A DNA stretch of 64,000 nucleotides, taken from positions 1 to 64,000 of the forward strand of contig JAQGOL010000006.1 of NCBI GenBank assembly GCA_028293625.1, given 5' to 3'. Below are positions 1 to 64,000 of the stretch, piece after piece (within the stretch, counting starts at the first letter, position 1; every line of letters starts with the position of its first letter). The translations under genes and the position numbers were made by a program. The notes below the pieces were generated by a model. That model saw only the letters and a program-made list of their open reading frames with translations. It did not search any database and was not told the DNA's origin. This DNA is from Chthoniobacteraceae bacterium (lineage in GTDB: Bacteria > Verrucomicrobiota > Verrucomicrobiia > Chthoniobacterales > Chthoniobacteraceae).

Positions 1-155
1 TAGAGCATCCCTTTCATATCGTGAAGAACCTCTTTCATTACCGGAAAGCACGTTACCGGGGCTTGGCCAAAAATGAAGCGCATCTCCATACCCTTTTTGC
101 TCTCGCTAACCTTTTGATCGCTAAACATAGCCTGCTGGGCGCCACCCGCGCATGA
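1..155 (+). mobile_element. IS5-family transposase, C-terminal fragment
   Basis: Reading from base 3 to the TGA at 153-155 gives about 50 residues ending LLIAKHSLLGATRA. It contains HPFHIVKNLF and RYRGLAKN, the C-terminal tail typical of IS5-type DDE transposases (the region around the catalytic Glu and the Y-R-G-L-K/A motif). The gene enters from outside the window, so its completeness is unknown. I could not identify a terminal inverted repeat in bases 156-382, which hold nothing else I can support. The AT-rich composition here continues into the next gene, suggesting a transferred segment. The family call rests on recognised motifs only. Confidence 0.75.
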
Positions 156-382
156 AGTTCAAAATGCGAAATCCAAGCACTTAACCGCTGCCAAAATCGG
201 GCGCGAACGTGTTATTTTCAACAGCCGCTCCACTTTGGAGTCGTCTGCATTTCCAGTTCTGAGCCTTCAGCAAGAGCCGTTATTTCCTGAATTTTGAAAA
301 ATCAGGGCGATAAGCGACATCGCTCACGGGGTGCTCTTTAGTCAGCGTTTCCTTAAATCTCGAAAATTTAGTTGTACTTCTT

Positions 383-1312
383 ATGGTTGCAGTGTCGGTA
401 ACAGATAAGTTAAAGTCAGTCCCGGGTATTGCCGTACATAAGCGGCAGGATATTGAGGCGCTTCGTATTGCGAGTGCATTCGCCATAGTTTGGTATCATT
501 CCGGAATCAGCGGACACGAAGTATCATATGGTGGACTCATTGTATTCTTGATTCTTTCTGTATACCTGGCAGGTCATAGTGCTCGGCCGATTAATCTCCG
601 CATATTTCAAAGAGCCCAGCGCCTCTTGATTCCATGGGTTATTTGGTTTGTAGTCTATGGAGTTTTTAATGTTATAAAACATAAGCCAATCATATCACTG
701 GGCAATGGTGCTCTTGCCGGAGTGTTGGCCGGCTCGTCGATTCATTTGTGGTATATGCCGTATATATTCGTCTGGCTTATCTTATTTGATTTTTCCAGAA
801 CCAAGTTACCAGACTCTTTGATTTCCTGGGTAAGTGGGATATTGGCAGCAGTGATGTTAAGTCTTACCGTTGTGTGGCGTGCGGAACTGGTGCATTTGGG
901 GTATCCATTTACACAATATCTGCACGGATTGGCTGGTATTTTTCTCGGCAGTTTCTTTGCTGGATGGAATGCGCTTCATCGCAAGGCGCGTATGCTGCTG
1001 TTGACGATCATTGTTCTCTCAGCCGTTTCAGCAATTCCCTATGAAGGTGTCGGAATTCCTTATCTGATAGGAATCGCGGCAGGTTGCATCCTGGTTTTCA
1101 AGCCCTTTGATAAAGCGATAAATATAAATCTCGATTTGATATCGCAATGCACACTTGGTGTATATTTCGTTCATGTTTTGCTTCTTGCGTTTATACGCAA
1201 ATTTGGAGTTGATCATAATACTTTGCTGCCCGTGGCTGGGTTCATTTTATCAGTTGCCATTGTGTTTTTAATGCGACGATCGTTTCCGCGTTTAGCCAAA
1301 TACTGGATTTGA
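383..1312 (+). CDS. Membrane acyltransferase, acyltransferase-3 family (probable exopolysaccharide O-acyltransferase)
   Basis: This 309-residue protein has about ten hydrophobic segments and the acyltransferase-3 opening near residues 22-42 (RQDIEALRIASAFAIVWYHS), with the Arg of the start motif and the His of WYHSG in the expected first-helix arrangement. Further along are LLIPWVIW and the HLWYMPYIF motif, also typical of the family. Such proteins transfer acyl groups across the inner membrane onto sugars, which fits the polysaccharide genes downstream. It is clearly AT-richer than its neighbours and sits beside a transposase remnant, so horizontal acquisition is plausible. The ATG at 383 leaves about 20 residues before the first motif, as expected. 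Substrate is unknown. Confidence 0.8.
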   Translation: MVAVSVTDKLKSVPGIAVHKRQDIEALRIASAFAIVWYHSGISGHEVSYGGLIVFLILSVYLAGHSARPINLRIFQRAQRLLIPWVIWFVVYGVFNVIKHKPIISLGNGALAGVLAGSSIHLWYMPYIFVWLILFDFSRTKLPDSLISWVSGILAAVMLSLTVVWRAELVHLGYPFTQYLHGLAGIFLGSFFAGWNALHRKARMLLLTIIVLSAVSAIPYEGVGIPYLIGIAAGCILVFKPFDKAININLDLISQCTLGVYFVHVLLLAFIRKFGVDHNTLLPVAGFILSVAIVFLMRRSFPRLAKYWI

Positions 1313-1776
1313 ACTCTTTAGTTACTTGGACTACGGAGATTGGATCAGTTTGCAAAATCGTGATGAATCACCGCAAGGTAACCCATTTTGTTATCTATTG
1401 ATCCTGCTGCTTTGGTTGCTGCCCGCGAGGTAAGTTTGTGTGAATAGGGAGGCTAAGAGGTGAAGTATAGCATACCTCTGTCGGCTCCGATTTGAGTTCT
1501 GTTACTTTTCAATTGCTCGGATTAACGGGCTTTCTCTTGGATCTCTTTGATGTATAAGCTGTTTATTCCTTGGGTCACAAAGAAGAGGAAAAGAGGATGA
1601 TTTTCGCGCAACATGAGGGTGGGGCGTCTTGAGCTTGTCGACCCTTTAACTTGCTTCTTAGATTCCGGCTGCTTTAACCAGCGCGCCCGAAAGATCGCTT
1701 TGGAAAAACAGTGTTTCTCCTTCGTTTCCGCTTTTCAGTGAAGAAAATGAGTTTCAGAATGCGGTTTTAAAAATTT
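1313..1776. other. Intergenic region without a supported gene
   Basis: No ORF with family features, RNA gene or clear repeat was seen. The stretch should hold the promoter and leader of the export lipoprotein at 1777. I looked for a GG-N10-GC sigma-54 element and found none with correct spacing. Confidence 0.5.
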
Positions 1777-2490
1777 ATGCATACACCCCTGGACTTGAAG
1801 AATGCGGCGAAGAGAACGGACGCGGTTACGTCAATTAGCCGAGCCGGCCAAGGCCGTCTTTTCCCGACATGCATTATCGCGTTAAAGAAAACGATGGGCT
1901 CCGTGGCAATTGCCGGGATGCTTGCGGCCATGGTGGTTTTTTTGTCCAGCGGTTGCCAGAGCCCCGCGGGCGGCAAGATTCCTGAGCAAGCCGCTGTTTC
2001 GCAGGCGGTTTACCTGGGTGTTGGTGATGTGGTGAAGCTATCGTTTCCCGGGTCGCCCGAGTTTACCCAGTCACAGAGAATTCGCTCGGATGGTAAGCTC
2101 AACCTTGCATTGGTTGGGGAAGTCACCGCTGCCGGAAAGAAGCTCAGGGATTTTCAGAGTGAATTATCGCGCCTGTATAAGCCGCAGTTACTTAACACCG
2201 AAGTGATTGTTACTTTGGAAAGCAGTGCAACGCCGGTGGTTATTTCAGGGGCGGTCACCCGGCCCGGAAAAATCATGATCGAACGCCCTGTGACGGTATT
2301 GGAAGCGATCATGGAAGCCGGCGGGATCTCACCGGCGGGAGATGCGAAAAGGGTGCATCTGATACGTGTTGTGAACGGCGAGCATCATACGCAGGTATTT
2401 GATCTTTCCCCGCTGTTGAGTGGCAAAACAAGCCGCGCGTTTTATGTCAAAGGAGGGGATGTGATTTATGTTCCCCAGAGTATTTTCTAA
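1777..2490 (+). CDS. Polysaccharide export lipoprotein (Wza/SLBB family)
   Basis: The 237-residue product has a basic N-terminus, a hydrophobic segment and a lipobox ending LSSGC (Cys60), so it should be an outer-membrane lipoprotein. After it comes a polysaccharide-export domain (YLGVGDVVKLSFPGSPEF, about 76-160) and an SLBB domain (VVISGAVTRPGKI onward, about 165-237). Family members form or attach to the outer-membrane pore that exports capsule or EPS. It is shorter than full Wza and ends soon after one SLBB unit, like the short exporters found in exosortase loci. An internal Met at codon 40 (base 1894) would shorten the n-region but loses the Lys pair before the hydrophobic stretch, so I kept the ATG at 1777. 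Confidence 0.88.
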   Translation: MHTPLDLKNAAKRTDAVTSISRAGQGRLFPTCIIALKKTMGSVAIAGMLAAMVVFLSSGCQSPAGGKIPEQAAVSQAVYLGVGDVVKLSFPGSPEFTQSQRIRSDGKLNLALVGEVTAAGKKLRDFQSELSRLYKPQLLNTEVIVTLESSATPVVISGAVTRPGKIMIERPVTVLEAIMEAGGISPAGDAKRVHLIRVVNGEHHTQVFDLSPLLSGKTSRAFYVKGGDVIYVPQSIF

Positions 2491-2939
2491 ATAGCGGGAA
2501 AGTTCGTTTTAGCATCCGCCAAAAGGGAATTGAGAGAGATTTGACGGTGCCAGGATGATCTAAAAGAGCGATCTCTGCGTGCGGAATTAACAGCCCTGAA
2601 ATTGCCTATTCTTTTCGCCGGCCGGCGGAAGGCGGTGGCGTTTCAGGGCTTTTTTTATGTCCACTTGCCCCGGAGCTGGAGACGAATCTTCAGCCTGTTT
2701 TCCACGCAACATGACGGTGAAATTGCGCAAAGCTTCGGCTTTCGTAATTTGTGAGCCGATGATAGGGTCCCGGCATCTTGTTTGCTGCGCATTTTCCAAT
2801 CTCTTTGGCATCTGTGTTTCAAAGCCGTTTTTTGACAGGCAACCCCCCTTGCTGATTTGCGAATGTTTTACGTGGTTGGATTACGCGCCGCTCCTCGATG
2901 CAATGAGCGCAGCTTATCGCTTTTGGGAAGAAATCTGCG
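2491..2939. other. Intergenic region between the export lipoprotein and prsK
   Basis: Apart from the terminator hairpin at 2592-2656, I see no gene here. An ORF that covers part of it (2657-2977) has no recognisable features and overlaps the prsK start. The last ~280 bases probably contain the prsK promoter; no sigma-54 element with correct spacing was found. Confidence 0.5.
2592..2656 (+). terminator. Rho-independent terminator after the export lipoprotein gene
   Basis: A 10-bp perfect stem (AGCCCTGAAA at 2592-2601 with TTTCAGGGCT at 2641-2650) encloses a GC-rich inner segment able to fold further, and is followed directly by a run of T to 2656. It lies about 100 bases after the stop codon of the upstream gene and separates it from prsK. 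Confidence 0.8.
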
Positions 2940-5042
2940 ATGAACCTTTTTCTTTCGTTTGCTGCCTCGTTCTTTAGCGCGGTGCTGGCGTTCGCGGTGC
3001 TTGTCCGCGAGAAACGGACTTTTGCGAGCTGCTGTTTTGCCGTCGGAATGGGCGCTCTTTCCATTGAGAGCGCCTTGGAATGCATTCGATTAAACGCGCT
3101 GACGCCCAGGGAGATGGCGACCTGGCAATGGGCGGTTTTTGTCGTGAAATCGTTCATGCCCGGCCTCTGGCTCACCTTTGGTTTAAGTTATTCGCGGGGG
3201 AATTATCGGGAGTTTTTGGTGAAGTGGCGTTTCCTTCTTGCCGCCACTTTTATTCTTCCCATTGGGATCACGCTCGGTTTTCGGGAAGAACTGATAAGAG
3301 GCGCCGTGGCGATAGCCCGGGGAACGGCGCTTCCGGCGGGTGTCGGCAGGATTACTCAGCTTCTGAACCTCCTGCTTCTGATCGGGAACCTCCTCGTGCT
3401 AATGAACCTTGAGGAGACTTTCCGATCGGCGATTGGAACAATGCGCTGGCGGATCAAGTTTGTGGTGCTCGGAGTTGGCGTGATATTTGGGGCGCGAATT
3501 TTCATGCGCAGCCAGGCGCTTCTTTTTTCCGGGCAGAACCGGGCGTTGACTGAAGTGGAGATCGCCGCGCTGCTTCTGGGATGCGCGCTGATGGCCGTCG
3601 CCTATTTGCGAAGCGGATTCGCCGAGATCGATATCTATCCCTCGCGCGCCGTGCTGCACAGTTCAGTCATCGCGCTCCTTGTGGGCGGTTATCTTCTCGG
3701 GATCGGAATGCTCGCCCAGGTGATCGCGCATTTTGGCGGGACACGAAATTTCCAGGCGAAAGCCTTTTTTGTCCTGACTGGAATCGTGGCATTGGCGGTG
3801 GTGCTGCTTTCCGATCGGTTCCGGTTGAAGATTCAATTTTTTGTCAGCCGCCATTTTCGGCTTCCTCAGCATGATTCCCGCAAGATCTGGACGCTGCTGA
3901 CGCATTCGATGTCGGGGGCGCGTGATCAGGCGAGTTTGGCGGTCGCCTCGGCGAAATTGATTTCTGAAACCTTCAATATTTTGTCGGTGACCGTTTGGCT
4001 GGTCGATGAGCAGAACCGGCGGCTTGTTTTTGGAGGTTCCACGGTGCAATGCCAGAAGGAGGCCGATGAGATGAACCTGGAATTTGCGCCTCCGGAGCCC
4101 CTTCCAAGGGGCCTTGGCGGGCTCTCGCTCTTTGATTTGGAAAAGCATCAGGGAGCGTGGGCGGAAACCTTGCGGCAGATCAGTTCCACGCCATTTCGGA
4201 AAGCTGGCAATCGGATCTGTATCCCGTTTCTGGCCGGTGAACGATGGCTTGGAATGGCCATTTTGGCGGACCGGGCTCATGGGTTGCCGTACACGCTTGA
4301 AGAGCTTGATCTGTTGAAGTGCATCGGGGACCAGGTGGCGGCCAGTCTTTTGAGCCTGCAACTCACCGAGGAATTGATGTTGGGCAAGGAGATGGAGGCA
4401 TTCAGGACCATGTCGGCCTTTTTTGTGCATGACCTTAAAAATGCGACGTCGAGCCTGGGGCTGATGTTGCAGAATCTCCCCGTGCATTTTAATGATCCGG
4501 CGTTTCGGGCGGACGCATTGCGAGGGATTGCGAATACGGTTTCCCGGATCAACCATCTGATTGAGCGCCTGAGCGCGCTTAGAAACAAATTTGAACTCAA
4601 AGCCGCGAGATTTGACCTGAATGAACTGGTGAATGAGGCGCTTGAGGGCTTGAACCAGACCCCGGAAATCGAAATAACAAAAGAACTCGGTCCGCTTTCA
4701 AACGTAAATGCGGACCGCGAGCAGCTCCAAAGCGTCTTGACCAATATCCTTCTTAACGCGCGCGACGCCGTCGGAAAAAGCGGCCGCATTATTGTGCAAA
4801 CCAGCCAGCGTGAAGGCCGCGCTGTTTTATCGGTAGCGGATACCGGCTGCGGCATGAGTGCCCCATTCGTGAGGGAATCGCTCTTTCGGCCTTTTCATAC
4901 GACCAAGAAAAAGGGGCTCGGGATCGGGATGTTTCATTCCAAAATGATTGTCGAAGCGCATCGGGGCCATATTCAGGTGGAAAGCGAGCCGGGCAAGGGG
5001 ACGACATTCCGGGTCAGCCTGCCATTGGAGATGCCATTGTGA
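2940..5042 (+). CDS. prsK: Exosortase-system sensor histidine kinase PrsK
   Basis: The 700-residue protein has a multi-helix membrane region (about 1-300), a GAF-like domain (about 325-480) and a C-terminal histidine kinase core. The phospho-acceptor is His497 in FFVHDLKN, followed by an N-box (NILLNARDAV), G1 (VADTGCGM) and G2 (GLGIGMFHSKMIVEAH) of the ATPase domain. This architecture and size match PrsK of the XrtA/PEP-CTERM system (TIGR02916). The stop overlaps the start of prsR by one base (TGATG), so the two are translationally coupled. The signal is unknown; in the family it is thought to control sortase substrates and EPS genes through PrsR. Confidence 0.9.
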   Translation: MNLFLSFAASFFSAVLAFAVLVREKRTFASCCFAVGMGALSIESALECIRLNALTPREMATWQWAVFVVKSFMPGLWLTFGLSYSRGNYREFLVKWRFLLAATFILPIGITLGFREELIRGAVAIARGTALPAGVGRITQLLNLLLLIGNLLVLMNLEETFRSAIGTMRWRIKFVVLGVGVIFGARIFMRSQALLFSGQNRALTEVEIAALLLGCALMAVAYLRSGFAEIDIYPSRAVLHSSVIALLVGGYLLGIGMLAQVIAHFGGTRNFQAKAFFVLTGIVALAVVLLSDRFRLKIQFFVSRHFRLPQHDSRKIWTLLTHSMSGARDQASLAVASAKLISETFNILSVTVWLVDEQNRRLVFGGSTVQCQKEADEMNLEFAPPEPLPRGLGGLSLFDLEKHQGAWAETLRQISSTPFRKAGNRICIPFLAGERWLGMAILADRAHGLPYTLEELDLLKCIGDQVAASLLSLQLTEELMLGKEMEAFRTMSAFFVHDLKNATSSLGLMLQNLPVHFNDPAFRADALRGIANTVSRINHLIERLSALRNKFELKAARFDLNELVNEALEGLNQTPEIEITKELGPLSNVNADREQLQSVLTNILLNARDAVGKSGRIIVQTSQREGRAVLSVADTGCGMSAPFVRESLFRPFHTTKKKGLGIGMFHSKMIVEAHRGHIQVESEPGKGTTFRVSLPLEMPL

Positions 5043-6394
5043 TGAAGGCCAAATTGCTCATTGTCGATGATGACGAAGCGATCCGGACCCAGATGAAATG
5101 GGCGCTGGTTCAGGATTACGAAGTTCTTCTGGCCGAGGACCGGGAGGAAGCGATCGCGCTATTTAAGTCGGAGCGTCCGGATGTAACATTGCTCGATCTC
5201 GGATTGCCGCCATCGCCCAATACGCCTGAGGAAGGTCTTGCGGCGCTCTCCGGGATGCTTGCTTTGGATCGGAATGCCAAAATCATCATCATTTCGGGCC
5301 AGGGAGAACGGGAGAACGCCCTGCGCGCCGTTGGAGCGGGTGCGTATGATTTTTTATGCAAACCGGTCGATTTTGATGAGCTCAAGCTTTTGCTCGGCCG
5401 CTGCTTTTATCTGGTGGGGCTCGAGCGGGAATACCGCGAAATGCAGCAGACAGTGGAGAGCGACGGGTTTGAGGGGATGCTTGGGACAAGCGTGAAAATG
5501 CAGGGAGTCTTTGCATTTCTGCGCAAAGTGGCGCCGACAAGCGCCCCGGTGCTTTTATTGGGTGAAAGCGGCACAGGAAAAGAGATGGCTGCCGTGGCGA
5601 TCCATCGCCGGAGTCTGCGGAAAAACGGTCCGTTCATTGCCATCAATTGCAATGCGATTCCTGAGAACCTGCTTGAAAGCGAACTTTTCGGCCATGAAAA
5701 AGGGGCCTTCACCGGCGCCCAAGTCCAGCGCAACGGGCTGATCGAAAGCGCGGCGGATGGCACTCTTTTCCTCGATGAAATCGGTGAGCTGCCTCCTCCA
5801 ATCCAGGTGAAGCTTTTGCGCTTTCTTCAGGAGCAAACCTTTATGCGCGTGGGCGGGAGGCGCGAGATTCAAATCGACACACGGATCGTAGCCGCGACCA
5901 ACGCCGACTTAAGTCAATCGATCGCAAACGGCACTTTCCGCGAGGACCTTTACTTCCGGCTCGCTGTTGTCGTGATCTCTTTGCCGTCGCTTCGGGATCG
6001 AGGGGAGGATATCGGGGTGGTCGCCTCGGAGTTCCTGCGGCGGTTTGCCTTAAAGAACGGGAAATCGGGTCTGTCCTTTGCTCCGGAAGCGTTGAAAGCC
6101 ATCAACGCGCATGCATGGCCTGGCAACGTCCGGGAACTTCAGAACCGCGTGCAGCGGGCGGTGATCATGGCCGACGGCAAACGGATTACGGCAAAAGATA
6201 TGGAGCTGGCCGGGGAATCGGAGTCGGTGCCTTCGGGCACCCTGAAAGAAGCGCGTGAAGGGATCGAGAAGGCAATGGTGCAGCAGGCTTTGAAGAAGCA
6301 CGCGGGAAGAATTACCTCCGCCGCGGCCGATCTCGGCATCAGCCGGCCTACCCTCTACGAGCTGATGGAAAAATTGGGAATCGCCAAGCGCTGA
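5042..6394 (+). CDS. prsR: Sigma-54-dependent response regulator PrsR
   Basis: The protein has a receiver domain (1-120; phospho-acceptor Asp52 in LLDLGLPP, conserved Lys in CKPVD), an AAA+ sigma-54 interaction domain (about 145-370) and a Fis-type helix-turn-helix at the C-terminus (ITSAAADLGISRPTLYELME). The AAA+ domain shows Walker A GESGTGKE, the GAFTGA loop that contacts sigma-54, and Walker B GTLFLDEIGE. It matches the PEP-CTERM-box response regulator family (TIGR02915). A TTG three bases upstream is possible, but the ATG at 5042 gives the usual TGATG coupling to prsK. Its likely targets are the GG-N10-GC promoters at 15369-15383 and perhaps 17720-17734. Confidence 0.92.
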   Translation: MKAKLLIVDDDEAIRTQMKWALVQDYEVLLAEDREEAIALFKSERPDVTLLDLGLPPSPNTPEEGLAALSGMLALDRNAKIIIISGQGERENALRAVGAGAYDFLCKPVDFDELKLLLGRCFYLVGLEREYREMQQTVESDGFEGMLGTSVKMQGVFAFLRKVAPTSAPVLLLGESGTGKEMAAVAIHRRSLRKNGPFIAINCNAIPENLLESELFGHEKGAFTGAQVQRNGLIESAADGTLFLDEIGELPPPIQVKLLRFLQEQTFMRVGGRREIQIDTRIVAATNADLSQSIANGTFREDLYFRLAVVVISLPSLRDRGEDIGVVASEFLRRFALKNGKSGLSFAPEALKAINAHAWPGNVRELQNRVQRAVIMADGKRITAKDMELAGESESVPSGTLKEAREGIEKAMVQQALKKHAGRITSAAADLGISRPTLYELMEKLGIAKR

Positions 6395-6510
6395 TCGGAA
6401 AAGAAATGGGGACGGATATCCATCTATCTGTTTGCGCCTATTTTCGCGGACAACCCGCCCAATGGCTGCTACATGCAGTCGCGGCGACAATTCAGTAACC
6501 CTCAAGAACA

Positions 6511-9500
6511 ATGAAGATTTCAGACGTGTTTCAAAAATGGCGGCCCGTGGTTTGTCAGTTTTTTATGGCCTCGCTTTGTCTGCTGATTGCCGTCGGATGC
6601 ACGGCCAAAGCGAAGCAGGCGCGGATTTTGAATCGAGCTGAGAACTATTTTAAAGCCGGCAAATATGACGAGGCGCGGATTGAATATCTGAACCTGTTGC
6701 GGCTTGATCCTGTGAACGCGCTGGCAGCGGAACGGGTGGGCACTATTTGGCTCGAAGATGGCGCGCCATTGCGTGCGTATCCTTATTTGATAAAAGCGCG
6801 GGAACTTGCCCCGCAGAACGTGACGGTCTGGGAAAAACTCACCTCCGCGTATCTGGCATTGGGCCATTATGAGGAGGCGAGAAAAGAAGCGACCGCCCTT
6901 CTTAAAGAAGCCCCGGGCAGCGACGATGCACTCCTGGTGTTGATTGAAACAGCGCGCACGCCCGAAACGCTCGCCGCCACCAAGGAAGTTCTGCACGGTT
7001 TGCCGCAGAAGGAAAAAGCCAGCTTCCACCTTGCCTCGGCCAATGTGGCGGTGCGGGAAAAAAATGTGCCGGCCGTTGAGGAATTGCTTCAGAAGGCGCT
7101 TGCGGCGGATCCCAAGTTGCCCGCCGCGCATCTGGCGCTGGGCGCGTTGCGCAGCTTTCAAAAAAAGCCGGAGGAAGCGAGTCAGGAGTTCAAGACGGCG
7201 TCGGATCTGGCTCCGGTGCGCTCACTGGCGCGATTGAAATATGCCGAGTTTAAATTCCAAGCCGGCGACATTGCCGGGGCAAAAGAGTTGCTGAAAGCGA
7301 TGACGGTCCAGGCGCCCGATTATTTGTCCGCGTGGCGTATTTTGGCGCAGGTGGCTTCCGCGGAAAAGAACTACGATGAATCGTTGAAGCTGATGGAGAA
7401 CGTGTTCAGCCGCGATCCGGAGAATTTTAACACGCGGCTGCTGCAGGCGGATGTCTGTCTGCAAAAAGGCGATTCAAAGAAGGCGGTGGATACTTTGGAG
7501 CGCTTAAACAAGGTGCATCCCAATATGCCGGTGGTGAAGTACCAGCTGGCACGCGCCTACCTGCAGAATAACAATCCAGCCCAGGCGCCGGGCATGTTGG
7601 CGCAGGCAATCGCCGCCAATCCGGATTATGTCGAGGCGCTCTTATTGCTGGGCGAACTGAACCTGAGGTTAGGCGATGCCGCGCCCGTGGTGGCGGCAAT
7701 GCAGGGATTGCTTAAAAAGCAGCCGAACCTGCTGCCAGCCCAGGTGCTCTTAAGCGAAGCCTACCGGTCGCTTGGACAATTGGACGATGCAATGGCCGTT
7801 ATCCGCGCCCAGATCAAAGCGAATCCAAAAAACGCGCAATCCCATCTCCTGCTTGGATTACTGCACCGGCAACAAAACAAGCTCGCGGAGGCGCGCAAAT
7901 CGTTTGAAACCGCCCTTGAGATTGCGCCGGATAATCTTCTGGTTCTCGCGCAGATCGTTGACCTCGATGTGACGGAAAAGAAGTTTGCGGTCGCGCTGGA
8001 TCGTGTGCGCGCGCAGATCCAAAAGAATCCGAAGGCGGCGGGTGTGCAGTTTCTTGAGGCGAGAGTTTATAGTGCCCAGGGCGAATGGGACCACGCTGAG
8101 GCGGCGCTTCTTAAAACCCTGGATATCGATCCGAACTTTTCCCGCGCGTATGATCTTCTGATTGCCACCTATATCTCGGCCAACAAGCTGGCTCCAGCTA
8201 TTGGGCAACTCGAAGGGTTGTTAACCAAGAATCCCAATAACTCGCGGGCGCTCATGATGACCGCGTTGATTTATGATAAAAAGGGCGACCTGGAAAAGAC
8301 GGGGGATTCTTATGAAAAGTTGCTCGCCGCGAGTCCTGAATTTGTGCCCGCGCTGAATAATCTGGCGTATTTGTATGCAGTCCGTTTGAAAGACGTCGAG
8401 AAGGGGTATGAACTGGCGCGCAAAGCCAGATCGCTGCAACCGGACGATGCGTCCGTGGCCGACACGTTTGGATGGATCCTTTATCAGCGCGGGGACTACA
8501 AGCAGTCGCTGGCATTGTTGCAACAAAGCGTGGCGAAAATTCCCGACAATTCGGAGATCCAGTTCCACCTCGGCATGGCAGCCTACATGATGGGACAGGC
8601 CGATCTGGCGAGGTCTGCATTTCAGAAAGCGCTGGCCGGGCCCGAAGCGTTTTCGGGCAAAGACGAGATTCCGCGCAGGCTGGCTATTCTGGACGATGGG
8701 ACGAAATCAGAGCTCTCTATTGGGCAGCTGGAGGCGATGGTGAAGGAGTATCCAAACGATCTGATGGTGCGGCTCCGGCTCGCAAGCGTTTATGAAAAAC
8801 AAGGCGCGTTCGAGAAAGCGTCAACCACCTGTGAAGAAGCGCTCCAGTTGAATCCCAAATTGCTTGGGGCACTTTTGAAGCTTGCCCAGTTGAATGCCGG
8901 CCCGCTGAAACATAAAGAGAAGGCGTTTGAGTTTGCAAAAAAGGCAAGGGAACTTGCTCCCGAAGACCCGCAGGCCTCGGGGATATTGGGCGGCGTCGCG
9001 TATCGCACCGGCAATTACAGCTGGGCCTACAGCCTTCTTAAGGAGAGCTCAAGGCAGCTTAAGAGCGATCCCGCCGTCTTGCATGATGCCGCCTGGGCTG
9101 CGTATAGCCTCGGAAAAGTGGAGGAAGCGCGTGAAACGATGCAAAAAATCCCGGCGGAAGGATCCGCCGCATTCATTATCGAAGATGCAAAAATTTTTCT
9201 TAGTCTGACGGCGCCGGGTGACGGAAAAGCGGCCGCCGAACTGCAGATCCAGGCGGCGTTGAAAGCGAATCCGAGTTACGGCCCGGCCTTGATGGCCCGC
9301 GCTGCTATCGAGCGTCAGCGCTCGGATCTCAAAGCGGCAACGGCTTCGTATCTGGAAGTTTTGCAGCTCTACCCTGATTTTACTCCCGCGCAAAAGCAGC
9401 TGGCCGGCATCTACGTTTTGGATCCGGAGAATCGAGTCAAAGCGTATGAGCTGGCCATCAAGGCGCGCAAAGATTCTCCCAACGACGCCGCGCTGGCGGA

Positions 9501-9759
9501 GGTGCTTGCCGAGCTGAGTTTTTACCGAAAAGAATTTGCCTATGCGATTCAGTTGTTCCAGCAGAGCGCTCTCGATAAGCCGCTGGATGCGAAGCAATTG
9601 TATTGTCTGGGGGTTTCTTATTTCCAAACAAAACAAAAACCTAAAAGCCGGGAAACGCTCGATCAGGCACTCGCCCTCGGCCTTCAGGATCCGTCAGCCG
9701 CCGATGCACGCCGGCTTATCGCTGAAATTGACGGGACAGCCTCGAACACGAAGCCGTGA
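6511..9759 (+). CDS. prsT: TPR-repeat lipoprotein PrsT
   Basis: The 1082-residue product begins with a lipoprotein signal (LLIAVGC, Cys30) and is then almost entirely tetratricopeptide repeats, for example AENYFKAGKYDEARIEYLNLLRLDP and many units ending in A.NP. This is the architecture of PrsT of exosortase systems (TIGR02917), though it appears longer than the roughly 900 residues usual for that family. It follows prsR by 116 bases and probably shares its transcript. The role is inferred: a periplasm-facing scaffold for the EPS and sortase machinery. The start ATG at 6511 places the charged n-region MKISDVFQKWR before the hydrophobic core. Confidence 0.88.
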   Translation: MKISDVFQKWRPVVCQFFMASLCLLIAVGCTAKAKQARILNRAENYFKAGKYDEARIEYLNLLRLDPVNALAAERVGTIWLEDGAPLRAYPYLIKARELAPQNVTVWEKLTSAYLALGHYEEARKEATALLKEAPGSDDALLVLIETARTPETLAATKEVLHGLPQKEKASFHLASANVAVREKNVPAVEELLQKALAADPKLPAAHLALGALRSFQKKPEEASQEFKTASDLAPVRSLARLKYAEFKFQAGDIAGAKELLKAMTVQAPDYLSAWRILAQVASAEKNYDESLKLMENVFSRDPENFNTRLLQADVCLQKGDSKKAVDTLERLNKVHPNMPVVKYQLARAYLQNNNPAQAPGMLAQAIAANPDYVEALLLLGELNLRLGDAAPVVAAMQGLLKKQPNLLPAQVLLSEAYRSLGQLDDAMAVIRAQIKANPKNAQSHLLLGLLHRQQNKLAEARKSFETALEIAPDNLLVLAQIVDLDVTEKKFAVALDRVRAQIQKNPKAAGVQFLEARVYSAQGEWDHAEAALLKTLDIDPNFSRAYDLLIATYISANKLAPAIGQLEGLLTKNPNNSRALMMTALIYDKKGDLEKTGDSYEKLLAASPEFVPALNNLAYLYAVRLKDVEKGYELARKARSLQPDDASVADTFGWILYQRGDYKQSLALLQQSVAKIPDNSEIQFHLGMAAYMMGQADLARSAFQKALAGPEAFSGKDEIPRRLAILDDGTKSELSIGQLEAMVKEYPNDLMVRLRLASVYEKQGAFEKASTTCEEALQLNPKLLGALLKLAQLNAGPLKHKEKAFEFAKKARELAPEDPQASGILGGVAYRTGNYSWAYSLLKESSRQLKSDPAVLHDAAWAAYSLGKVEEARETMQKIPAEGSAAFIIEDAKIFLSLTAPGDGKAAAELQIQAALKANPSYGPALMARAAIERQRSDLKAATASYLEVLQLYPDFTPAQKQLAGIYVLDPENRVKAYELAIKARKDSPNDAALAEVLAELSFYRKEFAYAIQLFQQSALDKPLDAKQLYCLGVSYFQTKQKPKSRETLDQALALGLQDPSAADARRLIAEIDGTASNTKP

Positions 9760-9809
9760 TTCTCCCGGAGATTTAAATGTTCTCCCGCGCTGCCTGAGCT
9801 TTTCGGAGT

Positions 9810-9971
9810 ATGTTAATACCGTTCGCCGTGCCGGACGCCGGTTCCACCCTGTTTGCGCTGGCGATTAGCTTTGCGGCGCTTGTTGCCTTGCGCAAACGGC
9901 TCCAAAAGAGAGGCGCAGCAGAAGTAAAGGAGCCGGTTACGGAAAAACCGGAAGTTAAAGAGATCCGCTGA
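9810..9971 (+). CDS. 53-residue protein consisting of a VPD-type exosortase sorting tail
   Basis: This short ORF reads MLIPFAVPDAGSTLFALA and continues through a hydrophobic stretch to a basic cluster (LRKRLQKR) and a charged tail ending VKEIR. The order VPDAGST, one membrane helix, Arg/Lys cluster is exactly that of VPDSG-CTERM sorting signals (TIGR03778), but here there is almost nothing before it and 20 charged residues after it. An in-frame TGA at 9795-9797 means it is not a visible extension of prsT. A GGAG at 9805-9808 sits only one base before the ATG, so translation initiation is doubtful. It may be a true mini-substrate, or the 3' remnant of a larger gene. It is too short for standard ORF cut-offs. 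Confidence 0.5.
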   Translation: MLIPFAVPDAGSTLFALAISFAALVALRKRLQKRGAAEVKEPVTEKPEVKEIR

Positions 9972-9984
9972 ACGGTCGCCATTG

Positions 9985-10122
9985 ATCAGCCGCTCCTCCG
10001 GAGCGGGACGTGGAGGAGACGTATTCCGGTGACTCACGTCACCGGCTAATTTCAGGCGAGCCCTCTGGGCTGCACGAATGAGAAGCGAGAGCATTCATGT
10101 AAACGAATCGTGCAAATCGTAT
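9985..10122. repeat. Hairpin-rich interspersed repeat, copy 1
   Basis: About 138 bases that recur at 16091-16226 in the same orientation with roughly 80% identity. It contains three palindromes: CCGCTCC/GGAGCGG, CCGGTGAC/GTCACCGG and AGCCC/GGGCT. The best conserved part is the right end (GAGAGCATTCATGTAAA, then CGTGCAAATCGTAT). It ends at the stop codon of the minus-strand TPR gene, so it would form that gene's 3' untranslated RNA. Confidence 0.8.
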
Positions 10123-11735
10123 CAGTTGTTCCCTGACGACGGGCGTGGAGAACCAATCCCCAGTTCCTTTTTGCGTGCCGCAACTTCTTCGGGTGTCGCG
10201 GAACTCTCCATCTGTTTTTTACGCGCCGCGATTTCGGAGCTGTCCGCGGTAAACTCCGATCCGGGCCATTTTCTCCGTTCGCCCGTTTCGGCGCTGGAAG
10301 GGGCGAATTCGGTTTTCAGCTGTTTCGTGCGGGCAGCGATTTCTTCGCTGGTGGCAAGAAATTCGTTCCCCAGTTGCCGTTTCCGAAGCTCCATTTGATC
10401 GGAGCTAGGCAGAGCATTTGGGTCCGAGGCGCCAATTTCCGCGACCCGATCGCGAGCGGCCTGTGCCCGATTGTATTGACCCAATCTGGTGGCGTAATCG
10501 GCCATTGCCGAAAGGAGTGTCGTGTCAGTTCCGGCAGCACGGATGGCGGCCGTCCAGAGGGTGCGGGCCTGCGTTGTGTTGCCAAGCTGGCTTTCGCACC
10601 GCGACTGCATGATAAGGCTCATAACCGGGGGCAAGGGGAGGTTTCTCTTTTCGAGAACAGCCAGAATCTCCTCCCACCGGCGCAAGGAAGCGAGCGCGTT
10701 GAGGTGTTGCTCCAGAAGGTCAACCCGCGTCATGGCGCGATTGAGCGGCAAAAGCGTTAAGAGACGCTCGCCCTCGTTCAGCGTCAGGAGGAGGTCGGCA
10801 AATTCTTTAAAAACCTGCGGATCGGCCGAGGCAAAGTCCCCCTGAATCTGGTCGAGCAGGTTCTTTTTATCATTGGGCCTGCAACGGAGCTCAAGCCGGA
10901 GCGCTTGCAAACGATGGGGCAATTTTGCCAGGGGATGATGAATGATTGCCGTGGCAACCGATTGCGCGCTTTCACTGGAGGCGTTCGGATCCGCGGCCAA
11001 ACCCATCAAAGCGTCAAGTCCGACCTGATTTTTGAGAGGGGCGAGCGCCTGCAACCGACGGACACCTTCCTGATGGGTCTCTTTTGAATCAAAAAGAAGC
11101 GCGCCCAAAAAGAGCTGGCCCTGAGGATTTGCGGGATCAAGCTCGATCGCCTGCTTAACCGTCAGAAGCGCTCCGGCTGTATCACCACTGGCAAGTTTGC
11201 ATCGAGCCGAAAGGCGTTGGTATTCCGCACTGCGGGGATTCTGAGCCAGTAAAATGGCGGCTTGCGCTTCGGCTTCGGCAAATTCTCCACTTTGAAGCGC
11301 CGCATCCGCGGCAGCGATCCGGTCGGCATCGGACACAGTTGGCAGAATGGTAAGCGCTTTCCACCACGGAAAGGCGCTGGCGCTATCGCCACGGGCAGTT
11401 AGGACGGTTGCAAGCGCCCTGATCGCCGCCGGTTCGTTGTTTGAGAGGATATAGGCTTCCTTCCCTTTAATCAGCGCCTCATCGAGTTTGCCGTGAGCGG
11501 TCAGCTCCAGGCTCTCCGATGCGCGCGCCTTGCTGTGAAGCGTCTTCAGTTTGCCGTATAATGGCCGGCTTGCCATTACCAGGCCCACGATCACGAGCAG
11601 TAATAACGAGAATTTGATCCCTTGTTTGAATGCTCGTTTTTTTGCCGCCGAATTCTGCGAGGATCTGCCGGACTGCTCCACAACAGCCTCGGGCTCATTG
11701 GGCTTGTTTGCGTGGGGAACTTGCGGGTCTGACAT
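10122..11735 (-). CDS. Membrane-anchored TPR protein with a C-terminal charged tandem repeat
   Basis: The 537-residue protein has a hydrophilic N-terminal 40 residues, one transmembrane helix (FSLLLLVIVGLVMASRPLYG) and then TPR-like helices (about 70-440). From about residue 448 to the end are five imperfect 16-18-residue units of the form EIAARKKQL..EF...S: MELRKRQLGNEFLATS, EEIAARTKQLKTEFAPSS, AETGERRKWPGSEFTADS, SEIAARKKQMESSATP and EEVAARKKELGIGSP. I do not know this tail from any family. It lies downstream of the exosortase gene on the same strand (225-base gap) and may share its transcript. A role in assembly of the sorting or EPS machinery is inference. Confidence 0.75.
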   Translation of the reverse strand: MSDPQVPHANKPNEPEAVVEQSGRSSQNSAAKKRAFKQGIKFSLLLLVIVGLVMASRPLYGKLKTLHSKARASESLELTAHGKLDEALIKGKEAYILSNNEPAAIRALATVLTARGDSASAFPWWKALTILPTVSDADRIAAADAALQSGEFAEAEAQAAILLAQNPRSAEYQRLSARCKLASGDTAGALLTVKQAIELDPANPQGQLFLGALLFDSKETHQEGVRRLQALAPLKNQVGLDALMGLAADPNASSESAQSVATAIIHHPLAKLPHRLQALRLELRCRPNDKKNLLDQIQGDFASADPQVFKEFADLLLTLNEGERLLTLLPLNRAMTRVDLLEQHLNALASLRRWEEILAVLEKRNLPLPPVMSLIMQSRCESQLGNTTQARTLWTAAIRAAGTDTTLLSAMADYATRLGQYNRAQAARDRVAEIGASDPNALPSSDQMELRKRQLGNEFLATSEEIAARTKQLKTEFAPSSAETGERRKWPGSEFTADSSEIAARKKQMESSATPEEVAARKKELGIGSPRPSSGNN

Positions 11736-11920
11736 AGGTCTGATTAAAACGGGACGGGAGCCATTGCCGGTTCCAAGATCACGCGTACAAGCAGAAGAAG
11801 TAGTGCGATTATTTGGGAGGCACGCGGCCGGCGCGAATGGGAATTCCGCTCATTGGATGGGTCGTCTGGAAGAAGCTGCCCTGGAAGGGTGCGCTTGATC
11901 GTAATCTTCCTGAGTTCGGA

Positions 11921-11950
11921 CGATTAAGATTAAGATTATGATTAAGAGGG
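11921..11950. repeat. GATTA-type short tandem tract
   Basis: Between the TPR and exosortase genes the sequence runs through CGATTAAGATTAAGATTATG and another ATTAAG before AGGGAGAGG. A closely similar tract occurs at 55404-55430, also between two minus-strand genes. Confidence 0.6.
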
Positions 11951-11960
11951 AGAGGCGAGA

Positions 11961-13499
11961 TTATCGTTTAACCCGCTCAAAATGGGCCAGGGTAGGGAGC
12001 GCTTCTCCAACCGCGGTCAATGCCTGCTCATAGGTTGAATATCCGCTGACTACGATTTCGAGGGTCTGTTTGCCAAGGTCGCGCCGGCCAATCAAGGCGC
12101 GGTGGATATCGCCCCGCAACGAGAAATCCTGCTCAAGCCACGCGTTTTCCCGTTTCCGGTCTGATTCTTCGTAAAAGGTGAAAAAGGAATAAACAGAGCG
12201 TCCCTGGGCTTCGAATTCGGAAATGGTAAATAAGAGGTCGCCGCCTTCAATAGGGAGCCGCTGAGGCGGGAATGTACGGATCCATTTCAGACCCGCTGCC
12301 GGAAGGCAGACTTCAGGATGATGACTTTGGGCGCCGTTTGTGGTCGTCTCTCCCGGATTCCATCGCACCGCGCTAAATGCCCAGAGAGTTCGATCGTATT
12401 CCTTCCAGTTCGCAATTTGAATATCGGAGCAAAGAAGGATGTCCCGGGTCGGCTGCAAGACCGGCTGTATCTGATAACCGGGTTTATCTTCAGGCCACCG
12501 TACGGCGATGGTTTCCGCGACGCTTTGTTCGTGCGACCGATACCAATATTCCGTGGTGGCCAGGATTGAGATAAACCAGATTGCAATCGGAACGCCTGCC
12601 CACGCCGGAAAAGGCCTCAATGACGGTTTTGCCGTTTGAAGCGGTATCGGCCCGGCGACAAGCCGATTGGCCAGTTGATTGAGCAGATAAAAGGAGACCA
12701 GGAAAATCCCCCAGCCGCTTGAATCATGCCAGACGTTAACCGCCCCGATTCCCTGGGTGGAGGCAATGATCGCAAGCAGGAAGTTTCGCAGCAGGTTAAA
12801 AAAGAGGGAGAGCCCAGCCCCGGCTGCGATCAACAGCAGCCGGGGGCGCACTCGAATCCTATGCAGCTCCCCAAGAGCCAGCGCCGCCATGATCATCGAT
12901 TGAAACGAGCGGATACCGCTACACGCTTCCTCAACGTCGAGCGTACCATTGATCAAAGAAACCAAATTGCCTGTCCGCGTCGCGGCGATCCCGCAAAGTT
13001 GAAGCAATTCGACGGTCACTGTTGTGACCATTCCCGTGAGCCCCTCGATCAATGGAGATTCCAGATGCCTGCTCCAGGGGACAGCGCAAAAAATAAAAAG
13101 CACTGGAAAAACAAACCCCCGTATTCCAGCCCAGCCGGCACGGCAGGCGAGCGATCCGAGCGTGAAACCGGTTACAAGAAGCGCCAATAAATAGTTCGCA
13201 TGATAGGATTGCGGAGCAGCCGTGCGAAAAATCCAGGCCGGCAGCAGCAAAAGAGCGCACGCAATGGCAAGGGCACCCGCCCCGCGGCCATGCGTTGGCG
13301 CCGTGGGCGGAATATCTTTCCAGCGGCGAAGAAAAAAATAGAAAGCCAGGGGCGGCACCAGCCAGCCAAACTCATATTGCGGAATCGCGGCCCAGAAGTT
13401 GCTTAATTGAGTGATAAGCATGCCCCACGGCAATAACCATGCACCCCAAGGCAGCCACTTTTTGAAAAAGGTCGAACGCGTAATCAAATGAAAAACCAA
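11961..13499 (-). CDS. Exosortase with fused EpsI-like C-terminal domain
   Basis: The 512-residue integral membrane protein carries the exosortase catalytic triad: Cys193 in EEACSGIRS, Arg238 in FNLLRNF and His258 in NVWHDSSG. About eight membrane helices span residues 15-310. Residues about 310-512 form an EpsI-like (DUF3485) soluble domain with HHPEVCLPAAG, a typical EpsI motif. Exosortases cleave PEP-CTERM-type tails and attach the protein to the cell surface, so the genes at 13596, 14632 and perhaps 9810 encode its substrates. The only upstream start in frame is TTG (13499), since a TAA lies two codons before it; the first ATG would be inside helix 1. Start position is therefore uncertain. 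Confidence 0.92.
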   Translation of the reverse strand: MVFHLITRSTFFKKWLPWGAWLLPWGMLITQLSNFWAAIPQYEFGWLVPPLAFYFFLRRWKDIPPTAPTHGRGAGALAIACALLLLPAWIFRTAAPQSYHANYLLALLVTGFTLGSLACRAGWAGIRGFVFPVLFIFCAVPWSRHLESPLIEGLTGMVTTVTVELLQLCGIAATRTGNLVSLINGTLDVEEACSGIRSFQSMIMAALALGELHRIRVRPRLLLIAAGAGLSLFFNLLRNFLLAIIASTQGIGAVNVWHDSSGWGIFLVSFYLLNQLANRLVAGPIPLQTAKPSLRPFPAWAGVPIAIWFISILATTEYWYRSHEQSVAETIAVRWPEDKPGYQIQPVLQPTRDILLCSDIQIANWKEYDRTLWAFSAVRWNPGETTTNGAQSHHPEVCLPAAGLKWIRTFPPQRLPIEGGDLLFTISEFEAQGRSVYSFFTFYEESDRKRENAWLEQDFSLRGDIHRALIGRRDLGKQTLEIVVSGYSTYEQALTAVGEALPTLAHFERVKR

Positions 13500-13518
13500 T
13501 CGTTTTTACAGAGAGATG

Positions 13519-13546
13519 AAAAAGGGAGCCCGAAGGCTCCCTTTTT
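13519..13546 (-). terminator. Intrinsic terminator of the PEP-CTERM gene
   Basis: On the minus strand a 7-bp stem GGGAGCC/GGCTCCC closes a TTCG tetraloop and is followed by five T. It lies about 50 bases after the stop of the PEP-CTERM gene and overlaps the upstream edge of the exosortase gene, so the exosortase needs its own promoter or readthrough. Confidence 0.9.
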
Positions 13547-13595
13547 ACCTATCGTAATGATGAAGTGGCCGTTTGACAGGCCAATTCAATCCAGC

Positions 13596-14243
13596 TTACG
13601 CGATAACGCGACGGCGGGGCCTGCAGAGTCCCGTCATGGTCACCATCGCAAGGCCGCTCAACAGCATTCCGGGCTCAGGAATTGGAACAAGGCCATAAAC
13701 GTCAAGGCTCGCGTTGAACGAAGAATTGGTTCCAAACGATCCATTTGGAGGATTAGGACCATTCGGGGTAAACGTGATGGTTTTGACGTTCAAAACGATT
13801 CGGCTGATTGTATTGCCAGCGAAATCATTCGGACCGCCATTAGGAAAGAACCGCTCACTTTCACCCGTTGCCGACGTAGCAGTGAAGGTATCAGTCTGAG
13901 CCGAGTTCCGGGCTGTAATCAGCAATTGAAGCTGGTTATTAACGCCATTTGTCAGCAACGCCGCGAATTGACTAAAACCCGCATCTCCTGGAGAAAGCGT
14001 GAACACGTAGGGTGTTTGGTTGCTGGCCAGGAACGGGGTGTTGGTAAAGATAGTGAACGCCGAGCCGGTTCCAAATGCATCAGTCGCTTGGAATTGAGCC
14101 GCGTTAATATCAGCCGACGGATCATTGAGCGTCGTTGGGAAATTCGTCGTTCCAATGAGGTAATCAACTGGAGCGGCGAGTGCGTTGACACTCAGCAGCA
14201 TTGCGCTGGCGCCAAGGAACAATAGAGAGAACTTTGATATCAT
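13596..14243 (-). CDS. PEP-CTERM surface protein
   Basis: The 215-residue protein has an N-terminal signal peptide (about 1-24, cut near ALAAP) and a C-terminal sorting tail: PIPEPG, a hydrophobic helix (MLLSGLAMVTMTGL) and a basic end (RPRRR). The middle is Asn-, Thr- and Phe-rich, with no cysteine before the tail helix and a likely beta-sandwich fold as in other secreted PEP-CTERM proteins. It should be exported by Sec and processed by the exosortase encoded immediately downstream. It has its own terminator at 13519-13546. Upstream lie a 12-bp palindrome (14299-14310) and three 11-bp direct repeats (14416-14448) that may be regulatory. Binding partner is unknown. Confidence 0.88.
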   Translation of the reverse strand: MISKFSLLFLGASAMLLSVNALAAPVDYLIGTTNFPTTLNDPSADINAAQFQATDAFGTGSAFTIFTNTPFLASNQTPYVFTLSPGDAGFSQFAALLTNGVNNQLQLLITARNSAQTDTFTATSATGESERFFPNGGPNDFAGNTISRIVLNVKTITFTPNGPNPPNGSFGTNSSFNASLDVYGLVPIPEPGMLLSGLAMVTMTGLCRPRRRVIA

Positions 14244-14298
14244 GTTTTAGGTAGGTTTTTTCGGGGATTAGGTTGGCTGTCGCGCCCATATCGTAAAT

Positions 14299-14310
14299 GT
14301 ACGATCGTAC
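14299..14310. promoter_or_regulatory. Perfect 12-bp palindrome upstream of the PEP-CTERM gene
   Basis: GTACGATCGTAC lies 56-67 bases before the start codon at 14243. A perfect dyad in this position could be an operator. There is no direct evidence of the protein that binds it. Confidence 0.35.
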
Positions 14311-14415
14311 GGTTGTATGGCTCGCAGATTTCGGTCTTAAAAAATTTGTAAGGCGTCGGCAAGCGCATAATCCTTAAAATGGATAATGGAAGTGTAGCGG
14401 TAATTCGTTCATTTA

Positions 14416-14448
14416 AACGCACTTCTAACGCGCTTCTAACCCACTTGA
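14416..14448 (-). promoter_or_regulatory. Three 11-bp direct repeats, possible activator-binding sites
   Basis: On the plus strand the units are AACGCACTTCT, AACGCGCTTCT and AACCCACTTGA, head to tail with no gap. They lie 173-205 bases upstream of the PEP-CTERM start, a typical distance for an enhancer of a sigma-54 activator such as PrsR. Single look-alikes occur upstream of the VPDGG gene (15470-15478) and the sugar transferase (17832-17842). Assignment to PrsR is inference. Confidence 0.4.
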
Positions 14449-14566
14449 AATGGAGATTAGTTTTCAAGGATGGCTGTCGCTGCGTTGGGTATTGGCTCTT
14501 TTTCTTTTCCTGCCGTTTATTGCCCCCTTGGCAACGATTTGCCAAACCCGTGATCCGTACAAAATA

Positions 14567-14598
14567 AAAGAGGAGCAGAGTGACCTCTGCTCCTCTTT
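14567..14598 (-). terminator. Intrinsic terminator of the VPDGG-tail gene
   Basis: A 14-bp perfect stem (AAAGAGGAGCAGAG with CTCTGCTCCTCTTT) closes a 4-base loop, and on the minus strand is followed by TTTATTTTG-like T-rich sequence. It lies about 35 bases after the stop codon at 14632. Confidence 0.88.
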
Positions 14599-14631
14599 AT
14601 TCAGATTAAATTTCCCTAAGGGAAATCAGAT

Positions 14632-15291
14632 CTAGCTCAATTTGCGGCGGATCAGGCCGAGCGTGGTGACGCTCATGCCAAGAAGCATGACAGTCATGCC
14701 GCCGTCTGGCACGCTAACGCTATCGATAACAGGGCCGAACGGGGTGCCTGTATTGCCGCTCTTGAATTCAAGGTAGTAGGTGCCGGCGGTAGCTACGTTG
14801 AAAACGCCAAGCCGGTCTTCCCACAGCATGTTTGTGAAGCTGTTGGCTCCTGTAACTTCGTATGTGAAGTCAGGCAGGGTGAGGAATGTGCTGCCATCCA
14901 GATTAAGGAGGCTGAGTGTAAGGCTCTTGGTGCCCACGCCGCCCTGAGGATTGCCAGTCATCGCAAAGCTAACGCGAGCGGTTCCAACTGGCAGAGCGAT
15001 CGCCTGTCTGATCGCGGCTGCGTCGTCGTTTCCGTTCAGGTCGACAGATTGCACGCCATCGTTGGCCTGCCAGAAGCTGCCAATGAAATCGACATCGCCA
15101 CTTCCAGTTCCAGTTGATGCGCCGCCGCCGGTGACTTCCCAGCCGGTGATCGCACCAGGAGCGGGCTCATTGCTGTAGCCACCAGGAAGAACAGGCAGTT
15201 CGAAGTCTCCGTTGATGATAGGCACTGCGGATGCGGTGCTGATTCCGATGGCCAGGGCGGCCATGGCGAGAGGCCATTTGATCATTTTCAT
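14632..15291 (-). CDS. Secreted protein with VPDGG-type exosortase sorting tail
   Basis: From the ATG at 15291 the product is 219 residues: a signal peptide (MKMIKWPLAMAALAIGISTA), a lectin-like beta-rich body beginning IINGDFELPVLPGG (a start common to choice-of-anchor and DUF642-like proteins), and a C-terminal tail VPDGGMTVMLLGMSVTTLG followed by LIRRKLS. The tail is a VPDSG-CTERM variant. An in-frame extension to 15384 exists but would put 31 residues before a clear signal peptide, so I reject it. A sigma-54-type promoter at 15369-15383 would give a 66-base leader, and a strong terminator follows at 14567-14598, so this is a single-gene unit likely under PrsR control. Confidence 0.88.
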   Translation of the reverse strand: MKMIKWPLAMAALAIGISTASAVPIINGDFELPVLPGGYSNEPAPGAITGWEVTGGGASTGTGSGDVDFIGSFWQANDGVQSVDLNGNDDAAAIRQAIALPVGTARVSFAMTGNPQGGVGTKSLTLSLLNLDGSTFLTLPDFTYEVTGANSFTNMLWEDRLGVFNVATAGTYYLEFKSGNTGTPFGPVIDSVSVPDGGMTVMLLGMSVTTLGLIRRKLS

Positions 15292-15368
15292 TGTGATTTG
15301 GTTATCTTTTTGGGTTGTAGTGTTTTCACCCAGCCGTTGAAACGACTGATTGACAGGGCGGCAGGTAA

Positions 15369-15383
15369 GCGGCTCCCGTGCCA
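15369..15383 (-). promoter_or_regulatory. Sigma-54 (-24/-12) promoter of the VPDGG-tail gene
   Basis: On the minus strand the sequence TGGCACGGGAGCCGC has a perfect -24 box (TGGCACG), the invariant GG-N10-GC spacing, and CCGC in place of TTGC at -12. The predicted start is near 15357, 66 bases upstream of the ATG. PrsR, encoded in the same locus, carries the GAFTGA motif needed to activate such promoters. Confidence 0.65.
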
Positions 15384-16274
15384 CGAATAGATGCGGAGCT
15401 TATCATGAGTTGCAAAGCGCTGATTTCATGGCGTTTGCATTTTAATTGATTTTTTATGCAAATTTATTCCGCGCTTCTCTCCGGTAAGAAAATGTAAAGC
15501 ATTCCGACGGATGTTTTGACGCCACAACCGGTGGCCTATGGCCTAACATGCTGGAAATGAGCAGCCTAACGATGGCCAGGTCAGTTATTTTCAGGTTGTA
15601 AAGAAGTCCGACGAGTCAGGGAAATTGACACCATTCTATTTTCAAGTTTCGCTCAAAAAGGCGTCTTTTAACGAACGAAGGAGTGCATTTGGGATTATAA
15701 TAAATACCCGGATGACGTTGTATGTTAAACTCTCCCAGGCATTTCAGCTAATGACATTGGATAAGCCTGGGAGGTCTCCGGAAGCTGCGTTCCAGGAACG
15801 GCCGTTTCCGAATGAGCGGCTTGCCGGTTGCTCTGAACAGGCTTTGGAGATTAGCCCGGGACCGCGTAGAGAATGGGCAGCAACCCCGGAGAGGGTGCCG
15901 GAAACAATGCTATCCCTGGCAAATTCTCTCCTCAGCCCCCAAAAACCGCCATTTTATCAACGCCGAAGGTGTCCCGGAAATTAGCCGCTCGTGGAGCGGA
16001 GCGGAACACCGGAAAACATCGGCAAACGAACTCGCCCCGGCCGGGGCGACGGAGATCGATGTACAACTCGCGGCATTTATGATGACATTTATCAGCCACT
16101 CCTCCGGAGCGTGATGCGGAAGGAGGTATTCCAGTGACTCAGCTACGGCTAATCTCAGGGCGGCCCTCCAGGCTGCACGAAGCGCAAAGCGAGAGCATTC
16201 ATGTAAAGGAACCGTGCAAATCGTATAAACTCCGGAGAGTTCCGTGGGTTTATCGTGCCGCTTGCGGGCAATCC
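15384..16274. other. Long non-coding region rich in repeats
   Basis: No supported gene lies between the VPDGG gene promoter and the sugar-transferase stop. ORFs can be read through it on both strands, but they cross the interspersed repeat at 16091-16226 and another palindromic patch at about 16030-16052 (CGCCCCGGCCGGGGCG) and lack protein features. The right half (about 15910-16230) looks like a mosaic of palindromic elements. Confidence 0.6.
16091..16226. repeat. Hairpin-rich interspersed repeat, copy 2
   Basis: This is the second copy of the element at 9985-10122, in the same orientation. The CTCCTCCGGAG palindrome and the right end (GAGAGCATTCATGTAAA, CGTGCAAATCGTAT) are kept, while the middle hairpin (CCAGTGACTCAGCTACGG) is degraded. 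It sits about 50 bases 3' of the minus-strand sugar transferase. Confidence 0.8.
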
Positions 16275-17675
16275 TTAATAGGCGCTTTTGGGCGGCCGAA
16301 TCATCTGCCACACCGTGCGAAATATGATGAGCCAATCGAGCAGAGGAGACCAGTTCTCCAGATAATAGAGGTCCGCCTGCAACCGTTGATGAACGTGGTG
16401 CTGGGTGCGTGTTTCCCCCCGAAAGCCCCGGACTTGCGCAAGGCCGGTGATGCCCGGCTTGATCAATCCCCGGATGCGATAGAACTCGGTCATTTTCGCG
16501 AACGACACCTCATGTTCAAAAAGATGGGGCCGCGGTCCGACGATGCTCATTTCGCCCCGGAATACATTCAGAAACTGGGGCATTTCATCGATGCTCATCT
16601 TGCGCATCCAACGGCCGAGGGTGAAGACGCGGGAATCGTGGGCAGTTGCCTGATCGGCTTCGCGACCGTGGCCGACGTGCATGGTGCGGTACTTAAAAAT
16701 TGAGAACTCCTCGTTATGGAGGCCGATTCGTTTTTGGCGAAAGAAAAGGGGCCCTGGAGACTGGAAACGATGCACAATCCAGACGCCAAGGTTCAGCCAT
16801 GGCAGGACCAATATGATGATTGGCAGCGCAACGCTCATATCGATCGCGCGCTTGATTACCCGGTTAAAGGGCGATTCAAGCGGTTCATGGCGCAATGAAA
16901 CAAAATAGAGCCCGTCATCGCGAAAAAAGCGAATGGGGCGGCCAAGTTTTTCCTCAAGGCCATGCGCGAAAAACAGCCGGGTGCCGGCTCCTTCGCAGCG
17001 GCTGATCAACGGTTCCAGTTGCGAGGCGGGCAGTTCGCGGGTCAGGATGATCTGGTTAACTCGCAAGCGGCTTGAAAGCTCTTCAATTTGGTCAAGTGAG
17101 CCGAGAATCGGCAGGCTTGCGGCAACGGTCCCTTCACTGAGCGGAATAAATCCGAGGACCTGCATGCCGAACGACTGTTTGCGTTCAAGCCAGGCGTCAA
17201 GGCGCAGCAGGTCTTCGGGATGTCCGCAAAGCACGGTGCGTTGCAAACGGCGTCCGCCGAAACACATTTGAGCAAGAAACGGCGCCATGTACCGGTTCGA
17301 GAAAAAGAAAAGAAACGGGAGAAGTGAGAAATAGGAAAAGAGGAACCCCCGCGAAATGTACGTGTCCTGCGCGGCGACAAGATAAAAAAAGAACGGTCCC
17401 GCGACCATGAGCGTCTGACGGCAGGTAAGCTTTGAGATCTGAAACAAATCAAGTCTCAGGATATCAAAGTCGTAAAGACTCGCATACACGACCTGAAGCA
17501 TTAACGCGCCGCCGATGAGCAGCGAGTAAGTGAGATAATGGTGGTAATGAGGAATCCCGCTGGGACGCAACAAGCCGAATTGAAAAAATGCCAGAGCCCA
17601 GAACAAGACAAACGCCAGCAATGCCTGGGCGCAAATATGAACCAGATTGAGTCCTTTTGCCCTTTGATTAATCAT
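16275..17675 (-). CDS. Polyprenyl-phosphate sugar-1-phosphate transferase (exopolysaccharide initiation)
   Basis: The 466-residue protein has four or five N-terminal membrane helices (about 1-130), a nucleotide-binding-like middle domain (about 140-270), and a C-terminal bacterial sugar transferase domain (about 275-466). The last includes KRAIDMSVALP, SPGPLFFRQKRIG, FKYRTMH, SIDEMPQFLNVFRGEMSIVG with PRP, and the final PGITGLAQVRG. This is the WcaJ/EpsB type that starts repeat-unit synthesis by moving a sugar phosphate onto undecaprenyl phosphate. Proteins of this type are regular members of exosortase loci. A GG-N10-GC element at 17720-17734 may be its promoter. Confidence 0.92.
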   Translation of the reverse strand: MINQRAKGLNLVHICAQALLAFVLFWALAFFQFGLLRPSGIPHYHHYLTYSLLIGGALMLQVVYASLYDFDILRLDLFQISKLTCRQTLMVAGPFFFYLVAAQDTYISRGFLFSYFSLLPFLFFFSNRYMAPFLAQMCFGGRRLQRTVLCGHPEDLLRLDAWLERKQSFGMQVLGFIPLSEGTVAASLPILGSLDQIEELSSRLRVNQIILTRELPASQLEPLISRCEGAGTRLFFAHGLEEKLGRPIRFFRDDGLYFVSLRHEPLESPFNRVIKRAIDMSVALPIIILVLPWLNLGVWIVHRFQSPGPLFFRQKRIGLHNEEFSIFKYRTMHVGHGREADQATAHDSRVFTLGRWMRKMSIDEMPQFLNVFRGEMSIVGPRPHLFEHEVSFAKMTEFYRIRGLIKPGITGLAQVRGFRGETRTQHHVHQRLQADLYYLENWSPLLDWLIIFRTVWQMIRPPKSAY

Positions 17676-17719
17676 TGTGACAACAGATCGAGGATGTAAA
17701 CGGGGTGGGTTTGCCGGTC

Positions 17720-17734
17720 GCTACCGAAGAGCCA
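17720..17734 (-). promoter_or_regulatory. Candidate sigma-54 promoter of the sugar transferase
   Basis: On the minus strand TGGCTCTTCGGTAGC keeps GG-N10-GC with TGGC at -24 and TAGC at -12. The predicted transcript would start near 17708, 33 bases before the ATG. The match is weaker than that at 15369-15383. Confidence 0.35.
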
Positions 17735-18330
17735 CATAGTATTACTGAGATATGGCCGCGATTGGAACTCGAATTTGAATCATGAAAAAATTTCAGGAGG
17801 TGAAAGGAGACGGATTGCAAGGGTGGTCGAAAACGCATTTCGCAACTTTATTTCAGAATTAACGACTTCTGTTGCAAGTTGCACGCCATCGCCGCCGAAA
17901 TCTCAATTTCGGAGGAAGCGTGTTGCGATGATTTCCCGGGATTTCTTTTTCCGGATGAACTTCTATTAACGATAAAATAGCAGATCAATGCCTATGTTTG
18001 GATTTCAGTCGGTAACCGGCTGATCGGTCCCTCAGATCTGATTCATCAATTCCGGACCAAAGCAGGCATGCGCCGCGCTCTTTGGCTTTTTGTATACAGG
18101 CAAAAAGCGGGAATCTGCGCCGCGACGGATTTTGCATACAATCAGCTGCGTGTGCGGTTCAACGCGGACTTTGCAGGGATCAACTTTGAAAGATGAGTTC
18201 CTTGAATAAATGGTGAGTGACGCTTATACGCCTGCGGGTTGATTTTCGACCATCCAATGCGGTTCCGTTTAGGATCAATTGGCAATGGCGTTGAAAACGG
18301 CTCGTTATCGACCACCTCTATTTATTTCCC
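17735..18330. other. Intergenic region between divergent sugar transferase and DUF1592 genes
   Basis: No gene is well supported. A 42-codon ORF at 18068-18196 (plus; starts MRRALWLFVYRQ) follows an AGCAGG sequence but has no recognisable feature. A near match to a sigma-54 site (TGGCAATGGCGTTGA, 18280-18294) has GA instead of the invariant GC. Confidence 0.45.
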
Positions 18331-20772
18331 GTGGCTTTTTTCTCTTTAGCTTGGTCTTGCTTACGGGTGGGTGAATTGAGGCGAATTTTTTCGGCATGCG
18401 CCGTGGTCTATGGCCTGATAAGTCTCACGCTGGCGGCCGACGGGATCGAGCCACAAGGTGCCTTGGCTATTCTCGAAGAGCGCTGTTTTGAATGCCACGA
18501 TGAGACGACCCGAAAGGGAGGCGTGAGGCTGGACAATTTAGAGGCCGATTTTTCTGGTCCGGAATCGGCCCGGAGATGGACCGCAGTTTATGATCAGGTT
18601 GCCGCCGCCACGATGCCGCCCAAAAAAAAGCCGAAGCTGCAGCCGGAGACCGCGGCGGTTTTAACCGGGACGATTAAAAGCGGCCTGCTCGCCGCGGAAG
18701 CCAAGGCGCGGGCTGAAAATGGGAGGACAGCGCTTAGGCGGCTTAATCGGGTTGAATATGAAAATAGCGTCCATGATTTATTGGGAATCAAAGTCGAATT
18801 AAAAGAGCTGTTGCCGGAGGACCCTTCCTCGCAGGGGTTCGACAACAGTGCGGATGCCCAGCATATCTCTTCCATCCTTTTGGATCGTTACCTTGAAGCG
18901 GCCGATCGCGCACTCGATGTGGCGATTGTGAACCGCGCGAAGCCGGAAACAAAAAGCGGAGTATATCGATATGATCAAAGCATGATTCCGACTTATCTGA
19001 CGAAGTCGGCACTCGATCGTGGGGATGCGATGGTTTTTTTCGATAACGTCTTTGGTTTGAAAAATTTCAAAGTGGATGTTGAAGGTTTGTACCGGATCCG
19101 GGTTCATGCTTCGGGTCATCAGTCACAGGGAAAACCGGTTTATTTTTCGGTACAGGATATTGTCCCTTCTACTTCCATCACACGGACTTTTGGTTATTTC
19201 GAGGCGCCCCCGGAGGAACCGGCGGTTATTGAACTGACTGCCAACCTGCGTCCATCCACGCAGATCCGGATAGCGCCTTATTTCTTTTCAGTCACTGAAT
19301 CCAGGGCGCCGGTTCCGGTAGCCCGGCCCGGGTTGGCTGTTTATTCGATCGAAGTGGAGGGGCCGCTTATTCCTGAGTGGCCGCCCGCTTCATACCGAAA
19401 GATATTCGGCGATATCCCATTGGAAAAAGTAAGTCCGAAACTCCTCAGTTTATTCAAACGAGGAAATGTCCGTGAGCTTTACCAGCCTTCCAGCAATCAG
19501 CCCGAAGAGGATGTGAAAAAGGTCCTGGGCAACTTTCTGCCCCGGGCTTTTCGCCGGCCGGTTTTGGAAGAGGAATCCAGAATTTATACCGATCTGGCGC
19601 TTGCCAGGTTAAAGGAAGGGGGAAGTTTTGAATCGGCCGTGCGGGTGGGATTAAAAGCGATTCTTTGCTCGCCTTCATTTCTTTTTTTGCACGAGGCGCC
19701 CGGTCCGCTGGATGATTTTGCGCGCGCCTCCCGCCTCTCGTATTTTCTTTGGAGCACAATGCCGGATGAGGAGCTTTTTTTGGCAGCGCTTAATCAACAG
19801 CTTTCAAAACCAGCCGTATTAAGGGCTCAGGTGGAGCGCCTGCTGAAAAGTCCCAAGGCGCGGCAATTTACCGAGAACTACACCGGCCAATGGCTGGGCC
19901 TGCGGGAAATTGACGCAACGTCGCCGGATAAAACCCTTTATCCGGAGTTTGATGAATGGCTCCAGCTTTCAATGGTGGAGGAAACTCATCGTTTTTTTGA
20001 TGAGATCCTCACAAGCAATCTCAGCGTGATGAATTTCATCCAATCAGATTTCGCGATGCTGAATGAGCGCCTTGCCTTTCATTACGGGCTTGCCGGGGTA
20101 AAAGGGCTCGGGATCCGGAAAGTTGCGCTTCCCGTGTCGAGCCACCGGGGTGGAGTTCTGACGCAGGCGGCTATTTTAAAGGTAACTGCCAATGGAACCA
20201 CCTCCTCGCCAGTGATTCGTGGGGCATGGGTGATGCGCAATATCCTTGGTGAACCGATTCCGCCGCCTCCGGAATCGGTGCCGGCCATCGAGCCGGACAT
20301 CCGAGGGGCAAAAAACATCCGCGACCAGCTTTCCAAGCATCGGGCGGTTGCCGAGTGTGCCTCCTGTCATGATAAAATGGATCCGCCCGGACTTGCATTG
20401 GAAAACTTCGACGTGATTGGCGGTTGGCGGGAGAATTACCGTATTTTGGGAGGCCAGATCAAAGCGGACGTGAAAGTAAACGGCAGGATCGTCACTTACC
20501 GGAAGGGAGCGCAGATTGACGCCGGTGGAGTGCTTTCGGATAACACCAAATTTTCGGATATCGACGGACTTAAACAGCGTTTATTAACCAGAAGCGACTC
20601 GATAGCGAAGTGCGTTGTGGAAAAACTGGTTACTTATGCCACGGGCCGCGCGCCCGGATTCGCGGAACGTGAATCTGTTCAGAGGATTGTGGATAACACG
20701 CGTTCCAAACAATTCGGATTGCGTTCGCTTATCCATGAAGTTGTGCAAAGTGATCTATTTCTTAATAAATGA
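18331..20772 (+). CDS. DUF1592-family secreted protein with planctomycete-type cytochrome c motif
   Basis: The 813-residue protein starts with a signal-like helix (about 20-37), then a PSCyt1-type haem-binding segment with CFECH (about 50-54). DUF1587, DUF1592, DUF1588 and DUF1585-type domains follow in the usual order: RRLNRVEYENSVHDLLG near 132, RLSYFLWSTMPDEE near 470, ASCHDKMDPPGLALENFD near 685, and the final ATGRAPGFAERESVQRI. Family proteins in Planctomycetes and Verrucomicrobia are secreted and always occur with DUF1552 partners; their biochemical role is not established. The start is GTG. The stop overlaps the next gene by 4 bases (ATGA). Confidence 0.9.
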   Translation: MAFFSLAWSCLRVGELRRIFSACAVVYGLISLTLAADGIEPQGALAILEERCFECHDETTRKGGVRLDNLEADFSGPESARRWTAVYDQVAAATMPPKKKPKLQPETAAVLTGTIKSGLLAAEAKARAENGRTALRRLNRVEYENSVHDLLGIKVELKELLPEDPSSQGFDNSADAQHISSILLDRYLEAADRALDVAIVNRAKPETKSGVYRYDQSMIPTYLTKSALDRGDAMVFFDNVFGLKNFKVDVEGLYRIRVHASGHQSQGKPVYFSVQDIVPSTSITRTFGYFEAPPEEPAVIELTANLRPSTQIRIAPYFFSVTESRAPVPVARPGLAVYSIEVEGPLIPEWPPASYRKIFGDIPLEKVSPKLLSLFKRGNVRELYQPSSNQPEEDVKKVLGNFLPRAFRRPVLEEESRIYTDLALARLKEGGSFESAVRVGLKAILCSPSFLFLHEAPGPLDDFARASRLSYFLWSTMPDEELFLAALNQQLSKPAVLRAQVERLLKSPKARQFTENYTGQWLGLREIDATSPDKTLYPEFDEWLQLSMVEETHRFFDEILTSNLSVMNFIQSDFAMLNERLAFHYGLAGVKGLGIRKVALPVSSHRGGVLTQAAILKVTANGTTSSPVIRGAWVMRNILGEPIPPPPESVPAIEPDIRGAKNIRDQLSKHRAVAECASCHDKMDPPGLALENFDVIGGWRENYRILGGQIKADVKVNGRIVTYRKGAQIDAGGVLSDNTKFSDIDGLKQRLLTRSDSIAKCVVEKLVTYATGRAPGFAERESVQRIVDNTRSKQFGLRSLIHEVVQSDLFLNK

Positions 20773-22061
20773 GCTCGCTCCCTACTCCTTCCAGTCGATC
20801 GGTGATTTCCCGCCGCTCTTTTCTTCGAAGTGTCGGTGTGGCGCTTGCCCTTCCAATGCTCGATGCGATGGCGCCCCGAGGGTTTGCCGCCGCTTTGCCA
20901 CACCGGCGGCGCATGGTCTGCATCAATACGTCGCTTGGCTTGCATACGCCGCTTTTTTTCCCGGAAGCCGCCGGTTCCAATTATAACCTCACTCCGTACC
21001 TCGAACCGCTCGCCGCGGTGCAAAAGGATTTTACGGTTTTCTCCGGCCTTTCGCATCCCGAAGTTTCCGGCGGGCACCTTGCGCAGGCCTCTTTTTTGAC
21101 GGCGGCGCCGCATCCGTCCGCCCCGGGATTTCGCAATACTATTTCGCTTGATCAGTTTGCGGCTGAGCGAATGGCGTTGGAGACCCGTTTTGCCAGTCTG
21201 ACACTCCGCACCAGTGGGAATTACGGTCTTTCCTATACCCATGGAGGCGTGCCGATTCCAGCCGAAGATCGGCCCTCGCGTGTATTTGCGAAGCTCTTCC
21301 TGGATGGAACGCCCGCGGAAGTTGCCGCGCAGGTGAACCGCTTGCGTGAAGGACGAAGTATCATGGATGCCGTCGGAGGGGAAGCCAGGCGGATGAGCCG
21401 GAATGTCGGTGCAGGCGACAGGGATAAACTCGATGAATACTTTACGAGTGTGCGGGAGCTGGAAAAGCGTCTTGTCAGAAGTGAAGCGTGGGAACAAAAG
21501 ACAAAACCGAAGGTTCAGGCGGCTATTCCTAAAGATATTACAGACAGGGCTGATCTGATCGGGCGGAGCCGGATGCTCTATGATGTGATGCATCTGGCTT
21601 TGCAAAACGATTCCACCCGGCTCATCACCCTGAATATTGAAGGCAACGCCACGGTCCCTCCGATTGCCGGGGTTTCCGATGGCCACCATAACCTTTCCCA
21701 TCATGGGCAGGACCCGGATAAGATCGCGCAGTTACGCCTGATTGAACAAGCGGAGATGGTGGCGCTTGGGGAGTTTCTTTTGAAGCTGAAGGGGAGTCAG
21801 GAGGAAGGCGGTTCGCTGCTCGATGAGACGATGGTCTTTTTTGGCAGCAACCTTGGCAATGCCTCCAGCCATGACAATCGCAATATGCCCGCGATCCTGG
21901 CGGGCGGAGGTTTTAAGCACGGCCAGCACCTTTCATTTAACCAGGATAAACAGGTGCCGTTATGCAATGTGTACCTCCTGATGCTGCAGCGCCTTGGATT
22001 GGAAGTGGATGCGTTTGCAAGCAGCCGCGGAACAATCACCGGCCTTGAAATGGTTGTTTAA
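20769..22061 (+). CDS. DUF1552-family secreted protein (Tat signal)
   Basis: This 430-residue protein is the expected partner of the DUF1592 gene and overlaps it by 4 bases. The N-terminus has a twin-arginine signal (RRSFLRSVGVALALPMLDAM), so export in a folded state is likely. Conserved DUF1552 features include MVCINTSLGLHTPLFFPE, FSGLSHPEVSGGH, DGHHNLSHHG and the C-terminal GSNLGNASSHDNRNMP with LAGGG. The fold resembles the sulfatase/DUF1501 group and the many His and Asp residues suggest metal binding, but no activity is established. The pair lies inside the EPS/exosortase locus, which is unusual enough to note. Confidence 0.9.
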   Translation: MSSLPTPSSRSVISRRSFLRSVGVALALPMLDAMAPRGFAAALPHRRRMVCINTSLGLHTPLFFPEAAGSNYNLTPYLEPLAAVQKDFTVFSGLSHPEVSGGHLAQASFLTAAPHPSAPGFRNTISLDQFAAERMALETRFASLTLRTSGNYGLSYTHGGVPIPAEDRPSRVFAKLFLDGTPAEVAAQVNRLREGRSIMDAVGGEARRMSRNVGAGDRDKLDEYFTSVRELEKRLVRSEAWEQKTKPKVQAAIPKDITDRADLIGRSRMLYDVMHLALQNDSTRLITLNIEGNATVPPIAGVSDGHHNLSHHGQDPDKIAQLRLIEQAEMVALGEFLLKLKGSQEEGGSLLDETMVFFGSNLGNASSHDNRNMPAILAGGGFKHGQHLSFNQDKQVPLCNVYLLMLQRLGLEVDAFASSRGTITGLEMVV

Positions 22062-22141
22062 TTAAGAAGAGGCCCGTTATTTCGCGGGCATTTCAAGGCA
22101 CCCGGGCGCTTTGTTTGCTTCGTTACTGGCAGGGAATCCCT

Positions 22142-22669
22142 ATGCCTATCTACGAGTTTTATTCCCCGCAAACCTGCAAAATTTACACGTTTTTCGCCCG
22201 CAGCCTCGCGCTCTCCGGAAAGATTCCCCGGTGTCCGGATGATCCGGCGTGCAAAATGGAGCGGATGATTTCCTCGTTTGCCGTGACAGGAAAAAAACCT
22301 GGTCCGGAACATTCGCGGGATACCGATCCGGCTCGCGCGGCTCGGATTGTTTCCACGATGGAACGTGAATTGGGAGGAATGGACGAGGCGCATCCCGATC
22401 CGCGGCAAATGGCGCGGCTGGCCAAGGCAATGGCCGAACTTCACGGCACAAAGATGCCGGGCGCCATGAACGACTTGATTCGCCGCCTTGAGGCCGGCGA
22501 AGACCCGGATAAACTCGATGCGGAGTATGGGGAGGAACTGGAAAGTTCCGATTTTTTCGGGGAGAACCCGGCGGTGAGCGCCGATGGAAAAGAAGATTCG
22601 ACAGGACGGCGGCGCCGCGCGGTTTTACGTGATCCGACGCTTTACGAGATGGCCCATTACGTTGAATAA
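22142..22669 (+). CDS. FmdB-like zinc-ribbon-derived regulatory protein
   Basis: From the ATG at 22142 the product is 175 residues. It opens with MPIYEFYSPQTCKIYTFFAR, the start of FmdB/CxxC_CxxC_SSSS proteins, but the expected CxxC pairs are altered: Cys12 is single and the second pair becomes CPDDPAC. Residues 60-120 contain an acidic helical segment (RLAKAMAELHGTKMPGAMND). It follows the DUF1552 gene by 80 bases. Function is unknown; loss of a normal zinc ribbon suggests a divergent member. An upstream TTG-initiated extension is less likely. Confidence 0.65.
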   Translation: MPIYEFYSPQTCKIYTFFARSLALSGKIPRCPDDPACKMERMISSFAVTGKKPGPEHSRDTDPARAARIVSTMERELGGMDEAHPDPRQMARLAKAMAELHGTKMPGAMNDLIRRLEAGEDPDKLDAEYGEELESSDFFGENPAVSADGKEDSTGRRRRAVLRDPTLYEMAHYVE

Positions 22670-22693
22670 ACCGGCGCGTTTCGGGAAAGTTTT

Positions 22694-23254
22694 TTAAGTT
22701 GGGCCGAAGGAGCGGGCGGGCTGGGTGGAAAGCACTTTTGGAGTCGGGATCTCGGCTTCAACAGGGCGCCCTAAAAATTCAAGAAGGATCTTCACACGGT
22801 CTTTGGCTGGGAGGAGCTGGGTAATAACGGCTTCAAGTCCATGAAAAACCCCTTCAGTGACCTGCACGCTGTCGCCGACGCGCAGCTCGGGATTGATAAT
22901 GATGACTTCTTCATCGCCGCTGATTTTTCGTAATCCGGCGATAATTGCCTCGTCGATAAAGGCGACCTGGGTGCCGAACTTAACGATATTGGTAATGCCA
23001 TGGCTATACTGAACCTGGCGATGCAAATCCGGATAGACGAAACGAGCGAACAGATAACTCGGGAACATAGCCTCGTTAAACCAAACGACTCCGCGTCTTG
23101 TATTCTTTCTAAACCGCAGTTGAGGCGAAAAACATTCAAGTCCCAAACTGCGCCGCAACGCGGCAGCCGCGAGATGCTCATGCTTGGGCTGGGCTTTCAG
23201 ACAAAACCAGAAAGGAGCGTCGGACCGAAGAAGTTCCTCTGAAGAAAATGTCAT
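22694..23254 (-). CDS. NusG/RfaH-family transcription antiterminator of the EPS locus
   Basis: The 186-residue protein has an NGN domain (about 12-110) starting FWFCLKAQPKHEHLAAAAL, with FPSYLFARF typical of RfaH and UpxY-like paralogues, and a C-terminal KOW domain (about 125-175; LRVGDSVQVTEGVFHGLEAV). Specialised NusG paralogues prevent early termination in long polysaccharide operons, and one is common in exosortase loci. It sits at the right edge of the EPS region, on the same strand as the exosortase and sugar transferase. The ops-like element it would need has not been recognised here. Confidence 0.88.
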   Translation of the reverse strand: MTFSSEELLRSDAPFWFCLKAQPKHEHLAAAALRRSLGLECFSPQLRFRKNTRRGVVWFNEAMFPSYLFARFVYPDLHRQVQYSHGITNIVKFGTQVAFIDEAIIAGLRKISGDEEVIIINPELRVGDSVQVTEGVFHGLEAVITQLLPAKDRVKILLEFLGRPVEAEIPTPKVLSTQPARSFGPT

Positions 23255-23355
23255 AGCCCAGACTCTTTCTCACTTTTGAAGCGCTCAAACAACTCATTCC
23301 CGCAGTGGCCAACGAAGGTACGTTTTTTGCTTCGCCGATCGAGCTCTTACGGATG

Positions 23356-23577
23356 CTATCTGGAAAGAACGCGCGTTTCCTTTTTTGCCTTCTCAGCACT
23401 TTGCAATTGCGCGGCGCTCTTTTGAGATTTTCTTTTTCTTCTTCTTAATCCGAGCGCGTTCAGAAGAGGTGAACGGGAAGCGGCGCCGGACGGAAGCCCG
23501 CAGATTGCAAGTAGGATGACGCTAACAACGACAGTGGGAAAAATAAGAAAGAGGAAGATGGAATTCCTTTCGTCCAT
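23356..23577 (-). CDS. Small single-pass membrane protein, unknown
   Basis: A 73-residue ORF, MDERNSIFLFLIFPTVVVSV and on, has one membrane helix (about 7-28), then a very basic stretch (LGLRRRKRKSQKS) and a charged tail. It lies 100 bases upstream of the NusG paralogue on the same strand and ends at a TAG. No Shine-Dalgarno sequence is obvious and I do not recognise a family. A helix followed by an Arg/Lys cluster is reminiscent of a sorting tail, but no PEP or VPD motif is present. Confidence 0.4.
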   Translation of the reverse strand: MDERNSIFLFLIFPTVVVSVILLAICGLPSGAASRSPLLNALGLRRRKRKSQKSAAQLQSAEKAKKETRVLSR

Positions 23578-23923
23578 TGGGATTAACTACGGTTGTAGAG
23601 ATGTTTGCCAAGCCCTACATGGCTTGTTCGCAGGCGCGCCTCTTGTTTATCTACACCAAGGCCAAGTCAAGTTTTTAAGGAGATTTGCGAAGGTTATTTA
23701 TCTATCTTCTCTTTAAGTAATAGGAACGGGATGCCGGATACGCCAAGGTGCTGCTAATTGGATTTACAATTGTCGATGTGGCTTCCTAATCCCCGGATTC
23801 TGATGCGGGTCACTTCCCTGAAGGGGAGCAGGATGAATTACCGGCCGCGCAAATCTCCTGGCTTTCAGGAAATGGGCCTCCATTTTGCGGATCCGCCGCC
23901 TTTTTGAATTCCAGCAGCTTTTA
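23578..23923. other. Intergenic region without a supported gene
   Basis: No ORF or RNA gene is supported. A short segment (about 23790-23880) contains several GC-rich half-palindromes (CCCTGAAGGGGA, CCTGGCTTTCAGG), so a structured leader for the Cys-cluster gene at 23924 is possible, but it matches no riboswitch I can name. Confidence 0.4.
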
Positions 23924-24259
23924 ATGAACGATTCTATCTACTACCAATGCCAGCGCTGCACGAACTGCTGCCGCTGGCCCGGCTTTGTCAAAGTGGGCGA
24001 GGAGGAGATCGCCGCGATCGCCCGGTTTCTTGGGCTCGATGACGACAATTTTATTCAACGGTACACGCGGCTGCGGCCGCAGCGCGATGGACTCGCACTT
24101 ATTGATAAGCCCAATGGCGAATGTTTTTTTCTTGAAGGCCGCGATTGCGTGCTTCAGAGCGTGAAGCCGCTGCAATGCGCCGGGTTTCCCAATACGTGGA
24201 ATTTTCCGGGCTGGCGCGAGGTATGCGAAGCGGTGCCGGAACTGAGGCCGGTGGCTTGA
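23924..24259 (+). CDS. YkgJ-family cysteine-cluster protein
   Basis: This 111-residue protein has the CQRCTNCCRWPGF cluster (C-x2-C-x2-CC) near residues 9-15 and two further conserved cysteines in GECFFLEGRDCVLQSVKP and LQCAGFP. That is the full YkgJ/CxxCxxCC family pattern, probably a metal or iron-sulphur cluster site. The ATG at 23924 begins MNDSIYYQCQRC; a TTG extension to 23885 adds unconserved sequence. Function of the family is not firmly known. It converges with trpA with 13 bases between stops. Confidence 0.85.
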   Translation: MNDSIYYQCQRCTNCCRWPGFVKVGEEEIAAIARFLGLDDDNFIQRYTRLRPQRDGLALIDKPNGECFFLEGRDCVLQSVKPLQCAGFPNTWNFPGWREVCEAVPELRPVA

Positions 24260-24272
24260 AGAGCCGCAAAGA

Positions 24273-25070
24273 TTAGCGGATTGCCGCGGCCAGGGGAGTC
24301 ACGAACTCAATGAGCTTTTTTACCAGATCGGGGCTCTGGCCGAATTCGGCGATTTTTTTGACAATCGCGCTGCCGACGACAACGGCATCGGCGTGAAGGG
24401 CGACTTCGCGCACGTGGTCCGGAGTGGAAATGCCAAATCCGACCGCGATGGGAAGCGAGGTGGTTTGGCGAATGGCGGCGACGCGCTCGGCGAGCGACGT
24501 GGCAACCGAGGCCCGTTCGCCCGTGACCCCTTCCTGGGAGACGTAATAGATGAAGCCGCTCGCATCCGCGGTAAGTTGCGCGATGCGTTTGTTTAAAGTG
24601 GTCGGCGCAATGAGGCGGATGCGTTTGAGTCCCGTTTTTTGAAGCAGCTCGACGTTTTGCGCATCTTCATCGGGCGGCAGATCGAGGATAAGCATGCCGT
24701 CGACTCCAGCGGCTTCCGCGTCGCGATGAAAAAGCTCGAACCCGTAACGATAGATCGGGTTCATATAAGTGTAGAGGACGATTGGGATTTGTGACTTGAC
24801 GCGGATCTGACGTACGCATTCGAGCACCTTGCGCGAGGTGGCGCCGCCCGCGAGCGCGCGCGAGGCCGCCAGCTGATTGACCACGCCGTCCGCCAGCGGA
24901 TCTGAAAAGGGGACGCCCAGTTCAATGATGTCGACGCCCGCTTTTTCAAATCCCCACACCAGTTCCCGCGTGGCGTCCAGGGTGGGATCGCCGGCTGCGA
25001 TATAGGCGATGAGCGCTTTTTTACCCGCAGCCCGCAGGTCGGAAAATTTTTGATCGATGCGATTGAGCAT
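24273..25070 (-). CDS. trpA: Tryptophan synthase alpha chain
   Basis: The 265-residue product is full length for TrpA, a (beta/alpha)8 barrel that cleaves indole-3-glycerol phosphate to indole and glyceraldehyde 3-phosphate. Catalytic Glu49 is in DIIELGVPFSDPLADG, which also carries the active-site Asp60 equivalent. The phosphate-binding end is GFGISTPDHV and VVGSAIV. No trpB or other trp gene is adjacent, unlike most bacteria where trpB and trpA are coupled, so the partner must lie elsewhere. Confidence 0.96.
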   Translation of the reverse strand: MLNRIDQKFSDLRAAGKKALIAYIAAGDPTLDATRELVWGFEKAGVDIIELGVPFSDPLADGVVNQLAASRALAGGATSRKVLECVRQIRVKSQIPIVLYTYMNPIYRYGFELFHRDAEAAGVDGMLILDLPPDEDAQNVELLQKTGLKRIRLIAPTTLNKRIAQLTADASGFIYYVSQEGVTGERASVATSLAERVAAIRQTTSLPIAVGFGISTPDHVREVALHADAVVVGSAIVKKIAEFGQSPDLVKKLIEFVTPLAAAIR

Positions 25071-25211
25071 GGGGCCGCGGATTTTGGCCGGAACCGGGCG
25101 AATGGACAGAAATAATTTAACGGGGGATCGTATCAGGTAATTGATTTAACGAGTTGTTTTACCGGGATCCCGTTTTGATGGCGACCGCGACATGGTGGTC
25201 AATTGCCGTGG

Positions 25212-25613
25212 CTAAAAGCTGTGCGCCGCGCTGTTGGTCTTCCTGGTGATCTGGACCAGGGTGTAAAGGTTGATGAGTTTGAGCAGGCCGAAGATTTCAG
25301 CTTCGCCCCAATCCTCATCCAGCACCCCTTCGCCGAGGACCACATCGAAGATCCGGCTTTCGGTGGCCGACGGAGCAGGATCAGGGAAGAAAAAGACGTC
25401 CGCGTAAGTGAAGAGAAAGTCGTCGGTGCCGGTCAGCCCCGAGTCCTTGCCCCAGAGCTGGCATTTTAATTTAAAGAGCCGCATCCCGGGACAGTTTGTC
25501 ATCTGACATCGTTCCATCGGGGTGAAGTTCACGTTGCATTTTACAATTGCCCGGACCGTTTTCTTTTTGTGGTCGTGCGCAAGTGTCATCACCGCATTGG
25601 AAATGGTGGCCAT
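25212..25613 (-). CDS. Conserved-looking hypothetical protein
   Basis: The 133-residue protein starts MATISNAVMTLAHDHKKKTV and has an even, soluble composition with three cysteines in the order C-x12-C-x3-C near residues 25-42 (MERCQMTNCPGMRLFKLKC). The rest is acidic and aromatic (DDFLFTYADVFFFPD). Codon use and GC match the neighbours and the ORF is much longer than expected by chance on this strand. I do not recognise a family. It is divergent from the copper operon. Confidence 0.55.
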   Translation of the reverse strand: MATISNAVMTLAHDHKKKTVRAIVKCNVNFTPMERCQMTNCPGMRLFKLKCQLWGKDSGLTGTDDFLFTYADVFFFPDPAPSATESRIFDVVLGEGVLDEDWGEAEIFGLLKLINLYTLVQITRKTNSAAHSF

Positions 25614-25741
25614 TGAAGTTTTTCAGTGATTTGTTAACGCCGCTTTATTCAATACGCGATTGAGCCCGTTCAAAGCCGCCCGGTTTTCGGCCGGGCAAAG
25701 CACCGTTGACTAGTCGCGGCGCATGCCGGTAGGTGTAATCA

Positions 25742-26062
25742 ATGCCGCTTCGCGCGCTATTTACCCTTTTGCTTACCCTGATCGTTTGCTCGGCGGTGCC
25801 GATGGAACGTTGCAAGGCGCAGCGGGATCAATGCGCGTGCTGCGAGAAAGTGGCGGATAAGCTGCTCTGCTGCGCCGCATCGCAGCAAACAGAGACGGAT
25901 AAAAGCGCGCCGGCCGGGGTCGATCTGAAGCTGGCGGTGACGCCTTCGCTGATGGTGATATTGCCGGCTGCCGCAGTGGAGGCGCCTTCGAGCTGCCTGC
26001 GGCAACTAATGCCGTTCTCTTCGGCGTCGCGTTTCGAGAGGCTCTGCATCCGGCTCATCTGA
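25742..26062 (+). CDS. Small Cys-rich secreted protein of the copper-efflux cluster
   Basis: A 106-residue protein with a signal peptide (MPLRALFTLLLTLIVCSAV) and a cysteine cluster just after it (CKAQRDQCACCEKVADKLLC with one more Cys). A hydrophobic stretch follows (about 65-80). The cluster could bind copper. It lies 163 bases upstream of the CusB-like gene on the same strand. Similar short Cys-rich ORFs precede RND metal pumps in related bacteria as far as I recall, but I cannot name a family. Confidence 0.6.
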   Translation: MPLRALFTLLLTLIVCSAVPMERCKAQRDQCACCEKVADKLLCCAASQQTETDKSAPAGVDLKLAVTPSLMVILPAAAVEAPSSCLRQLMPFSSASRFERLCIRLI

Positions 26063-26225
26063 GAGCGCATTGACAGGCGTAGTCTGCCCGCATGCCGGGC
26101 ATGAACCCTTTCGATGCTTCCACTCTCCGATGAATGATCCGTTTTTTTATAATTTTCTTTCCACCACCGCGGTGGCTTTCCTTCGCTGATATTCCGGCCC
26201 GTGCCGGTGACGCAGGCGCAACATC

Positions 26226-27902
26226 ATGAAAATATTCATGATTTTTCTGATCGCTGCCATGGCCGCCGTGGGCGGCTGGCTGGTTGGACGTCACTCGGCT
26301 CCAGCCGGTGGTCAGGCGGCGCACGGGCATGCGATCCTTTTTTACCAAAGCCCGATGCATCCCTGGATCAAGTCCGACAAGCCTGGCAATTGCACGATTT
26401 GCGGGATGAAACTGGTCCCGGTGATTGAAGGCGAGCAACCGCTTGATAATGGCGGCCAGCAAACCGGGGTTCGCCTCAGCACGCAAAGCATCGGATTGCT
26501 GAACGTTGAAACGGCGAAAGTAACACGCCAGCCATTGCGCCGCACGTTGCGCGTGGCGGGAACCATCAATGAGGATGAATCCCGGCATCGGCGGCTTTCC
26601 GCTTATGTGGAGGGACGCATTGAAAAGCTGATGGTCAACTATGTGGGGGCGGAAGTGACCGCCGGCGAGCCGCTCGCTTATTTTTATAGTCCGGCGCTAT
26701 TGGCCGCGCGCGATGAGTTCCTGCTGCTCACCCATCAGGGCGGCACGCAGGCCCGGTTGCTTGAAGCGGCCCGAGCCCGGTTGTTGCGGATGGGGCTAAC
26801 TGCCGCGCAGATCGATGAGTTGCCGCGCAGGAAAAATCAGGACAACTACATCGAAATCCTCGCGCCAATTTCCGGGACGGTCATAGAGCGGAAAATCTAT
26901 GAAGGCCAGTATGTGAAGGAAGGCGAGCTGCTTTTTGAAATCGCCGATTTTTCGAGGATGTGGTTCATGTTCGATGCGTATGAGCGTGACCTGGGATGGG
27001 TCAAAGCCGGGCAGACCGTCGATGTGACCACGCCTTCGGTGCCGGGCAAAATGTTCACCGCGCCGATCACGTTTATCGATCCGAACCTGATGCCGCAAAC
27101 GCGCACGGCGCGTGTGCGGGTGGCGATCGAGAATCCTTTGGTGGGCGAGCCGCCGCATCGCGAGTTGCTTCATCGCGCTTATGGGGAAGCGATCGCGCAT
27201 GCCGAGATAAACGGCGCGCTCGTTGTGCCGCGCTCCGCCGTGTTGTCGCCAGGTGGCGAGCCGGTGGTTTATGTGGCCAAAGGCGGCGGTTATTATGAGC
27301 CGCGCCGTGTCCGTTTGGGCCGGGCGGGGGACCAATACTGGGAACTGCTCGACGGCTTGGTGGAAGGCGACGAAATCGTGACCACGGGCAATCTGCTGAT
27401 CGATGCGCAGGCTCATCTCGACAAGGGCGCGGCTGAACCGGCAATGGCTGCGCCGGCCAAAGAATTAACCGCCGATCAAAGGACCGCGGCCCGCGAGTTT
27501 CTGGTTGCGATGGATGCGCTGGGCGCGGCGCTTGCCGCCGATGATCTGGCCCGTTTTAACGAGGAAGCCGCCAAATTCCACAAGCCGTTTGAAGGAATCA
27601 AAAGCGCGTTTGGCGCCTATGTGCAGAGGATCAGCGCCGAGGGGCAGCTCACGAAGGCCCATGATCTGGGGGCAGCGCGAAAGGCATTTATTAACTTGAG
27701 CATGGCGGCTTCGCAGTTTGCTTCGGTGCTGAAAACGCAGGACCCGGGGTTTGCCGGGATCAAGGTTTTTGAATGTCCGATGGCAAAGGCCGCCGTCCCG
27801 AGCGCGGGCAGCGACAAGGGCCAATGGGTGCAGCTCGGGGAACCGTTAAGGAATCCGTTTTTCGGCCACGAGATGATCGAGTGCGGCGCGGAAGTCCGGT
27901 AA
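26226..27902 (+). CDS. CusB-type periplasmic adaptor of a copper/silver RND efflux pump
   Basis: The 558-residue protein has an N-terminal anchor (4-20) and then a heavy-metal-binding domain (YQSPMHPWIKSDKPGNCTIC, about 40-59, with GMKLVPV), the two-Cys metal site of Cus-type adaptors. The central part is the usual membrane-fusion architecture (barrel-sandwich halves IEKLMVNYVGAEVTAGEPL and ILAPISGTVIERK). The C-terminal ~140 residues match DUF3347 (ALAADDLARFNEEA ... FECPMAKA ... NPFFGHEMIECG), another copper-site domain. This combination points to copper delivery from periplasm to the pump. The ATG at 26226 is two bases before the next gene's region ends; CusA begins 2 bases after the stop. 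Confidence 0.92.
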   Translation: MKIFMIFLIAAMAAVGGWLVGRHSAPAGGQAAHGHAILFYQSPMHPWIKSDKPGNCTICGMKLVPVIEGEQPLDNGGQQTGVRLSTQSIGLLNVETAKVTRQPLRRTLRVAGTINEDESRHRRLSAYVEGRIEKLMVNYVGAEVTAGEPLAYFYSPALLAARDEFLLLTHQGGTQARLLEAARARLLRMGLTAAQIDELPRRKNQDNYIEILAPISGTVIERKIYEGQYVKEGELLFEIADFSRMWFMFDAYERDLGWVKAGQTVDVTTPSVPGKMFTAPITFIDPNLMPQTRTARVRVAIENPLVGEPPHRELLHRAYGEAIAHAEINGALVVPRSAVLSPGGEPVVYVAKGGGYYEPRRVRLGRAGDQYWELLDGLVEGDEIVTTGNLLIDAQAHLDKGAAEPAMAAPAKELTADQRTAAREFLVAMDALGAALAADDLARFNEEAAKFHKPFEGIKSAFGAYVQRISAEGQLTKAHDLGAARKAFINLSMAASQFASVLKTQDPGFAGIKVFECPMAKAAVPSAGSDKGQWVQLGEPLRNPFFGHEMIECGAEVR

Positions 27903-27904
27903 CA

Positions 27905-30900
27905 ATGATTCCTTTTCTTATTACGTGGTCTTTGCGGAACCGCTTCCTGGTTGCGTGCGCGACTCTGATGGTGATCGCCCTGGGCATCTTTGAACTTCAA
28001 CGCACGCCTGTTGATGCCATTCCTGACTTGAGCGAAAACCAGGTGATTGTCTTTGCCGATTGGGCAGGACGCAGCCCGGAAGAGGTCGAGGATCAGATTA
28101 CCTATCCGCTTTCCGTCAACCTCCAGGGATTGGCCGGAGTCAGGTCGGTGCGCGCAAACTCGATGTTCGGGTTCTCGCTGCTGACAGTGATTTTTGACGA
28201 GAAGATCGACAATTATTTTGCCCGAACCCGCATTCTGGAACGGCTCAATTATTTGGGCGACAGCCTGCCGCAAGGGGTCATTCCGAAGCTCGGCCCGGAT
28301 GCCACCGGGCTTGGCTGGGTCTACCAATATTATCTTGATGTCGATCCCGCCAAGGCGCCCAAATCGATCGGTTCACAAACCGGCGGTTACGACCTTGGGC
28401 AATTGCGGGCAATCCAGGATTGGTTTGTGCGGTATCAGCTCAACGCGGTGCAGGGTGTGGCGGAGGTCGCCAGCATCGGCGGCTTTGTGCGGCAATATCA
28501 GATTGAAGTCTCCTCGCACAAGATGCGCGCCGCCAAGGTCTCGCTCGCCTCGGTGATGGAAGCGGTGGCGCAGAGCAATCTGAATGTCGGAGGGAAAGTC
28601 ATCGAGGAGAACGGCATGGAGTTCGTCGTGCGCGGCGTCGGATTGGTCAAGTCGCTCGCAGACCTCGAAAAGATCGTCCTGAGCGAAAACGAAGGAACGC
28701 CGGTTTATCTGCGCGACGTGGCGACCATCCAGATCGGCGGCGATTTCCGCCGCGGCGCGCTCGATATCAATGGAAGCGAAGCGGTGGGCGGAATCGTGGT
28801 GATGCGAAACGGTGAAAACGCGCAGGCTGTGATCGCGGGAATCAAAAAGAAGATTGCCCAGATCGCGCCGAGCCTGCCTCCGGGCGTGAGCATTCGTGCA
28901 TTCTACGACCGCAGCGAATTCATCGACCGGACCGTGGAGACGCTTAAACACGCGCTCATCGAGGAGATCATCCTCGTGACACTGGCGCATATCATCTTCC
29001 TGTTCCATTTCCGCAGCATCCTGATCGTCACGTTCCCTTTGCCGGTTTCGATCCTGATCGCTTTTATCCTGATGCGGCAGTTCGGGATTACTTCAAACAT
29101 CATGTCGCTAAGCGGCATCGCCATTGCGATCGGCGTGCTTGTGGATGCGGCAATTGTAATGACTGAAAATGTTTTGCGGCATTGCGAGGAAGCCGAAAAA
29201 CAGAAGGGAAGCCGGCTCACCACCGCGGAGACTTATGCGGCCACGTTGTCCGCTTCAAAGCAGGTGGGACGGCCGATCTTTTTTGCGATGGCCATCATCA
29301 TTCTGGCGTTTGTGCCGGTGTTCGCGTTGCAGGGACAGGCCGGCAAACTCTTTCATCCACTGGCATTTACAAAAACGTTCGCGATGATCGGCTCCACGCT
29401 GTTGGCGGTCACGATCGTGCCGATCCTTTGCGCTTCGCTGGTGCGCGGCCCGTTTCATTCGGAACAGGACAACTGGGTGATGCGGTTTTTGCTGAGGCTC
29501 TACGATCCGGTGCTCGACTGGGCGTTGCGGCATCGGGTCGCGGTCCTGGCTTTCGCAACCGTGCTGTTGGCGGCCGCCTTGTTCCTCGCCTTCGGGTTGC
29601 CGCGTGCCGTGGTTGAAAAGCTGGAACGCTGGCCGGCGCTGGCGAAATTGGCCGATGGATTCGGCAATGAATTCATGCCGCCGCTCAATGAGGGAGCGCT
29701 TCTTTTTATGCCGGTACTTTTGCCGCAAACGAGCCTGACCGAGGTGAAACGGATCATGGCGTGGCAGGATAAAGTGATCATGGAGACGCCCGAAGTGGTC
29801 TCCTCGGCAGGAAAACTCGGCCGTTCTGAATCGGCCACCGACCCGGCGCCCGTAGAGATGATCGAGACGACAATCGTGCTCAAGCCGCAAAGCCAATGGC
29901 GCCCGGGAATGACCAAGGAGAAACTGATCGCCGAGCTGACGCAAAGGCTGACGCAGGTCCCCGGTTACGTGCCCGGATTTCTTCAGCCGATCGAAAACCG
30001 GCTCCTGATGTTAAGCACCGGGATTCGAGCGCAGGTCGGGATCAAGATCCTGGGCGACGATCTCGATGCGCTTCAACGCAAAGTATTTGAGGTCGAAAAA
30101 GTGGTTCGCGCCGTTTCGGGAGCCGTCGGTGTGGCCCCCTCCCGGATCCAGGGCAAACCGTATCTCGAAATCGAGGTCGATCGGGAAGCCGCCGCCCGGT
30201 ACGGATTACGCGTCCAACAGGTGCTCGATGTGGTGGAAACCGGCATTGGAGGGAAAAATGTGGCGACGACCATCGAAGGGCGTCAACGCTTTCCAATCCA
30301 GGTCCGGATTGAGCGCGGGGAACGGGACGATATTGAAAAACTTGGTGAAATCCTGGTGGCGACCCCGTCCGGGATGCAGATCCCGCTTGGCCAGGTTGCC
30401 ACGATCCGCCGTAATACAGGTCCAAGCGAGATCGGCAGTGAGAATGGCCGGTTGCGGGTTTTTGTGCAGACCAACGTGCAGGGGCGTGACCTGGGCGGGT
30501 TTGTGGAGGAAGTGCAGCGCCGCATCGCCCAGGAGATTATGCTTCCCGATGGAATGACCATTGAGTGGAGCGGCGAATATGAAAATCAGATTCGGGCGCG
30601 GCAGACCTTGCGGCTCATTGTGCCGGCGGTGCTGCTGGTGATTTTCCTTTTGCTTTACATCGTTTACGGCAATGCGAAGGAAGCCGCGCACGTCATCCTG
30701 GCGGTTCCATTCGCGCTGACCGGCGGTGTCTTTTTACAATGGCTGCTCGGCTACCCGTTCAGTGTGGCGGTTTGGGTCGGTTATATCGCGCTTTTCGGCA
30801 CGGCGATCCAGACCGGCGTGGTCATGGTGGTTTATCTGGAGGAATCGGTGGCGCGCAAACGGGAGGAACGCGGCGCAGCCTTCAGCCAGGCGGATCTTTT

Positions 30901-31141
30901 GATTGCGATTAAAGAAGGGGCGCGGCTCCGGTTACGCCCCAAAGTGATGACGGTGGCCACGATTGTGGCGAGCCTTCTGCCGATCATGTGGAGCAGCCGC
31001 ACCGGAGCCGAGGTGATGAAACCGCTGGCGACCCCGGTGATCGGAGGGATGCTCAGCAGTCTGCTTCACATCCTGGTGGTAACGCCCGTGATCTTTGCCT
31101 GGTTGCGTGAAGGAAAACCGGATGCCGCTTCCCACGACTGA
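27905..31141 (+). CDS. cusA: CusA-type heavy-metal RND efflux pump
   Basis: The 1078-residue protein is a full-length HME-type RND transporter with twelve membrane helices: opening MIPFLITWSLRNRFLV, periplasmic loops, and the characteristic TM4 region (GIAIAIGVLVDAAIVMTENV) carrying the conserved Asp proton-relay residues. Other family signatures are GRSPEEVEDQITYPLS near the N-terminus and EGARLRLRPKVMTV near the C-terminus. It exports Cu(I) or Ag(I) with the adaptor encoded upstream. The upstream ORF extension (27773) lies inside the adaptor gene and is not real. It ends 12 bases before the convergent E2 gene. No CusC-like channel gene lies nearby. Confidence 0.95.
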   Translation: MIPFLITWSLRNRFLVACATLMVIALGIFELQRTPVDAIPDLSENQVIVFADWAGRSPEEVEDQITYPLSVNLQGLAGVRSVRANSMFGFSLLTVIFDEKIDNYFARTRILERLNYLGDSLPQGVIPKLGPDATGLGWVYQYYLDVDPAKAPKSIGSQTGGYDLGQLRAIQDWFVRYQLNAVQGVAEVASIGGFVRQYQIEVSSHKMRAAKVSLASVMEAVAQSNLNVGGKVIEENGMEFVVRGVGLVKSLADLEKIVLSENEGTPVYLRDVATIQIGGDFRRGALDINGSEAVGGIVVMRNGENAQAVIAGIKKKIAQIAPSLPPGVSIRAFYDRSEFIDRTVETLKHALIEEIILVTLAHIIFLFHFRSILIVTFPLPVSILIAFILMRQFGITSNIMSLSGIAIAIGVLVDAAIVMTENVLRHCEEAEKQKGSRLTTAETYAATLSASKQVGRPIFFAMAIIILAFVPVFALQGQAGKLFHPLAFTKTFAMIGSTLLAVTIVPILCASLVRGPFHSEQDNWVMRFLLRLYDPVLDWALRHRVAVLAFATVLLAAALFLAFGLPRAVVEKLERWPALAKLADGFGNEFMPPLNEGALLFMPVLLPQTSLTEVKRIMAWQDKVIMETPEVVSSAGKLGRSESATDPAPVEMIETTIVLKPQSQWRPGMTKEKLIAELTQRLTQVPGYVPGFLQPIENRLLMLSTGIRAQVGIKILGDDLDALQRKVFEVEKVVRAVSGAVGVAPSRIQGKPYLEIEVDREAAARYGLRVQQVLDVVETGIGGKNVATTIEGRQRFPIQVRIERGERDDIEKLGEILVATPSGMQIPLGQVATIRRNTGPSEIGSENGRLRVFVQTNVQGRDLGGFVEEVQRRIAQEIMLPDGMTIEWSGEYENQIRARQTLRLIVPAVLLVIFLLLYIVYGNAKEAAHVILAVPFALTGGVFLQWLLGYPFSVAVWVGYIALFGTAIQTGVVMVVYLEESVARKREERGAAFSQADLLIAIKEGARLRLRPKVMTVATIVASLLPIMWSSRTGAEVMKPLATPVIGGMLSSLLHILVVTPVIFAWLREGKPDAASHD

Positions 31142-31153
31142 AGCGCACGGTGG

Positions 31154-32368
31154 CTACAATTCCTCGGGCTTTTGCAATAGCTCGACAATGCGCGCCAGAA
31201 GACGGCCGGCGCCGCCGCCATCGAGAACCCGGTGATCAAAGCTCAGGGTAATCTGTGCTTCGGTAACGGGCAGAAACTGTTCCTTTTCCTTGTCCCACTT
31301 GGGAACGACGTGGCCGGCGCCCATTCCGAGCACGAGCGTTTGTTCAGGGAGTGGGATGGGTGTGGCCCATTCAAGGCCGAACGTGCCGAAGTTGGTGACG
31401 GTGGCAATTGAGCCGCCCAGCGCACTGGCAGGGAGCCGCCGTTGGCGGGCCAGTTCCACCAGTTCGTTGTAGCGCGCGGTCATCGCCTGGAGCGGAGTCG
31501 TGTCGGCCTGGCGCAGGACGGGAACAAGCACGCCATCCTCGGCTTCCACGGCGAAACCGACGTCGATCGCCTTGGGATGCACGATTTTTTCACCAATGAG
31601 GCGGCCCGCAGGGGCGGTGTTTTCACCCAACGCAATGGCCAGGGCGCGCAGCGCATACAACGCCGGGCCCGGTTTGGGATTGCTGGCTTTTCGATGTGCG
31701 AGCAGGCGATCGAGGGCAACGGAACGGCCCACCGTGGCGATCGGCCGCGTCCAGCTCCGGCGCATCGCATCAGCCACCGCGACGCGCATGGTTGAAGCGG
31801 GGGAAAGTTTGTGTTCTTCGAGCTTGGTGAGGAATTTTTCGAAATCGTCGATTGTGACCCGGCCCGCGGCACCGCTTCCGGCAATGCCGGCGAGATCGGC
31901 GGCGTGGAGTCCCAGCTCGTTCATGCGCGCCTTCATCCGGGGCGACATGTAGCTTGCGCCCGCGGCATTGGCGGGAACCGGCAACCCCCTGACGGTCGGT
32001 TCCACCCGGGAAGGTTTAAGGTTCTCGTCCGGGCCGCTGGTGGCGGGCTTGGCGGTGATCCCATTGGTGGAGGCCACCGGGGGCGGGGGAAGCGAGGCGT
32101 CGATTCCAAGGCGAACCGCGTCCTCGTCGCTGACCTCCAGATAAGCGAGCGTGGCGCCAACCGGATAACTTTGTTGAAGCTCAACGAGAAGTTCCACCAC
32201 GCGTCCGTCGCATGGCGCCGTGACGCCCATGGTGGCCTTGTTGGTTTCCACATCCATTATTTCCTGATCGCTCCCGACCAGGTCGCCGATTTGGAAGGGC
32301 AGACTCACAATGGTGGCTTCGGCGATCGATTCGCCGAGTTGAGGCATGGTGATGGGGATTCGAGGCAT
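31154..32368 (-). CDS. Dihydrolipoamide acyltransferase (E2) of a 2-oxoacid dehydrogenase
   Basis: The 404-residue protein has one lipoyl domain (1-78) with the lipoyl-Lys in DVETNKATMGV, where Asn replaces the usual Asp before Lys. A peripheral-subunit-binding domain follows (about 140-177: ASYMSPRMKARMNELGLHAADL), and a catalytic acyltransferase domain (about 200-404) with the active-site His in SFDHRVLDG. It transfers the acyl group to CoA. It is the last gene of an E1alpha-E1beta-E2 operon. Substrate (pyruvate, acetoin or branched-chain oxoacid) cannot be settled from sequence alone. Confidence 0.93.
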   Translation of the reverse strand: MPRIPITMPQLGESIAEATIVSLPFQIGDLVGSDQEIMDVETNKATMGVTAPCDGRVVELLVELQQSYPVGATLAYLEVSDEDAVRLGIDASLPPPPVASTNGITAKPATSGPDENLKPSRVEPTVRGLPVPANAAGASYMSPRMKARMNELGLHAADLAGIAGSGAAGRVTIDDFEKFLTKLEEHKLSPASTMRVAVADAMRRSWTRPIATVGRSVALDRLLAHRKASNPKPGPALYALRALAIALGENTAPAGRLIGEKIVHPKAIDVGFAVEAEDGVLVPVLRQADTTPLQAMTARYNELVELARQRRLPASALGGSIATVTNFGTFGLEWATPIPLPEQTLVLGMGAGHVVPKWDKEKEQFLPVTEAQITLSFDHRVLDGGGAGRLLARIVELLQKPEEL

Positions 32369-32412
32369 CGGCAGTGGGTTTGGAAACTGTGATTGAGGAG
32401 CCGGACGGTTCC

Positions 32413-33375
32413 TTAACGCCGGAGCAATTCGCGCATCTCAGCGCTGATGGTGCGGGCCGTGGGGCGGTGGGTGCCCCAGAGATTGGGATGATAAGGCACC
32501 GGTGTATCCTTGGCATTGAGCCGGCGTGGCGGGGCATCGAGAAGGTCATATCCTTCGCTGGCCACACGCGCCAAAATTTCGGCCGTCACTCCGCCCCAGG
32601 GAAACGCTTCACCAACGGCAAGCAAACGGCCGGTGCGCGCGACCGACGCCAGCACGGTGTCGGTATCGAGCGGTTTGATCGAACGCAGGTCGATGACTTC
32701 AATCTCCCAGCCTTCGCCCGCGAGTTCTTCGGCGGCGGCAAGCGACTCGTGCACCATGGCGCTGTAAGTGACGATCGTGGCGTCGCGTCCGGCGCGTGCG
32801 ACGCGTGCTTTGCCGGTCGGCATCGCCTCGGTGGGAAGCGACTCGGCTTTGAGATGGTAATAAAGATACTTGTGCTCGCAGAAGATCACCGGGTCGTCGA
32901 TGGCGACGGCTTCAAGTAACATGCTGTAAGCATCCTCCACCGTGGCGGGTGTCATGACGATGAGCCCGGGATAATGCGCGTAGAGCGCTTCCATGCTCTG
33001 GCTATGGAATGGGCCGCCCCCGGCTGTTCCGCCGCTCGGCAGCCGGATGGTAATCGGGCAGGGGAGTTGCGTGCGCCAATTCATCGTCGCGGCGTGATTG
33101 ACGATCTGGTTGAAACCAACCGTCGAGAAGTCCGCAAATTGCATCTCGATAATCGGACGCATTCCTTCAATCGCCGCGCCAATGGCCGATCCGATGATGG
33201 CATCCTCGCTGATCGGCGCGTCGAGCACGCGTCCCGGAAATTCCTGGGCGAGATTTTTGGTCGCTTTAAAGGCGCCGCCGAACTGGCCGACATCCTGGCC
33301 GTAAATATAAACGCGAGGATCGTCGGCAAGCGCTTTGGCTTGGGCTTCGCGGATGGCTTCGAGGTAAGTAATCAA
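32413..33375 (-). CDS. 2-oxoacid dehydrogenase E1 component, beta subunit
   Basis: The 320-residue protein is full length for E1beta. It has the N-terminal transketolase pyrimidine-binding domain (ITYLEAIREAQAKALADDPR, EDAIIGSAIGAAIEGMRPI, MQFADF) and the C-terminal transketolase_C domain (VARAGRDATIVTYSAMVHES, and DLRSIKPLD). With the alpha subunit it forms the thiamine-diphosphate enzyme that decarboxylates the 2-oxoacid and loads E2. It follows E1alpha by 19 bases. Confidence 0.95.
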   Translation of the reverse strand: MITYLEAIREAQAKALADDPRVYIYGQDVGQFGGAFKATKNLAQEFPGRVLDAPISEDAIIGSAIGAAIEGMRPIIEMQFADFSTVGFNQIVNHAATMNWRTQLPCPITIRLPSGGTAGGGPFHSQSMEALYAHYPGLIVMTPATVEDAYSMLLEAVAIDDPVIFCEHKYLYYHLKAESLPTEAMPTGKARVARAGRDATIVTYSAMVHESLAAAEELAGEGWEIEVIDLRSIKPLDTDTVLASVARTGRLLAVGEAFPWGGVTAEILARVASEGYDLLDAPPRRLNAKDTPVPYHPNLWGTHRPTARTISAEMRELLRR

Positions 33376-33394
33376 GGGAGAAAAGGAAAAGTTG

Positions 33395-34384
33395 TCAGCC
33401 TTCGCTCAAATGGCGGGTGGCCAGGGCGCACCAGTCTTCCTGGTTCGGGTCGGGAAGCGGTTCACGGATTGTGAGCGCCACCGCGTCGTCAATCTGTTTC
33501 TGGGCTTCCTCGTTCCAGTCGAGCAACGTCGACTCAGCCGCCCATTTTGAACTCAGGATGTGTTGTTCGGCGACTTTTAAGCAATCCCGCCCCAGAGCAC
33601 TCTCTTTCAAGGCCGGATCGACGTAATGCGCGTCGTCATGCTCGCCATGACCTGCCAGCCGCAGCAATGAACCGATCACCAGCTGCGGGCCATGCCCGGC
33701 ACGGGCACGGTCAACGGCTTGGCCGAGCGTTTTTAGGCACGCCCCAAGATCCGTGGCGTCGACGGAATGCCCTTCAATGCCGTAACCGGCGGCTTTGTCG
33801 ACGAGATCGCGGCAGACGAACTGCCGGGAATTGGGCGTTGAATACGCGTATTGATTGTTCGCCACGACCATGACCAGGGGAAGCCGCTCAACGGCCGCCA
33901 GATTCATTGCTTCGTGAAATGCGCCGGTGGAAGTGCCGCCATCGCCAATGCAGGTGGCGCCAACTGTCCCTTCGATTCCGCGAAACCGCCGCGCCATCAG
34001 GCAGCCGGCGACCGCCGGTATCATGGCGCCGAGATGGCTGATCATTGGCAGCATCCCTTCCTTTGGACGGCCCCGATGGACATTTCCGTCGCGGCCGCGC
34101 ATAGGCCCGAGCCGGGAGCCAAGATAAGTGCGCAGGCAATCGAGGAGCGGCTCGCCAAACGCCAGCCGGCCCGCCTGATCGCGAATGAGCGGCGCGAAGA
34201 TGTCGCCTTTGCGCAACGAGCTGCCGATGGCGACGCTTAACGCTTCCTGGCCTTTGCTGACAAAGACGCCACCAAAGATCTTCCCTCCCCGATAAAGGCT
34301 GGCGATCTTTTCCTCGACCAGACGCGCCAGGAGCATCCAGCGGTAAGCCTTAAGGAAAGATTGTGAATTTTCGGACGCTTCCAT
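33395..34384 (-). CDS. 2-oxoacid dehydrogenase E1 component, alpha subunit
   Basis: From the ATG at 34384 the protein is about 329 residues. It has the thiamine-diphosphate motif GDG followed by NN (IGDGGTSTGAFHEAMNLAAV to VANNQYAYSTP) and the family phosphorylation-loop region (GHGEHDDAHYVD). This is the first gene of the operon and is divergent from the metal ABC transporter, with about 260 bases between the two starts. The ORF extends to 34420 but the extra MVLQTAEAPCSC is not family-like. No E3 gene is present in the window; LipA, which would lipoylate E2, is at 58599. Confidence 0.94.
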   Translation of the reverse strand: MEASENSQSFLKAYRWMLLARLVEEKIASLYRGGKIFGGVFVSKGQEALSVAIGSSLRKGDIFAPLIRDQAGRLAFGEPLLDCLRTYLGSRLGPMRGRDGNVHRGRPKEGMLPMISHLGAMIPAVAGCLMARRFRGIEGTVGATCIGDGGTSTGAFHEAMNLAAVERLPLVMVVANNQYAYSTPNSRQFVCRDLVDKAAGYGIEGHSVDATDLGACLKTLGQAVDRARAGHGPQLVIGSLLRLAGHGEHDDAHYVDPALKESALGRDCLKVAEQHILSSKWAAESTLLDWNEEAQKQIDDAVALTIREPLPDPNQEDWCALATRHLSEG

Positions 34385-34643
34385 GCAGCTGCACGGAGCC
34401 TCGGCGGTTTGCAGCACCATGCGTGGAGTCTATGTATTCGCGCTCGGAACGCGCAACCGTTTCTTCCACCGAGTGCAAGATGGAGTGAAATGCAACAGGC
34501 TGGCCCGGTCAGAAAAGCGGTTTTTGGAGGATCGCCGATGGCCGTTGAAAAAACCGGCTTTGTGAGGGCGGCAGGCCTCGAGGAAGCGTCTCGTGTTGCA
34601 ATTGGCTTGCAATTAGACGGCGCCTCTTTACGGTTTTTCCAGC

Positions 34644-35525
34644 ATGAAAGCTTTCGTTCTCTTTCTCTTTTGCACCCTCTGCGCAGCGGGGCCGTCGCAC
34701 GCGGCGGATAAGATCCGGGTATCGAGTTTTTCGACGATTTTAACGGAGATTGCAATGCAAGTGGGCGGCGGACGCGTCGAAGTCACCGGCCACGTAAAAC
34801 CGGGGATTGATCCGCATGAGTTTGAGCCCAAACCGGCGGATTTAAAAATCGTGAGCATGGCGCAGTTGATCCTGCTTTCGGCAAAACACATGGAAGGCTA
34901 CGTCGGCAAGCTTGAGGAGAGCACCGGGACAAAAGCGGCGGTGGTGGAGGTCGGCAACGGGTTTGCCTCGCTTGAAATGAAGGATGAAGAAAACCCGGCG
35001 CGCAAGGTGGAGGACCCGCACTGGTGGCATTCGATCTCCAGCGTGCAGAAAGCGGTTCGGATCGTGCGCGATGAATTGATCAAGGTGAGTCCGGCGGACA
35101 AGGCGGCATTTACGGCGAATGCCGCGGCGTATGTGGCAAAGCTCGATGCCTTGTTAAGATGGGCGAAGGTGGAGGTGGCCAAGCTGCCGCGCGATAAACG
35201 GGTTCTGGTGACTTCGCATGACGCGTTTCAATATTTTGCCAAGGAACACGGCTTCACCATTTACGCCATTGAAGGAGTATCGAGTGAAGATCAGCCCTCC
35301 TCGAAAAAGGTGGCTGGAATCATTTCACTGATCAAAACGCAGAAGGTGAAAGCGATTTTTGCCGAGACTATCGAAAACCCGAAGGTGCTTACCGAGATCA
35401 CGCGTGAAACCGGCGCAGTGCTTGGCGGCGAGCTTTACGCCGATGGCCTCGGTGAGGGCGATGCGGCCACGTATGAGGGAATGTATCGTCATAACGTCTC
35501 CATCATTGTCGACGCGTTAAAGTAA
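34644..35525 (+). CDS. Zn/Mn-type ABC transporter substrate-binding protein (ZnuA/PsaA family)
   Basis: The 293-residue protein has a signal peptide (MKAFVLFLFCTLCAAGPSHA) and the cluster A-I fold. Candidate metal ligands are His in IDPHEFEP, His in DPHWWHS, Glu in AIFAETIEN and Asp in LYADGLGE, the set expected of Zn/Mn receptors. There is no His-rich loop of the ZnuA type, so Mn or Fe are also possible. It begins a four-gene run (receptor, unknown, ATPase, permease) ending at a terminator at 37602-37623. Confidence 0.92.
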   Translation: MKAFVLFLFCTLCAAGPSHAADKIRVSSFSTILTEIAMQVGGGRVEVTGHVKPGIDPHEFEPKPADLKIVSMAQLILLSAKHMEGYVGKLEESTGTKAAVVEVGNGFASLEMKDEENPARKVEDPHWWHSISSVQKAVRIVRDELIKVSPADKAAFTANAAAYVAKLDALLRWAKVEVAKLPRDKRVLVTSHDAFQYFAKEHGFTIYAIEGVSSEDQPSSKKVAGIISLIKTQKVKAIFAETIENPKVLTEITRETGAVLGGELYADGLGEGDAATYEGMYRHNVSIIVDALK

Positions 35526-35948
35526 ATGCGCGGCTCCCCTTTGATACGGGCGTTGATCGCCTTTCTGGTGCTGCTCGTCCTCGGCTGGCCGTTGTGGAAT
35601 CTGACGCATGCCCCGGCAAAACAGCCCTCGCCGGTGGTGCCGGCCGTCTCGGCGGAAACGCCGCTCAAGATGGTGGCATTGCAACTGACCTTCACCACGG
35701 TTCCGAGCCGGTTGAAGATTCTGCATCTTGGAAAAGAGGTTTGGGCTCAGGCGGTTTCAGCCCAGGATGTCGAAGTGGAGCTTCAATTGCCGTATCCGGA
35801 AAAAGGGATCGATCTGCAATTTGAAATTGCCTGGCCCGGCGACGCGCTTGCCGCGATGCGGGTAAAGCTGAGCGATCCGGCCGGAACCGAGCATGAGAAA
35901 ACTTTATGGGGCAGGGGCGAGGTGAACGATGTGCTCGCATTTCCCTGA
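35526..35948 (+). CDS. Membrane-anchored protein of unknown function inside the metal ABC operon
   Basis: The 140-residue protein starts on the base after the receptor stop and has an N-terminal anchor (about 7-27), then a hydrophilic domain with alternating hydrophobic residues (LKMVALQLTFTTVPSRLKIL, VEVELQLPYPEKGIDLQFEI), suggesting a small beta-sandwich on the periplasmic side. I do not recognise a family. Its fixed place between receptor and ATPase with no gaps argues for a role in metal uptake rather than chance. Confidence 0.7.
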   Translation: MRGSPLIRALIAFLVLLVLGWPLWNLTHAPAKQPSPVVPAVSAETPLKMVALQLTFTTVPSRLKILHLGKEVWAQAVSAQDVEVELQLPYPEKGIDLQFEIAWPGDALAAMRVKLSDPAGTEHEKTLWGRGEVNDVLAFP

Positions 35949-35963
35949 ATCGGACTCAATCGC

Positions 35964-36713
35964 ATGCATTCTCACGAACTCGCCGTCGCGGACCTGACTG
36001 TCAGCTACAACCGGATCCCGGCTTTGCATCATATTGATTTCAAAGTGCGCTGCGGACATTGCGTGGCGTTGCTTGGCCCCAATGGCGCGGGCAAATCGAC
36101 CTTGCTCAAGGCACTTGCCGGATTGCTTCCCCTCGAAACCGGCACCATTCATTTTCATAATCATCTGGTCCGCAGCGCCACCCAGGATTTTGCTTACCTG
36201 CCGCAGCGCGAAAATATCGACTGGGATTTCCCGGCCACGGTGCGCGGTCTCGTCGAGATGGGCCGGTTTTTGCGCACCGGCTGGTGGCGCCGTTTTTCAA
36301 AGGAAGACGAGGCCGCGGTGGATGAAGCGATACGGCTTATGCAATTGGAGGATTTTGCCGATCGGCAGATCAGCGCGCTCTCGGGCGGGCAGCAGCAGCG
36401 CACGTTCCTGGCGCGTTCACTGGCTCAACAGGCGCACGTTTTTCTTCTCGATGAACCGTTCACCGGACTCGACAAGCCGAACCAGGATAATCTCAAAGCG
36501 CTCATCCGGCAGTTGCGCGACCAGGGCAAACTGATCATCGCCTCCCATCACGACCTGGGAACTGTGCCCGAGCTTTTTGATCATGTGGTCTTTTTGAACG
36601 GTGAATTGATCGCGTCGGGGCCGGTGACGGAAGTGTTCACGACGGCGAATATTGAAAAGACTTATAGCCGGCGCGCTTTTGCCGGTCCCCATTCCCATGA
36701 ACTGGCTCATTGA
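35964..36713 (+). CDS. ABC transporter ATP-binding protein for Zn/Mn uptake
   Basis: The 249-residue protein has Walker A (GPNGAGKST), the ABC signature (LSGGQQQR), Walker B (HVFLLDEPF) and the H-loop (IIASHHD). Sequence and length match the MntB/ZnuC group. It powers uptake of the metal delivered by the receptor at 34644. Its 3' end overlaps the permease start by 17 bases, indicating coupled translation. Confidence 0.95.
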   Translation: MHSHELAVADLTVSYNRIPALHHIDFKVRCGHCVALLGPNGAGKSTLLKALAGLLPLETGTIHFHNHLVRSATQDFAYLPQRENIDWDFPATVRGLVEMGRFLRTGWWRRFSKEDEAAVDEAIRLMQLEDFADRQISALSGGQQQRTFLARSLAQQAHVFLLDEPFTGLDKPNQDNLKALIRQLRDQGKLIIASHHDLGTVPELFDHVVFLNGELIASGPVTEVFTTANIEKTYSRRAFAGPHSHELAH

Positions 36714-37587
36714 ACCTTTTACTCACGAATTCATGCTGCGCGCGCTGGTGGGCGGCGCGTTGATTGGGTTTACCAATGGTTTTGTGGGCACGTTTGTCGT
36801 GCTGCGGCGGCTGGCGCTCATGGCCGATTCGCTTTCCCATTCACTGCTTCCCGGCCTTGCCGTGGGCGTGATGATTTTTGGACTCGCGCCGGCCGGCCTT
36901 TTCGCAGGCGGACTTGTGGCGGCGCTTTTTGTGGCATTGGGCGCGCAGCTGATCTCGCGCAGTTCGCGGCTCAAGGAGGACACGGCACTTGCGATTCTTT
37001 ACACCGTCGCCTTTTCCCTCGGACTCGTCCTGCTGACTTTTGTCAAAGTGCGGGTCTCCCTGATGCATTATCTTTTCGGCAACATCCTTGGGCTCTCCAA
37101 TGCGGATTTGTGGATCAGTTACGGGGTGGCGCTGGTTGGGATTCCGCTATTGGCGGCATTGCAACGGCCGTTTTTGATCCTGCTTTTTGAACCGGCAGTG
37201 GCGAAGACCCAAGGGGTGAGAGTCGGCGCGTTTAATGTGCTGCTGGCGGTGGTGCTGGTGGTGACCATGATCTCGTCGCTTCAGGCGGTCGGTGTCATTC
37301 TCATGCTCGGCCTGCTGATTGCGCCCGCTGCAACGGTTTACCTCCTGTGCGATTCCTTCCCAATGATGCTCTGGGGCGGAGGCGCCATCGGAATGGTCGG
37401 CTCGGTCCTGGGGCTCGTGCTTTCGTATAGAATCAGCAATCTGCCTTCAGGCGCCGCCATCGTGCTCGTGCTCGGTGTTTTCTTCTTCCTGGCGTATCTC
37501 TTCAGCCCGCGGTATGGCGTCCTTCGGCATTTGCGCAAGCGCCAGCATTTCCATGAGGAATCGCTTGCCCGCTGGCCCGGCGAGTAA
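36697..37587 (+). CDS. ABC-3 family metal permease
   Basis: From the ATG at 36697 the protein has 296 residues and eight or nine membrane helices, typical of ZnuB/MntB-like ABC-3 permeases; features include FVGTFVVLRRLALMADSLSH near the N-terminus and LLIAPAATVYLL in the C-terminal half. An earlier in-frame start at 36652 is less likely because the extra residues lie in the ATPase gene. The gene is followed at once by a Rho-independent terminator, ending the operon. Confidence 0.93.
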   Translation: MNWLIEPFTHEFMLRALVGGALIGFTNGFVGTFVVLRRLALMADSLSHSLLPGLAVGVMIFGLAPAGLFAGGLVAALFVALGAQLISRSSRLKEDTALAILYTVAFSLGLVLLTFVKVRVSLMHYLFGNILGLSNADLWISYGVALVGIPLLAALQRPFLILLFEPAVAKTQGVRVGAFNVLLAVVLVVTMISSLQAVGVILMLGLLIAPAATVYLLCDSFPMMLWGGGAIGMVGSVLGLVLSYRISNLPSGAAIVLVLGVFFFLAYLFSPRYGVLRHLRKRQHFHEESLARWPGE

Positions 37588-37601
37588 CCACGGATCGCAA
37601 A

Positions 37602-37623
37602 GGGCGGGAGCCGCCTTTTTTTT
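37602..37623 (+). terminator. Intrinsic terminator of the metal ABC operon
   Basis: A short GC stem GGCGG/CCGCC with a GAG loop is followed by eight T, 15 bases after the permease stop. Confidence 0.85.
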
Positions 37624-37701
37624 GCGGCCTGCCGTGCGGGATCCTTTGAGCAAAGCCGATAATCGTTGCTTGCGCGGCCGGATTGGGAAAGTCCTCTTGG
37701 C

Positions 37702-38406
37702 ATGAATTTTCTTATGTCCGCGGAGTTTTGGATGCGTTGGGTTGGCATTGTATTGATTGATCTGGCTCTGGCAGGCGACAACGCTTTGGTGATCGCGCTG
37801 GCGGTGCGTTCATTGCCGGCCAAGGACCAGCTCTGGGGACGGATTTGGGGAACGCTTGGAGCCGTGGTCCTGCGCGTCAGTTTCATTGCGATCGTCACCA
37901 GGCTCCTTGCAATTCCTTTTCTGCAGCTGGTCGGCGGGCTCGCCCTCATCTGGATTGCTCTCAAACTGGTGCGCACCCACGGCGATGAATCCGGAAAAGC
38001 GCGCGCCGGGACTTCTCTTAAAGAAGCCATTGGCATCATCATTGTCGCCGATGTGGTGATGAGCCTCGATAACGTGATCGCCATCGCCGCCGCGGCGCAG
38101 GGCGACTTGAAGCTCGTCATTTTCGGCCTGCTTCTTTCCCTGCCGCTGGTGGTGTGGGGAAGCGGGATCCTTGCCCGCCTGATGGGCCGGTTCCCGTGGA
38201 TTATCTGGCTCGGCGGCGGCGTGCTCGGCTACGTGGCCGGCGAAATGATTTTCGAAGATCGCCTGGTGGCTCAATGGATGGAGGGTCATGCGCAATCGTT
38301 TCACCGCCCGGCTTCGATTCTTCTCGGTGTCGGTATTTCCATTCTGGGGTGGTGGTTTGATCGACGTTCATTACCCGGAAAGGAAGAGGCCGATCCGCAT
38401 CCATGA
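37702..38406 (+). CDS. TerC-family integral membrane protein
   Basis: The 234-residue protein (from the ATG at 37702) has seven membrane helices and the family signatures IDLALAGDNALVIALAVRSL and ADVVMSLDNVIAIAAA, whose paired acidic residues (DN in helices 1 and 4) are the hallmark of TerC/YjbE proteins. Members are linked to tellurite resistance, manganese export and metallation of secreted proteins. Location after a Zn/Mn importer supports a metal role. The stop overlaps the ExoD gene start by 4 bases. Confidence 0.92.
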   Translation: MNFLMSAEFWMRWVGIVLIDLALAGDNALVIALAVRSLPAKDQLWGRIWGTLGAVVLRVSFIAIVTRLLAIPFLQLVGGLALIWIALKLVRTHGDESGKARAGTSLKEAIGIIIVADVVMSLDNVIAIAAAAQGDLKLVIFGLLLSLPLVVWGSGILARLMGRFPWIIWLGGGVLGYVAGEMIFEDRLVAQWMEGHAQSFHRPASILLGVGISILGWWFDRRSLPGKEEADPHP

Positions 38407-39071
38407 ATCCACCTCCTGTGACTGCTGCTCCTGAACTTGAGCCATCGCCGCCCGCCCGGCGCCTTTCAACCGACCTGCAGGAACTTCTGGCTGAAGCCAA
38501 TGGCCGCTCGCTGACGCTGGGTCAGCTGGAGGCCATCCTGCAGGGGCGCGGTTTTGCGCTCTTCATTCTGCTGCTTTCGCTGCCGTTTCTTTCTCCCATC
38601 GCCATCCCCGGACTCTCCGTCCCGTTTGGCGTGGTCATCATGTTTATTGGGGTGCGGATCGTGATGGGGCGCAAGCCGGCGCTCCCTCGGTTCATCCTTG
38701 GGCGAAAAGTGAGCTACGTCATTTTGGAAAAAATGGTCAATATCGGGCTCAAGCTCTGTAAGAAAATGGAGAAGGTGGTCCGGCCGCGCATGCATTTCCT
38801 TCAGCGTTCGCCGGGGATGATCAATCTGATCGGCGCGGGAATTGCCTCGGGCGGGTTGCTGCTTTGCCTGCCGCTGCCGCCGCTCATTCCTCTTTCGAAC
38901 ACGATTCCCGCCGCGTCGATACTGCTGTTAACCGCTGGCATGGTCGAGCGCGATGGACTGATGGTGCTTTTGGGCTATATCACAAACATCGCAGCCTGGA
39001 TCTATTTCACGGTGATGTTCCTCATGATCGGCGGCGGCATTAAGCATCTGCTCCACTATTTTGGGCTCTAA
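38403..39071 (+). CDS. ExoD-family exopolysaccharide synthesis protein
   Basis: The 222-residue membrane protein starts with SLTLGQLEAILQGRGFALFI (about 40-60) and contains LLSLPFLSPIAIPGLSVPFG and MINLIGAGIASGGLLLCLPL, the conserved ExoD core. Rhizobial ExoD affects EPS production and nodulation, but its biochemical activity is not defined. It overlaps the TerC gene by 4 bases (ATGA), so the two are co-translated. Confidence 0.9.
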   Translation: MNPPPVTAAPELEPSPPARRLSTDLQELLAEANGRSLTLGQLEAILQGRGFALFILLLSLPFLSPIAIPGLSVPFGVVIMFIGVRIVMGRKPALPRFILGRKVSYVILEKMVNIGLKLCKKMEKVVRPRMHFLQRSPGMINLIGAGIASGGLLLCLPLPPLIPLSNTIPAASILLLTAGMVERDGLMVLLGYITNIAAWIYFTVMFLMIGGGIKHLLHYFGL

Positions 39072-39134
39072 GGTGCCGGAGCGGAAATTGGAATTGCTTT
39101 GGGAAAATTTTTGCATGTAAGTTGAGGCACCCGA

Positions 39135-39551
39135 ATGAAAATCCTCCCCAGCATTGCTGTTTTCTCTCTCCTTTCAGTGGCCGTCCTCGCGGACGTCCAG
39201 GATCCGCCAATGAATGATTACGGTCCCACTCGCAAGCTGGGCCGTGGTATCGCGAACCTCGCGTTTGGAATCACCGAGATCTACAATTCGGTGGACGAAA
39301 TCAATAACCGCGAAGGCAACGCTGCGGCCTGGAGTTATGGACACGTCAAAGGGGTGGGCCGTTTCCTTGCCCGCCTCGGATATGGCGTCTATGAAGTGAC
39401 CACTTTCCCGTTCCCTACTTCGCGCGATTCCTATCGCCCCCCGTACAAGAGCAACATTCCCTGGATCCACGGCGGATATGACGAGTTCCCACCGGAACTC
39501 GGATTTGAGTCGCGCTATCGCTACACGCGCGCTTACAACACGTACTTCTAA
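39135..39551 (+). CDS. Exosortase system-associated protein, TIGR04073 family
   Basis: The 138-residue protein has a signal peptide (MKILPSIAVFSLLSVAVLA) and the signature ARKLGRGIANLAFG-like start (here TRKLGRGIANLAFGITEIYN), then VKGVGRFLARLGYGVYEV and the proline- and tyrosine-rich end PYKSNIPWIHGGYDEFPPE. This family is restricted to genomes with exosortase systems, mostly Verrucomicrobia. It probably is an envelope protein. It lies 16-26 kb from the exosortase genes and has a terminator directly downstream. Confidence 0.88.
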   Translation: MKILPSIAVFSLLSVAVLADVQDPPMNDYGPTRKLGRGIANLAFGITEIYNSVDEINNREGNAAAWSYGHVKGVGRFLARLGYGVYEVTTFPFPTSRDSYRPPYKSNIPWIHGGYDEFPPELGFESRYRYTRAYNTYF

Positions 39552-39574
39552 GCCGCTTTACAGCGCCGCTTTTC

Positions 39575-39610
39575 GAGGCTTCCGTTTCCGCAACGGAAGC
39601 CTCTTTTTTT
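39575..39610 (+). terminator. Intrinsic terminator after the TIGR04073 gene
   Basis: A 12-bp perfect stem (GAGGCTTCCGTT with AACGGAAGCCTC) closes a 5-base loop and is followed by seven T, 25 bases after the stop. Confidence 0.93.
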
Positions 39611-39616
39611 CCCTAT

Positions 39617-40690
39617 ATGCAAGATCGACCCGGCTCATTGGTGCAACTGACGATTGTGGACGTGGCCTTTGGAGGAAAAGGCGTCGCCCGTCACGACGGC
39701 AAAGTCTATTTCATCCCGTTTACCATTCCCGGCGAAGTGGTGACGGTGCGCGTGGTGCGTTCAAAGAAAAACTTCGCGGAAGCGGAGCTGGTCTCCATTG
39801 AAACGCCATCCCCCGACAGGGTGGAGCCGGAGTGCCCCTATTTTGGCCGTTGCGGCGGCTGCGCCTACCAGCACATTGCTGCCGAACGCCAGCTTCAGAT
39901 CAAGGCAGGGCAGGTCGAACAAACGTTGCGCCGGGTCGGCCGGCTTGAGTCGGTCCCGATGCAGCCGATCGTTCCCTCGCCCAAAACCTACGGTTACCGC
40001 AACCGGATCCGGGTGCATGTCGAAGGCGGGATCGCTGGTTTTTACGCCATCGGTTCCCACACACTCATTGATGTCGAGGTCTGCCCGATTTCGCGGCCCG
40101 AGGTTAACGAATCGCTTCGCCGGTTGCGCGCCGCGGCGCTTCCCGATGACGATTATTCGCTGCGCGCGCCCGGCGGCGGCGGACCTTTCTTTGAACAGAC
40201 AAACGAAGAGGTGGCCCGCGCGATGGTTAAACTGGTGGAGGCAATGGTGCGCCGCGGGCAAACCTTGCTTGTGGATGCTTTTTGCGGTTCGGGTCTTTTC
40301 GCCAAACATCTCGCTCCTCTTTTTGAAAAAGTAGTGGGCATCGAGGATAACTCGCACGCGGTCGAGAGTGCCCGGCGCACAGCGGGGCCGAATGAACAAT
40401 ATATTTGCGGCGACGTCGCCGCGACGCTGGGGGAAGTGCTTGCCGCCCATGAACCGGCCACGACCACGGTGGTCCTGGATCCGCCTGCCACGGGGCTTGA
40501 ACCGCGCGTGGTCGATCTCCTCGTCGGCAGCCGTCCGGCCGAGATTATTTACGTCTCGTGCGATCCGGCCACCATGGCGCGCGACCTCGGCGTGCTCTGC
40601 CGCAGCTACCGCCTCGAATCGGTCACCCCGCTCGATATGTTTCCCCAAACTTCCGGGATCGAAGCGATCGCCCATCTGATTCTTCTTTAG
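39617..40690 (+). CDS. rlmD: 23S rRNA (uracil-C5)-methyltransferase, RlmD/RumA type
   Basis: The 357-residue enzyme has an N-terminal TRAM domain (about 1-62; LTIVDVAFGGKGVARHDGKV), an iron-sulphur site (CPYFGRCGGC), and a class I methyltransferase domain with VDAFCGSGLFAKHLAP, LDPPATGL, the catalytic YVSCDPATMARD and the base FPQTSGIEA. It methylates a uracil in 23S rRNA, or a tRNA in the TrmA branch; RlmD versus another RumA paralogue cannot be decided. It is somewhat shorter than the E. coli enzyme. Confidence 0.88.
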   Translation: MQDRPGSLVQLTIVDVAFGGKGVARHDGKVYFIPFTIPGEVVTVRVVRSKKNFAEAELVSIETPSPDRVEPECPYFGRCGGCAYQHIAAERQLQIKAGQVEQTLRRVGRLESVPMQPIVPSPKTYGYRNRIRVHVEGGIAGFYAIGSHTLIDVEVCPISRPEVNESLRRLRAAALPDDDYSLRAPGGGGPFFEQTNEEVARAMVKLVEAMVRRGQTLLVDAFCGSGLFAKHLAPLFEKVVGIEDNSHAVESARRTAGPNEQYICGDVAATLGEVLAAHEPATTTVVLDPPATGLEPRVVDLLVGSRPAEIIYVSCDPATMARDLGVLCRSYRLESVTPLDMFPQTSGIEAIAHLILL

Positions 40691-40705
40691 GCGCTTCCTG
40701 CTGCC

Positions 40706-41605
40706 ATGGACGAGGATCATCCGACTGACCTTGCCTTTGTTGACGTGGGGCGTTACGAGCGGCTTTCCCAAGCGCGCGAACGTGGTTTGGTTCTCTCGGC
40801 AATGGGTGTGCCGCATTGGATTGTCCGCGATAAACCTGATTTCGTTCTGCGTGTTGAAGCGGTCCATCAGGAAAAGTCGGCTGTTGAGCTCGAGAAATAT
40901 GAGATCGAAGCAAAACAGCGGCCCGTGGTGGCCGAGCCGGTTTGGGAGAAACTTTCCACCGTCTCACTTTATGTGGCGGCCTGGATCATGGGCTCCTTTT
41001 GGTTTTTGCAAAATTACCGGCCGGCTTGGATGGAACACGGCCAGGCGATAAGCGCTCGCATCATTCATCAGGGGGAATGGTGGCGTGCTTTTACCGCGCT
41101 TACATTGCATGGTGATTTCTCACATTTTATCGCGAACCTCATGGCCGGCCTGCTGTTTGCCGCGTTTTTGGTGCGGCTCTGGGGAAGCGGGCTCGCGTGG
41201 CTTGCGATCGTGTTAAGCGGCGCCGCGGGCAACTGGCTCAATGCCTGGTTTTACCGGGATCAACCGCATATCTCCATCGGCGCCTCCACCGCGGTCTTCG
41301 GGGCGCTTGGATTGCTGGTGGGTGGCGAATTCTTTATCCGGCTCTCTTCGGCGCACAGCCGCGAACGCTGGCAGCTGATTCTTCCACTCGGCGCCGGCCT
41401 CGCCTTGCTTGCTTTTCTTGGCTCCGGCGATGAGCAGAACCGGACCGATCTGATGGCGCATTTCTGGGGTTTTACTATCGGGCTTTTCATGGGAGCCACG
41501 GTCAACGCACTAAAACGCCGGGTGCCGCGGGGCATCCGGCGCGCCGCCGCCCTTGCCGCTCCACTGCTCCTGCTGATTGCCTGGTGGCGGGCGTTGCTCG
41601 GTTAG
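40706..41605 (+). CDS. Rhomboid-family intramembrane serine protease
   Basis: The 299-residue protein has a ~95-residue cytoplasmic N-terminus and a six-helix rhomboid core. The putative nucleophile lies in SIGASTAVFGALGLL, where the classical GxSG is GAST, and the partner His in LMAHFWGFTIG. The conserved GDFSHFIANLMAG forms loop L1. The expected Ser and His are both present, so proteolysis inside the membrane is likely despite the Gly-to-Thr change. It follows the methyltransferase by 15 bases and overlaps the convergent SRPBCC gene by 4. Confidence 0.85.
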   Translation: MDEDHPTDLAFVDVGRYERLSQARERGLVLSAMGVPHWIVRDKPDFVLRVEAVHQEKSAVELEKYEIEAKQRPVVAEPVWEKLSTVSLYVAAWIMGSFWFLQNYRPAWMEHGQAISARIIHQGEWWRAFTALTLHGDFSHFIANLMAGLLFAAFLVRLWGSGLAWLAIVLSGAAGNWLNAWFYRDQPHISIGASTAVFGALGLLVGGEFFIRLSSAHSRERWQLILPLGAGLALLAFLGSGDEQNRTDLMAHFWGFTIGLFMGATVNALKRRVPRGIRRAAALAAPLLLLIAWWRALLG

Positions 41606-42069
41606 CTTTGAGCGTTCCCAAAAAGCTGTCCCACGGCGCGTGTGCGGAAATCGAAAATCACACCGAGCTGCCTGCGCACCACGAGCGTGTTGACCAGATC
41701 GCCCAACGGTCCAAAGGGAACCTCATAACTGACAATGTCCTGCATTTCCGTACGCGAGTCGTCCAATGCGCGGAATTGGTGCTCATGATGCCAGCTCTTA
41801 TACGGGCCGGTGCGTTGTTCATCGATGAACGATTGCATCGGTTCAACCCGCGTGATTTCAGAAATCCAGCGCATCGGAATCCCAAAGAGCGGCCGGACCC
41901 GGTATTCAATCCGCATCCCTTCCTCCATTTGATCAGGCAGTGGAGTTAGAATCCGAAAATCGAGCGCCGCTGGGGTAATCTTTACGAGATTCCGCGGATC
42001 GGAGAAAAACGTCCAGCATTGGTCAAGGGATACGGGAACGATCTGCGTCTTTTTAAAATGATGAATCAT
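41602..42069 (-). CDS. SRPBCC-family ligand-binding protein
   Basis: The 155-residue protein shows the START/Bet v1-like pattern: FKKTQIVPVSLDQCWTFFSD at the N-terminus, and FIDEQRTGPYKSWHHEHQFR, a motif common in the cyclase/dehydrase subgroup, in the middle. These proteins bind hydrophobic ligands in a helix-grip fold. The ligand is unknown and no partner gene is adjacent. Confidence 0.85.
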   Translation of the reverse strand: MIHHFKKTQIVPVSLDQCWTFFSDPRNLVKITPAALDFRILTPLPDQMEEGMRIEYRVRPLFGIPMRWISEITRVEPMQSFIDEQRTGPYKSWHHEHQFRALDDSRTEMQDIVSYEVPFGPLGDLVNTLVVRRQLGVIFDFRTRAVGQLFGNAQS

Positions 42070-42230
42070 GGGAAATGCGCCTGTTCGATGCGGTTGATCT
42101 CGTTTGGAGGCAGCAGGCGTGGATGAGCTGATTGTGTGAGCGCTCCGTAATCAACGTGGCTGGATCGCCAGTTGGTTGTCGGCGTTGTGTTTCATCGCCT
42201 TTAAAAATGGTAACGGTCAGACTTCCCGGA

Positions 42231-43568
42231 TTACTCTTTTTGTTCGAACAATGCGCGCCAGTAATCGAGTCGTTCCCTGACCCGCTTTTCGTACCCTTGG
42301 TCGCTTGGGTCATAATAATGGCGGCCTTCGGGCAGATACGCCTGCGGCACATACGCGCCTTCAAAATCATGACTGTATTTGTAACCTTCATGTCCCAAGG
42401 TCTTGGCGCCTTTATAATGGGTGTCCCGAAGATGGCGCGGCACCGCCAGGGTCACTCCTTTCTGCACCTCCTCGCGAGCGGCCAGGAGCCCCATGTAAGC
42501 GCGGTTGCTTTTCGGGGCCGTGGCCAGATAAACCGCCGCATGCGCCAGCGGAATCTGCGCCTCGGGCAAGCCGACAAATTCCACGGCCTGCTGTGCGGCG
42601 ACGGCGATCACGAGTGCCTGCGGATCGGCCATTCCAATATCTTCGCTCGCGCAAATGACAATTCGTCTCGCGATAAAACGGACTTCCTCGCCGGCATAAA
42701 GCATCTTGGCCAGCCAGTAGAGGGCCGCGTCAGGATCGCTTCCCCTCATCGATTTGATAAAGGCGCTGATCGTGTCGTAATGCTGATCGCCTTCCGCATC
42801 ATAAACGATCGATTTTTTCTGGATGCTCTCCTCCGCGGCCGCCAGATCAAAGTGAATCACCCCGTCCGGGCCCGGTGGAGTGGTTAATATTCCAAGTTCA
42901 AGCGCGTTGAGGACCTTGCGCGCATCGCCATCGGCCGTGATCGCCAGATGCCGCAACGCCTCGGGCTCGGCGCGCACGGGCAAAAGTCCAAGCCCGCGTT
43001 CCTTATCATCGAGCGCCCGCCGGACCAGCTTCGTGAGATGCTCGGGAGTGAGCGGTTCGAGTTGAAAAACCTGCGAACGCGAAATCAACGGGCTGTTGAT
43101 ATAAAAGTGCGGATTATGCGTCGTCGCGCCGATAAGCCGTACAGTGCCGCGTTCCACGTCGGGGAGCAGCACATCTTGTTGCGCCTTGTTCCAGCGATGG
43201 ATTTCATCAATAAAGAGGATCGTTTTTTCGCCTTTGTTAGCCAGCCGATTTGCGGCGGTCGCTATCACCCGGCGCAAATCGGCGACGTTGCTTTCCACTC
43301 CGCTTAAGCGCTCGAAGCGCGAGCGGGTTGCTTGGGCGATGATCTCGGCCAGTGTCGTTTTTCCCGTTCCAGGCGGCCCGAAAACGATGATGGAAGAAAT
43401 CCGGTCGGCCTCAATGGCGCGCCGCAGCAGTTTGCCCGGGGCAAGGATATGCTCCTGGCCGGCGTATTCGGCCAGTGTGCGGGGACGCATCCGCTGGGCC
43501 AGTGGCGCCGTCGCGGCGCCCGTCTCTTCGGGAGCGGGGGCGTCGGGGGTGGAGAAAAGATCTGACAT
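42231..43568 (-). CDS. rarA: Replication-associated recombination protein RarA (MgsA)
   Basis: The 445-residue AAA+ protein has LAQRMRPRTLAEYAGQEHIL at the start, Walker A (FGPPGTGKTTLAE), Walker B (FIDEIHRWNKAQQD), sensor-1 (GATTHNPHFYIN) and the C-terminal MgsA domain (ISAFIKSMRGSDPDAALYWL and HYYDPSDQG). This is full length for RarA, a clamp-loader-like ATPase acting at stalled replication forks. The ATG at 43568 follows a TTG. Confidence 0.95.
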   Translation of the reverse strand: MSDLFSTPDAPAPEETGAATAPLAQRMRPRTLAEYAGQEHILAPGKLLRRAIEADRISSIIVFGPPGTGKTTLAEIIAQATRSRFERLSGVESNVADLRRVIATAANRLANKGEKTILFIDEIHRWNKAQQDVLLPDVERGTVRLIGATTHNPHFYINSPLISRSQVFQLEPLTPEHLTKLVRRALDDKERGLGLLPVRAEPEALRHLAITADGDARKVLNALELGILTTPPGPDGVIHFDLAAAEESIQKKSIVYDAEGDQHYDTISAFIKSMRGSDPDAALYWLAKMLYAGEEVRFIARRIVICASEDIGMADPQALVIAVAAQQAVEFVGLPEAQIPLAHAAVYLATAPKSNRAYMGLLAAREEVQKGVTLAVPRHLRDTHYKGAKTLGHEGYKYSHDFEGAYVPQAYLPEGRHYYDPSDQGYEKRVRERLDYWRALFEQKE

Positions 43569-43657
43569 CAAGGGAAAAAGAAACGGGCCGGGTCAATCGG
43601 CCCTTTGAGCGCCGTGTGCGTTGTTAGTAATGCGTTAAGAGGTTACCCTGGCTTTTT

Positions 43658-44104
43658 ATGAATGCGAAAACGATTCTTGTGGCGGTTGATTTCTCCGATG
43701 TCACCCAAGGCGTGGTTGATGCAGCCCGGTCGATGGCGGCTGCATTCGGCGGACGCATCATCCTCCTGCATGTGGAGGAACCCGAGCCGGACTTTGTTGG
43801 GTTTGAAGCCGGTCCGCAACCGGTGCGAGTCAACGTGGCGCACGAGGTCCGGGCCACGCACCGGCAGCTTGAAGGCCTGAAGCAGACTCTCGGTGAAGGA
43901 GGCGTGGAAGTAATGGCGCTCCACATTCAGGGGCCGGGCGTGGAAAAGATCTTGCACGAAGCTCAGCAGCAGGGCGCTGAGCTGATCGTGATTGGTTCCC
44001 ATGGCCATGGAGCCATCTACAATCTACTCGTGGGTGGGGTTACTTCGGGCGTCCTCAAAGGCGCGACTTGTCCGGTGCTGGTTGTTCCGGCACCTCGAAA
44101 GTAG
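43658..44104 (+). CDS. Universal stress protein (UspA family, ATP-binding type)
   Basis: The 148-residue protein starts ILVAVDFSDVTQGVVDAA and contains the ATP-binding G-x2-G-x9-G-T/S signature in GSHGHGAIYNLLVGGVTSGV. This is a single USP domain, soluble, probably an ATP-dependent stress regulator. Its stop abuts the stop of the convergent AraC-type gene. Confidence 0.92.
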   Translation: MNAKTILVAVDFSDVTQGVVDAARSMAAAFGGRIILLHVEEPEPDFVGFEAGPQPVRVNVAHEVRATHRQLEGLKQTLGEGGVEVMALHIQGPGVEKILHEAQQQGAELIVIGSHGHGAIYNLLVGGVTSGVLKGATCPVLVVPAPRK

Positions 44105-45085
44105 TCAGCGTCCGACGATTACAACATTCGGATATAAACCCGGGCAGCAGCCCATTTGTTCCACGAAAGCTTTATTAAACGCGCTCAGGCTTGAGTAGCC
44201 GACCGCAATCGCCGCTTCGGTCACGTTCATCTTGCCGGTGCGGAGAAGTTCCGCCGCTTTTTCCACTCGTTTCATCCGCAGAAACTTCGGGATGCTAACA
44301 CCGCTTTCCTGAGTAAAAACGCGGCTTAGATAGAAGGGACTGAATCCTACTTCCTTGGCTAACATTTCAAGGCTCGGCGGATTTTCAAGGTCCCGTTCAA
44401 TGATATAGCGCGCGCGTTCCACTCGATCGCGCGTGGTGCGCTGATGCCGATGGCAAAATAGTTCCGCCGGATCTTCCTCGGGAAAAATAGTTTGCGCCAG
44501 AATTTCCAGCACCCGTCCAAGATACCACGTTTCATGCGCGGGCGCCGGCACGGGAGGCTCGATGAATTGCAGCCGCGAGGCAAGAAGCGAAGCGGGCAGC
44601 GCTATCAGTTCAAGGTAATCGGACGAGTCCGCTCCTTGCTCTATAAACTGCCGGATTGGCGACTTCAGCCGATCCAGGAGAATGGCGAAATGCTTTTGTA
44701 AAAACTCGCGAGAGAGTTCGATAGTCAGGAAGCGATGCAACGATCCGGCGTTTCGCACAGCCGGCAATCCGCACTTGCTCGTGGTGTAAATGGCGACCTG
44801 ATTCGCCCCCAACGCCCGTGTGTCACTTCCAAGTGACGCCGTCCCCGAGAAGTTCAGGCAGATCTCCAAGCTCCACGGATGAAAGCTGCGGCCCCATTCA
44901 AGCGGATGATCGTTATGAAACTCGTGCCATTCAATGCTGATCCCGTCTCGAGAGAAGCTCCCGTGCAAAGGCTTCCAGACACCGCGAACTTCCTGCCAGA
45001 CGAGCTTTTCGTGGCTGGCGTGTTTTGAACTTGAAAGAGGATCGAGCGTATTCAAGGAACGTTCTTTAATGAGATTGAATCTCAA
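44105..45085 (-). CDS. AraC-family transcriptional regulator
   Basis: The 326-residue protein has an N-terminal cupin-like region and a C-terminal AraC HTH pair (about 225-320): LEMLAKEVGFSPFYLSRVFT and VTEAAIAVGYSSLSAFNKAF. It lies 60 bases downstream of the flavinylation cassette on the same strand, so co-transcription is possible. The effector is unknown. Confidence 0.9.
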   Translation of the reverse strand: MRFNLIKERSLNTLDPLSSSKHASHEKLVWQEVRGVWKPLHGSFSRDGISIEWHEFHNDHPLEWGRSFHPWSLEICLNFSGTASLGSDTRALGANQVAIYTTSKCGLPAVRNAGSLHRFLTIELSREFLQKHFAILLDRLKSPIRQFIEQGADSSDYLELIALPASLLASRLQFIEPPVPAPAHETWYLGRVLEILAQTIFPEEDPAELFCHRHQRTTRDRVERARYIIERDLENPPSLEMLAKEVGFSPFYLSRVFTQESGVSIPKFLRMKRVEKAAELLRTGKMNVTEAAIAVGYSSLSAFNKAFVEQMGCCPGLYPNVVIVGR

Positions 45086-45145
45086 TAGCGTGTCGTTCCT
45101 TTACAGTAAAGGTATGATTTGCACTCTTGCCGCGATGTAACCTTG

Positions 45146-45574
45146 CTATCTGCGACCGCGTTGCAGCTTGCCGGCCAGAATATGGGCCGGCAGCACAAGC
45201 AGCAGTGCGAGCCCGATCCATGCGTGCCAGCGGCTCAGCCAGAGCCGGAATTGTTCGCCGCCGGCATAGTAGAGGCCGTAGCCCGTTGCTATCAGAAATG
45301 CGTTCACGGCGAGCAGGAAAAGACCGGAGAGCCGGTTCCGTTGTGCTTTCCAGCCGCGCTTAACGTGCAGGCTTAATGCACCGAGCACCAGCAAGGCGGC
45401 CATCGCGGCTGCCCCGTGAACCTTCAGGAAGAGGCGGGGAACGGTTTCCCATCCTTCCTCCTCCAGATGCGTTTGGGCAATCATCCAGCCGGCGCCTGAA
45501 ATTAACAGGAGTAGAAAGCTAAGATAGAGCACTGCTTTAAGAGCCGGACTGATTCGAAATGGAGAACGTTGCAT
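45146..45574 (-). CDS. Four-helix membrane protein, likely b-type cytochrome of the flavinylation cassette
   Basis: From the ATG at 45574 the protein has 142 residues and four membrane helices. Histidines are placed as pairs in helices 2 and 4: His53 and His70 (KVHGAAAM ... SLHVKRGW) and His117 and His131 (RWHAW ... PAHIL), consistent with two bis-His haems as in DUF4405-like cytochromes. It overlaps the apbE 3' end by 38 bases. With the FMN protein it could pass electrons across the membrane. The longer ORF to 45781 is inside apbE and is rejected. Confidence 0.75.
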   Translation of the reverse strand: MQRSPFRISPALKAVLYLSFLLLLISGAGWMIAQTHLEEEGWETVPRLFLKVHGAAAMAALLVLGALSLHVKRGWKAQRNRLSGLFLLAVNAFLIATGYGLYYAGGEQFRLWLSRWHAWIGLALLLVLPAHILAGKLQRGRR

Positions 45575-46430
45575 GCCAGCCTGAACTGCAAATGGGTTCG
45601 CCGCACCGGTCAACAAAAAGCGCATCCGCCCGGTAGTGGTCGAGAATTGGCAATGCGGCCTTGCCGGCGAGCATGACAATCTTGGTGAGGGCGTCGGCGA
45701 TTGTGGCGTTGCCGGCGCGAACAGTAGCCGAACAAACGCCGGACGCCTGCTGGCCGGTCTGTGGATGAATGATCGGGCCAAGATTACTTCCGCTTACAAG
45801 ACGATCGGCAAAATAATGCGCCGAGGTTGCCAGTGAATTGTTGCAAAGGGTTACGTTGGCGAGCGTCGAACCGGGAGCATTCGGGTTTCGGATTGAGACG
45901 GGAAACCCCGGGCTGCCGACCGTCCGCAGGTCGCCGCCCGCGTTGACGAGGCCGCGAGTGATTCCGGCGGCGCGCAACGCTTCGATAGCTTGATCGACGG
46001 CAAACCCTTTGGCGATTCCGCCCAGGTCAAGCCGGAGTCCGGGATGATGATAACGCACGCAGAAATCAGGCAGCAGCTCCACATCGGCAAAGCTGGGAGG
46101 TTTGGCGCGGAGTTTCAAAGCGGCCGTTGCGGGAAGAAAACCGAGGGCCTGAAGTTTCGGTGCTATGCTGACATCAAAGAGGCCTTTGGAGACCTCGAAT
46201 AGCGTGGAGGCTTGCTGTAGCACGGAGTAGGTCCATGCATCGACACAAACTACCTTGCGGGCGGCATATTGGTTAAGCCGGGAGAGTGCGCTGGCCGGAT
46301 CATGAAAACTCATCCGCGACTGCACGGAGCTAATCGCCTCAAAGGCCAGATCGATTGCGCGATGAGCTTCCCGATCGGGTGCGTCAACTTCAATTTCAAC
46401 CAGCGTGCCTAGGAGTGGCCGCGCGCGCAT
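45537..46430 (-). CDS. apbE: FAD:protein FMN transferase (ApbE)
   Basis: The 297-residue protein starts MRARPLLGTLVEIEV with FEAISSVQSRMSFHDPASAL (Mg/FAD region), and contains DLGGIAKGFAVDQAIEAL and GLVNAGGDLRTVG, with the late motif SAHYFADR plus IIHPQTGQ. These are the hallmarks of ApbE, which joins FMN through a phosphodiester to Thr of target proteins outside the cytoplasm. No signal peptide is obvious from this start, so the true N-terminus may be longer or it may lie in the cytoplasm. Its likely target is the adjacent FMN-binding protein, whose stop is one base upstream. Confidence 0.93.
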   Translation of the reverse strand: MRARPLLGTLVEIEVDAPDREAHRAIDLAFEAISSVQSRMSFHDPASALSRLNQYAARKVVCVDAWTYSVLQQASTLFEVSKGLFDVSIAPKLQALGFLPATAALKLRAKPPSFADVELLPDFCVRYHHPGLRLDLGGIAKGFAVDQAIEALRAAGITRGLVNAGGDLRTVGSPGFPVSIRNPNAPGSTLANVTLCNNSLATSAHYFADRLVSGSNLGPIIHPQTGQQASGVCSATVRAGNATIADALTKIVMLAGKAALPILDHYRADALFVDRCGEPICSSGWHATFSISNQSGS

Positions 46431-46955
46431 CTACTTAAGAGCGGCTTCGTATGTTGCCAGCACACGCCGGACTCCTTCGGTGATGTGCCGGCTTGAAAGC
46501 GTCGCGCCACTGATGTTCTCGATATCCTGATCAAGCTTGAGCGTGGCTTTCGCTGTCTTGCCCGTAAACTGCGCGCGCCATTTTGGGTTGCGCACTTCTG
46601 AACCATACGACTCGCGGTACTCCATCACCTCGATCTGGGTCACCGCACCGTTCGCGGTCAGCCCAACCGCATAGGTGATGAACTCGTGCTTGCCGAGTAC
46701 CTCGTCGACAATAAACCAGCCGCCGCCAGGCGCCCGCCAGGCTTTGACTTCCGCCGAGCGGACCCGGGTATCACTCGCTTTCTCGATCGCTTTGCGCTGG
46801 GCCGGAGAGAGCGTGACGTTGGCCGGGGTGAGATTGGCGTTGGGAAAGATCAGCTTCTGCGCCTGCTCAAGAGTGAGATAGGTGGTGGCAAAACAGGGTG
46901 CCGAAGTGCTTAGGATCAGTGCCGCGGGCGCGACCCATGGTTTCCAGGAAGACAT
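46431..46955 (-). CDS. FMN-binding domain protein, target of ApbE
   Basis: The 174-residue protein has a signal peptide (about 1-24) and an FMN-binding domain (about 85-170) ending in the flavinylation motif DQDIENISGATLSSRHITEG, where the Thr of SGAT accepts FMN from ApbE. The sequence resembles the RnfG/NqrC-like FMN_bind family. It should be a periplasmic electron carrier. Its stop is adjacent to the apbE start. Confidence 0.92.
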   Translation of the reverse strand: MSSWKPWVAPAALILSTSAPCFATTYLTLEQAQKLIFPNANLTPANVTLSPAQRKAIEKASDTRVRSAEVKAWRAPGGGWFIVDEVLGKHEFITYAVGLTANGAVTQIEVMEYRESYGSEVRNPKWRAQFTGKTAKATLKLDQDIENISGATLSSRHITEGVRRVLATYEAALK

Positions 46956-46962
46956 GGTCGAC

Positions 46963-47883
46963 TTAAAAGTTAAACCCGACTTTGAGCCGGAATTCGTTTC
47001 TGGCTTCCTCGGCGAAAGCCTTGTTTGAGACTACTTCATCGACCTCGTTGCCGTAGACCTGATAGCCCCAGCTGGCAGTCGCCCACCAGCGTTTTGCACC
47101 ATAATGAAGGCTCGGTCCGGCGAAGATGACGGTGTGCTCGTGGAACTCCAAGTCAAACCTCGGATACTCGCTGCGGACACGGCCTTCCACCCCAATAAAC
47201 CAGTTGGGTGCGAACCGGTATGAAACCCCAAGCGCGCCTTGAGCGGAAAACTCGCGATCGTATTCCTCAGCCGGTTTTTTGCCCCAGGCATATTCAACCC
47301 CCACGTTGGCTTCGAAGATCAGAGTATCGTCGAGAAAGTTTTTTTGGAGGATCAGGCTGGGCGCAAAGAAGAGTTCGCGCTGGCGGATGCCGCCGACTTC
47401 ATCGTTGATCAAAAAACCGCTTTCCATGTGGAAAGCCAGGCCGACTACGTCTTTGAAGGGACTAAGCAACCGATACTTTCCGGATAGCTCAACGCCGCCG
47501 AACCGATAGCGGCTGTCATTGTCCAATCCATCTACGTTGCGGGTGTGGAAGTAGTGGTTGATTGCAGCTACTCCAACCTGGAATTTATCCGTGACGCCGT
47601 ATTCCAGCTCGGTGTCAAAATCGAATCCACGGTAGACACCCGCTGCTTTCCCGGTCCGGAAGGTTGCAAATTGATAAAGATCGAAGTGACCTTTGGGCAA
47701 GGTTTCCGCGCCCCGGAGCGAGCCGAAAAGATGTTCATCCGCGTGGACGGTTCCACTGGCGGCAAACGTCCAAACGGCAGCCACGGCGGCAAGAAAAAGG
47801 CAGGAGAGCGTGCCGCCGCGACGGACGGTTTTTAATAAGGGTGGCAGAGGTGGGCGAGTCATCAGCCCGCCAGTTGAGCGCAT
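46963..47883 (-). CDS. Secreted beta-barrel-like protein of unknown function
   Basis: The 306-residue protein has a long N-terminal region with a signal helix (about 28-48, GTLSCLFLAAVAAVWTFAAS) and then an aromatic, strand-rich body (DLYQFATFRTGKAAGVYRGF, FDTELEYGVTDKFQVGVAAI), ending EFRLKVGFNF, a typical outer-membrane barrel C-terminus with a terminal Phe. I believe it belongs to a DUF6662-like group. Leading the FMN-binding/ApbE operon, it may be the outer-membrane part. An internal ATG (MTRPP) could be the actual start. Confidence 0.7.
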   Translation of the reverse strand: MRSTGGLMTRPPLPPLLKTVRRGGTLSCLFLAAVAAVWTFAASGTVHADEHLFGSLRGAETLPKGHFDLYQFATFRTGKAAGVYRGFDFDTELEYGVTDKFQVGVAAINHYFHTRNVDGLDNDSRYRFGGVELSGKYRLLSPFKDVVGLAFHMESGFLINDEVGGIRQRELFFAPSLILQKNFLDDTLIFEANVGVEYAWGKKPAEEYDREFSAQGALGVSYRFAPNWFIGVEGRVRSEYPRFDLEFHEHTVIFAGPSLHYGAKRWWATASWGYQVYGNEVDEVVSNKAFAEEARNEFRLKVGFNF

Positions 47884-47980
47884 TCAACTCCCGGTCGCCT
47901 GCTCGCCCTTGCGCTCAATTGACTCGGAATTGCTGCGTCAGGTTGCGCGCATCGGGCTGCCGTCTTTTTCAATTAACCCG

Positions 47981-48421
47981 CTAGATTTCGAATGCGAGGG
48001 ATTCGCCGCCCGGCGCAAGCCGCATCATGTCGTCGATTGTGCGTGAATCGAGCAGCTTGGCGAGGTCATGCCGGACCGTCGTCATCAAAGCCCTCAGCGG
48101 ACAGGTTCGCGGATCGGGGCAACTGCACGGTTCCGTGGGACGCTCGGCGGCGCATGGCACCGGGGCCAGCGGACCATCAAGAATACGGATGACTTCGCCT
48201 ACTGAAATCTCGGAACCCGAACGAAGCATGCCATATCCGCCGCCAACGCCGCGCTTGCTGAAAAGCAGCCCGGCATGGCGCAACGAAAGAAGGATTTGCT
48301 CAAGGAACTTGATGGGAATGTTCTCTTTGGCGCTCAACTCCTCGATGCGCCACGACTTCGGTTCCCGTGCCATTCGCACCAATGCCCGGAGCGCGTATTC
48401 GGCTTTTTTTGAGATCCGCAT
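47981..48421 (-). CDS. Rrf2-family transcriptional regulator
   Basis: The 146-residue protein opens MRISKKAEYALRALVRMA, with the winged helix (IPIKFLEQILLSLRHAGLLFS) and KRGVGGGYGM typical of Rrf2. Four cysteines (Cys90, 99, 101 and 107) sit in the loop VPCAAERPTEPCSCPDPRTCP, one more than the usual three, and could carry an iron-sulphur cluster like IscR or NsrR. It lies upstream of the redox cassette on the same strand and may regulate it. Confidence 0.9.
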   Translation of the reverse strand: MRISKKAEYALRALVRMAREPKSWRIEELSAKENIPIKFLEQILLSLRHAGLLFSKRGVGGGYGMLRSGSEISVGEVIRILDGPLAPVPCAAERPTEPCSCPDPRTCPLRALMTTVRHDLAKLLDSRTIDDMMRLAPGGESLAFEI

Positions 48422-48430
48422 GAACGCGGC

Positions 48431-48592
48431 TTAATGCGCGGTGATAGGGCCCCCGGCACTTTCCCTCGGTCCGTAGACGATCGTGGGTGAGTCGCCCACA
48501 TAGGTGCGCGCGGTCGATTTTTTCTCGCGGGAGACGCAACCGGGCAAAATGGTGAAAGCCGCGAGGAGAAGGAGCAAGGAAGGGAGTTTCAT
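48431..48592 (-). CDS. Small lipoprotein
   Basis: The 53-residue ORF starts MKLPSLLLLLAAFTILPGC, a clean lipoprotein signal with lipobox LPGC (Cys19), then a short polar tail (VSREKKSTARTYVGDSPTI). No family is recognised. It ends 9 bases before the Rrf2 start on the same strand. A longer reading frame to 48658 begins in front of the lipoprotein signal and is unlikely. Confidence 0.6.
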   Translation of the reverse strand: MKLPSLLLLLAAFTILPGCVSREKKSTARTYVGDSPTIVYGPRESAGGPITAH

Positions 48593-48871
48593 GGGCAACC
48601 AAAGAAACAACAGATTCCCGCTTTTTATAGCGAGAGGAGAGATGGAGTCGTTCTTCATTGACCTGATGCGGCGCGGGACGGCTTTTTAAAGGTCCCTTTA
48701 TGAAGAAAATCCCCCTGAGCGCTGATCGTGGCCGGAATTGCGTGGAATGCGAAGCGTGATTGACCGCAGCGAACGCAGGGGACGCGATTTTAAGGATGGA
48801 ACCTGCAGAACGATCGCCAGCGGCGGGTGATTGGAGTTTGCTAGAAGGGCGTTAAATAAATTTTACAATCC

Positions 48872-49438
48872 GTGACGAATTCCCAGGAAGTTTTTTATCT
48901 CCATCTGCAAGGGGAGCAGCGTGGCCCATATACGATCAAGCATATCGATCATTTGCTGAATTCCGGGCTGATCAGCGAGGAGTCGCTTTTTTGGCGGGAG
49001 GGTCTTGATCAATGGATGCCTGTGACCCAGCTGGTGACGTTGCGGCGGCGCCGGAAGCCGTGGGAGCTGCCCGCGGTGGCCATTGTGGTCGCGCTTCTTT
49101 TCAGCCTGCTGACTTATATTTTCGGGCCGATAACGCTCGATGGCTGGCGTGAGATTTATCAGCACGATTTTACCGCCGAAGCGGCTTACTGGCGCGCGCG
49201 CGATGTGGTGCGCACGCAATGCGTTCCCAAGGGCGGGCTCGTGATCTTCGAGGATTTGTCGGAAGCCGAAGTGGAATTGAACGATGCGAAAACCGGCCGT
49301 GTGGTGGTCCAGGGAACATTGACGGAAGCCGGGGGCAGCGCGCGTTCGACCGCGTGGAATGTGCGGTTGAAGTATGATACGGCGGCCCGAGAATGGACCG
49401 GTTTTCAAGTGACCGAAGTCGCGCCTCCTCAGAAATAA
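48872..49438 (+). CDS. GYF_2/DUF4339-domain membrane protein
   Basis: The 188-residue protein starts with GTG and has an N-terminal GYF_2 domain (about 5-50: FYLHLQGEQRGPYTIKHIDH ... LFWREGLDQWMPV), one membrane helix (about 68-90) and an extracytoplasmic C-terminal domain. The GYF_2 domain is frequent in PVC and other bacteria and is thought to bind proteins. The following gene starts about 10 bases after the stop. Confidence 0.82.
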   Translation: MTNSQEVFYLHLQGEQRGPYTIKHIDHLLNSGLISEESLFWREGLDQWMPVTQLVTLRRRRKPWELPAVAIVVALLFSLLTYIFGPITLDGWREIYQHDFTAEAAYWRARDVVRTQCVPKGGLVIFEDLSEAEVELNDAKTGRVVVQGTLTEAGGSARSTAWNVRLKYDTAAREWTGFQVTEVAPPQK

Positions 49439-49447
49439 TTTTTGCCT

Positions 49448-50302
49448 GTGAACAAGCTCTTTCATTGCCTCGCCACCATCCTGGTTTTAAGCGTGGATCT
49501 TTATGCGCAGGCTGTTTCGCCCGGAGAAACCGAAGCGCAGCGTTGCGAGGAGAAAATCGCGAGCGTGCAACGCGATGTATTGGGAAAATACGAGGACGGC
49601 CTGCAGGAACTGCAGAATGGGTTTCAGAAAGCGGCGGACCTCGACGGCGCGCTTGCGGTACGGGCTGAGCGGCAGCGGGTGACAACGGAAGGGCGCCTCG
49701 GAGACGAGCATCTGGTGGCTGAACCGAAGACGTTGCGCGTGTTGCAGGTGCAAAACATTACCAGGCTCAAGGACCTCACCGCGCAGCTGGTCCAGGAGAC
49801 GGTGCCCAAGCTGCTTGAATTTAAGAAATCGCTCACGATTGCCGGCAAGCTTGATGAAGCACTCGCCGTCCGCGCCGCCATCGAGCGGTTGCAAAACGGA
49901 TATGTCCCTTTAACCCGGGCCGAAGCGGGAGCCCTGGTTCCCGGCGACACTTTGCTTCAGGCTTACGCGGCCGATAAAGCGCGCGCGGACAAGGCTTACA
50001 AGGGCCAGAAAATCGCGGTTCGCGGAGTGTTTGGAGGGTTTCGCCAGGATGCCAACGATCCCAAGCTTTACCAGGTTTACCTCGCCGGTTCCAATGGCGG
50101 CTGGGTGCAATGCACGTTCTCCTCGGCCGACTTCCGGTTTCGGGAGGAGAAGCAGTTTAATAATCTCGTCTCAGTCGTGGTGCCCAAGGGGGATGAAAAT
50201 GCGGCGGTCCGTTTTCAAAAGGGGCAGACCGTGGAGATTCACGGAATATGCGAGGGATTCGATGAAGTAGTGCGTCTGGGCAAGTGCGATTATGCCCGGT
50301 AG
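49448..50302 (+). CDS. Secreted protein with OB-fold (tRNA_anti-like) C-terminal domain
   Basis: The protein (about 284 residues from the GTG at 49448) has a signal peptide (MNKLFHCLATILVLSVDLYA), a helical, charged middle (about 25-160) with two LDGALAVRAERQ / LDEALAVRAAIERL-type repeats, and a C-terminal OB-fold like tRNA_anti-like domains (about 180-280: LQAYAADKARADKAYKGQKI and AVRGVFGGFR). Nearby paralogues are common in Verrucomicrobia; function is unknown. A TTG two codons earlier is an alternative start. It converges with sodA over the terminator at 50314-50349. Confidence 0.7.
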   Translation: MNKLFHCLATILVLSVDLYAQAVSPGETEAQRCEEKIASVQRDVLGKYEDGLQELQNGFQKAADLDGALAVRAERQRVTTEGRLGDEHLVAEPKTLRVLQVQNITRLKDLTAQLVQETVPKLLEFKKSLTIAGKLDEALAVRAAIERLQNGYVPLTRAEAGALVPGDTLLQAYAADKARADKAYKGQKIAVRGVFGGFRQDANDPKLYQVYLAGSNGGWVQCTFSSADFRFREEKQFNNLVSVVVPKGDENAAVRFQKGQTVEIHGICEGFDEVVRLGKCDYAR

Positions 50303-50313
50303 CGTTCGGGTGC

Positions 50314-50349
50314 AAAAAAAACCCGGCGCAGCTTTCGCCACGCCGGGTT
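50314..50349 (-). terminator. Intrinsic terminator of sodA
   Basis: On the minus strand a stem of about 9 bp (AACCCGGCG with CGCCGGGTT) is followed by eight T just 12 bases after the sodA stop. The plus strand lacks a T-run on its side, so it mainly serves sodA. Confidence 0.9.
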
Positions 50350-50360
50350 GAGAGAAGTGC

Positions 50361-50990
50361 TTACTTGAGAGCGGCCTGATAGTTGGCTTCGGCCTGCGAC
50401 CAGTTGATCACATTCCAGATTGCCTTGAGGTAATCGGGACGGCGGTTCTGGTAATGAAGGTAATAAGCGTGTTCCCAGACATCGACGCCGAGAACCGGTT
50501 TGCCTTCAATGCCGGCAATCGCTTTGCCCATGATCGGGTTGTCCTGATTGGCCGTGGAGCCGATCTCGAGCTTGCCGCCGTTGACGACCAGCCATGCCCA
50601 GCCGCTGCCGAAACGGCCGGCGCCGGCGGCTTCAAGTTTGGCTTTGAAATCTTCAATGCTGCCGAAAGTCTGCGTGATGGCATCGGCGAGCGGGCCGGTT
50701 GGGGCGGCACCGCCGTTTGCTTTCAGCAAATTCCAGAAAAAGGTGTGGTTGACGTGGCCGCCGCCATTGTTGCGGACCGCGGTGCGGATGGCTTCAGGAA
50801 CGGCGCTCAGATCGCTGATGAGCTCCTCGGGGGATTTGGCGGCCAGATCCGGAGCGGATTCGAGCGCTTTGTTCAGGTTGGTAACGTAAGCTGCATGATG
50901 TTTATCATGATGAATTTCCATCGTGCGCGCATCGATGGTTGGTTCAAGGGCATCGTTCGGGTAGGGGAGTGCGGGAAGTGCGTATGCCAT
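50361..50990 (-). CDS. sodA: Superoxide dismutase, Mn/Fe family (Mn-type signature)
   Basis: From the ATG at 50990 the protein has 209 residues, usual for the family. Metal ligands are His27 (MEIHHDKHH), His82 (GHVNHTFFW), Asp170 and His174 ([13 protein letters not shown]). The Gly-rich GGGH before the second His and the Gln at 149 (STANQD) follow the Mn-type pattern rather than the Fe-type. It removes superoxide in the cytoplasm; no signal peptide is present. The upstream extension to 51491 is a shadow of the pfk gene. Confidence 0.95.
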
Positions 50991-51137
50991 ATAAATTTTG
51001 TGTTCTGCGTATACGCGGCCATGATGAAAAACGGCCGTTCTAATTGCAAGGGATGAACGAGAATCCCGCGCCGGCCTCCATGGAACGTATTTTTGGCCTT
51101 GCGGCTGGCCGTCCTGACCCTCACTCATTTGCGCGCG

Positions 51138-52427
51138 ATGGAAACGCAGATCAATTCTCTCGGTGAATGCAACTTTGATTCCCCGCTTCGCCATTTTGGC
51201 GCGGTGGAGGTCCCTTTCCGGACGGATAGCGACCGGATCCTCTTTGATCATGCCGAAGGGGCCGATCGGAACTTTTCCGAACCGCTGAGTTTTGAGGTCG
51301 CCGGCCCGCGGGAAAGAGTCTTTTTCGACGCGCCAAAATCGACCGCGGCCATCGTCACGTGCGGCGGCTTGTGCCCGGGGCTCAATGACATTATTCGCGG
51401 GATCGTAACCCAATGTTATAACCGCTACGGCATCACGCGCGTTTTCGGGTTCCGCTACGGCTACGAGGGGCTTATCCAGCGTTACGGGCATACGCCGATG
51501 TCTTTTCGGCCCGAATCAGTCGCTCAAATCCACAATTTTGGCGGAAGCATTCTTGGCACCTCGCGCGGGCCGCAGGATATTGGCGAGATGGTCGATCTGC
51601 TCGAGGAGATGAAGATCGACATGTTTTTTGTGGTCGGCGGCGACGGCACTTTGCGGGGCGCATCGGCCATCGCCGCGGAGGTCGAGCGGCGCGGGTTGCG
51701 CAAGTCAGTGATCGGCATTCCGAAAACGATCGACAACGACATCATGTATCTCGACAAGAGTTTCGGGTTCGAGACAGCCTTCGCGGTAGCTGTGCAATCG
51801 GTGAAGTGCACTTATATCGAGGCGACCGGGTCAATGAACGGAATCGGGTTGCTCAAATTAATGGGCCGCGATTCCGGGTTTATTGCCAGTTACGCCGCGC
51901 TCGCCGGCAGCAATGTCGATTTTGTGCTCATTCCGGAAGTTCGCTTTGATCTGGAAGGACAGCGCGGCTTGCTTGAGGCGTTGCGTTATAAACTGGCTAA
52001 AAATAAGAGCGTCGTCGTCGTCGTGGCTGAGGGAGCCGGGCAGGATCTCATTCCGCCCGGACGCGATTCCTACGATCTGAGTGGGAACAAGCGCCTGGTC
52101 GATATCGGTCTGTTTTTGAAGCAACGCATTGCCGAGTTCTTTAAGGAGCGGCGGATCCCGATCAACATTCGCTATATCGATCCGAGTTACATCATCCGCA
52201 GTGTGCCGGCCAATCCACAGGATAACGTTTATTGTTCGCAATTGGCGCAGCACGCCGTGCACGCCGCCATGGCGGGGAAAACCGATATGCTCGTGGGACG
52301 CTGGCACGGCGCCTTTGTCCATCTGCCCATCGGCCTGGCCACCGCCGGCCGCCGCAAAGTCGAGCCGAAGAGTGAGCTCTGGCACGCGGTTCTTGAAAGC
52401 ACCGGCCAGCCGACCCGCCTCTTTTGA
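51138..52427 (+). CDS. pfkA: 6-phosphofructokinase (ATP-type, group II clade)
   Basis: The protein is about 429 residues. GGDGTLRGA has Gly at the ATP/PPi-specificity position, as in ATP-dependent enzymes, while [11 protein letters not shown] has Lys where simple bacterial PfkA has Gly. This Gly/Lys pair marks the longer group II ATP-PFKs. Other motifs include [25 protein letters not shown] and the fructose-6-phosphate region ([13 protein letters not shown]). An earlier start at 51093 adds unconserved residues; [10 protein letters not shown] is likelier. Stop overlaps the next gene's start by one base. Confidence 0.9.
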
Positions 52428-53512
52428 TGAAACGCGGGCTGTTCGCTCTTCTGCTGGCCGCCCTTTTTGTTCCCGCGGCGCGCGCGGATTGGCGCACGGC
52501 GGAGCCCGGTTGGGAATACGTTTTTCCGCGCGATCACGGTCCGCACCCGGAGTTTAAGACCGAGTGGCTCTATTTTACCGGTAATTTAAGGGACCCAAAA
52601 GGGCGCCGGTTTGGGTATGAGCTCACTCTTTTCAGGCAGGGAATCCGGCCGCCGGGTGAGCGCACGGAAGGAAGTTCACGCTTTGTCGTCGACGATCTGA
52701 AGTTTGCGCATTTCGCTTTGAGCGACGTCGATGGGAAACGGTTTCATTTCCGGCAGAACCTCAGCCGCGGCGCCTTTGGCGAAGCGGGCTTTGGCGATGG
52801 CCGCCTTGCCTGGATCGATAACTGGAGCATTGAGCTCGCCGCGGATGGCTGGTTTCATCTGCGCGCCAAAACGGACGGATTCGCGCTCGACCTGATGCTA
52901 ACTAATGCCAAGCCGTGGGCCATCCATGGGGTCGGCGGGATCAGTCAAAAAGCGGCTGGGGCGGGGCATGCTTCCCATTATTATTCCGGCACGCGGATGC
53001 AAAGCCGAGGCAGCGTATCCGTGGAGGGGCACGACTTTGAGGTGACCGGAGAGAGTTGGTTCGACCACGAATGGGCCACCAATCAGCTCGCGCCGGATCA
53101 ATTGGGCTGGAACTGGTTCAGCATCCAGCTGAGCGATAAAAGCGAGCTGATGCTTTATCAGATGCGGTTGCGCGATGGCAGTATCGACCCGGCTTCAAGC
53201 GGCAGTCTTATTGCAAGCGATGGCAAGGTGACCCATCTTCAGCGTGCCGATTACGAGCTTGTCCCGTTGAAATATTGGGCGAACAAGGCGGGCGCGCGTT
53301 ATCCGATTGAATGGCAGGCGAAGGTGCCATCGCTCGGCCTGGATTTGCGGATCACGACGCCGCTTCCGGATCAGGAACTCGTTTTTTCGACGCTTTCCTA
53401 TTGGGAAGGATTGATCGATATCGCTGGCAGTCGCTCCGGCCAGGCGGTTGGCGGCCACGGTTACATGGAGTTGACCGGATACACCGGGGCGCTGGTCGGG
53501 CTTGGCAAATAA
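52427..53512 (+). CDS. CrtC/AttH-like lipocalin-fold protein
   Basis: The 361-residue secreted protein (from the ATG at 52427; signal [20 protein letters not shown]) starts with HPEFKTEWLYFTGNL, the hallmark of the CrtC/AttH N-terminal lipocalin domain, and continues with GHDFEVTGESWFDHEWATNQ, WNWFSIQLSD and the end VGGHGYMELTGY. CrtC is a carotenoid 1,2-hydratase, but most members of this group have no known substrate. The one-base overlap with pfkA (TGATG) suggests co-translation. Confidence 0.88.
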   Translation: MKRGLFALLLAALFVPAARADWRTAEPGWEYVFPRDHGPHPEFKTEWLYFTGNLRDPKGRRFGYELTLFRQGIRPPGERTEGSSRFVVDDLKFAHFALSDVDGKRFHFRQNLSRGAFGEAGFGDGRLAWIDNWSIELAADGWFHLRAKTDGFALDLMLTNAKPWAIHGVGGISQKAAGAGHASHYYSGTRMQSRGSVSVEGHDFEVTGESWFDHEWATNQLAPDQLGWNWFSIQLSDKSELMLYQMRLRDGSIDPASSGSLIASDGKVTHLQRADYELVPLKYWANKAGARYPIEWQAKVPSLGLDLRITTPLPDQELVFSTLSYWEGLIDIAGSRSGQAVGGHGYMELTGYTGALVGLGK

Positions 53513-53638
53513 GGTACGGCGGCACGATTGACGGGCTTGAGCTGGAGCACTCGTAAGCCCGGGCCGAGGCGCGGAAACTCGGGTTCGACGACACCGATTT
53601 TGATTGCGTGGTGGTAAGGCTGACCTCTCGAACACGGT

Positions 53639-54916
53639 TCAGGAAGGGGCCGATCGCTCCAGCATTCGAGTCAGATGAAGTTGTTCGGGTCCGACACGCG
53701 CCAGACCGAGGGCGCGCCGGAAACTCTCCGCGGCGGCTTCGTGCCGTTGAAGCTGCCAATGGAGTTCGCCTCTCACCGCGTGGAGAAGGTAATGCGATTC
53801 CAGGCGGTCAAGATCGGGAATGGCGGCAACGGCATCAAGGCCCGCTTGCGCGCCTTGAAGATGAGCGAGGGCAACCGCCCGGTTGAGTGCCACGATGGGC
53901 GACGGCTTGATTTTATAGAGGTCGTCGTAGAGACGCAGGATGCGAGGCCAGTCCGTCGCTGCATTGTTCGGGGCGGTGCAATGGCAGGCGGCGATCCCCG
54001 CCTGAACGTGGTATTCAGTCAGCGTATTTCCGTGCGCGGAATGGGCAAGATGCTGAAGCCCTCGCGCAATCCGGGAGAGGTTCCATTTCGAGCGATCCTG
54101 ATCTTCAAGCCGCAACAGCCCGCCATGCTCGTCCATACGCGAAGGAAATCGGGCGCTGGTGAGGAGCATAAGCGCCAGGAGGGCATGGCTGCGCGCGGTT
54201 CTTCCCACCGGATGCTCCACAAGCAGGCCCGTGAGCCGGATCGCTTCCTCGCATAAATCCTCCCGCAACAGCCGGTCGCCCACCGACGCCTTGTATCCTT
54301 CGTTAAAAAGAAGATAGAGCACGGCCAGCACACTATCGAGCCGCGGCTCCACGCTCTCGCCTTCGGGAATGGCGAACCCGATTCCGGCATTCCCGATGCG
54401 TTGTTTGGTTCGGGTTAATTGCTTTTCGATCGCGCTTTCACTGCTGAGAAAAGCGCGTGCGATCTCTTCAACACTGAATCCACACAGCACCCGGAGCGCG
54501 AGCACCACCTGGGAATCCGGTGAAATCACGGGGTGACAGCAGACGAACATCAGCCGGAGCCGATCGTCGCGAATCTCGCCTTCCTCCTCGATCGCTGTGC
54601 GTTGCAGGGCCTGTTCGAAATGAGTGATGATGCCCGGCTCTTTTCCAAGCGCCATTCGCCGATGCCGCACGGCGTCGCGCGCGAGATTGATTGCCACACG
54701 CGTGATCCACGCCGAAGGATTGGCCGGCATCCCCCCGATCGACCAGGTGCGCAACGCCCGCAGCAACGCTTCCTGCGCCACGTCTTCCACCAGCGCGAGA
54801 TTCTCCGGCCCAAGCAATCGCATGAGCGCCCCGTGAAGCCGCGCCGTTTCATGGCGGAAAAAATGTTCCACCATCTGCGAAGGCGCTCCGTCGCCAACCG
54901 GAGGTTGACCGGACAT
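53639..54916 (-). CDS. ECF42-like RNA polymerase sigma factor with C-terminal TPR-like extension
   Basis: The 425-residue protein has sigma-2 (about 20-90: EDVAQEALLRALRTWSIGG; PSAWITRVAINLARDAVR) and sigma-4 (about 120-185; CVHPVISPDSQVVLALRVLC-like, then GFSVEEIARAFLSSESAIEK) regions and a C-terminal extension of about 240 residues (DUF6596-like; RHEAAAESFRRALGLA). This is the arrangement of group ECF42, which has no anti-sigma and whose extension controls activity. The DGPF protein directly upstream is its usual neighbour. Confidence 0.9.
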   Translation of the reverse strand: MSGQPPVGDGAPSQMVEHFFRHETARLHGALMRLLGPENLALVEDVAQEALLRALRTWSIGGMPANPSAWITRVAINLARDAVRHRRMALGKEPGIITHFEQALQRTAIEEEGEIRDDRLRLMFVCCHPVISPDSQVVLALRVLCGFSVEEIARAFLSSESAIEKQLTRTKQRIGNAGIGFAIPEGESVEPRLDSVLAVLYLLFNEGYKASVGDRLLREDLCEEAIRLTGLLVEHPVGRTARSHALLALMLLTSARFPSRMDEHGGLLRLEDQDRSKWNLSRIARGLQHLAHSAHGNTLTEYHVQAGIAACHCTAPNNAATDWPRILRLYDDLYKIKPSPIVALNRAVALAHLQGAQAGLDAVAAIPDLDRLESHYLLHAVRGELHWQLQRHEAAAESFRRALGLARVGPEQLHLTRMLERSAPS

Positions 54917-54923
54917 AAAGCGC

Positions 54924-55337
54924 CTACACCGGAACGGTTTCCCGCATCGATTTCAGGCCGATCGATTTCGCCGCATGGCAGCAGTCCGCCACGGGCCGCA
55001 CTTCAACGACCAATCCATGCGCGAGCCCCGGACAGCCTTTGGCGATCCCGGTCGCTTCCTCGATGTTTTTCACCATCAACAGAAAATATCCCGCGATCGA
55101 TTCCTTTGACTCCGCGAACGGCCCGTCGACCACGCGTTCGCCGCGTGCGCCCGAAACAATGCGCCTTTCCTGCTCCAGCGGGCGGCCGTGATCGAGTTTT
55201 CCCTCGGCAATCAGTCCATCATACCAGCTGTTCCATTGTGTGAGGAACTGCTGGATCTGCTCCGGCGAAAGCCCCGCGTAGCAGGACGGGGAGGAATCGT
55301 GAAAGAGCAGCATGTAGGGAGCGGTATTTTCAGACAT
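54924..55337 (-). CDS. DGPF/YCII-domain protein, partner of the ECF42 sigma factor
   Basis: The 137-residue protein starts MSENTAPYMLLFHDSS and contains VVDGPFAESKESIAGYFLLM, the DGPF motif of the YCII-related family. It lies 7 bases upstream of the ECF sigma factor on the same strand. DGPF proteins are conserved neighbours of ECF42 sigma factors and are suspected to be their targets or modulators. Confidence 0.93.
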   Translation of the reverse strand: MSENTAPYMLLFHDSSPSCYAGLSPEQIQQFLTQWNSWYDGLIAEGKLDHGRPLEQERRIVSGARGERVVDGPFAESKESIAGYFLLMVKNIEEATGIAKGCPGLAHGLVVEVRPVADCCHAAKSIGLKSMRETVPV

Positions 55338-55403
55338 GATGATGATGTTTTAATTAATGCGACGGGCGAGGGAGGGGGCGCAGGACATCAAAATCGCCGG
55401 GAA

Positions 55404-55430
55404 GACGATTATGATTACGATTATGAGGGA
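55404..55430. repeat. GATTA-type short tandem tract, second copy
   Basis: The sequence ACGATTATGATTACGATTATG, then AGGGAGG resembles the tract at 11921-11950, again followed by a GAGGGAG-like string and again between two minus-strand genes. Confidence 0.55.
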
Positions 55431-55453
55431 GGCGCGCTGCCCTGCGCTTTTCT

Positions 55454-56623
55454 TTATCGTCCGGGGGCGAGTTCGAAGAGGAACCCTTTCAGATACTCGG
55501 TCTCCGGGAGCGTCGGAATGATCGGATGATCCGCGCCCTGCGTGTAAATCGCGAGCTGGCGAAGCGTTTTTTTGGCGTCCACGGTCGCTTCGTTGATGAC
55601 TTCCTTGAAGATCTCGGCGCTCACGTGATGTGAGCAGCAGAAGGTCGCCAGGAGGCCGTCGGGAGCAAGGAGTTTCAGCGCGCGCAGATGGATCTCTTTG
55701 TAGCCGCGCATCGCGTCGTTCAGCGTGCTTTTGGATTTGGTGAAGGAAGGCGGGTCGAGAATGATCAGATCAAAACGCGCCTCTTTGCGTTCCATATCTT
55801 TGAGCGTGTCGAAGACATTCGCGGAGATTGCCTCGACGGAGAGCTGGTTGCGCACGGCGTTTGCCTTGATCTGGCCAATGCAATCGGCGCTGATTTCCAC
55901 CGCCGTCACCGCTTGAGCGCCGGCTTTCGCGCAGGCGAGGGCAAACGCGCCCTGGTTTGCAAAACAATCAAGCACCCGGCGGCCTTTGGCATACTGGGCC
56001 ACTTCGCGGTAGCTGGCGGCCTGATCGAGGTAAAAACCGGTCTTCTGACCCTGCACAAGATCGACCTCAAACTCGACTTCATCGATCCGAATGGCAAAAG
56101 GCGCAGGCGCATCGCCAAAGAGCATCCCGCTTACCAGCTCGAGTCCTTCGGCTTTGCGAATGGGCGAATCGTTGCGCTCGACGATGGATACCGGCTCAAG
56201 CACCCGGCGCAACGCCTCGACGATGAGTTCTTTACGCTGATCCATAGCCAGGGTGAGTGTTTGGACCACCAGATGATCGCCGTAACGGTCAACGATGAGT
56301 CCGGGAATCGCATCGCTCTCACTCCAAACCACCCGGCAAAGGCGCGGATTGATCCCGCGCCGGGCCCGGTATTCCGCGGCGATGCGGATGCGGCGTTCGA
56401 AAAAATCGAGATCGAGCTCCTGTTTCTGGCGGGAGATACGGCGGGCGACGATCTGGGATTTGGAATTGTAGATCGCGCTGCCCAGGGTGCGGTCGTTGCC
56501 ATCCTTGAGTGAGACGACGTCGCCGTCCTTGGGCGCGCCGAAGGTCTTTTGCACTTCACTGGAATAGATCCAATCGTGACCGTGATAGATGCGGGAACGA
56601 GGTTTAATAATGAGGCCGGCCAT
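55454..56623 (-). CDS. rlmI: Class I SAM-dependent rRNA methyltransferase (RlmI family)
   Basis: The 389-residue protein has a PUA domain at the N-terminus (1-85; IIKPRSRIYHGHDWIYSSEV), a middle EEHEE-like part, and a Rossmann methyltransferase (about 200-380) with VLDCFANQGAFALACAKAGA (motif I), DLIILDPPSFTKSKS (motif IV) and HVSAEIF. It corresponds to RlmI-type 23S rRNA cytosine-C5 methyltransferases. Motif IV DPPSF/T is complete. The exact base cannot be proven from sequence. Confidence 0.92.
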   Translation of the reverse strand: MAGLIIKPRSRIYHGHDWIYSSEVQKTFGAPKDGDVVSLKDGNDRTLGSAIYNSKSQIVARRISRQKQELDLDFFERRIRIAAEYRARRGINPRLCRVVWSESDAIPGLIVDRYGDHLVVQTLTLAMDQRKELIVEALRRVLEPVSIVERNDSPIRKAEGLELVSGMLFGDAPAPFAIRIDEVEFEVDLVQGQKTGFYLDQAASYREVAQYAKGRRVLDCFANQGAFALACAKAGAQAVTAVEISADCIGQIKANAVRNQLSVEAISANVFDTLKDMERKEARFDLIILDPPSFTKSKSTLNDAMRGYKEIHLRALKLLAPDGLLATFCCSHHVSAEIFKEVINEATVDAKKTLRQLAIYTQGADHPIIPTLPETEYLKGFLFELAPGR

Positions 56624-56790
56624 GGGAAAAAAAGGGATTGGGTTTTACTCGATCGCACGGGCAGCCGGGGGATGCTTCCTGTCGATGTCGCGCCTGCTTT
56701 CCCACTAATCGACGCCTGCATCAATTTAATCCGGCTTCAAACCGTGAAGTTTGAACAGACTCGCCATCGGCCTGTCAAAGCGCGGCTCTC

Positions 56791-58236
56791 ATGATGTCCC
56801 GCTTTTTTCACCCTCGATTCCCGTGCTTTGCCGCTCTCATTCTTTTGAGCAGCCTGCACGCGGGCGCGGCTGAGACCGACAAGCCTGCATTGGGGTTGCT
56901 TCGCCAGATCGACGAGGGATTTGTCGCCGTTTTTGAAAAGGTAGCGCCCGCGGTCGTGATTGTGGAATCCCGCAAAAAAGCGGCGGCCGAGGACGAGGAG
57001 GAAGACGCGCGCAGTTTTGATTTCTTTTTCAAAGACGGCGAGACGCCGGAGAAAAACAAGGATGAGTCAAGGCGGCGTTATCTCCCGATGCCAAAAGCGC
57101 CGGTGCGAAGCGAAGGAAGCGGCTTCATCATGCGCCCCGATGGATTCATTCTGACCAATCAGCATGTCGTCGCCGATGCGGAAAAACTGACTGTGCGGCT
57201 CCGGGACGGCCGGATTCTTCCCGCCAAACTGATCGGGGTCGACGACAAGACAGATATCGCGGTAATCAAGATTGAGGCGAAAGATCTGCCGATCGTCGAA
57301 TTTGGCGATAGCGAGAAATTGCGGGTCGGCCAGCTGGTTTGCGCGATCGGCACGCCGTTTAATCAGGATTACAGTTTTACCTGTGGATGGGTGAGTGGCA
57401 AAGGGCGCAGCAATCTGCTGAGCGGCACCTCCAACACCGTCCTTTACGAGGATTACATCCAGACCGACGCCTTTATTAATCCGGGCAACAGCGGCGGCCC
57501 GCTTTTTGATGTCGGCGGCGCGGTGATCGGAATGAATACGCTGATCAACGGGATCGGCCGCGGCCTGGCATTTGCGATTCCTTCCAACATGCTGGCCGAT
57601 GTCGGCGCGCAACTGATTGCCACAGGCCATGTGCGGCGTTCCTGGCTCGGGATTCGCATGGAAACGCTCAGCGAAAACAGCGAATTGCGGGAACGGGTGA
57701 ACGTTGATCGCGGCATTGTGGTGCGCACGATCGAGGCCAACGCGCCCGCTTATCATAGCGATCTGCGTCCGGCGGACATCATTATCGAGCTCGACAACGT
57801 GAAGCTTTCCAGCGCCCACGACCTTCAAAAGGAAGTCCTTAAGAAAAAGATCGGACAGCTTGTGCAGCTGACGGTCTGGCGTGCCGGCGCGACGCTGAAG
57901 ATTCCGGTTACGACCGGCGAATTGCCCGGTGAATTTTCAAAGGTCTCCACGCCTGCCTCGAAGAAGGAAGCGAAGCTGGAGAATTGGGGGCTGAAGCTGC
58001 GGGATCATCCCAAGAACGGCGCGGTTGTGACCGAGATTCTGCCTCAGAGCTCAGCGTCGAAAGTCGACATTCAGGTCGACGACGTGATCACTGAGGTGGA
58101 ATCCAAACCGGTTAAAAATGCGGAGGGCGTGCTTGCGGCGATTTCGGCGGCCGATTCGAAGGAGAAAAAAGGTGTGCTGCTAAATATCGAAAGAAAAGGC
58201 AAGCGAACATTTGCAGTGCTCGAAAAGGCGAAGTAA
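56791..58236 (+). CDS. Deg-family periplasmic serine protease (two PDZ domains)
   Basis: The 481-residue protein has a signal peptide (about 1-27), a trypsin-like domain (about 35-275) with the catalytic triad His (LTNQHVV), Asp (DKTDIAVIKI) and Ser (INPGNSGGPL), and two PDZ domains (about 285-375 and 390-475). This is the architecture of DegP/DegQ proteases that degrade misfolded envelope proteins. An acidic insert lies at about 65-95 (EDEEEDARSFDFFFKDGETP). A terminator follows at 58270-58304. Confidence 0.94.
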   Translation: MMSRFFHPRFPCFAALILLSSLHAGAAETDKPALGLLRQIDEGFVAVFEKVAPAVVIVESRKKAAAEDEEEDARSFDFFFKDGETPEKNKDESRRRYLPMPKAPVRSEGSGFIMRPDGFILTNQHVVADAEKLTVRLRDGRILPAKLIGVDDKTDIAVIKIEAKDLPIVEFGDSEKLRVGQLVCAIGTPFNQDYSFTCGWVSGKGRSNLLSGTSNTVLYEDYIQTDAFINPGNSGGPLFDVGGAVIGMNTLINGIGRGLAFAIPSNMLADVGAQLIATGHVRRSWLGIRMETLSENSELRERVNVDRGIVVRTIEANAPAYHSDLRPADIIIELDNVKLSSAHDLQKEVLKKKIGQLVQLTVWRAGATLKIPVTTGELPGEFSKVSTPASKKEAKLENWGLKLRDHPKNGAVVTEILPQSSASKVDIQVDDVITEVESKPVKNAEGVLAAISAADSKEKKGVLLNIERKGKRTFAVLEKAK

Positions 58237-58269
58237 CTTGTTTTGCTCAAAAATTCCCTTGGTTGGGGC

Positions 58270-58304
58270 GGGCCGGTGTCGAGTAGGGCGCCGACCCGTT
58301 TTTT
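58270..58304 (+). terminator. Intrinsic terminator of the Deg protease gene
   Basis: A 9-bp stem with one mismatch (GGGCCGGTG with CGCCGACCC) and a 10-base loop is followed by G and six T, 33 bases after the stop. Confidence 0.8.
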
Positions 58305-58382
58305 GTGTACTGCAACTTCCCGCAAATCAAAGCGCCCGGAAACCGGGGCGAGGGGATGTTTTCCGTCTGAGTGACGGAAAAG

Positions 58383-58455
58383 TGGAGCCTAGGGGGTTCG
58401 AACCCCTGACCTCCGCAATGCCATTGCGGCGCTCTACCAACTGAGCTAAGACCCC
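58383..58455 (-). tRNA. tRNA-Ala (anticodon GGC)
   Basis: Reading the minus strand gives a complete 73-base cloverleaf: acceptor GGGGTCT/AGGCTCC with the G3-U70 wobble that identifies alanine tRNAs, D arm GCTCAGTTGGTAGAGC, anticodon stem CCGCA/TGCGG around ATGGCAT (anticodon GGC), and T arm AGGGG-TTCGAAC-CCCCT. The discriminator is A73 and the CCA end is not encoded. The cca gene is nearby at 60304. Confidence 0.97.
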
Positions 58456-58598
58456 GTCAGAAAGGAGTGCGGAAAATGGGTCCGGCACCAAAAGAATGCA
58501 AGGACCTTTTTGAAGATCTTTTCAAAATCAGCAGCCGCCTCTTCGGGCGCTCGCGTGAAGGTTGATTTCAGAATCCAATCCTTTAGGGTGCGGACCTT

Positions 58599-59486
58599 AT
58601 GTCGTGCGCAAAAATCGATCCGGCTCTTCATCAGGAGCGGAAGCCTGAGTGGATCAAAGTTCGTCTCCCGTCGAATCCCGTTTTCTTTTCGACGAAGGCG
58701 CTGATCTCCGATTTGCGGCTGCATACAGTCTGCGAGGAAGCGCAGTGCCCCAACCGCTGGGAATGCTGGAGCCAGGGAACGGCGACTTTCATGATCGCGG
58801 GTGAACGCTGCACGCGGGCCTGCGGCTTTTGCGCCGTCACGACAGCCAAACCGTTTGCGCTTGAAGAGGATGAACCGCAGCGCGTGGCCGAGGCGGTGCG
58901 CAGGATGAAGCTCAAGCACGTGGTGATCACCGCCGTGGCCCGCGACGATTTGAAAGACGGCGGCGCCGCGCATTTCGCACGGACCATTGAAGCAGTGCGC
59001 GCCGCGGATCCGGAGATTGTGATTGAGGTGCTGACGCCCGATTTTCACGCAAAGGAAGAGTGTTTGCAGATCATCGCAGCCGCGCGGCCGCACGTGTTTA
59101 ATCATAACCTTGAAACCGTCGAGCGGCTGACCCCGATGGTCCGCTCGCGCGCCAAATACAAAGTCTCGCTTCAGGTTTTAAAACGCATGAAAGAGATCGG
59201 CCCGAAGATGGCGACCAAAAGCGGGATCATGCTTGGGCTGGGCGAGACCGAGACGGAAATTTTTCAGGCAATGGACGATTTGCGCGAAGCGGGCGTGCAG
59301 GCGCTGACGATGGGGCAATATTTGCGGCCCTCGAAGCAGCATCTCCCTGTGATCGCCTATATCCACCCCGATCTTTTTAAGTTCTACGGCGAGATGGGAT
59401 ACAAAAAGGGATTTGATCACGTCGCTTCAGGCCCGCTGGTGCGCAGTTCCTATCACGCGGCTGATTATCATCCGGTGATCAGATGA
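58599..59486 (+). CDS. lipA: Lipoyl synthase
   Basis: The 295-residue radical SAM enzyme has both iron-sulphur cluster sites: the N-terminal CEEAQCPNRWEC and the radical SAM CTRACGFC. It ends with the family serine region (VRSSYHAADY). It inserts two sulphurs into octanoyl groups on carrier proteins such as the E2 subunit at 31154. The stop overlaps the next gene by 4 bases. Confidence 0.97.
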   Translation: MSCAKIDPALHQERKPEWIKVRLPSNPVFFSTKALISDLRLHTVCEEAQCPNRWECWSQGTATFMIAGERCTRACGFCAVTTAKPFALEEDEPQRVAEAVRRMKLKHVVITAVARDDLKDGGAAHFARTIEAVRAADPEIVIEVLTPDFHAKEECLQIIAAARPHVFNHNLETVERLTPMVRSRAKYKVSLQVLKRMKEIGPKMATKSGIMLGLGETETEIFQAMDDLREAGVQALTMGQYLRPSKQHLPVIAYIHPDLFKFYGEMGYKKGFDHVASGPLVRSSYHAADYHPVIR

Positions 59487-60202
59487 AGGAACCGAAGCTG
59501 CCTCGAATTGACCGGCGCAATGTGGCGGCGTTGATTCCCGCGTATTTTGAAGCGCGTTGCATCGGTGACGTGGCCCGGCGCACGCTGGCCCAGGTCGATC
59601 ATGTACTTGTGCTCGATGACGGCTCCACCGACGGGACTTCGGAGGAAGCGCTCAAGGCCGGCGTCGAGGTGATCCGGCATGCGTCCAACCAAGGCAAAGG
59701 CGCGGCGATTAAAAGCGGGTTGCGGGCGCTTAACGCGCGGCCCGGCCTGGAATACATCGTATTGCTCGATGGCGATGGCCAGCATTTGCCCGAGGAAATC
59801 CCAAATTTTTTGAACGAGGCAAATCGTTCGCATCCGCCGATGATCGTTGGGAACCGGATGAGCGATGTGAAGACGATGCCGTTTGTCCGCAGGCTGACAA
59901 ATCGCTGGATGTCGTCCCAAATCAGCGGGGTTTGCGGCCAGCGCGTGCCCGATACGCAATGCGGTTTTCGAATGGTGCGCACTGACCTCGCGCCGTTGTT
60001 GTCGGAATGTGCGAGCAGCCGCTTTGATTACGAAACCGAGATGCTGGTGATCGCTTCACGGCATCATTGCCGGATCGCTTCGGTTCCCGTGAGCACTGTT
60101 TACGGCCAGGAAGCGAGCAAGATTCATCCGGTCCGCGACACGATCCGGTTTTTGCAATTGATGCGCCGGCTTAAACGCGAAGGCGCGGCCGCGCACGCGT
60201 GA
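59483..60202 (+). CDS. Glycosyltransferase family 2 (DPM1/dolichol-phosphate-mannosyltransferase-like)
   Basis: The 239-residue protein has the GT-A nucleotide site (NVAALIPAYFEARCIGDVAR, LVLDDGSTDGTS) and metal/acceptor site (LLDGDGQHLPEEIP), plus SRFDYETEMLVIA. No C-terminal membrane helix is visible, so it resembles soluble DPM1-type enzymes that place sugars on a polyprenyl phosphate. It is co-translated with lipA. Confidence 0.88.
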   Translation: MKEPKLPRIDRRNVAALIPAYFEARCIGDVARRTLAQVDHVLVLDDGSTDGTSEEALKAGVEVIRHASNQGKGAAIKSGLRALNARPGLEYIVLLDGDGQHLPEEIPNFLNEANRSHPPMIVGNRMSDVKTMPFVRRLTNRWMSSQISGVCGQRVPDTQCGFRMVRTDLAPLLSECASSRFDYETEMLVIASRHHCRIASVPVSTVYGQEASKIHPVRDTIRFLQLMRRLKREGAAAHA

Positions 60203-60303
60203 GCCTGATTGCCAAGTGTAAATGAGCAAATCCGGCGCGCGTGCCGGTCTCCGGATGTTTTTTGCGGCTTGCTTGAAGAGGCAAGGGGCGTTGTTTGTGA
60301 GCC

Positions 60304-61644
60304 ATGTCTGAGTTGTTAGAAATTTCCGCGCGCGGTGTGGTTGAGCAATTGGTCAATGCAGGGTTTATCGCGTACTACGCCGGCGGCTGCGTGCGCGACA
60401 TGCTCCGCAATGAGCTTCCTCACGATTATGATATCGCCACCGATGCCCGGCCCGAGCAGGTGCAGAAGCTTTTCAAACGCACGGTCTCGGTTGGAGCGCA
60501 TTTCGGGGTGATCTGCGTGCTTGAAGGCGGGGCTGAGTTTCAGGTCGCCTCCTTTCGCTCCGACGGGATTTATCGCGATGGGCGTCATCCGCAGGAAGTC
60601 ACCTTTTCCTCGCCCCGGCACGATGCCGAACGCCGCGATTTCACGGTGAATGGGATGTTTTTTGATGCGCTGAAAAACGAGCTGATCGATTTTGTCGATG
60701 GCCGGCGCGATCTTGATGCCCGGATCCTGCGCGCGATTGGAAACCCGGCTGACCGTTTTAAGGAAGACCGTTTGCGGATGCTACGCGCGGTCCGGTTTGG
60801 CGCCGTGCTTGGTTTCGATATTGACCGGCCGACATGGGAGGCCGTCTGCCGCAACTCACCGCATATCCACGAGGTCAGTCCGGAACGGATCCGGGAGGAA
60901 TTGGTGAAGATATTTCTCTCACCGCATCGCGTGCGGGGATTCGACCTGCTCAATGAGAGCGGGCTGATGGGCGAGGTGCTGCCCGAGATCGAGCGCCTCA
61001 AGGGATGCGAGCAACCGCCGCAGTTTCATCCCGAGGGCGATGTATTCGTGCATACCCGCCGGATGCTCGAACTGCTTCCCGAGCAGGTCTCCGTGCCGCT
61101 GGTCTTTTCCGTGCTCTTCCACGATATCGGCAAGCCCGGCACTTTCACCGTCGATCCGCTCGATCAGAGGATTCGCTTCAACGGGCACGATAAATTGGGC
61201 GCGGAGATGACGGTCAGCCTCATGGAAAGGCTCCGGTTTTCACGCAAGGAAATCGACGCCACGGTCGAGGCGGTCGCGCAGCACATGGTTTTTAAAGACG
61301 TGCAGCAAATGCGCGTCTCAAAGCTAAAACGCTTTATGTCGCGCGAGCATTTCGAGGATGAAATGGAACTGCATCGCGTCGATTGCGCGAGCAGCCATGG
61401 GATGCTGGATAACTACGAGTTCCTTAAAGGCAAAACCGAGGAGTTTGCCAGTGAACCGCTCATTCCGCCGCCCCTGCTCACGGGGCGCGACCTGATCGCG
61501 CTTGGGTTCTCCCCGGGACCGCGATTCAAGGAGATTCTCGATGCAGTGCAATCGCGCCAGCTCGAGTCGACACTGGCGGACCGGGACGAGGCGCTGGAAT
61601 TTGTCCGAAGCGAGTTTCCAAGCCTCGAACAAACCAGGGAGTAG
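60304..61644 (+). CDS. cca: CCA-adding tRNA nucleotidyltransferase with HD domain
   Basis: The 446-residue protein has the nucleotidyltransferase head (YAGGCVRDMLRNELPHDYDI), the specificity region (ERRDFTVNGMFFDAL and EDRLRMLRAVRF) and a C-terminal HD domain (LFHDIGKPGTF). It adds or repairs the 3' CCA, which the local tRNA-Ala gene does not encode. Class II; the separate A-adding and CC-adding types cannot be excluded from motifs alone. Confidence 0.92.
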   Translation: MSELLEISARGVVEQLVNAGFIAYYAGGCVRDMLRNELPHDYDIATDARPEQVQKLFKRTVSVGAHFGVICVLEGGAEFQVASFRSDGIYRDGRHPQEVTFSSPRHDAERRDFTVNGMFFDALKNELIDFVDGRRDLDARILRAIGNPADRFKEDRLRMLRAVRFGAVLGFDIDRPTWEAVCRNSPHIHEVSPERIREELVKIFLSPHRVRGFDLLNESGLMGEVLPEIERLKGCEQPPQFHPEGDVFVHTRRMLELLPEQVSVPLVFSVLFHDIGKPGTFTVDPLDQRIRFNGHDKLGAEMTVSLMERLRFSRKEIDATVEAVAQHMVFKDVQQMRVSKLKRFMSREHFEDEMELHRVDCASSHGMLDNYEFLKGKTEEFASEPLIPPPLLTGRDLIALGFSPGPRFKEILDAVQSRQLESTLADRDEALEFVRSEFPSLEQTRE

Positions 61645-61653
61645 TTGTAGGGT

Positions 61654-61681
61654 GCGGCTGGCTTGCCAGCAAGCCAGCCGC
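61654..61681. repeat. Strong hairpin between convergent cca and GloVer genes
   Basis: GCGGCTGGCTTG and CAAGCCAGCCGC form a perfect 12-bp stem with a CCAG loop. No T-run follows, so it is a weak terminator at best. The string GTGCGGCTGGC recurs about 120 bases further (around 61779) in a second, shorter dyad (AGTGC/GCACT). Confidence 0.55.
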
Positions 61682-61803
61682 GCAATCCAGAGCCCGGTTA
61701 TTGGGTTATTTTGATGTATCCCGCGCTTTCAAGGGCGCTGCCAAGGCGGCTAAGCGCCGCGTCCAACGTATCGTGGGGAGTGCGGCTGGCGGCACTCGCG
61801 GCC

Positions 61804-63468
61804 TTATCTACCATTGGCTTCGTTGAAGGTGATCAGTTTGGTAAGGCCGCCAGCCGGGGTCACCTTAAATGCTGTCCCCAAGTCAAATTCCCCGCCTACC
61901 CCTGTGGTTCCATAGAAGTTACCGTCGTTTCCTTCCACCAGCGCGGCTGTCGGATAACGTCCATTCATGTAGTCGAAGGAAACCAAGGTGGTGAGCACAC
62001 CGGCCGGGGTCAATTTAAAGACGGTTCCGGCCGACGAATTACCACCCCCAGCTGTTGTCCCATAGAAATTGCCGTCGCTTCCGACTACGAGCCCTGCTTG
62101 GGGAGACTCGCCATTGCCCTTGTCACTATCAAAAGAAACTAGGGTGGTGACGGCGCCCGCGGGCGTAACTTCAAAGACCGTCCCTCCCTTGTGTGCTCCG
62201 GTTCCACCTTCTGTAGTAACACCGTAAAAGTTACCATTGCTTCCCTTTATCAGATCCCTGAAAGGAATGTTATCAAAGGAGCCAAGCGTGATGCACGCGC
62301 TGTCCGAGGTTACCTTAAAAAACGTTTTGGCATCACCGAACCTGCCCTCGCCGGTCATCCCGTAAAAGGCTCCATCATTTCCCACAACCAACGAGGAATG
62401 CTTCCCCACAAGAGCGTTGGCGCTGAAGGAATGAAGCGGTATAAATGCTCCGTCAGCCGTAATCTTAAACACCTTCCCAGGGTTAGGATTCGGACCCTGA
62501 AACCCGTCAAGGGTGCCCTTGGCAGTGATCCCGTACAAGCTGCCGTCGCTTGCAATGAGTAACCCCGCAGGAGAATTGCTCTGATTATCGTAACCAAATG
62601 AGGCCAGCGTAGTAAGCGCGCCAGCGGGAGTTAACTTGAATACGATTCCTGCACGCGAACCGGGGCCAGTGGCTGGTTCCTCGCCGCCGAAGGTGGTTGT
62701 CCATAAAAATTGCCGTCGCTCCCAAGCGCCAGCGGTGTTTTGGGATCGCCGGCAGTTGTCGTGGTAAAGGAAACCACTCTGGTAAGGACGCCCGCAGGGG
62801 TCACCTTAAAGACCGTCCCGGCGCCCTCGTTCCCACCTGCGGCGGCCGTCTCATAGAAGTTGCCGTCGTTTCCCTGAATCACTCCGGATGGATAGAGCCC
62901 AGCAGCGTTATCCAGGGAGGCAAGCGTGGTGAGCGTTCCCGCAGGCGTCACCTTAAAAACCGTCCCGGCGTTAAGCGTGCCGCCAGAGGGGGTTGTACCG
63001 TAGAAATTGCCGTCGCTGCCCACTATCAATGCCGCCGAAGGATTGTGCCCATCGGCGTTTTCAAAAGAGACCAACAAGGTGAAAAGACCCGTGGGCGAAA
63101 TTTTAAACACTGTTCCGAAACCACTGGTTCCACCTTTGGAGGTAGTCCCATAGAAATTTCCGTCAACGCCCTCCACCAGCTCGCTCACCGGTAGCGCGCC
63201 ATTGGTGGAGTTAAAAGAGCAGGGTGACGACGTTTCCGTCAGGCGTCATTTTAAACACCGTTCCTATGTTTTTTAACCTGCCAAAAGCAGTCGTTCCATA
63301 AAAATTGCCGTCGCTTCCCTGGACCAGTTTGCCAAAGGCAAAGCTGCCGGAATTGTCCGAAGTGTCGGAATAAAACGTTTTATAAACCTGTGCGCAGGCA
63401 ACAGGCGCGGAGAAAACAAGTGTAGCCAGTGTCGCAATCGCGAAAAAGAAGGGACGGATAAATCTCAT
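61804..63468 (-). pseudogene. GloVer-repeat (TIGR03803) secreted protein, interrupted by two frameshifts
   Basis: The gene starts MRFIRPFFFAIATLATLVFS (signal peptide) and has about ten units of the form LVxGSDGNFYGTTxxGGxxxxG, then VFKVTPAG and LTTLVSFD, the GloVer tandem repeat. The frame is broken twice: an extra base in an AAAA run at about 63213-63216 and a missing base at about 62700. Correcting either one restores the expected repeat sequence (for example LFNSTNGALPVSELVEGVDG). The two changes are +1 and -1. It may be a real pseudogene or two sequencing errors. There is no anchor or PEP tail; it ends ANGR. Confidence 0.85.
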
Positions 63469-63729
63469 GCAGGGAGGTATTTTAGCAGCTTGATTAATAA
63501 CAGTCGCCAGATGGCTTTTATCGCGAGATTTAGTTTGGGCAAGTCGCCTTTTCGGATTGCCAGCGTTTTGTCGACGTACCTGCGATCGTTGCCTCCCACA
63601 AAGTCGCTCAGAAAAAGGCTGCTGAAAAACCGATACGCAGCCCGGCGCGGCCAAACGCCGGGAAAATCCCGAAGCCAGATGGCGGCATGAGGCCGCCAGA
63701 CATACCGAATATGCGGGATTGGCCTTTGG

Positions 63730-64000
63730 CTATCCGGGAATCTCGCGGAGCATCTGCTCGTTGGTCGGGAACTTCTTCGCGAAGAAGAGGAGGCGCTCGA
63801 TCGCTTCCTCCGGTTTGTAACCGGCCAGGCCGCGGCGGATGACGTGGATTTTATGCAACGAGTCGGCGTTTAAGAGGAGTTCTTCGCGCCGGGTGCCGGA
63901 CTGGAAGATATCGACGGCCGGATAAACACGTTGCTCGCTGATCTTGCGATCGAGCACGAGCTCCATATTGCCGGTGCCTTTGAACTCCTGGAAGATCACG
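63730..64000 (-). CDS. rho: Transcription termination factor Rho, C-terminal part (runs off the window)
   Basis: The 89 visible residues start inside the ATPase domain with EFKGTGNMELVLDRKISEQR, then YPAVDIFQSGTRREELLL and the C-terminal FAKKFPTNEQMLREIPG, all diagnostic of Rho. The gene enters from beyond base 64000. About 50 bases after its stop lies a 7-bp dyad (63680-63698) that could help terminate. Confidence 0.95.
   Translation of the reverse strand, partial: VIFQEFKGTGNMELVLDRKISEQRVYPAVDIFQSGTRREELLLNADSLHKIHVIRRGLAGYKPEEAIERLLFFAKKFPTNEQMLREIPG

Follow-up and report, generated by a model that had tools for sequence, protein, structure and literature searches.

The window, the whole 64,000-nucleotide stretch of Chthoniobacteraceae DNA analyzed here, carries on its forward strand the genes prsK, encoding a histidine kinase (2940–5042; over the TIGR02916 cut-off), prsR, encoding a sigma-54-type response regulator (5039–6394; over the TIGR02915 cut-off), and prsT, encoding a TPR protein (6511–9759; 388.1 bits against TIGR02917, cut-off 312.2). 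Ahead of these, at 1777–2490, lies what we take to be a Wza-like export gene. The order Wza-like gene, prsK, prsR, prsT (1777–9759) recurs partly or wholly in several relatives, in which prsK and prsR show about 50% identity or more. Directly downstream of prsT, 50 nt past its stop codon, a forward-strand frame of 53 codons begins (9810–9971); its translation consists of the six residues MLIPFA followed by a VPDAGST motif, a hydrophobic helix and an Arg/Lys cluster. VPDAGST follows the stop codon of prsT after only 68 nt, and on the upstream side the frame is closed by an in-frame TGA (9795–9797).

Five genes of the genome match the exosortase-family model TIGR04178 over cut-off, and the nearest of them lies 2 kb from the 53-codon frame on the reverse strand (11961–13499; PF09721, 142.8 bits). 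Its product falls below the cut-offs of XrtA, XrtC and TIGR02602; against XrtC, the VPDSG-specific model, it was the only one of the five compared and scores 36.2 bits where the cut-off is 300. A DUF642 protein with a VPDGG tail is encoded further along the reverse strand (14632–15291; PF04862 over cut-off), with the ATG at 15291 taken as the start of a gene whose longest frame starts at 15384; the tail scores 24.4 bits against PF18205 (cut-off 25) and 14.6 bits against TIGR03778 (cut-off 22). Two matches to the PrsR-type box GTCGG-N6-TTAC (15494–15508 and 15598–15612, reverse strand) lie upstream of the DUF642 gene and not of the 53-codon frame, together with a sigma-54-like site (15369–15383, reverse strand) that fits only a relaxed pattern (TGGCAC-N6-CGC) and not the strict consensus TGGCAY-N6-TGC. 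The DUF642 gene is the likely PrsR-regulated substrate gene of the window. Neither a box nor a sigma-54 site was found by these patterns near the 53-codon frame (9500–9830).

On its other side the frame adjoins a dispersed repeat, roughly 270 bp long and containing several hairpins, of which the genome holds three copies. The copy R1 (9980–10122, forward strand) starts about 8 bp beyond the stop codon of the frame and is without some 132 bp on its left that the other two copies (15954–16226 and G000:C31:835324-835566) share. The segment 9972–10125 folds better than 198 of 200 shuffles, and a search of positions 1–20000 against Rfam gave no match at gathering scores. The position of this left-shortened copy so close to the stop suggests a breakpoint at the 3' end of the frame and fits a rearrangement there; a partial insertion of the repeat would look identical. 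Two of the copies flank a block that includes a second TPR gene, the exosortase and two secreted proteins.

A stand-alone sorting signal and its extension

The initial annotation had described the frame as an exosortase sorting signal alone, directly after prsT, and profile searches bore this out. The frame scores 26.1 bits against TIGR03778 (curated cut-off 22) and 30.3 bits against PF18205 (curated cut-off 25); the part matched by TIGR03778, a model of only 24 positions, comprises VPDAGST, the hydrophobic stretch and the onset of the basic cluster (9828–9893, forward strand). In a six-frame search of the organism's own 6.8 Mb genome with TIGR03778 this match was recovered at an E value of 8.1e-5 and was one of two over the cut-off among the 12 matches listed. 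The same search of 14 control genomes gave some match at E ≤ 10 in 13 of them and a match over the cut-off in none; together, the E value and the controls indicate that the motif is more than a chance occurrence.

In the frame all three elements of the signal, motif, helix and basic cluster, are undamaged and correspond to those of VPDSG-CTERM proteins as modeled by TIGR03778 and PF18205. In contrast to these proteins, the frame has by eye neither a signal peptide nor an exported body, given the six residues before the motif and the in-frame stop upstream, and its signal is not C-terminal, as 23 residues follow the 24-residue domain. The initial annotation had placed 20 charged residues after the basic cluster; the length of about 20 residues is right, while only about half of them are charged. 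A scan with the consensus Shine-Dalgarno pattern found no match of at least four bases at a usable spacing before the frame, which is weak evidence, since only 20 of the 30 long frames of the window have such a match at some early start and 8 of the 30 at their first start. Apart from matches of some 25 bases, the DNA of the region (9760–9985) occurs only once in the genome.

Codon choice divides the frame in two. A codon model was built from the 30 long frames of the window, and the 53-codon frame was compared with real segments and with 195 spurious frames, after a split behind codon 28, the end of the model match, that was set after a first look at the whole-frame score. For synonymous choice the signal part scores 0.102, which places it at the 48th percentile of 481 real segments; 6.7% of the spurious frames reach this value. 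Of 520 real segments, 3.7% score as low as the final 25 codons (−0.160), and 68.2% of the spurious frames attain that score. Third-position GC drops from 0.70 in the signal part to 0.48 in these codons. When codons and amino acids are scored jointly, the whole frame appears gene-like, outscoring 97.9% of the spurious frames and, in a set of 239 real segments, 28.0%, a result that may reflect the signal part only.

The K/E-rich extension, which spans 25 codons and the stop (9894–9971, forward strand), is also long for a tail of this kind. Among 32 distinct tails, which meet a pattern in loci gathered for other purposes and so form no random sample, 29 have at most nine residues after the 24-residue domain. 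Three run on for at least ten residues, namely the present frame and the tails of loci L113 and L122 described below, and all of these are bodiless, the open frame ahead of the motif being just 10 to 28 residues long. Passages of an earlier study of PEP-CTERM proteins report that fewer than ten residues follow the domain in 87% of them and that long-tailed members may be non-functional (PMC1569441). Codon choice, third-position GC and length suggest that the extension is probably read-through into formerly untranslated DNA.

Sorting-signal genes after prsT in relatives

A lack of conservation of the short frame beyond this strain was one of two outcomes that the initial annotation had named as refuting its reading. 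No convincing homologue of the 53-residue protein was found in 147 genomes, own genome included, the next best match (E 0.0096) lying inside a 269-residue frame, nor in a genome-contig scan that may omit very near genomes. One match of that scan, inside a 342-residue frame, looked spurious and was rejected. No stand-alone tail was seen near related exosortases in nine loci, eight from other genomes and one further locus from this genome; pattern matches in two of the loci near related exosortases (L130 and L135) were unlike sorting tails. By titles and abstract openings, the papers searched on exosortases in Verrucomicrobia or with small proteins, and on pseudogenes with PEP-CTERM or LPXTG sorting signals, contain nothing about stand-alone tails, and VPDSG-CTERM was not found in the literature searched, where mentions of 'VPDSG' are unrelated by title.

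The gene prsT itself is sparsely distributed. At E ≤ 1e-60 it occurs in eight of the 147 genomes, own genome included, and in none of three genus mates; at E ≤ 1e-100 it occurs in 24 of 385 sampled genomes of the class. Its best relatives, about 50% identical, come from another family of the same order, and the only other prsT within the family is 34% identical. With genus mates that are without prsT, the block at 1777–9759 is possibly a horizontally moved module.

The other such outcome was a larger gene body in this position in relatives, and here too it was obtained, as whole genes were found. We examined 33 prsT loci, which come from fewer genomes, as several contribute two, and 30 of these include 300 bp or more of downstream sequence. 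Eight of the 30 encode, on the same strand and within 1 kb after prsT, a secreted VPD-type protein of full length (L053, L055, L056, L060, L085, L098, L100 and L102); these proteins share with the 53-codon frame both the same-strand position after prsT and the sorting signal. Of the five loci with a prsT of 47% identity or more, four have such a gene; in the fifth (L058) another gene intervenes and a VPD-type gene is 1,033 bp away. By pattern, no VPD-type gene was found within 1 kb in the other 22 of the 30 loci, among them the better prsT matches L057, L082 and L083. The prsT-adjacent proteins have 185–190 residues and a hydrophobic leader in L053, L055 and L056, and L060 has a 200-residue frame. 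L057 (G124:C153, 2072–8595) holds two tandem prsT genes, 42% and 45% identical to that of the window.

In these eight loci the DNA between prsT and its VPD-type gene contains the PrsR-type box in seven, the sigma-54 site in seven and both in six. The prsT-adjacent genes of relatives, with frames of 192–278 residues, thus mostly have box and sigma-54 site, whereas the 53-codon frame is without both. Box and sigma-54 site were seen together upstream of VPD-type genes in the window (15369–15612) and in L054–L056, L058, L060, L085, L100 and L102, and the contig of L054 ends right after them. The genomes with this pair are presumably Verrucomicrobiota. The unit of substrate gene and promoter after prsT seems to come and go among relatives. 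The pair resembles the motif pair described, in passages of PMC1569441, upstream of PEP-CTERM genes, where it is reported only from Proteobacteria among the genomes of that study and PrsR is the proposed activator; a PEP-CTERM gene adjoining prsT has been shown to be RpoN-dependent in Aquincola, according to passages of PMC9850573.

The genome studied here also encodes a homologue of a prsT-adjacent body, on contig C38 and away from prsT; the locus that holds it (L001) contains neither a box nor a strict sigma-54 site. The region G000:C38:43094-44986 has two such homologues, within open frames of 1596 and 236 residues; the shorter frame bears the best VPDSG tail of the genome.

Bodiless tails were found elsewhere. 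From the short-frame VPDSG matches in the 30 prsT genomes 15 stretches were taken and the frames of seven read, the remainder entering the list of tail lengths only; two of the seven, at contig edges (L111 and L114), were left out of the count of orphan tails. Four VPD-type tails (L112, L113, L121 and L122) have little ahead of them, as in the 53-codon frame, and those of L113 and L122 likewise continue past the domain. In L112, L113 and L121, motif, helix or basic cluster is visibly decayed, whereas all three elements are intact in the present frame. At locus L118 (G466:C66, about 1360–1540) a 56-residue protein consists of little more than a hydrophobic leader and a VPDAGASG sorting signal, and by its sequence it is a putative natural minimal substrate. 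Although it is almost pure sorting signal, as is the frame of the window, it has a signal-peptide-like N-terminal leader and a normal short end, and the frame of the window has neither; its locus contains no strict PrsR-type box or sigma-54 site.

Origin of the 53-codon frame

We consider it probable that a PrsR-regulated surface gene was deleted here and that the frame is its surviving tail, a relic. A gene for a secreted VPD-CTERM surface protein would once have followed prsT, as a separate unit that in some relatives appears to have a PrsR-type box and a sigma-54 promoter of its own. A deletion would have removed the promoter, the signal peptide and the body from this genome and left the exosortase tail 68 nt past the stop codon of prsT; an ATG present by chance and a later-than-usual stop would then have created a 53-codon frame that runs on into DNA without gene-like codons. 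Such a frame would most likely be functionless and, if read at all, would be read as a poor passenger on the prsT message. Any translated product is predicted to be a single-pass peptide with N-out, C-in topology, in which the basic cluster would keep the C-terminus inside and VPDAGST would lie at the outer face, where exosortase substrates show the motif.

Several observations argue for this origin: the position after prsT is shared with whole VPD-type genes, whose box, sigma-54 site, leader and body are absent here; codon choice breaks at the extension; the tail is unusually long; tails without a body exist also in L112 and L121; and the left-shortened repeat copy adjoins the stop. Against it stand the 22 of 30 loci without such a gene, the intact signal and the gene-like joint score of the whole frame. 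No trace of the lost body was found near the frame, so that position alone argues for one. Most of the orphan tails seen are less well preserved than this one, and the loss may accordingly have been recent, or a small function may remain. As the leftover end of a lost surface-protein gene, the frame is probably ordinary and represents no new kind of mini-protein. Of the roles put forward for it in the initial annotation, that of a relic is favored by the whole genes in relatives and by the lack of conservation, while those of decoy and regulator gained no support.

The strongest competing explanation, although an unlikely one, is that the frame is a translated mini-substrate, an N-out peptide without signal peptide that would be made with prsT and would occupy or titrate the exosortase or couple PrsT to it. 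A tripartite signal that is intact and scores over two cut-offs, its location 50 nt past prsT, the five exosortase-family genes of the genome with one of them 2 kb away, and the near-minimal protein of L118 are all consistent with such a role, and since the signal is intact the frame may yet be a small functional substrate; the failure to find a homologue in the 147 genomes or the contig scan, the extension without gene-like codons and, as weak evidence, the missing Shine-Dalgarno match argue against it. Somewhat less likely still is that a gene fragment has turned regulator, its signal being translated with prsT and inserted N-out, so that cleavage or occupancy of the enzyme would tune sorting.

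We regard as improbable an assembly error in which reads over a longer gene were collapsed and the body is missing in the assembly only. The genome is a draft of 43 contigs and a repeat adjoins the frame, but some 9.8 kb of a 184 kb contig precede the frame, its DNA occurs nowhere else in the genome, and no body-like copy was seen beside prsT. That a motif matched by a model so short should have arisen by chance in a spurious frame unrelated by descent to VPD-CTERM genes is very improbable in view of the genome-wide E value, the control genomes, the gene-like codon choice of the signal part and a location where relatives encode such tails.

If the frame is a relic, its interest is small: it indicates that exosortase tails can outlive the bodies of their genes, and annotation that relies on the tail model only will report such fragments as VPDSG-CTERM proteins. 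A functional frame would mean that a bodiless substrate can regulate an exosortase, which would be a new mode of regulation. The more useful by-product of the analysis is the arrangement seen in some relatives, in which a substrate gene, preceded by a PrsR-type box and a sigma-54 site, follows prsT.
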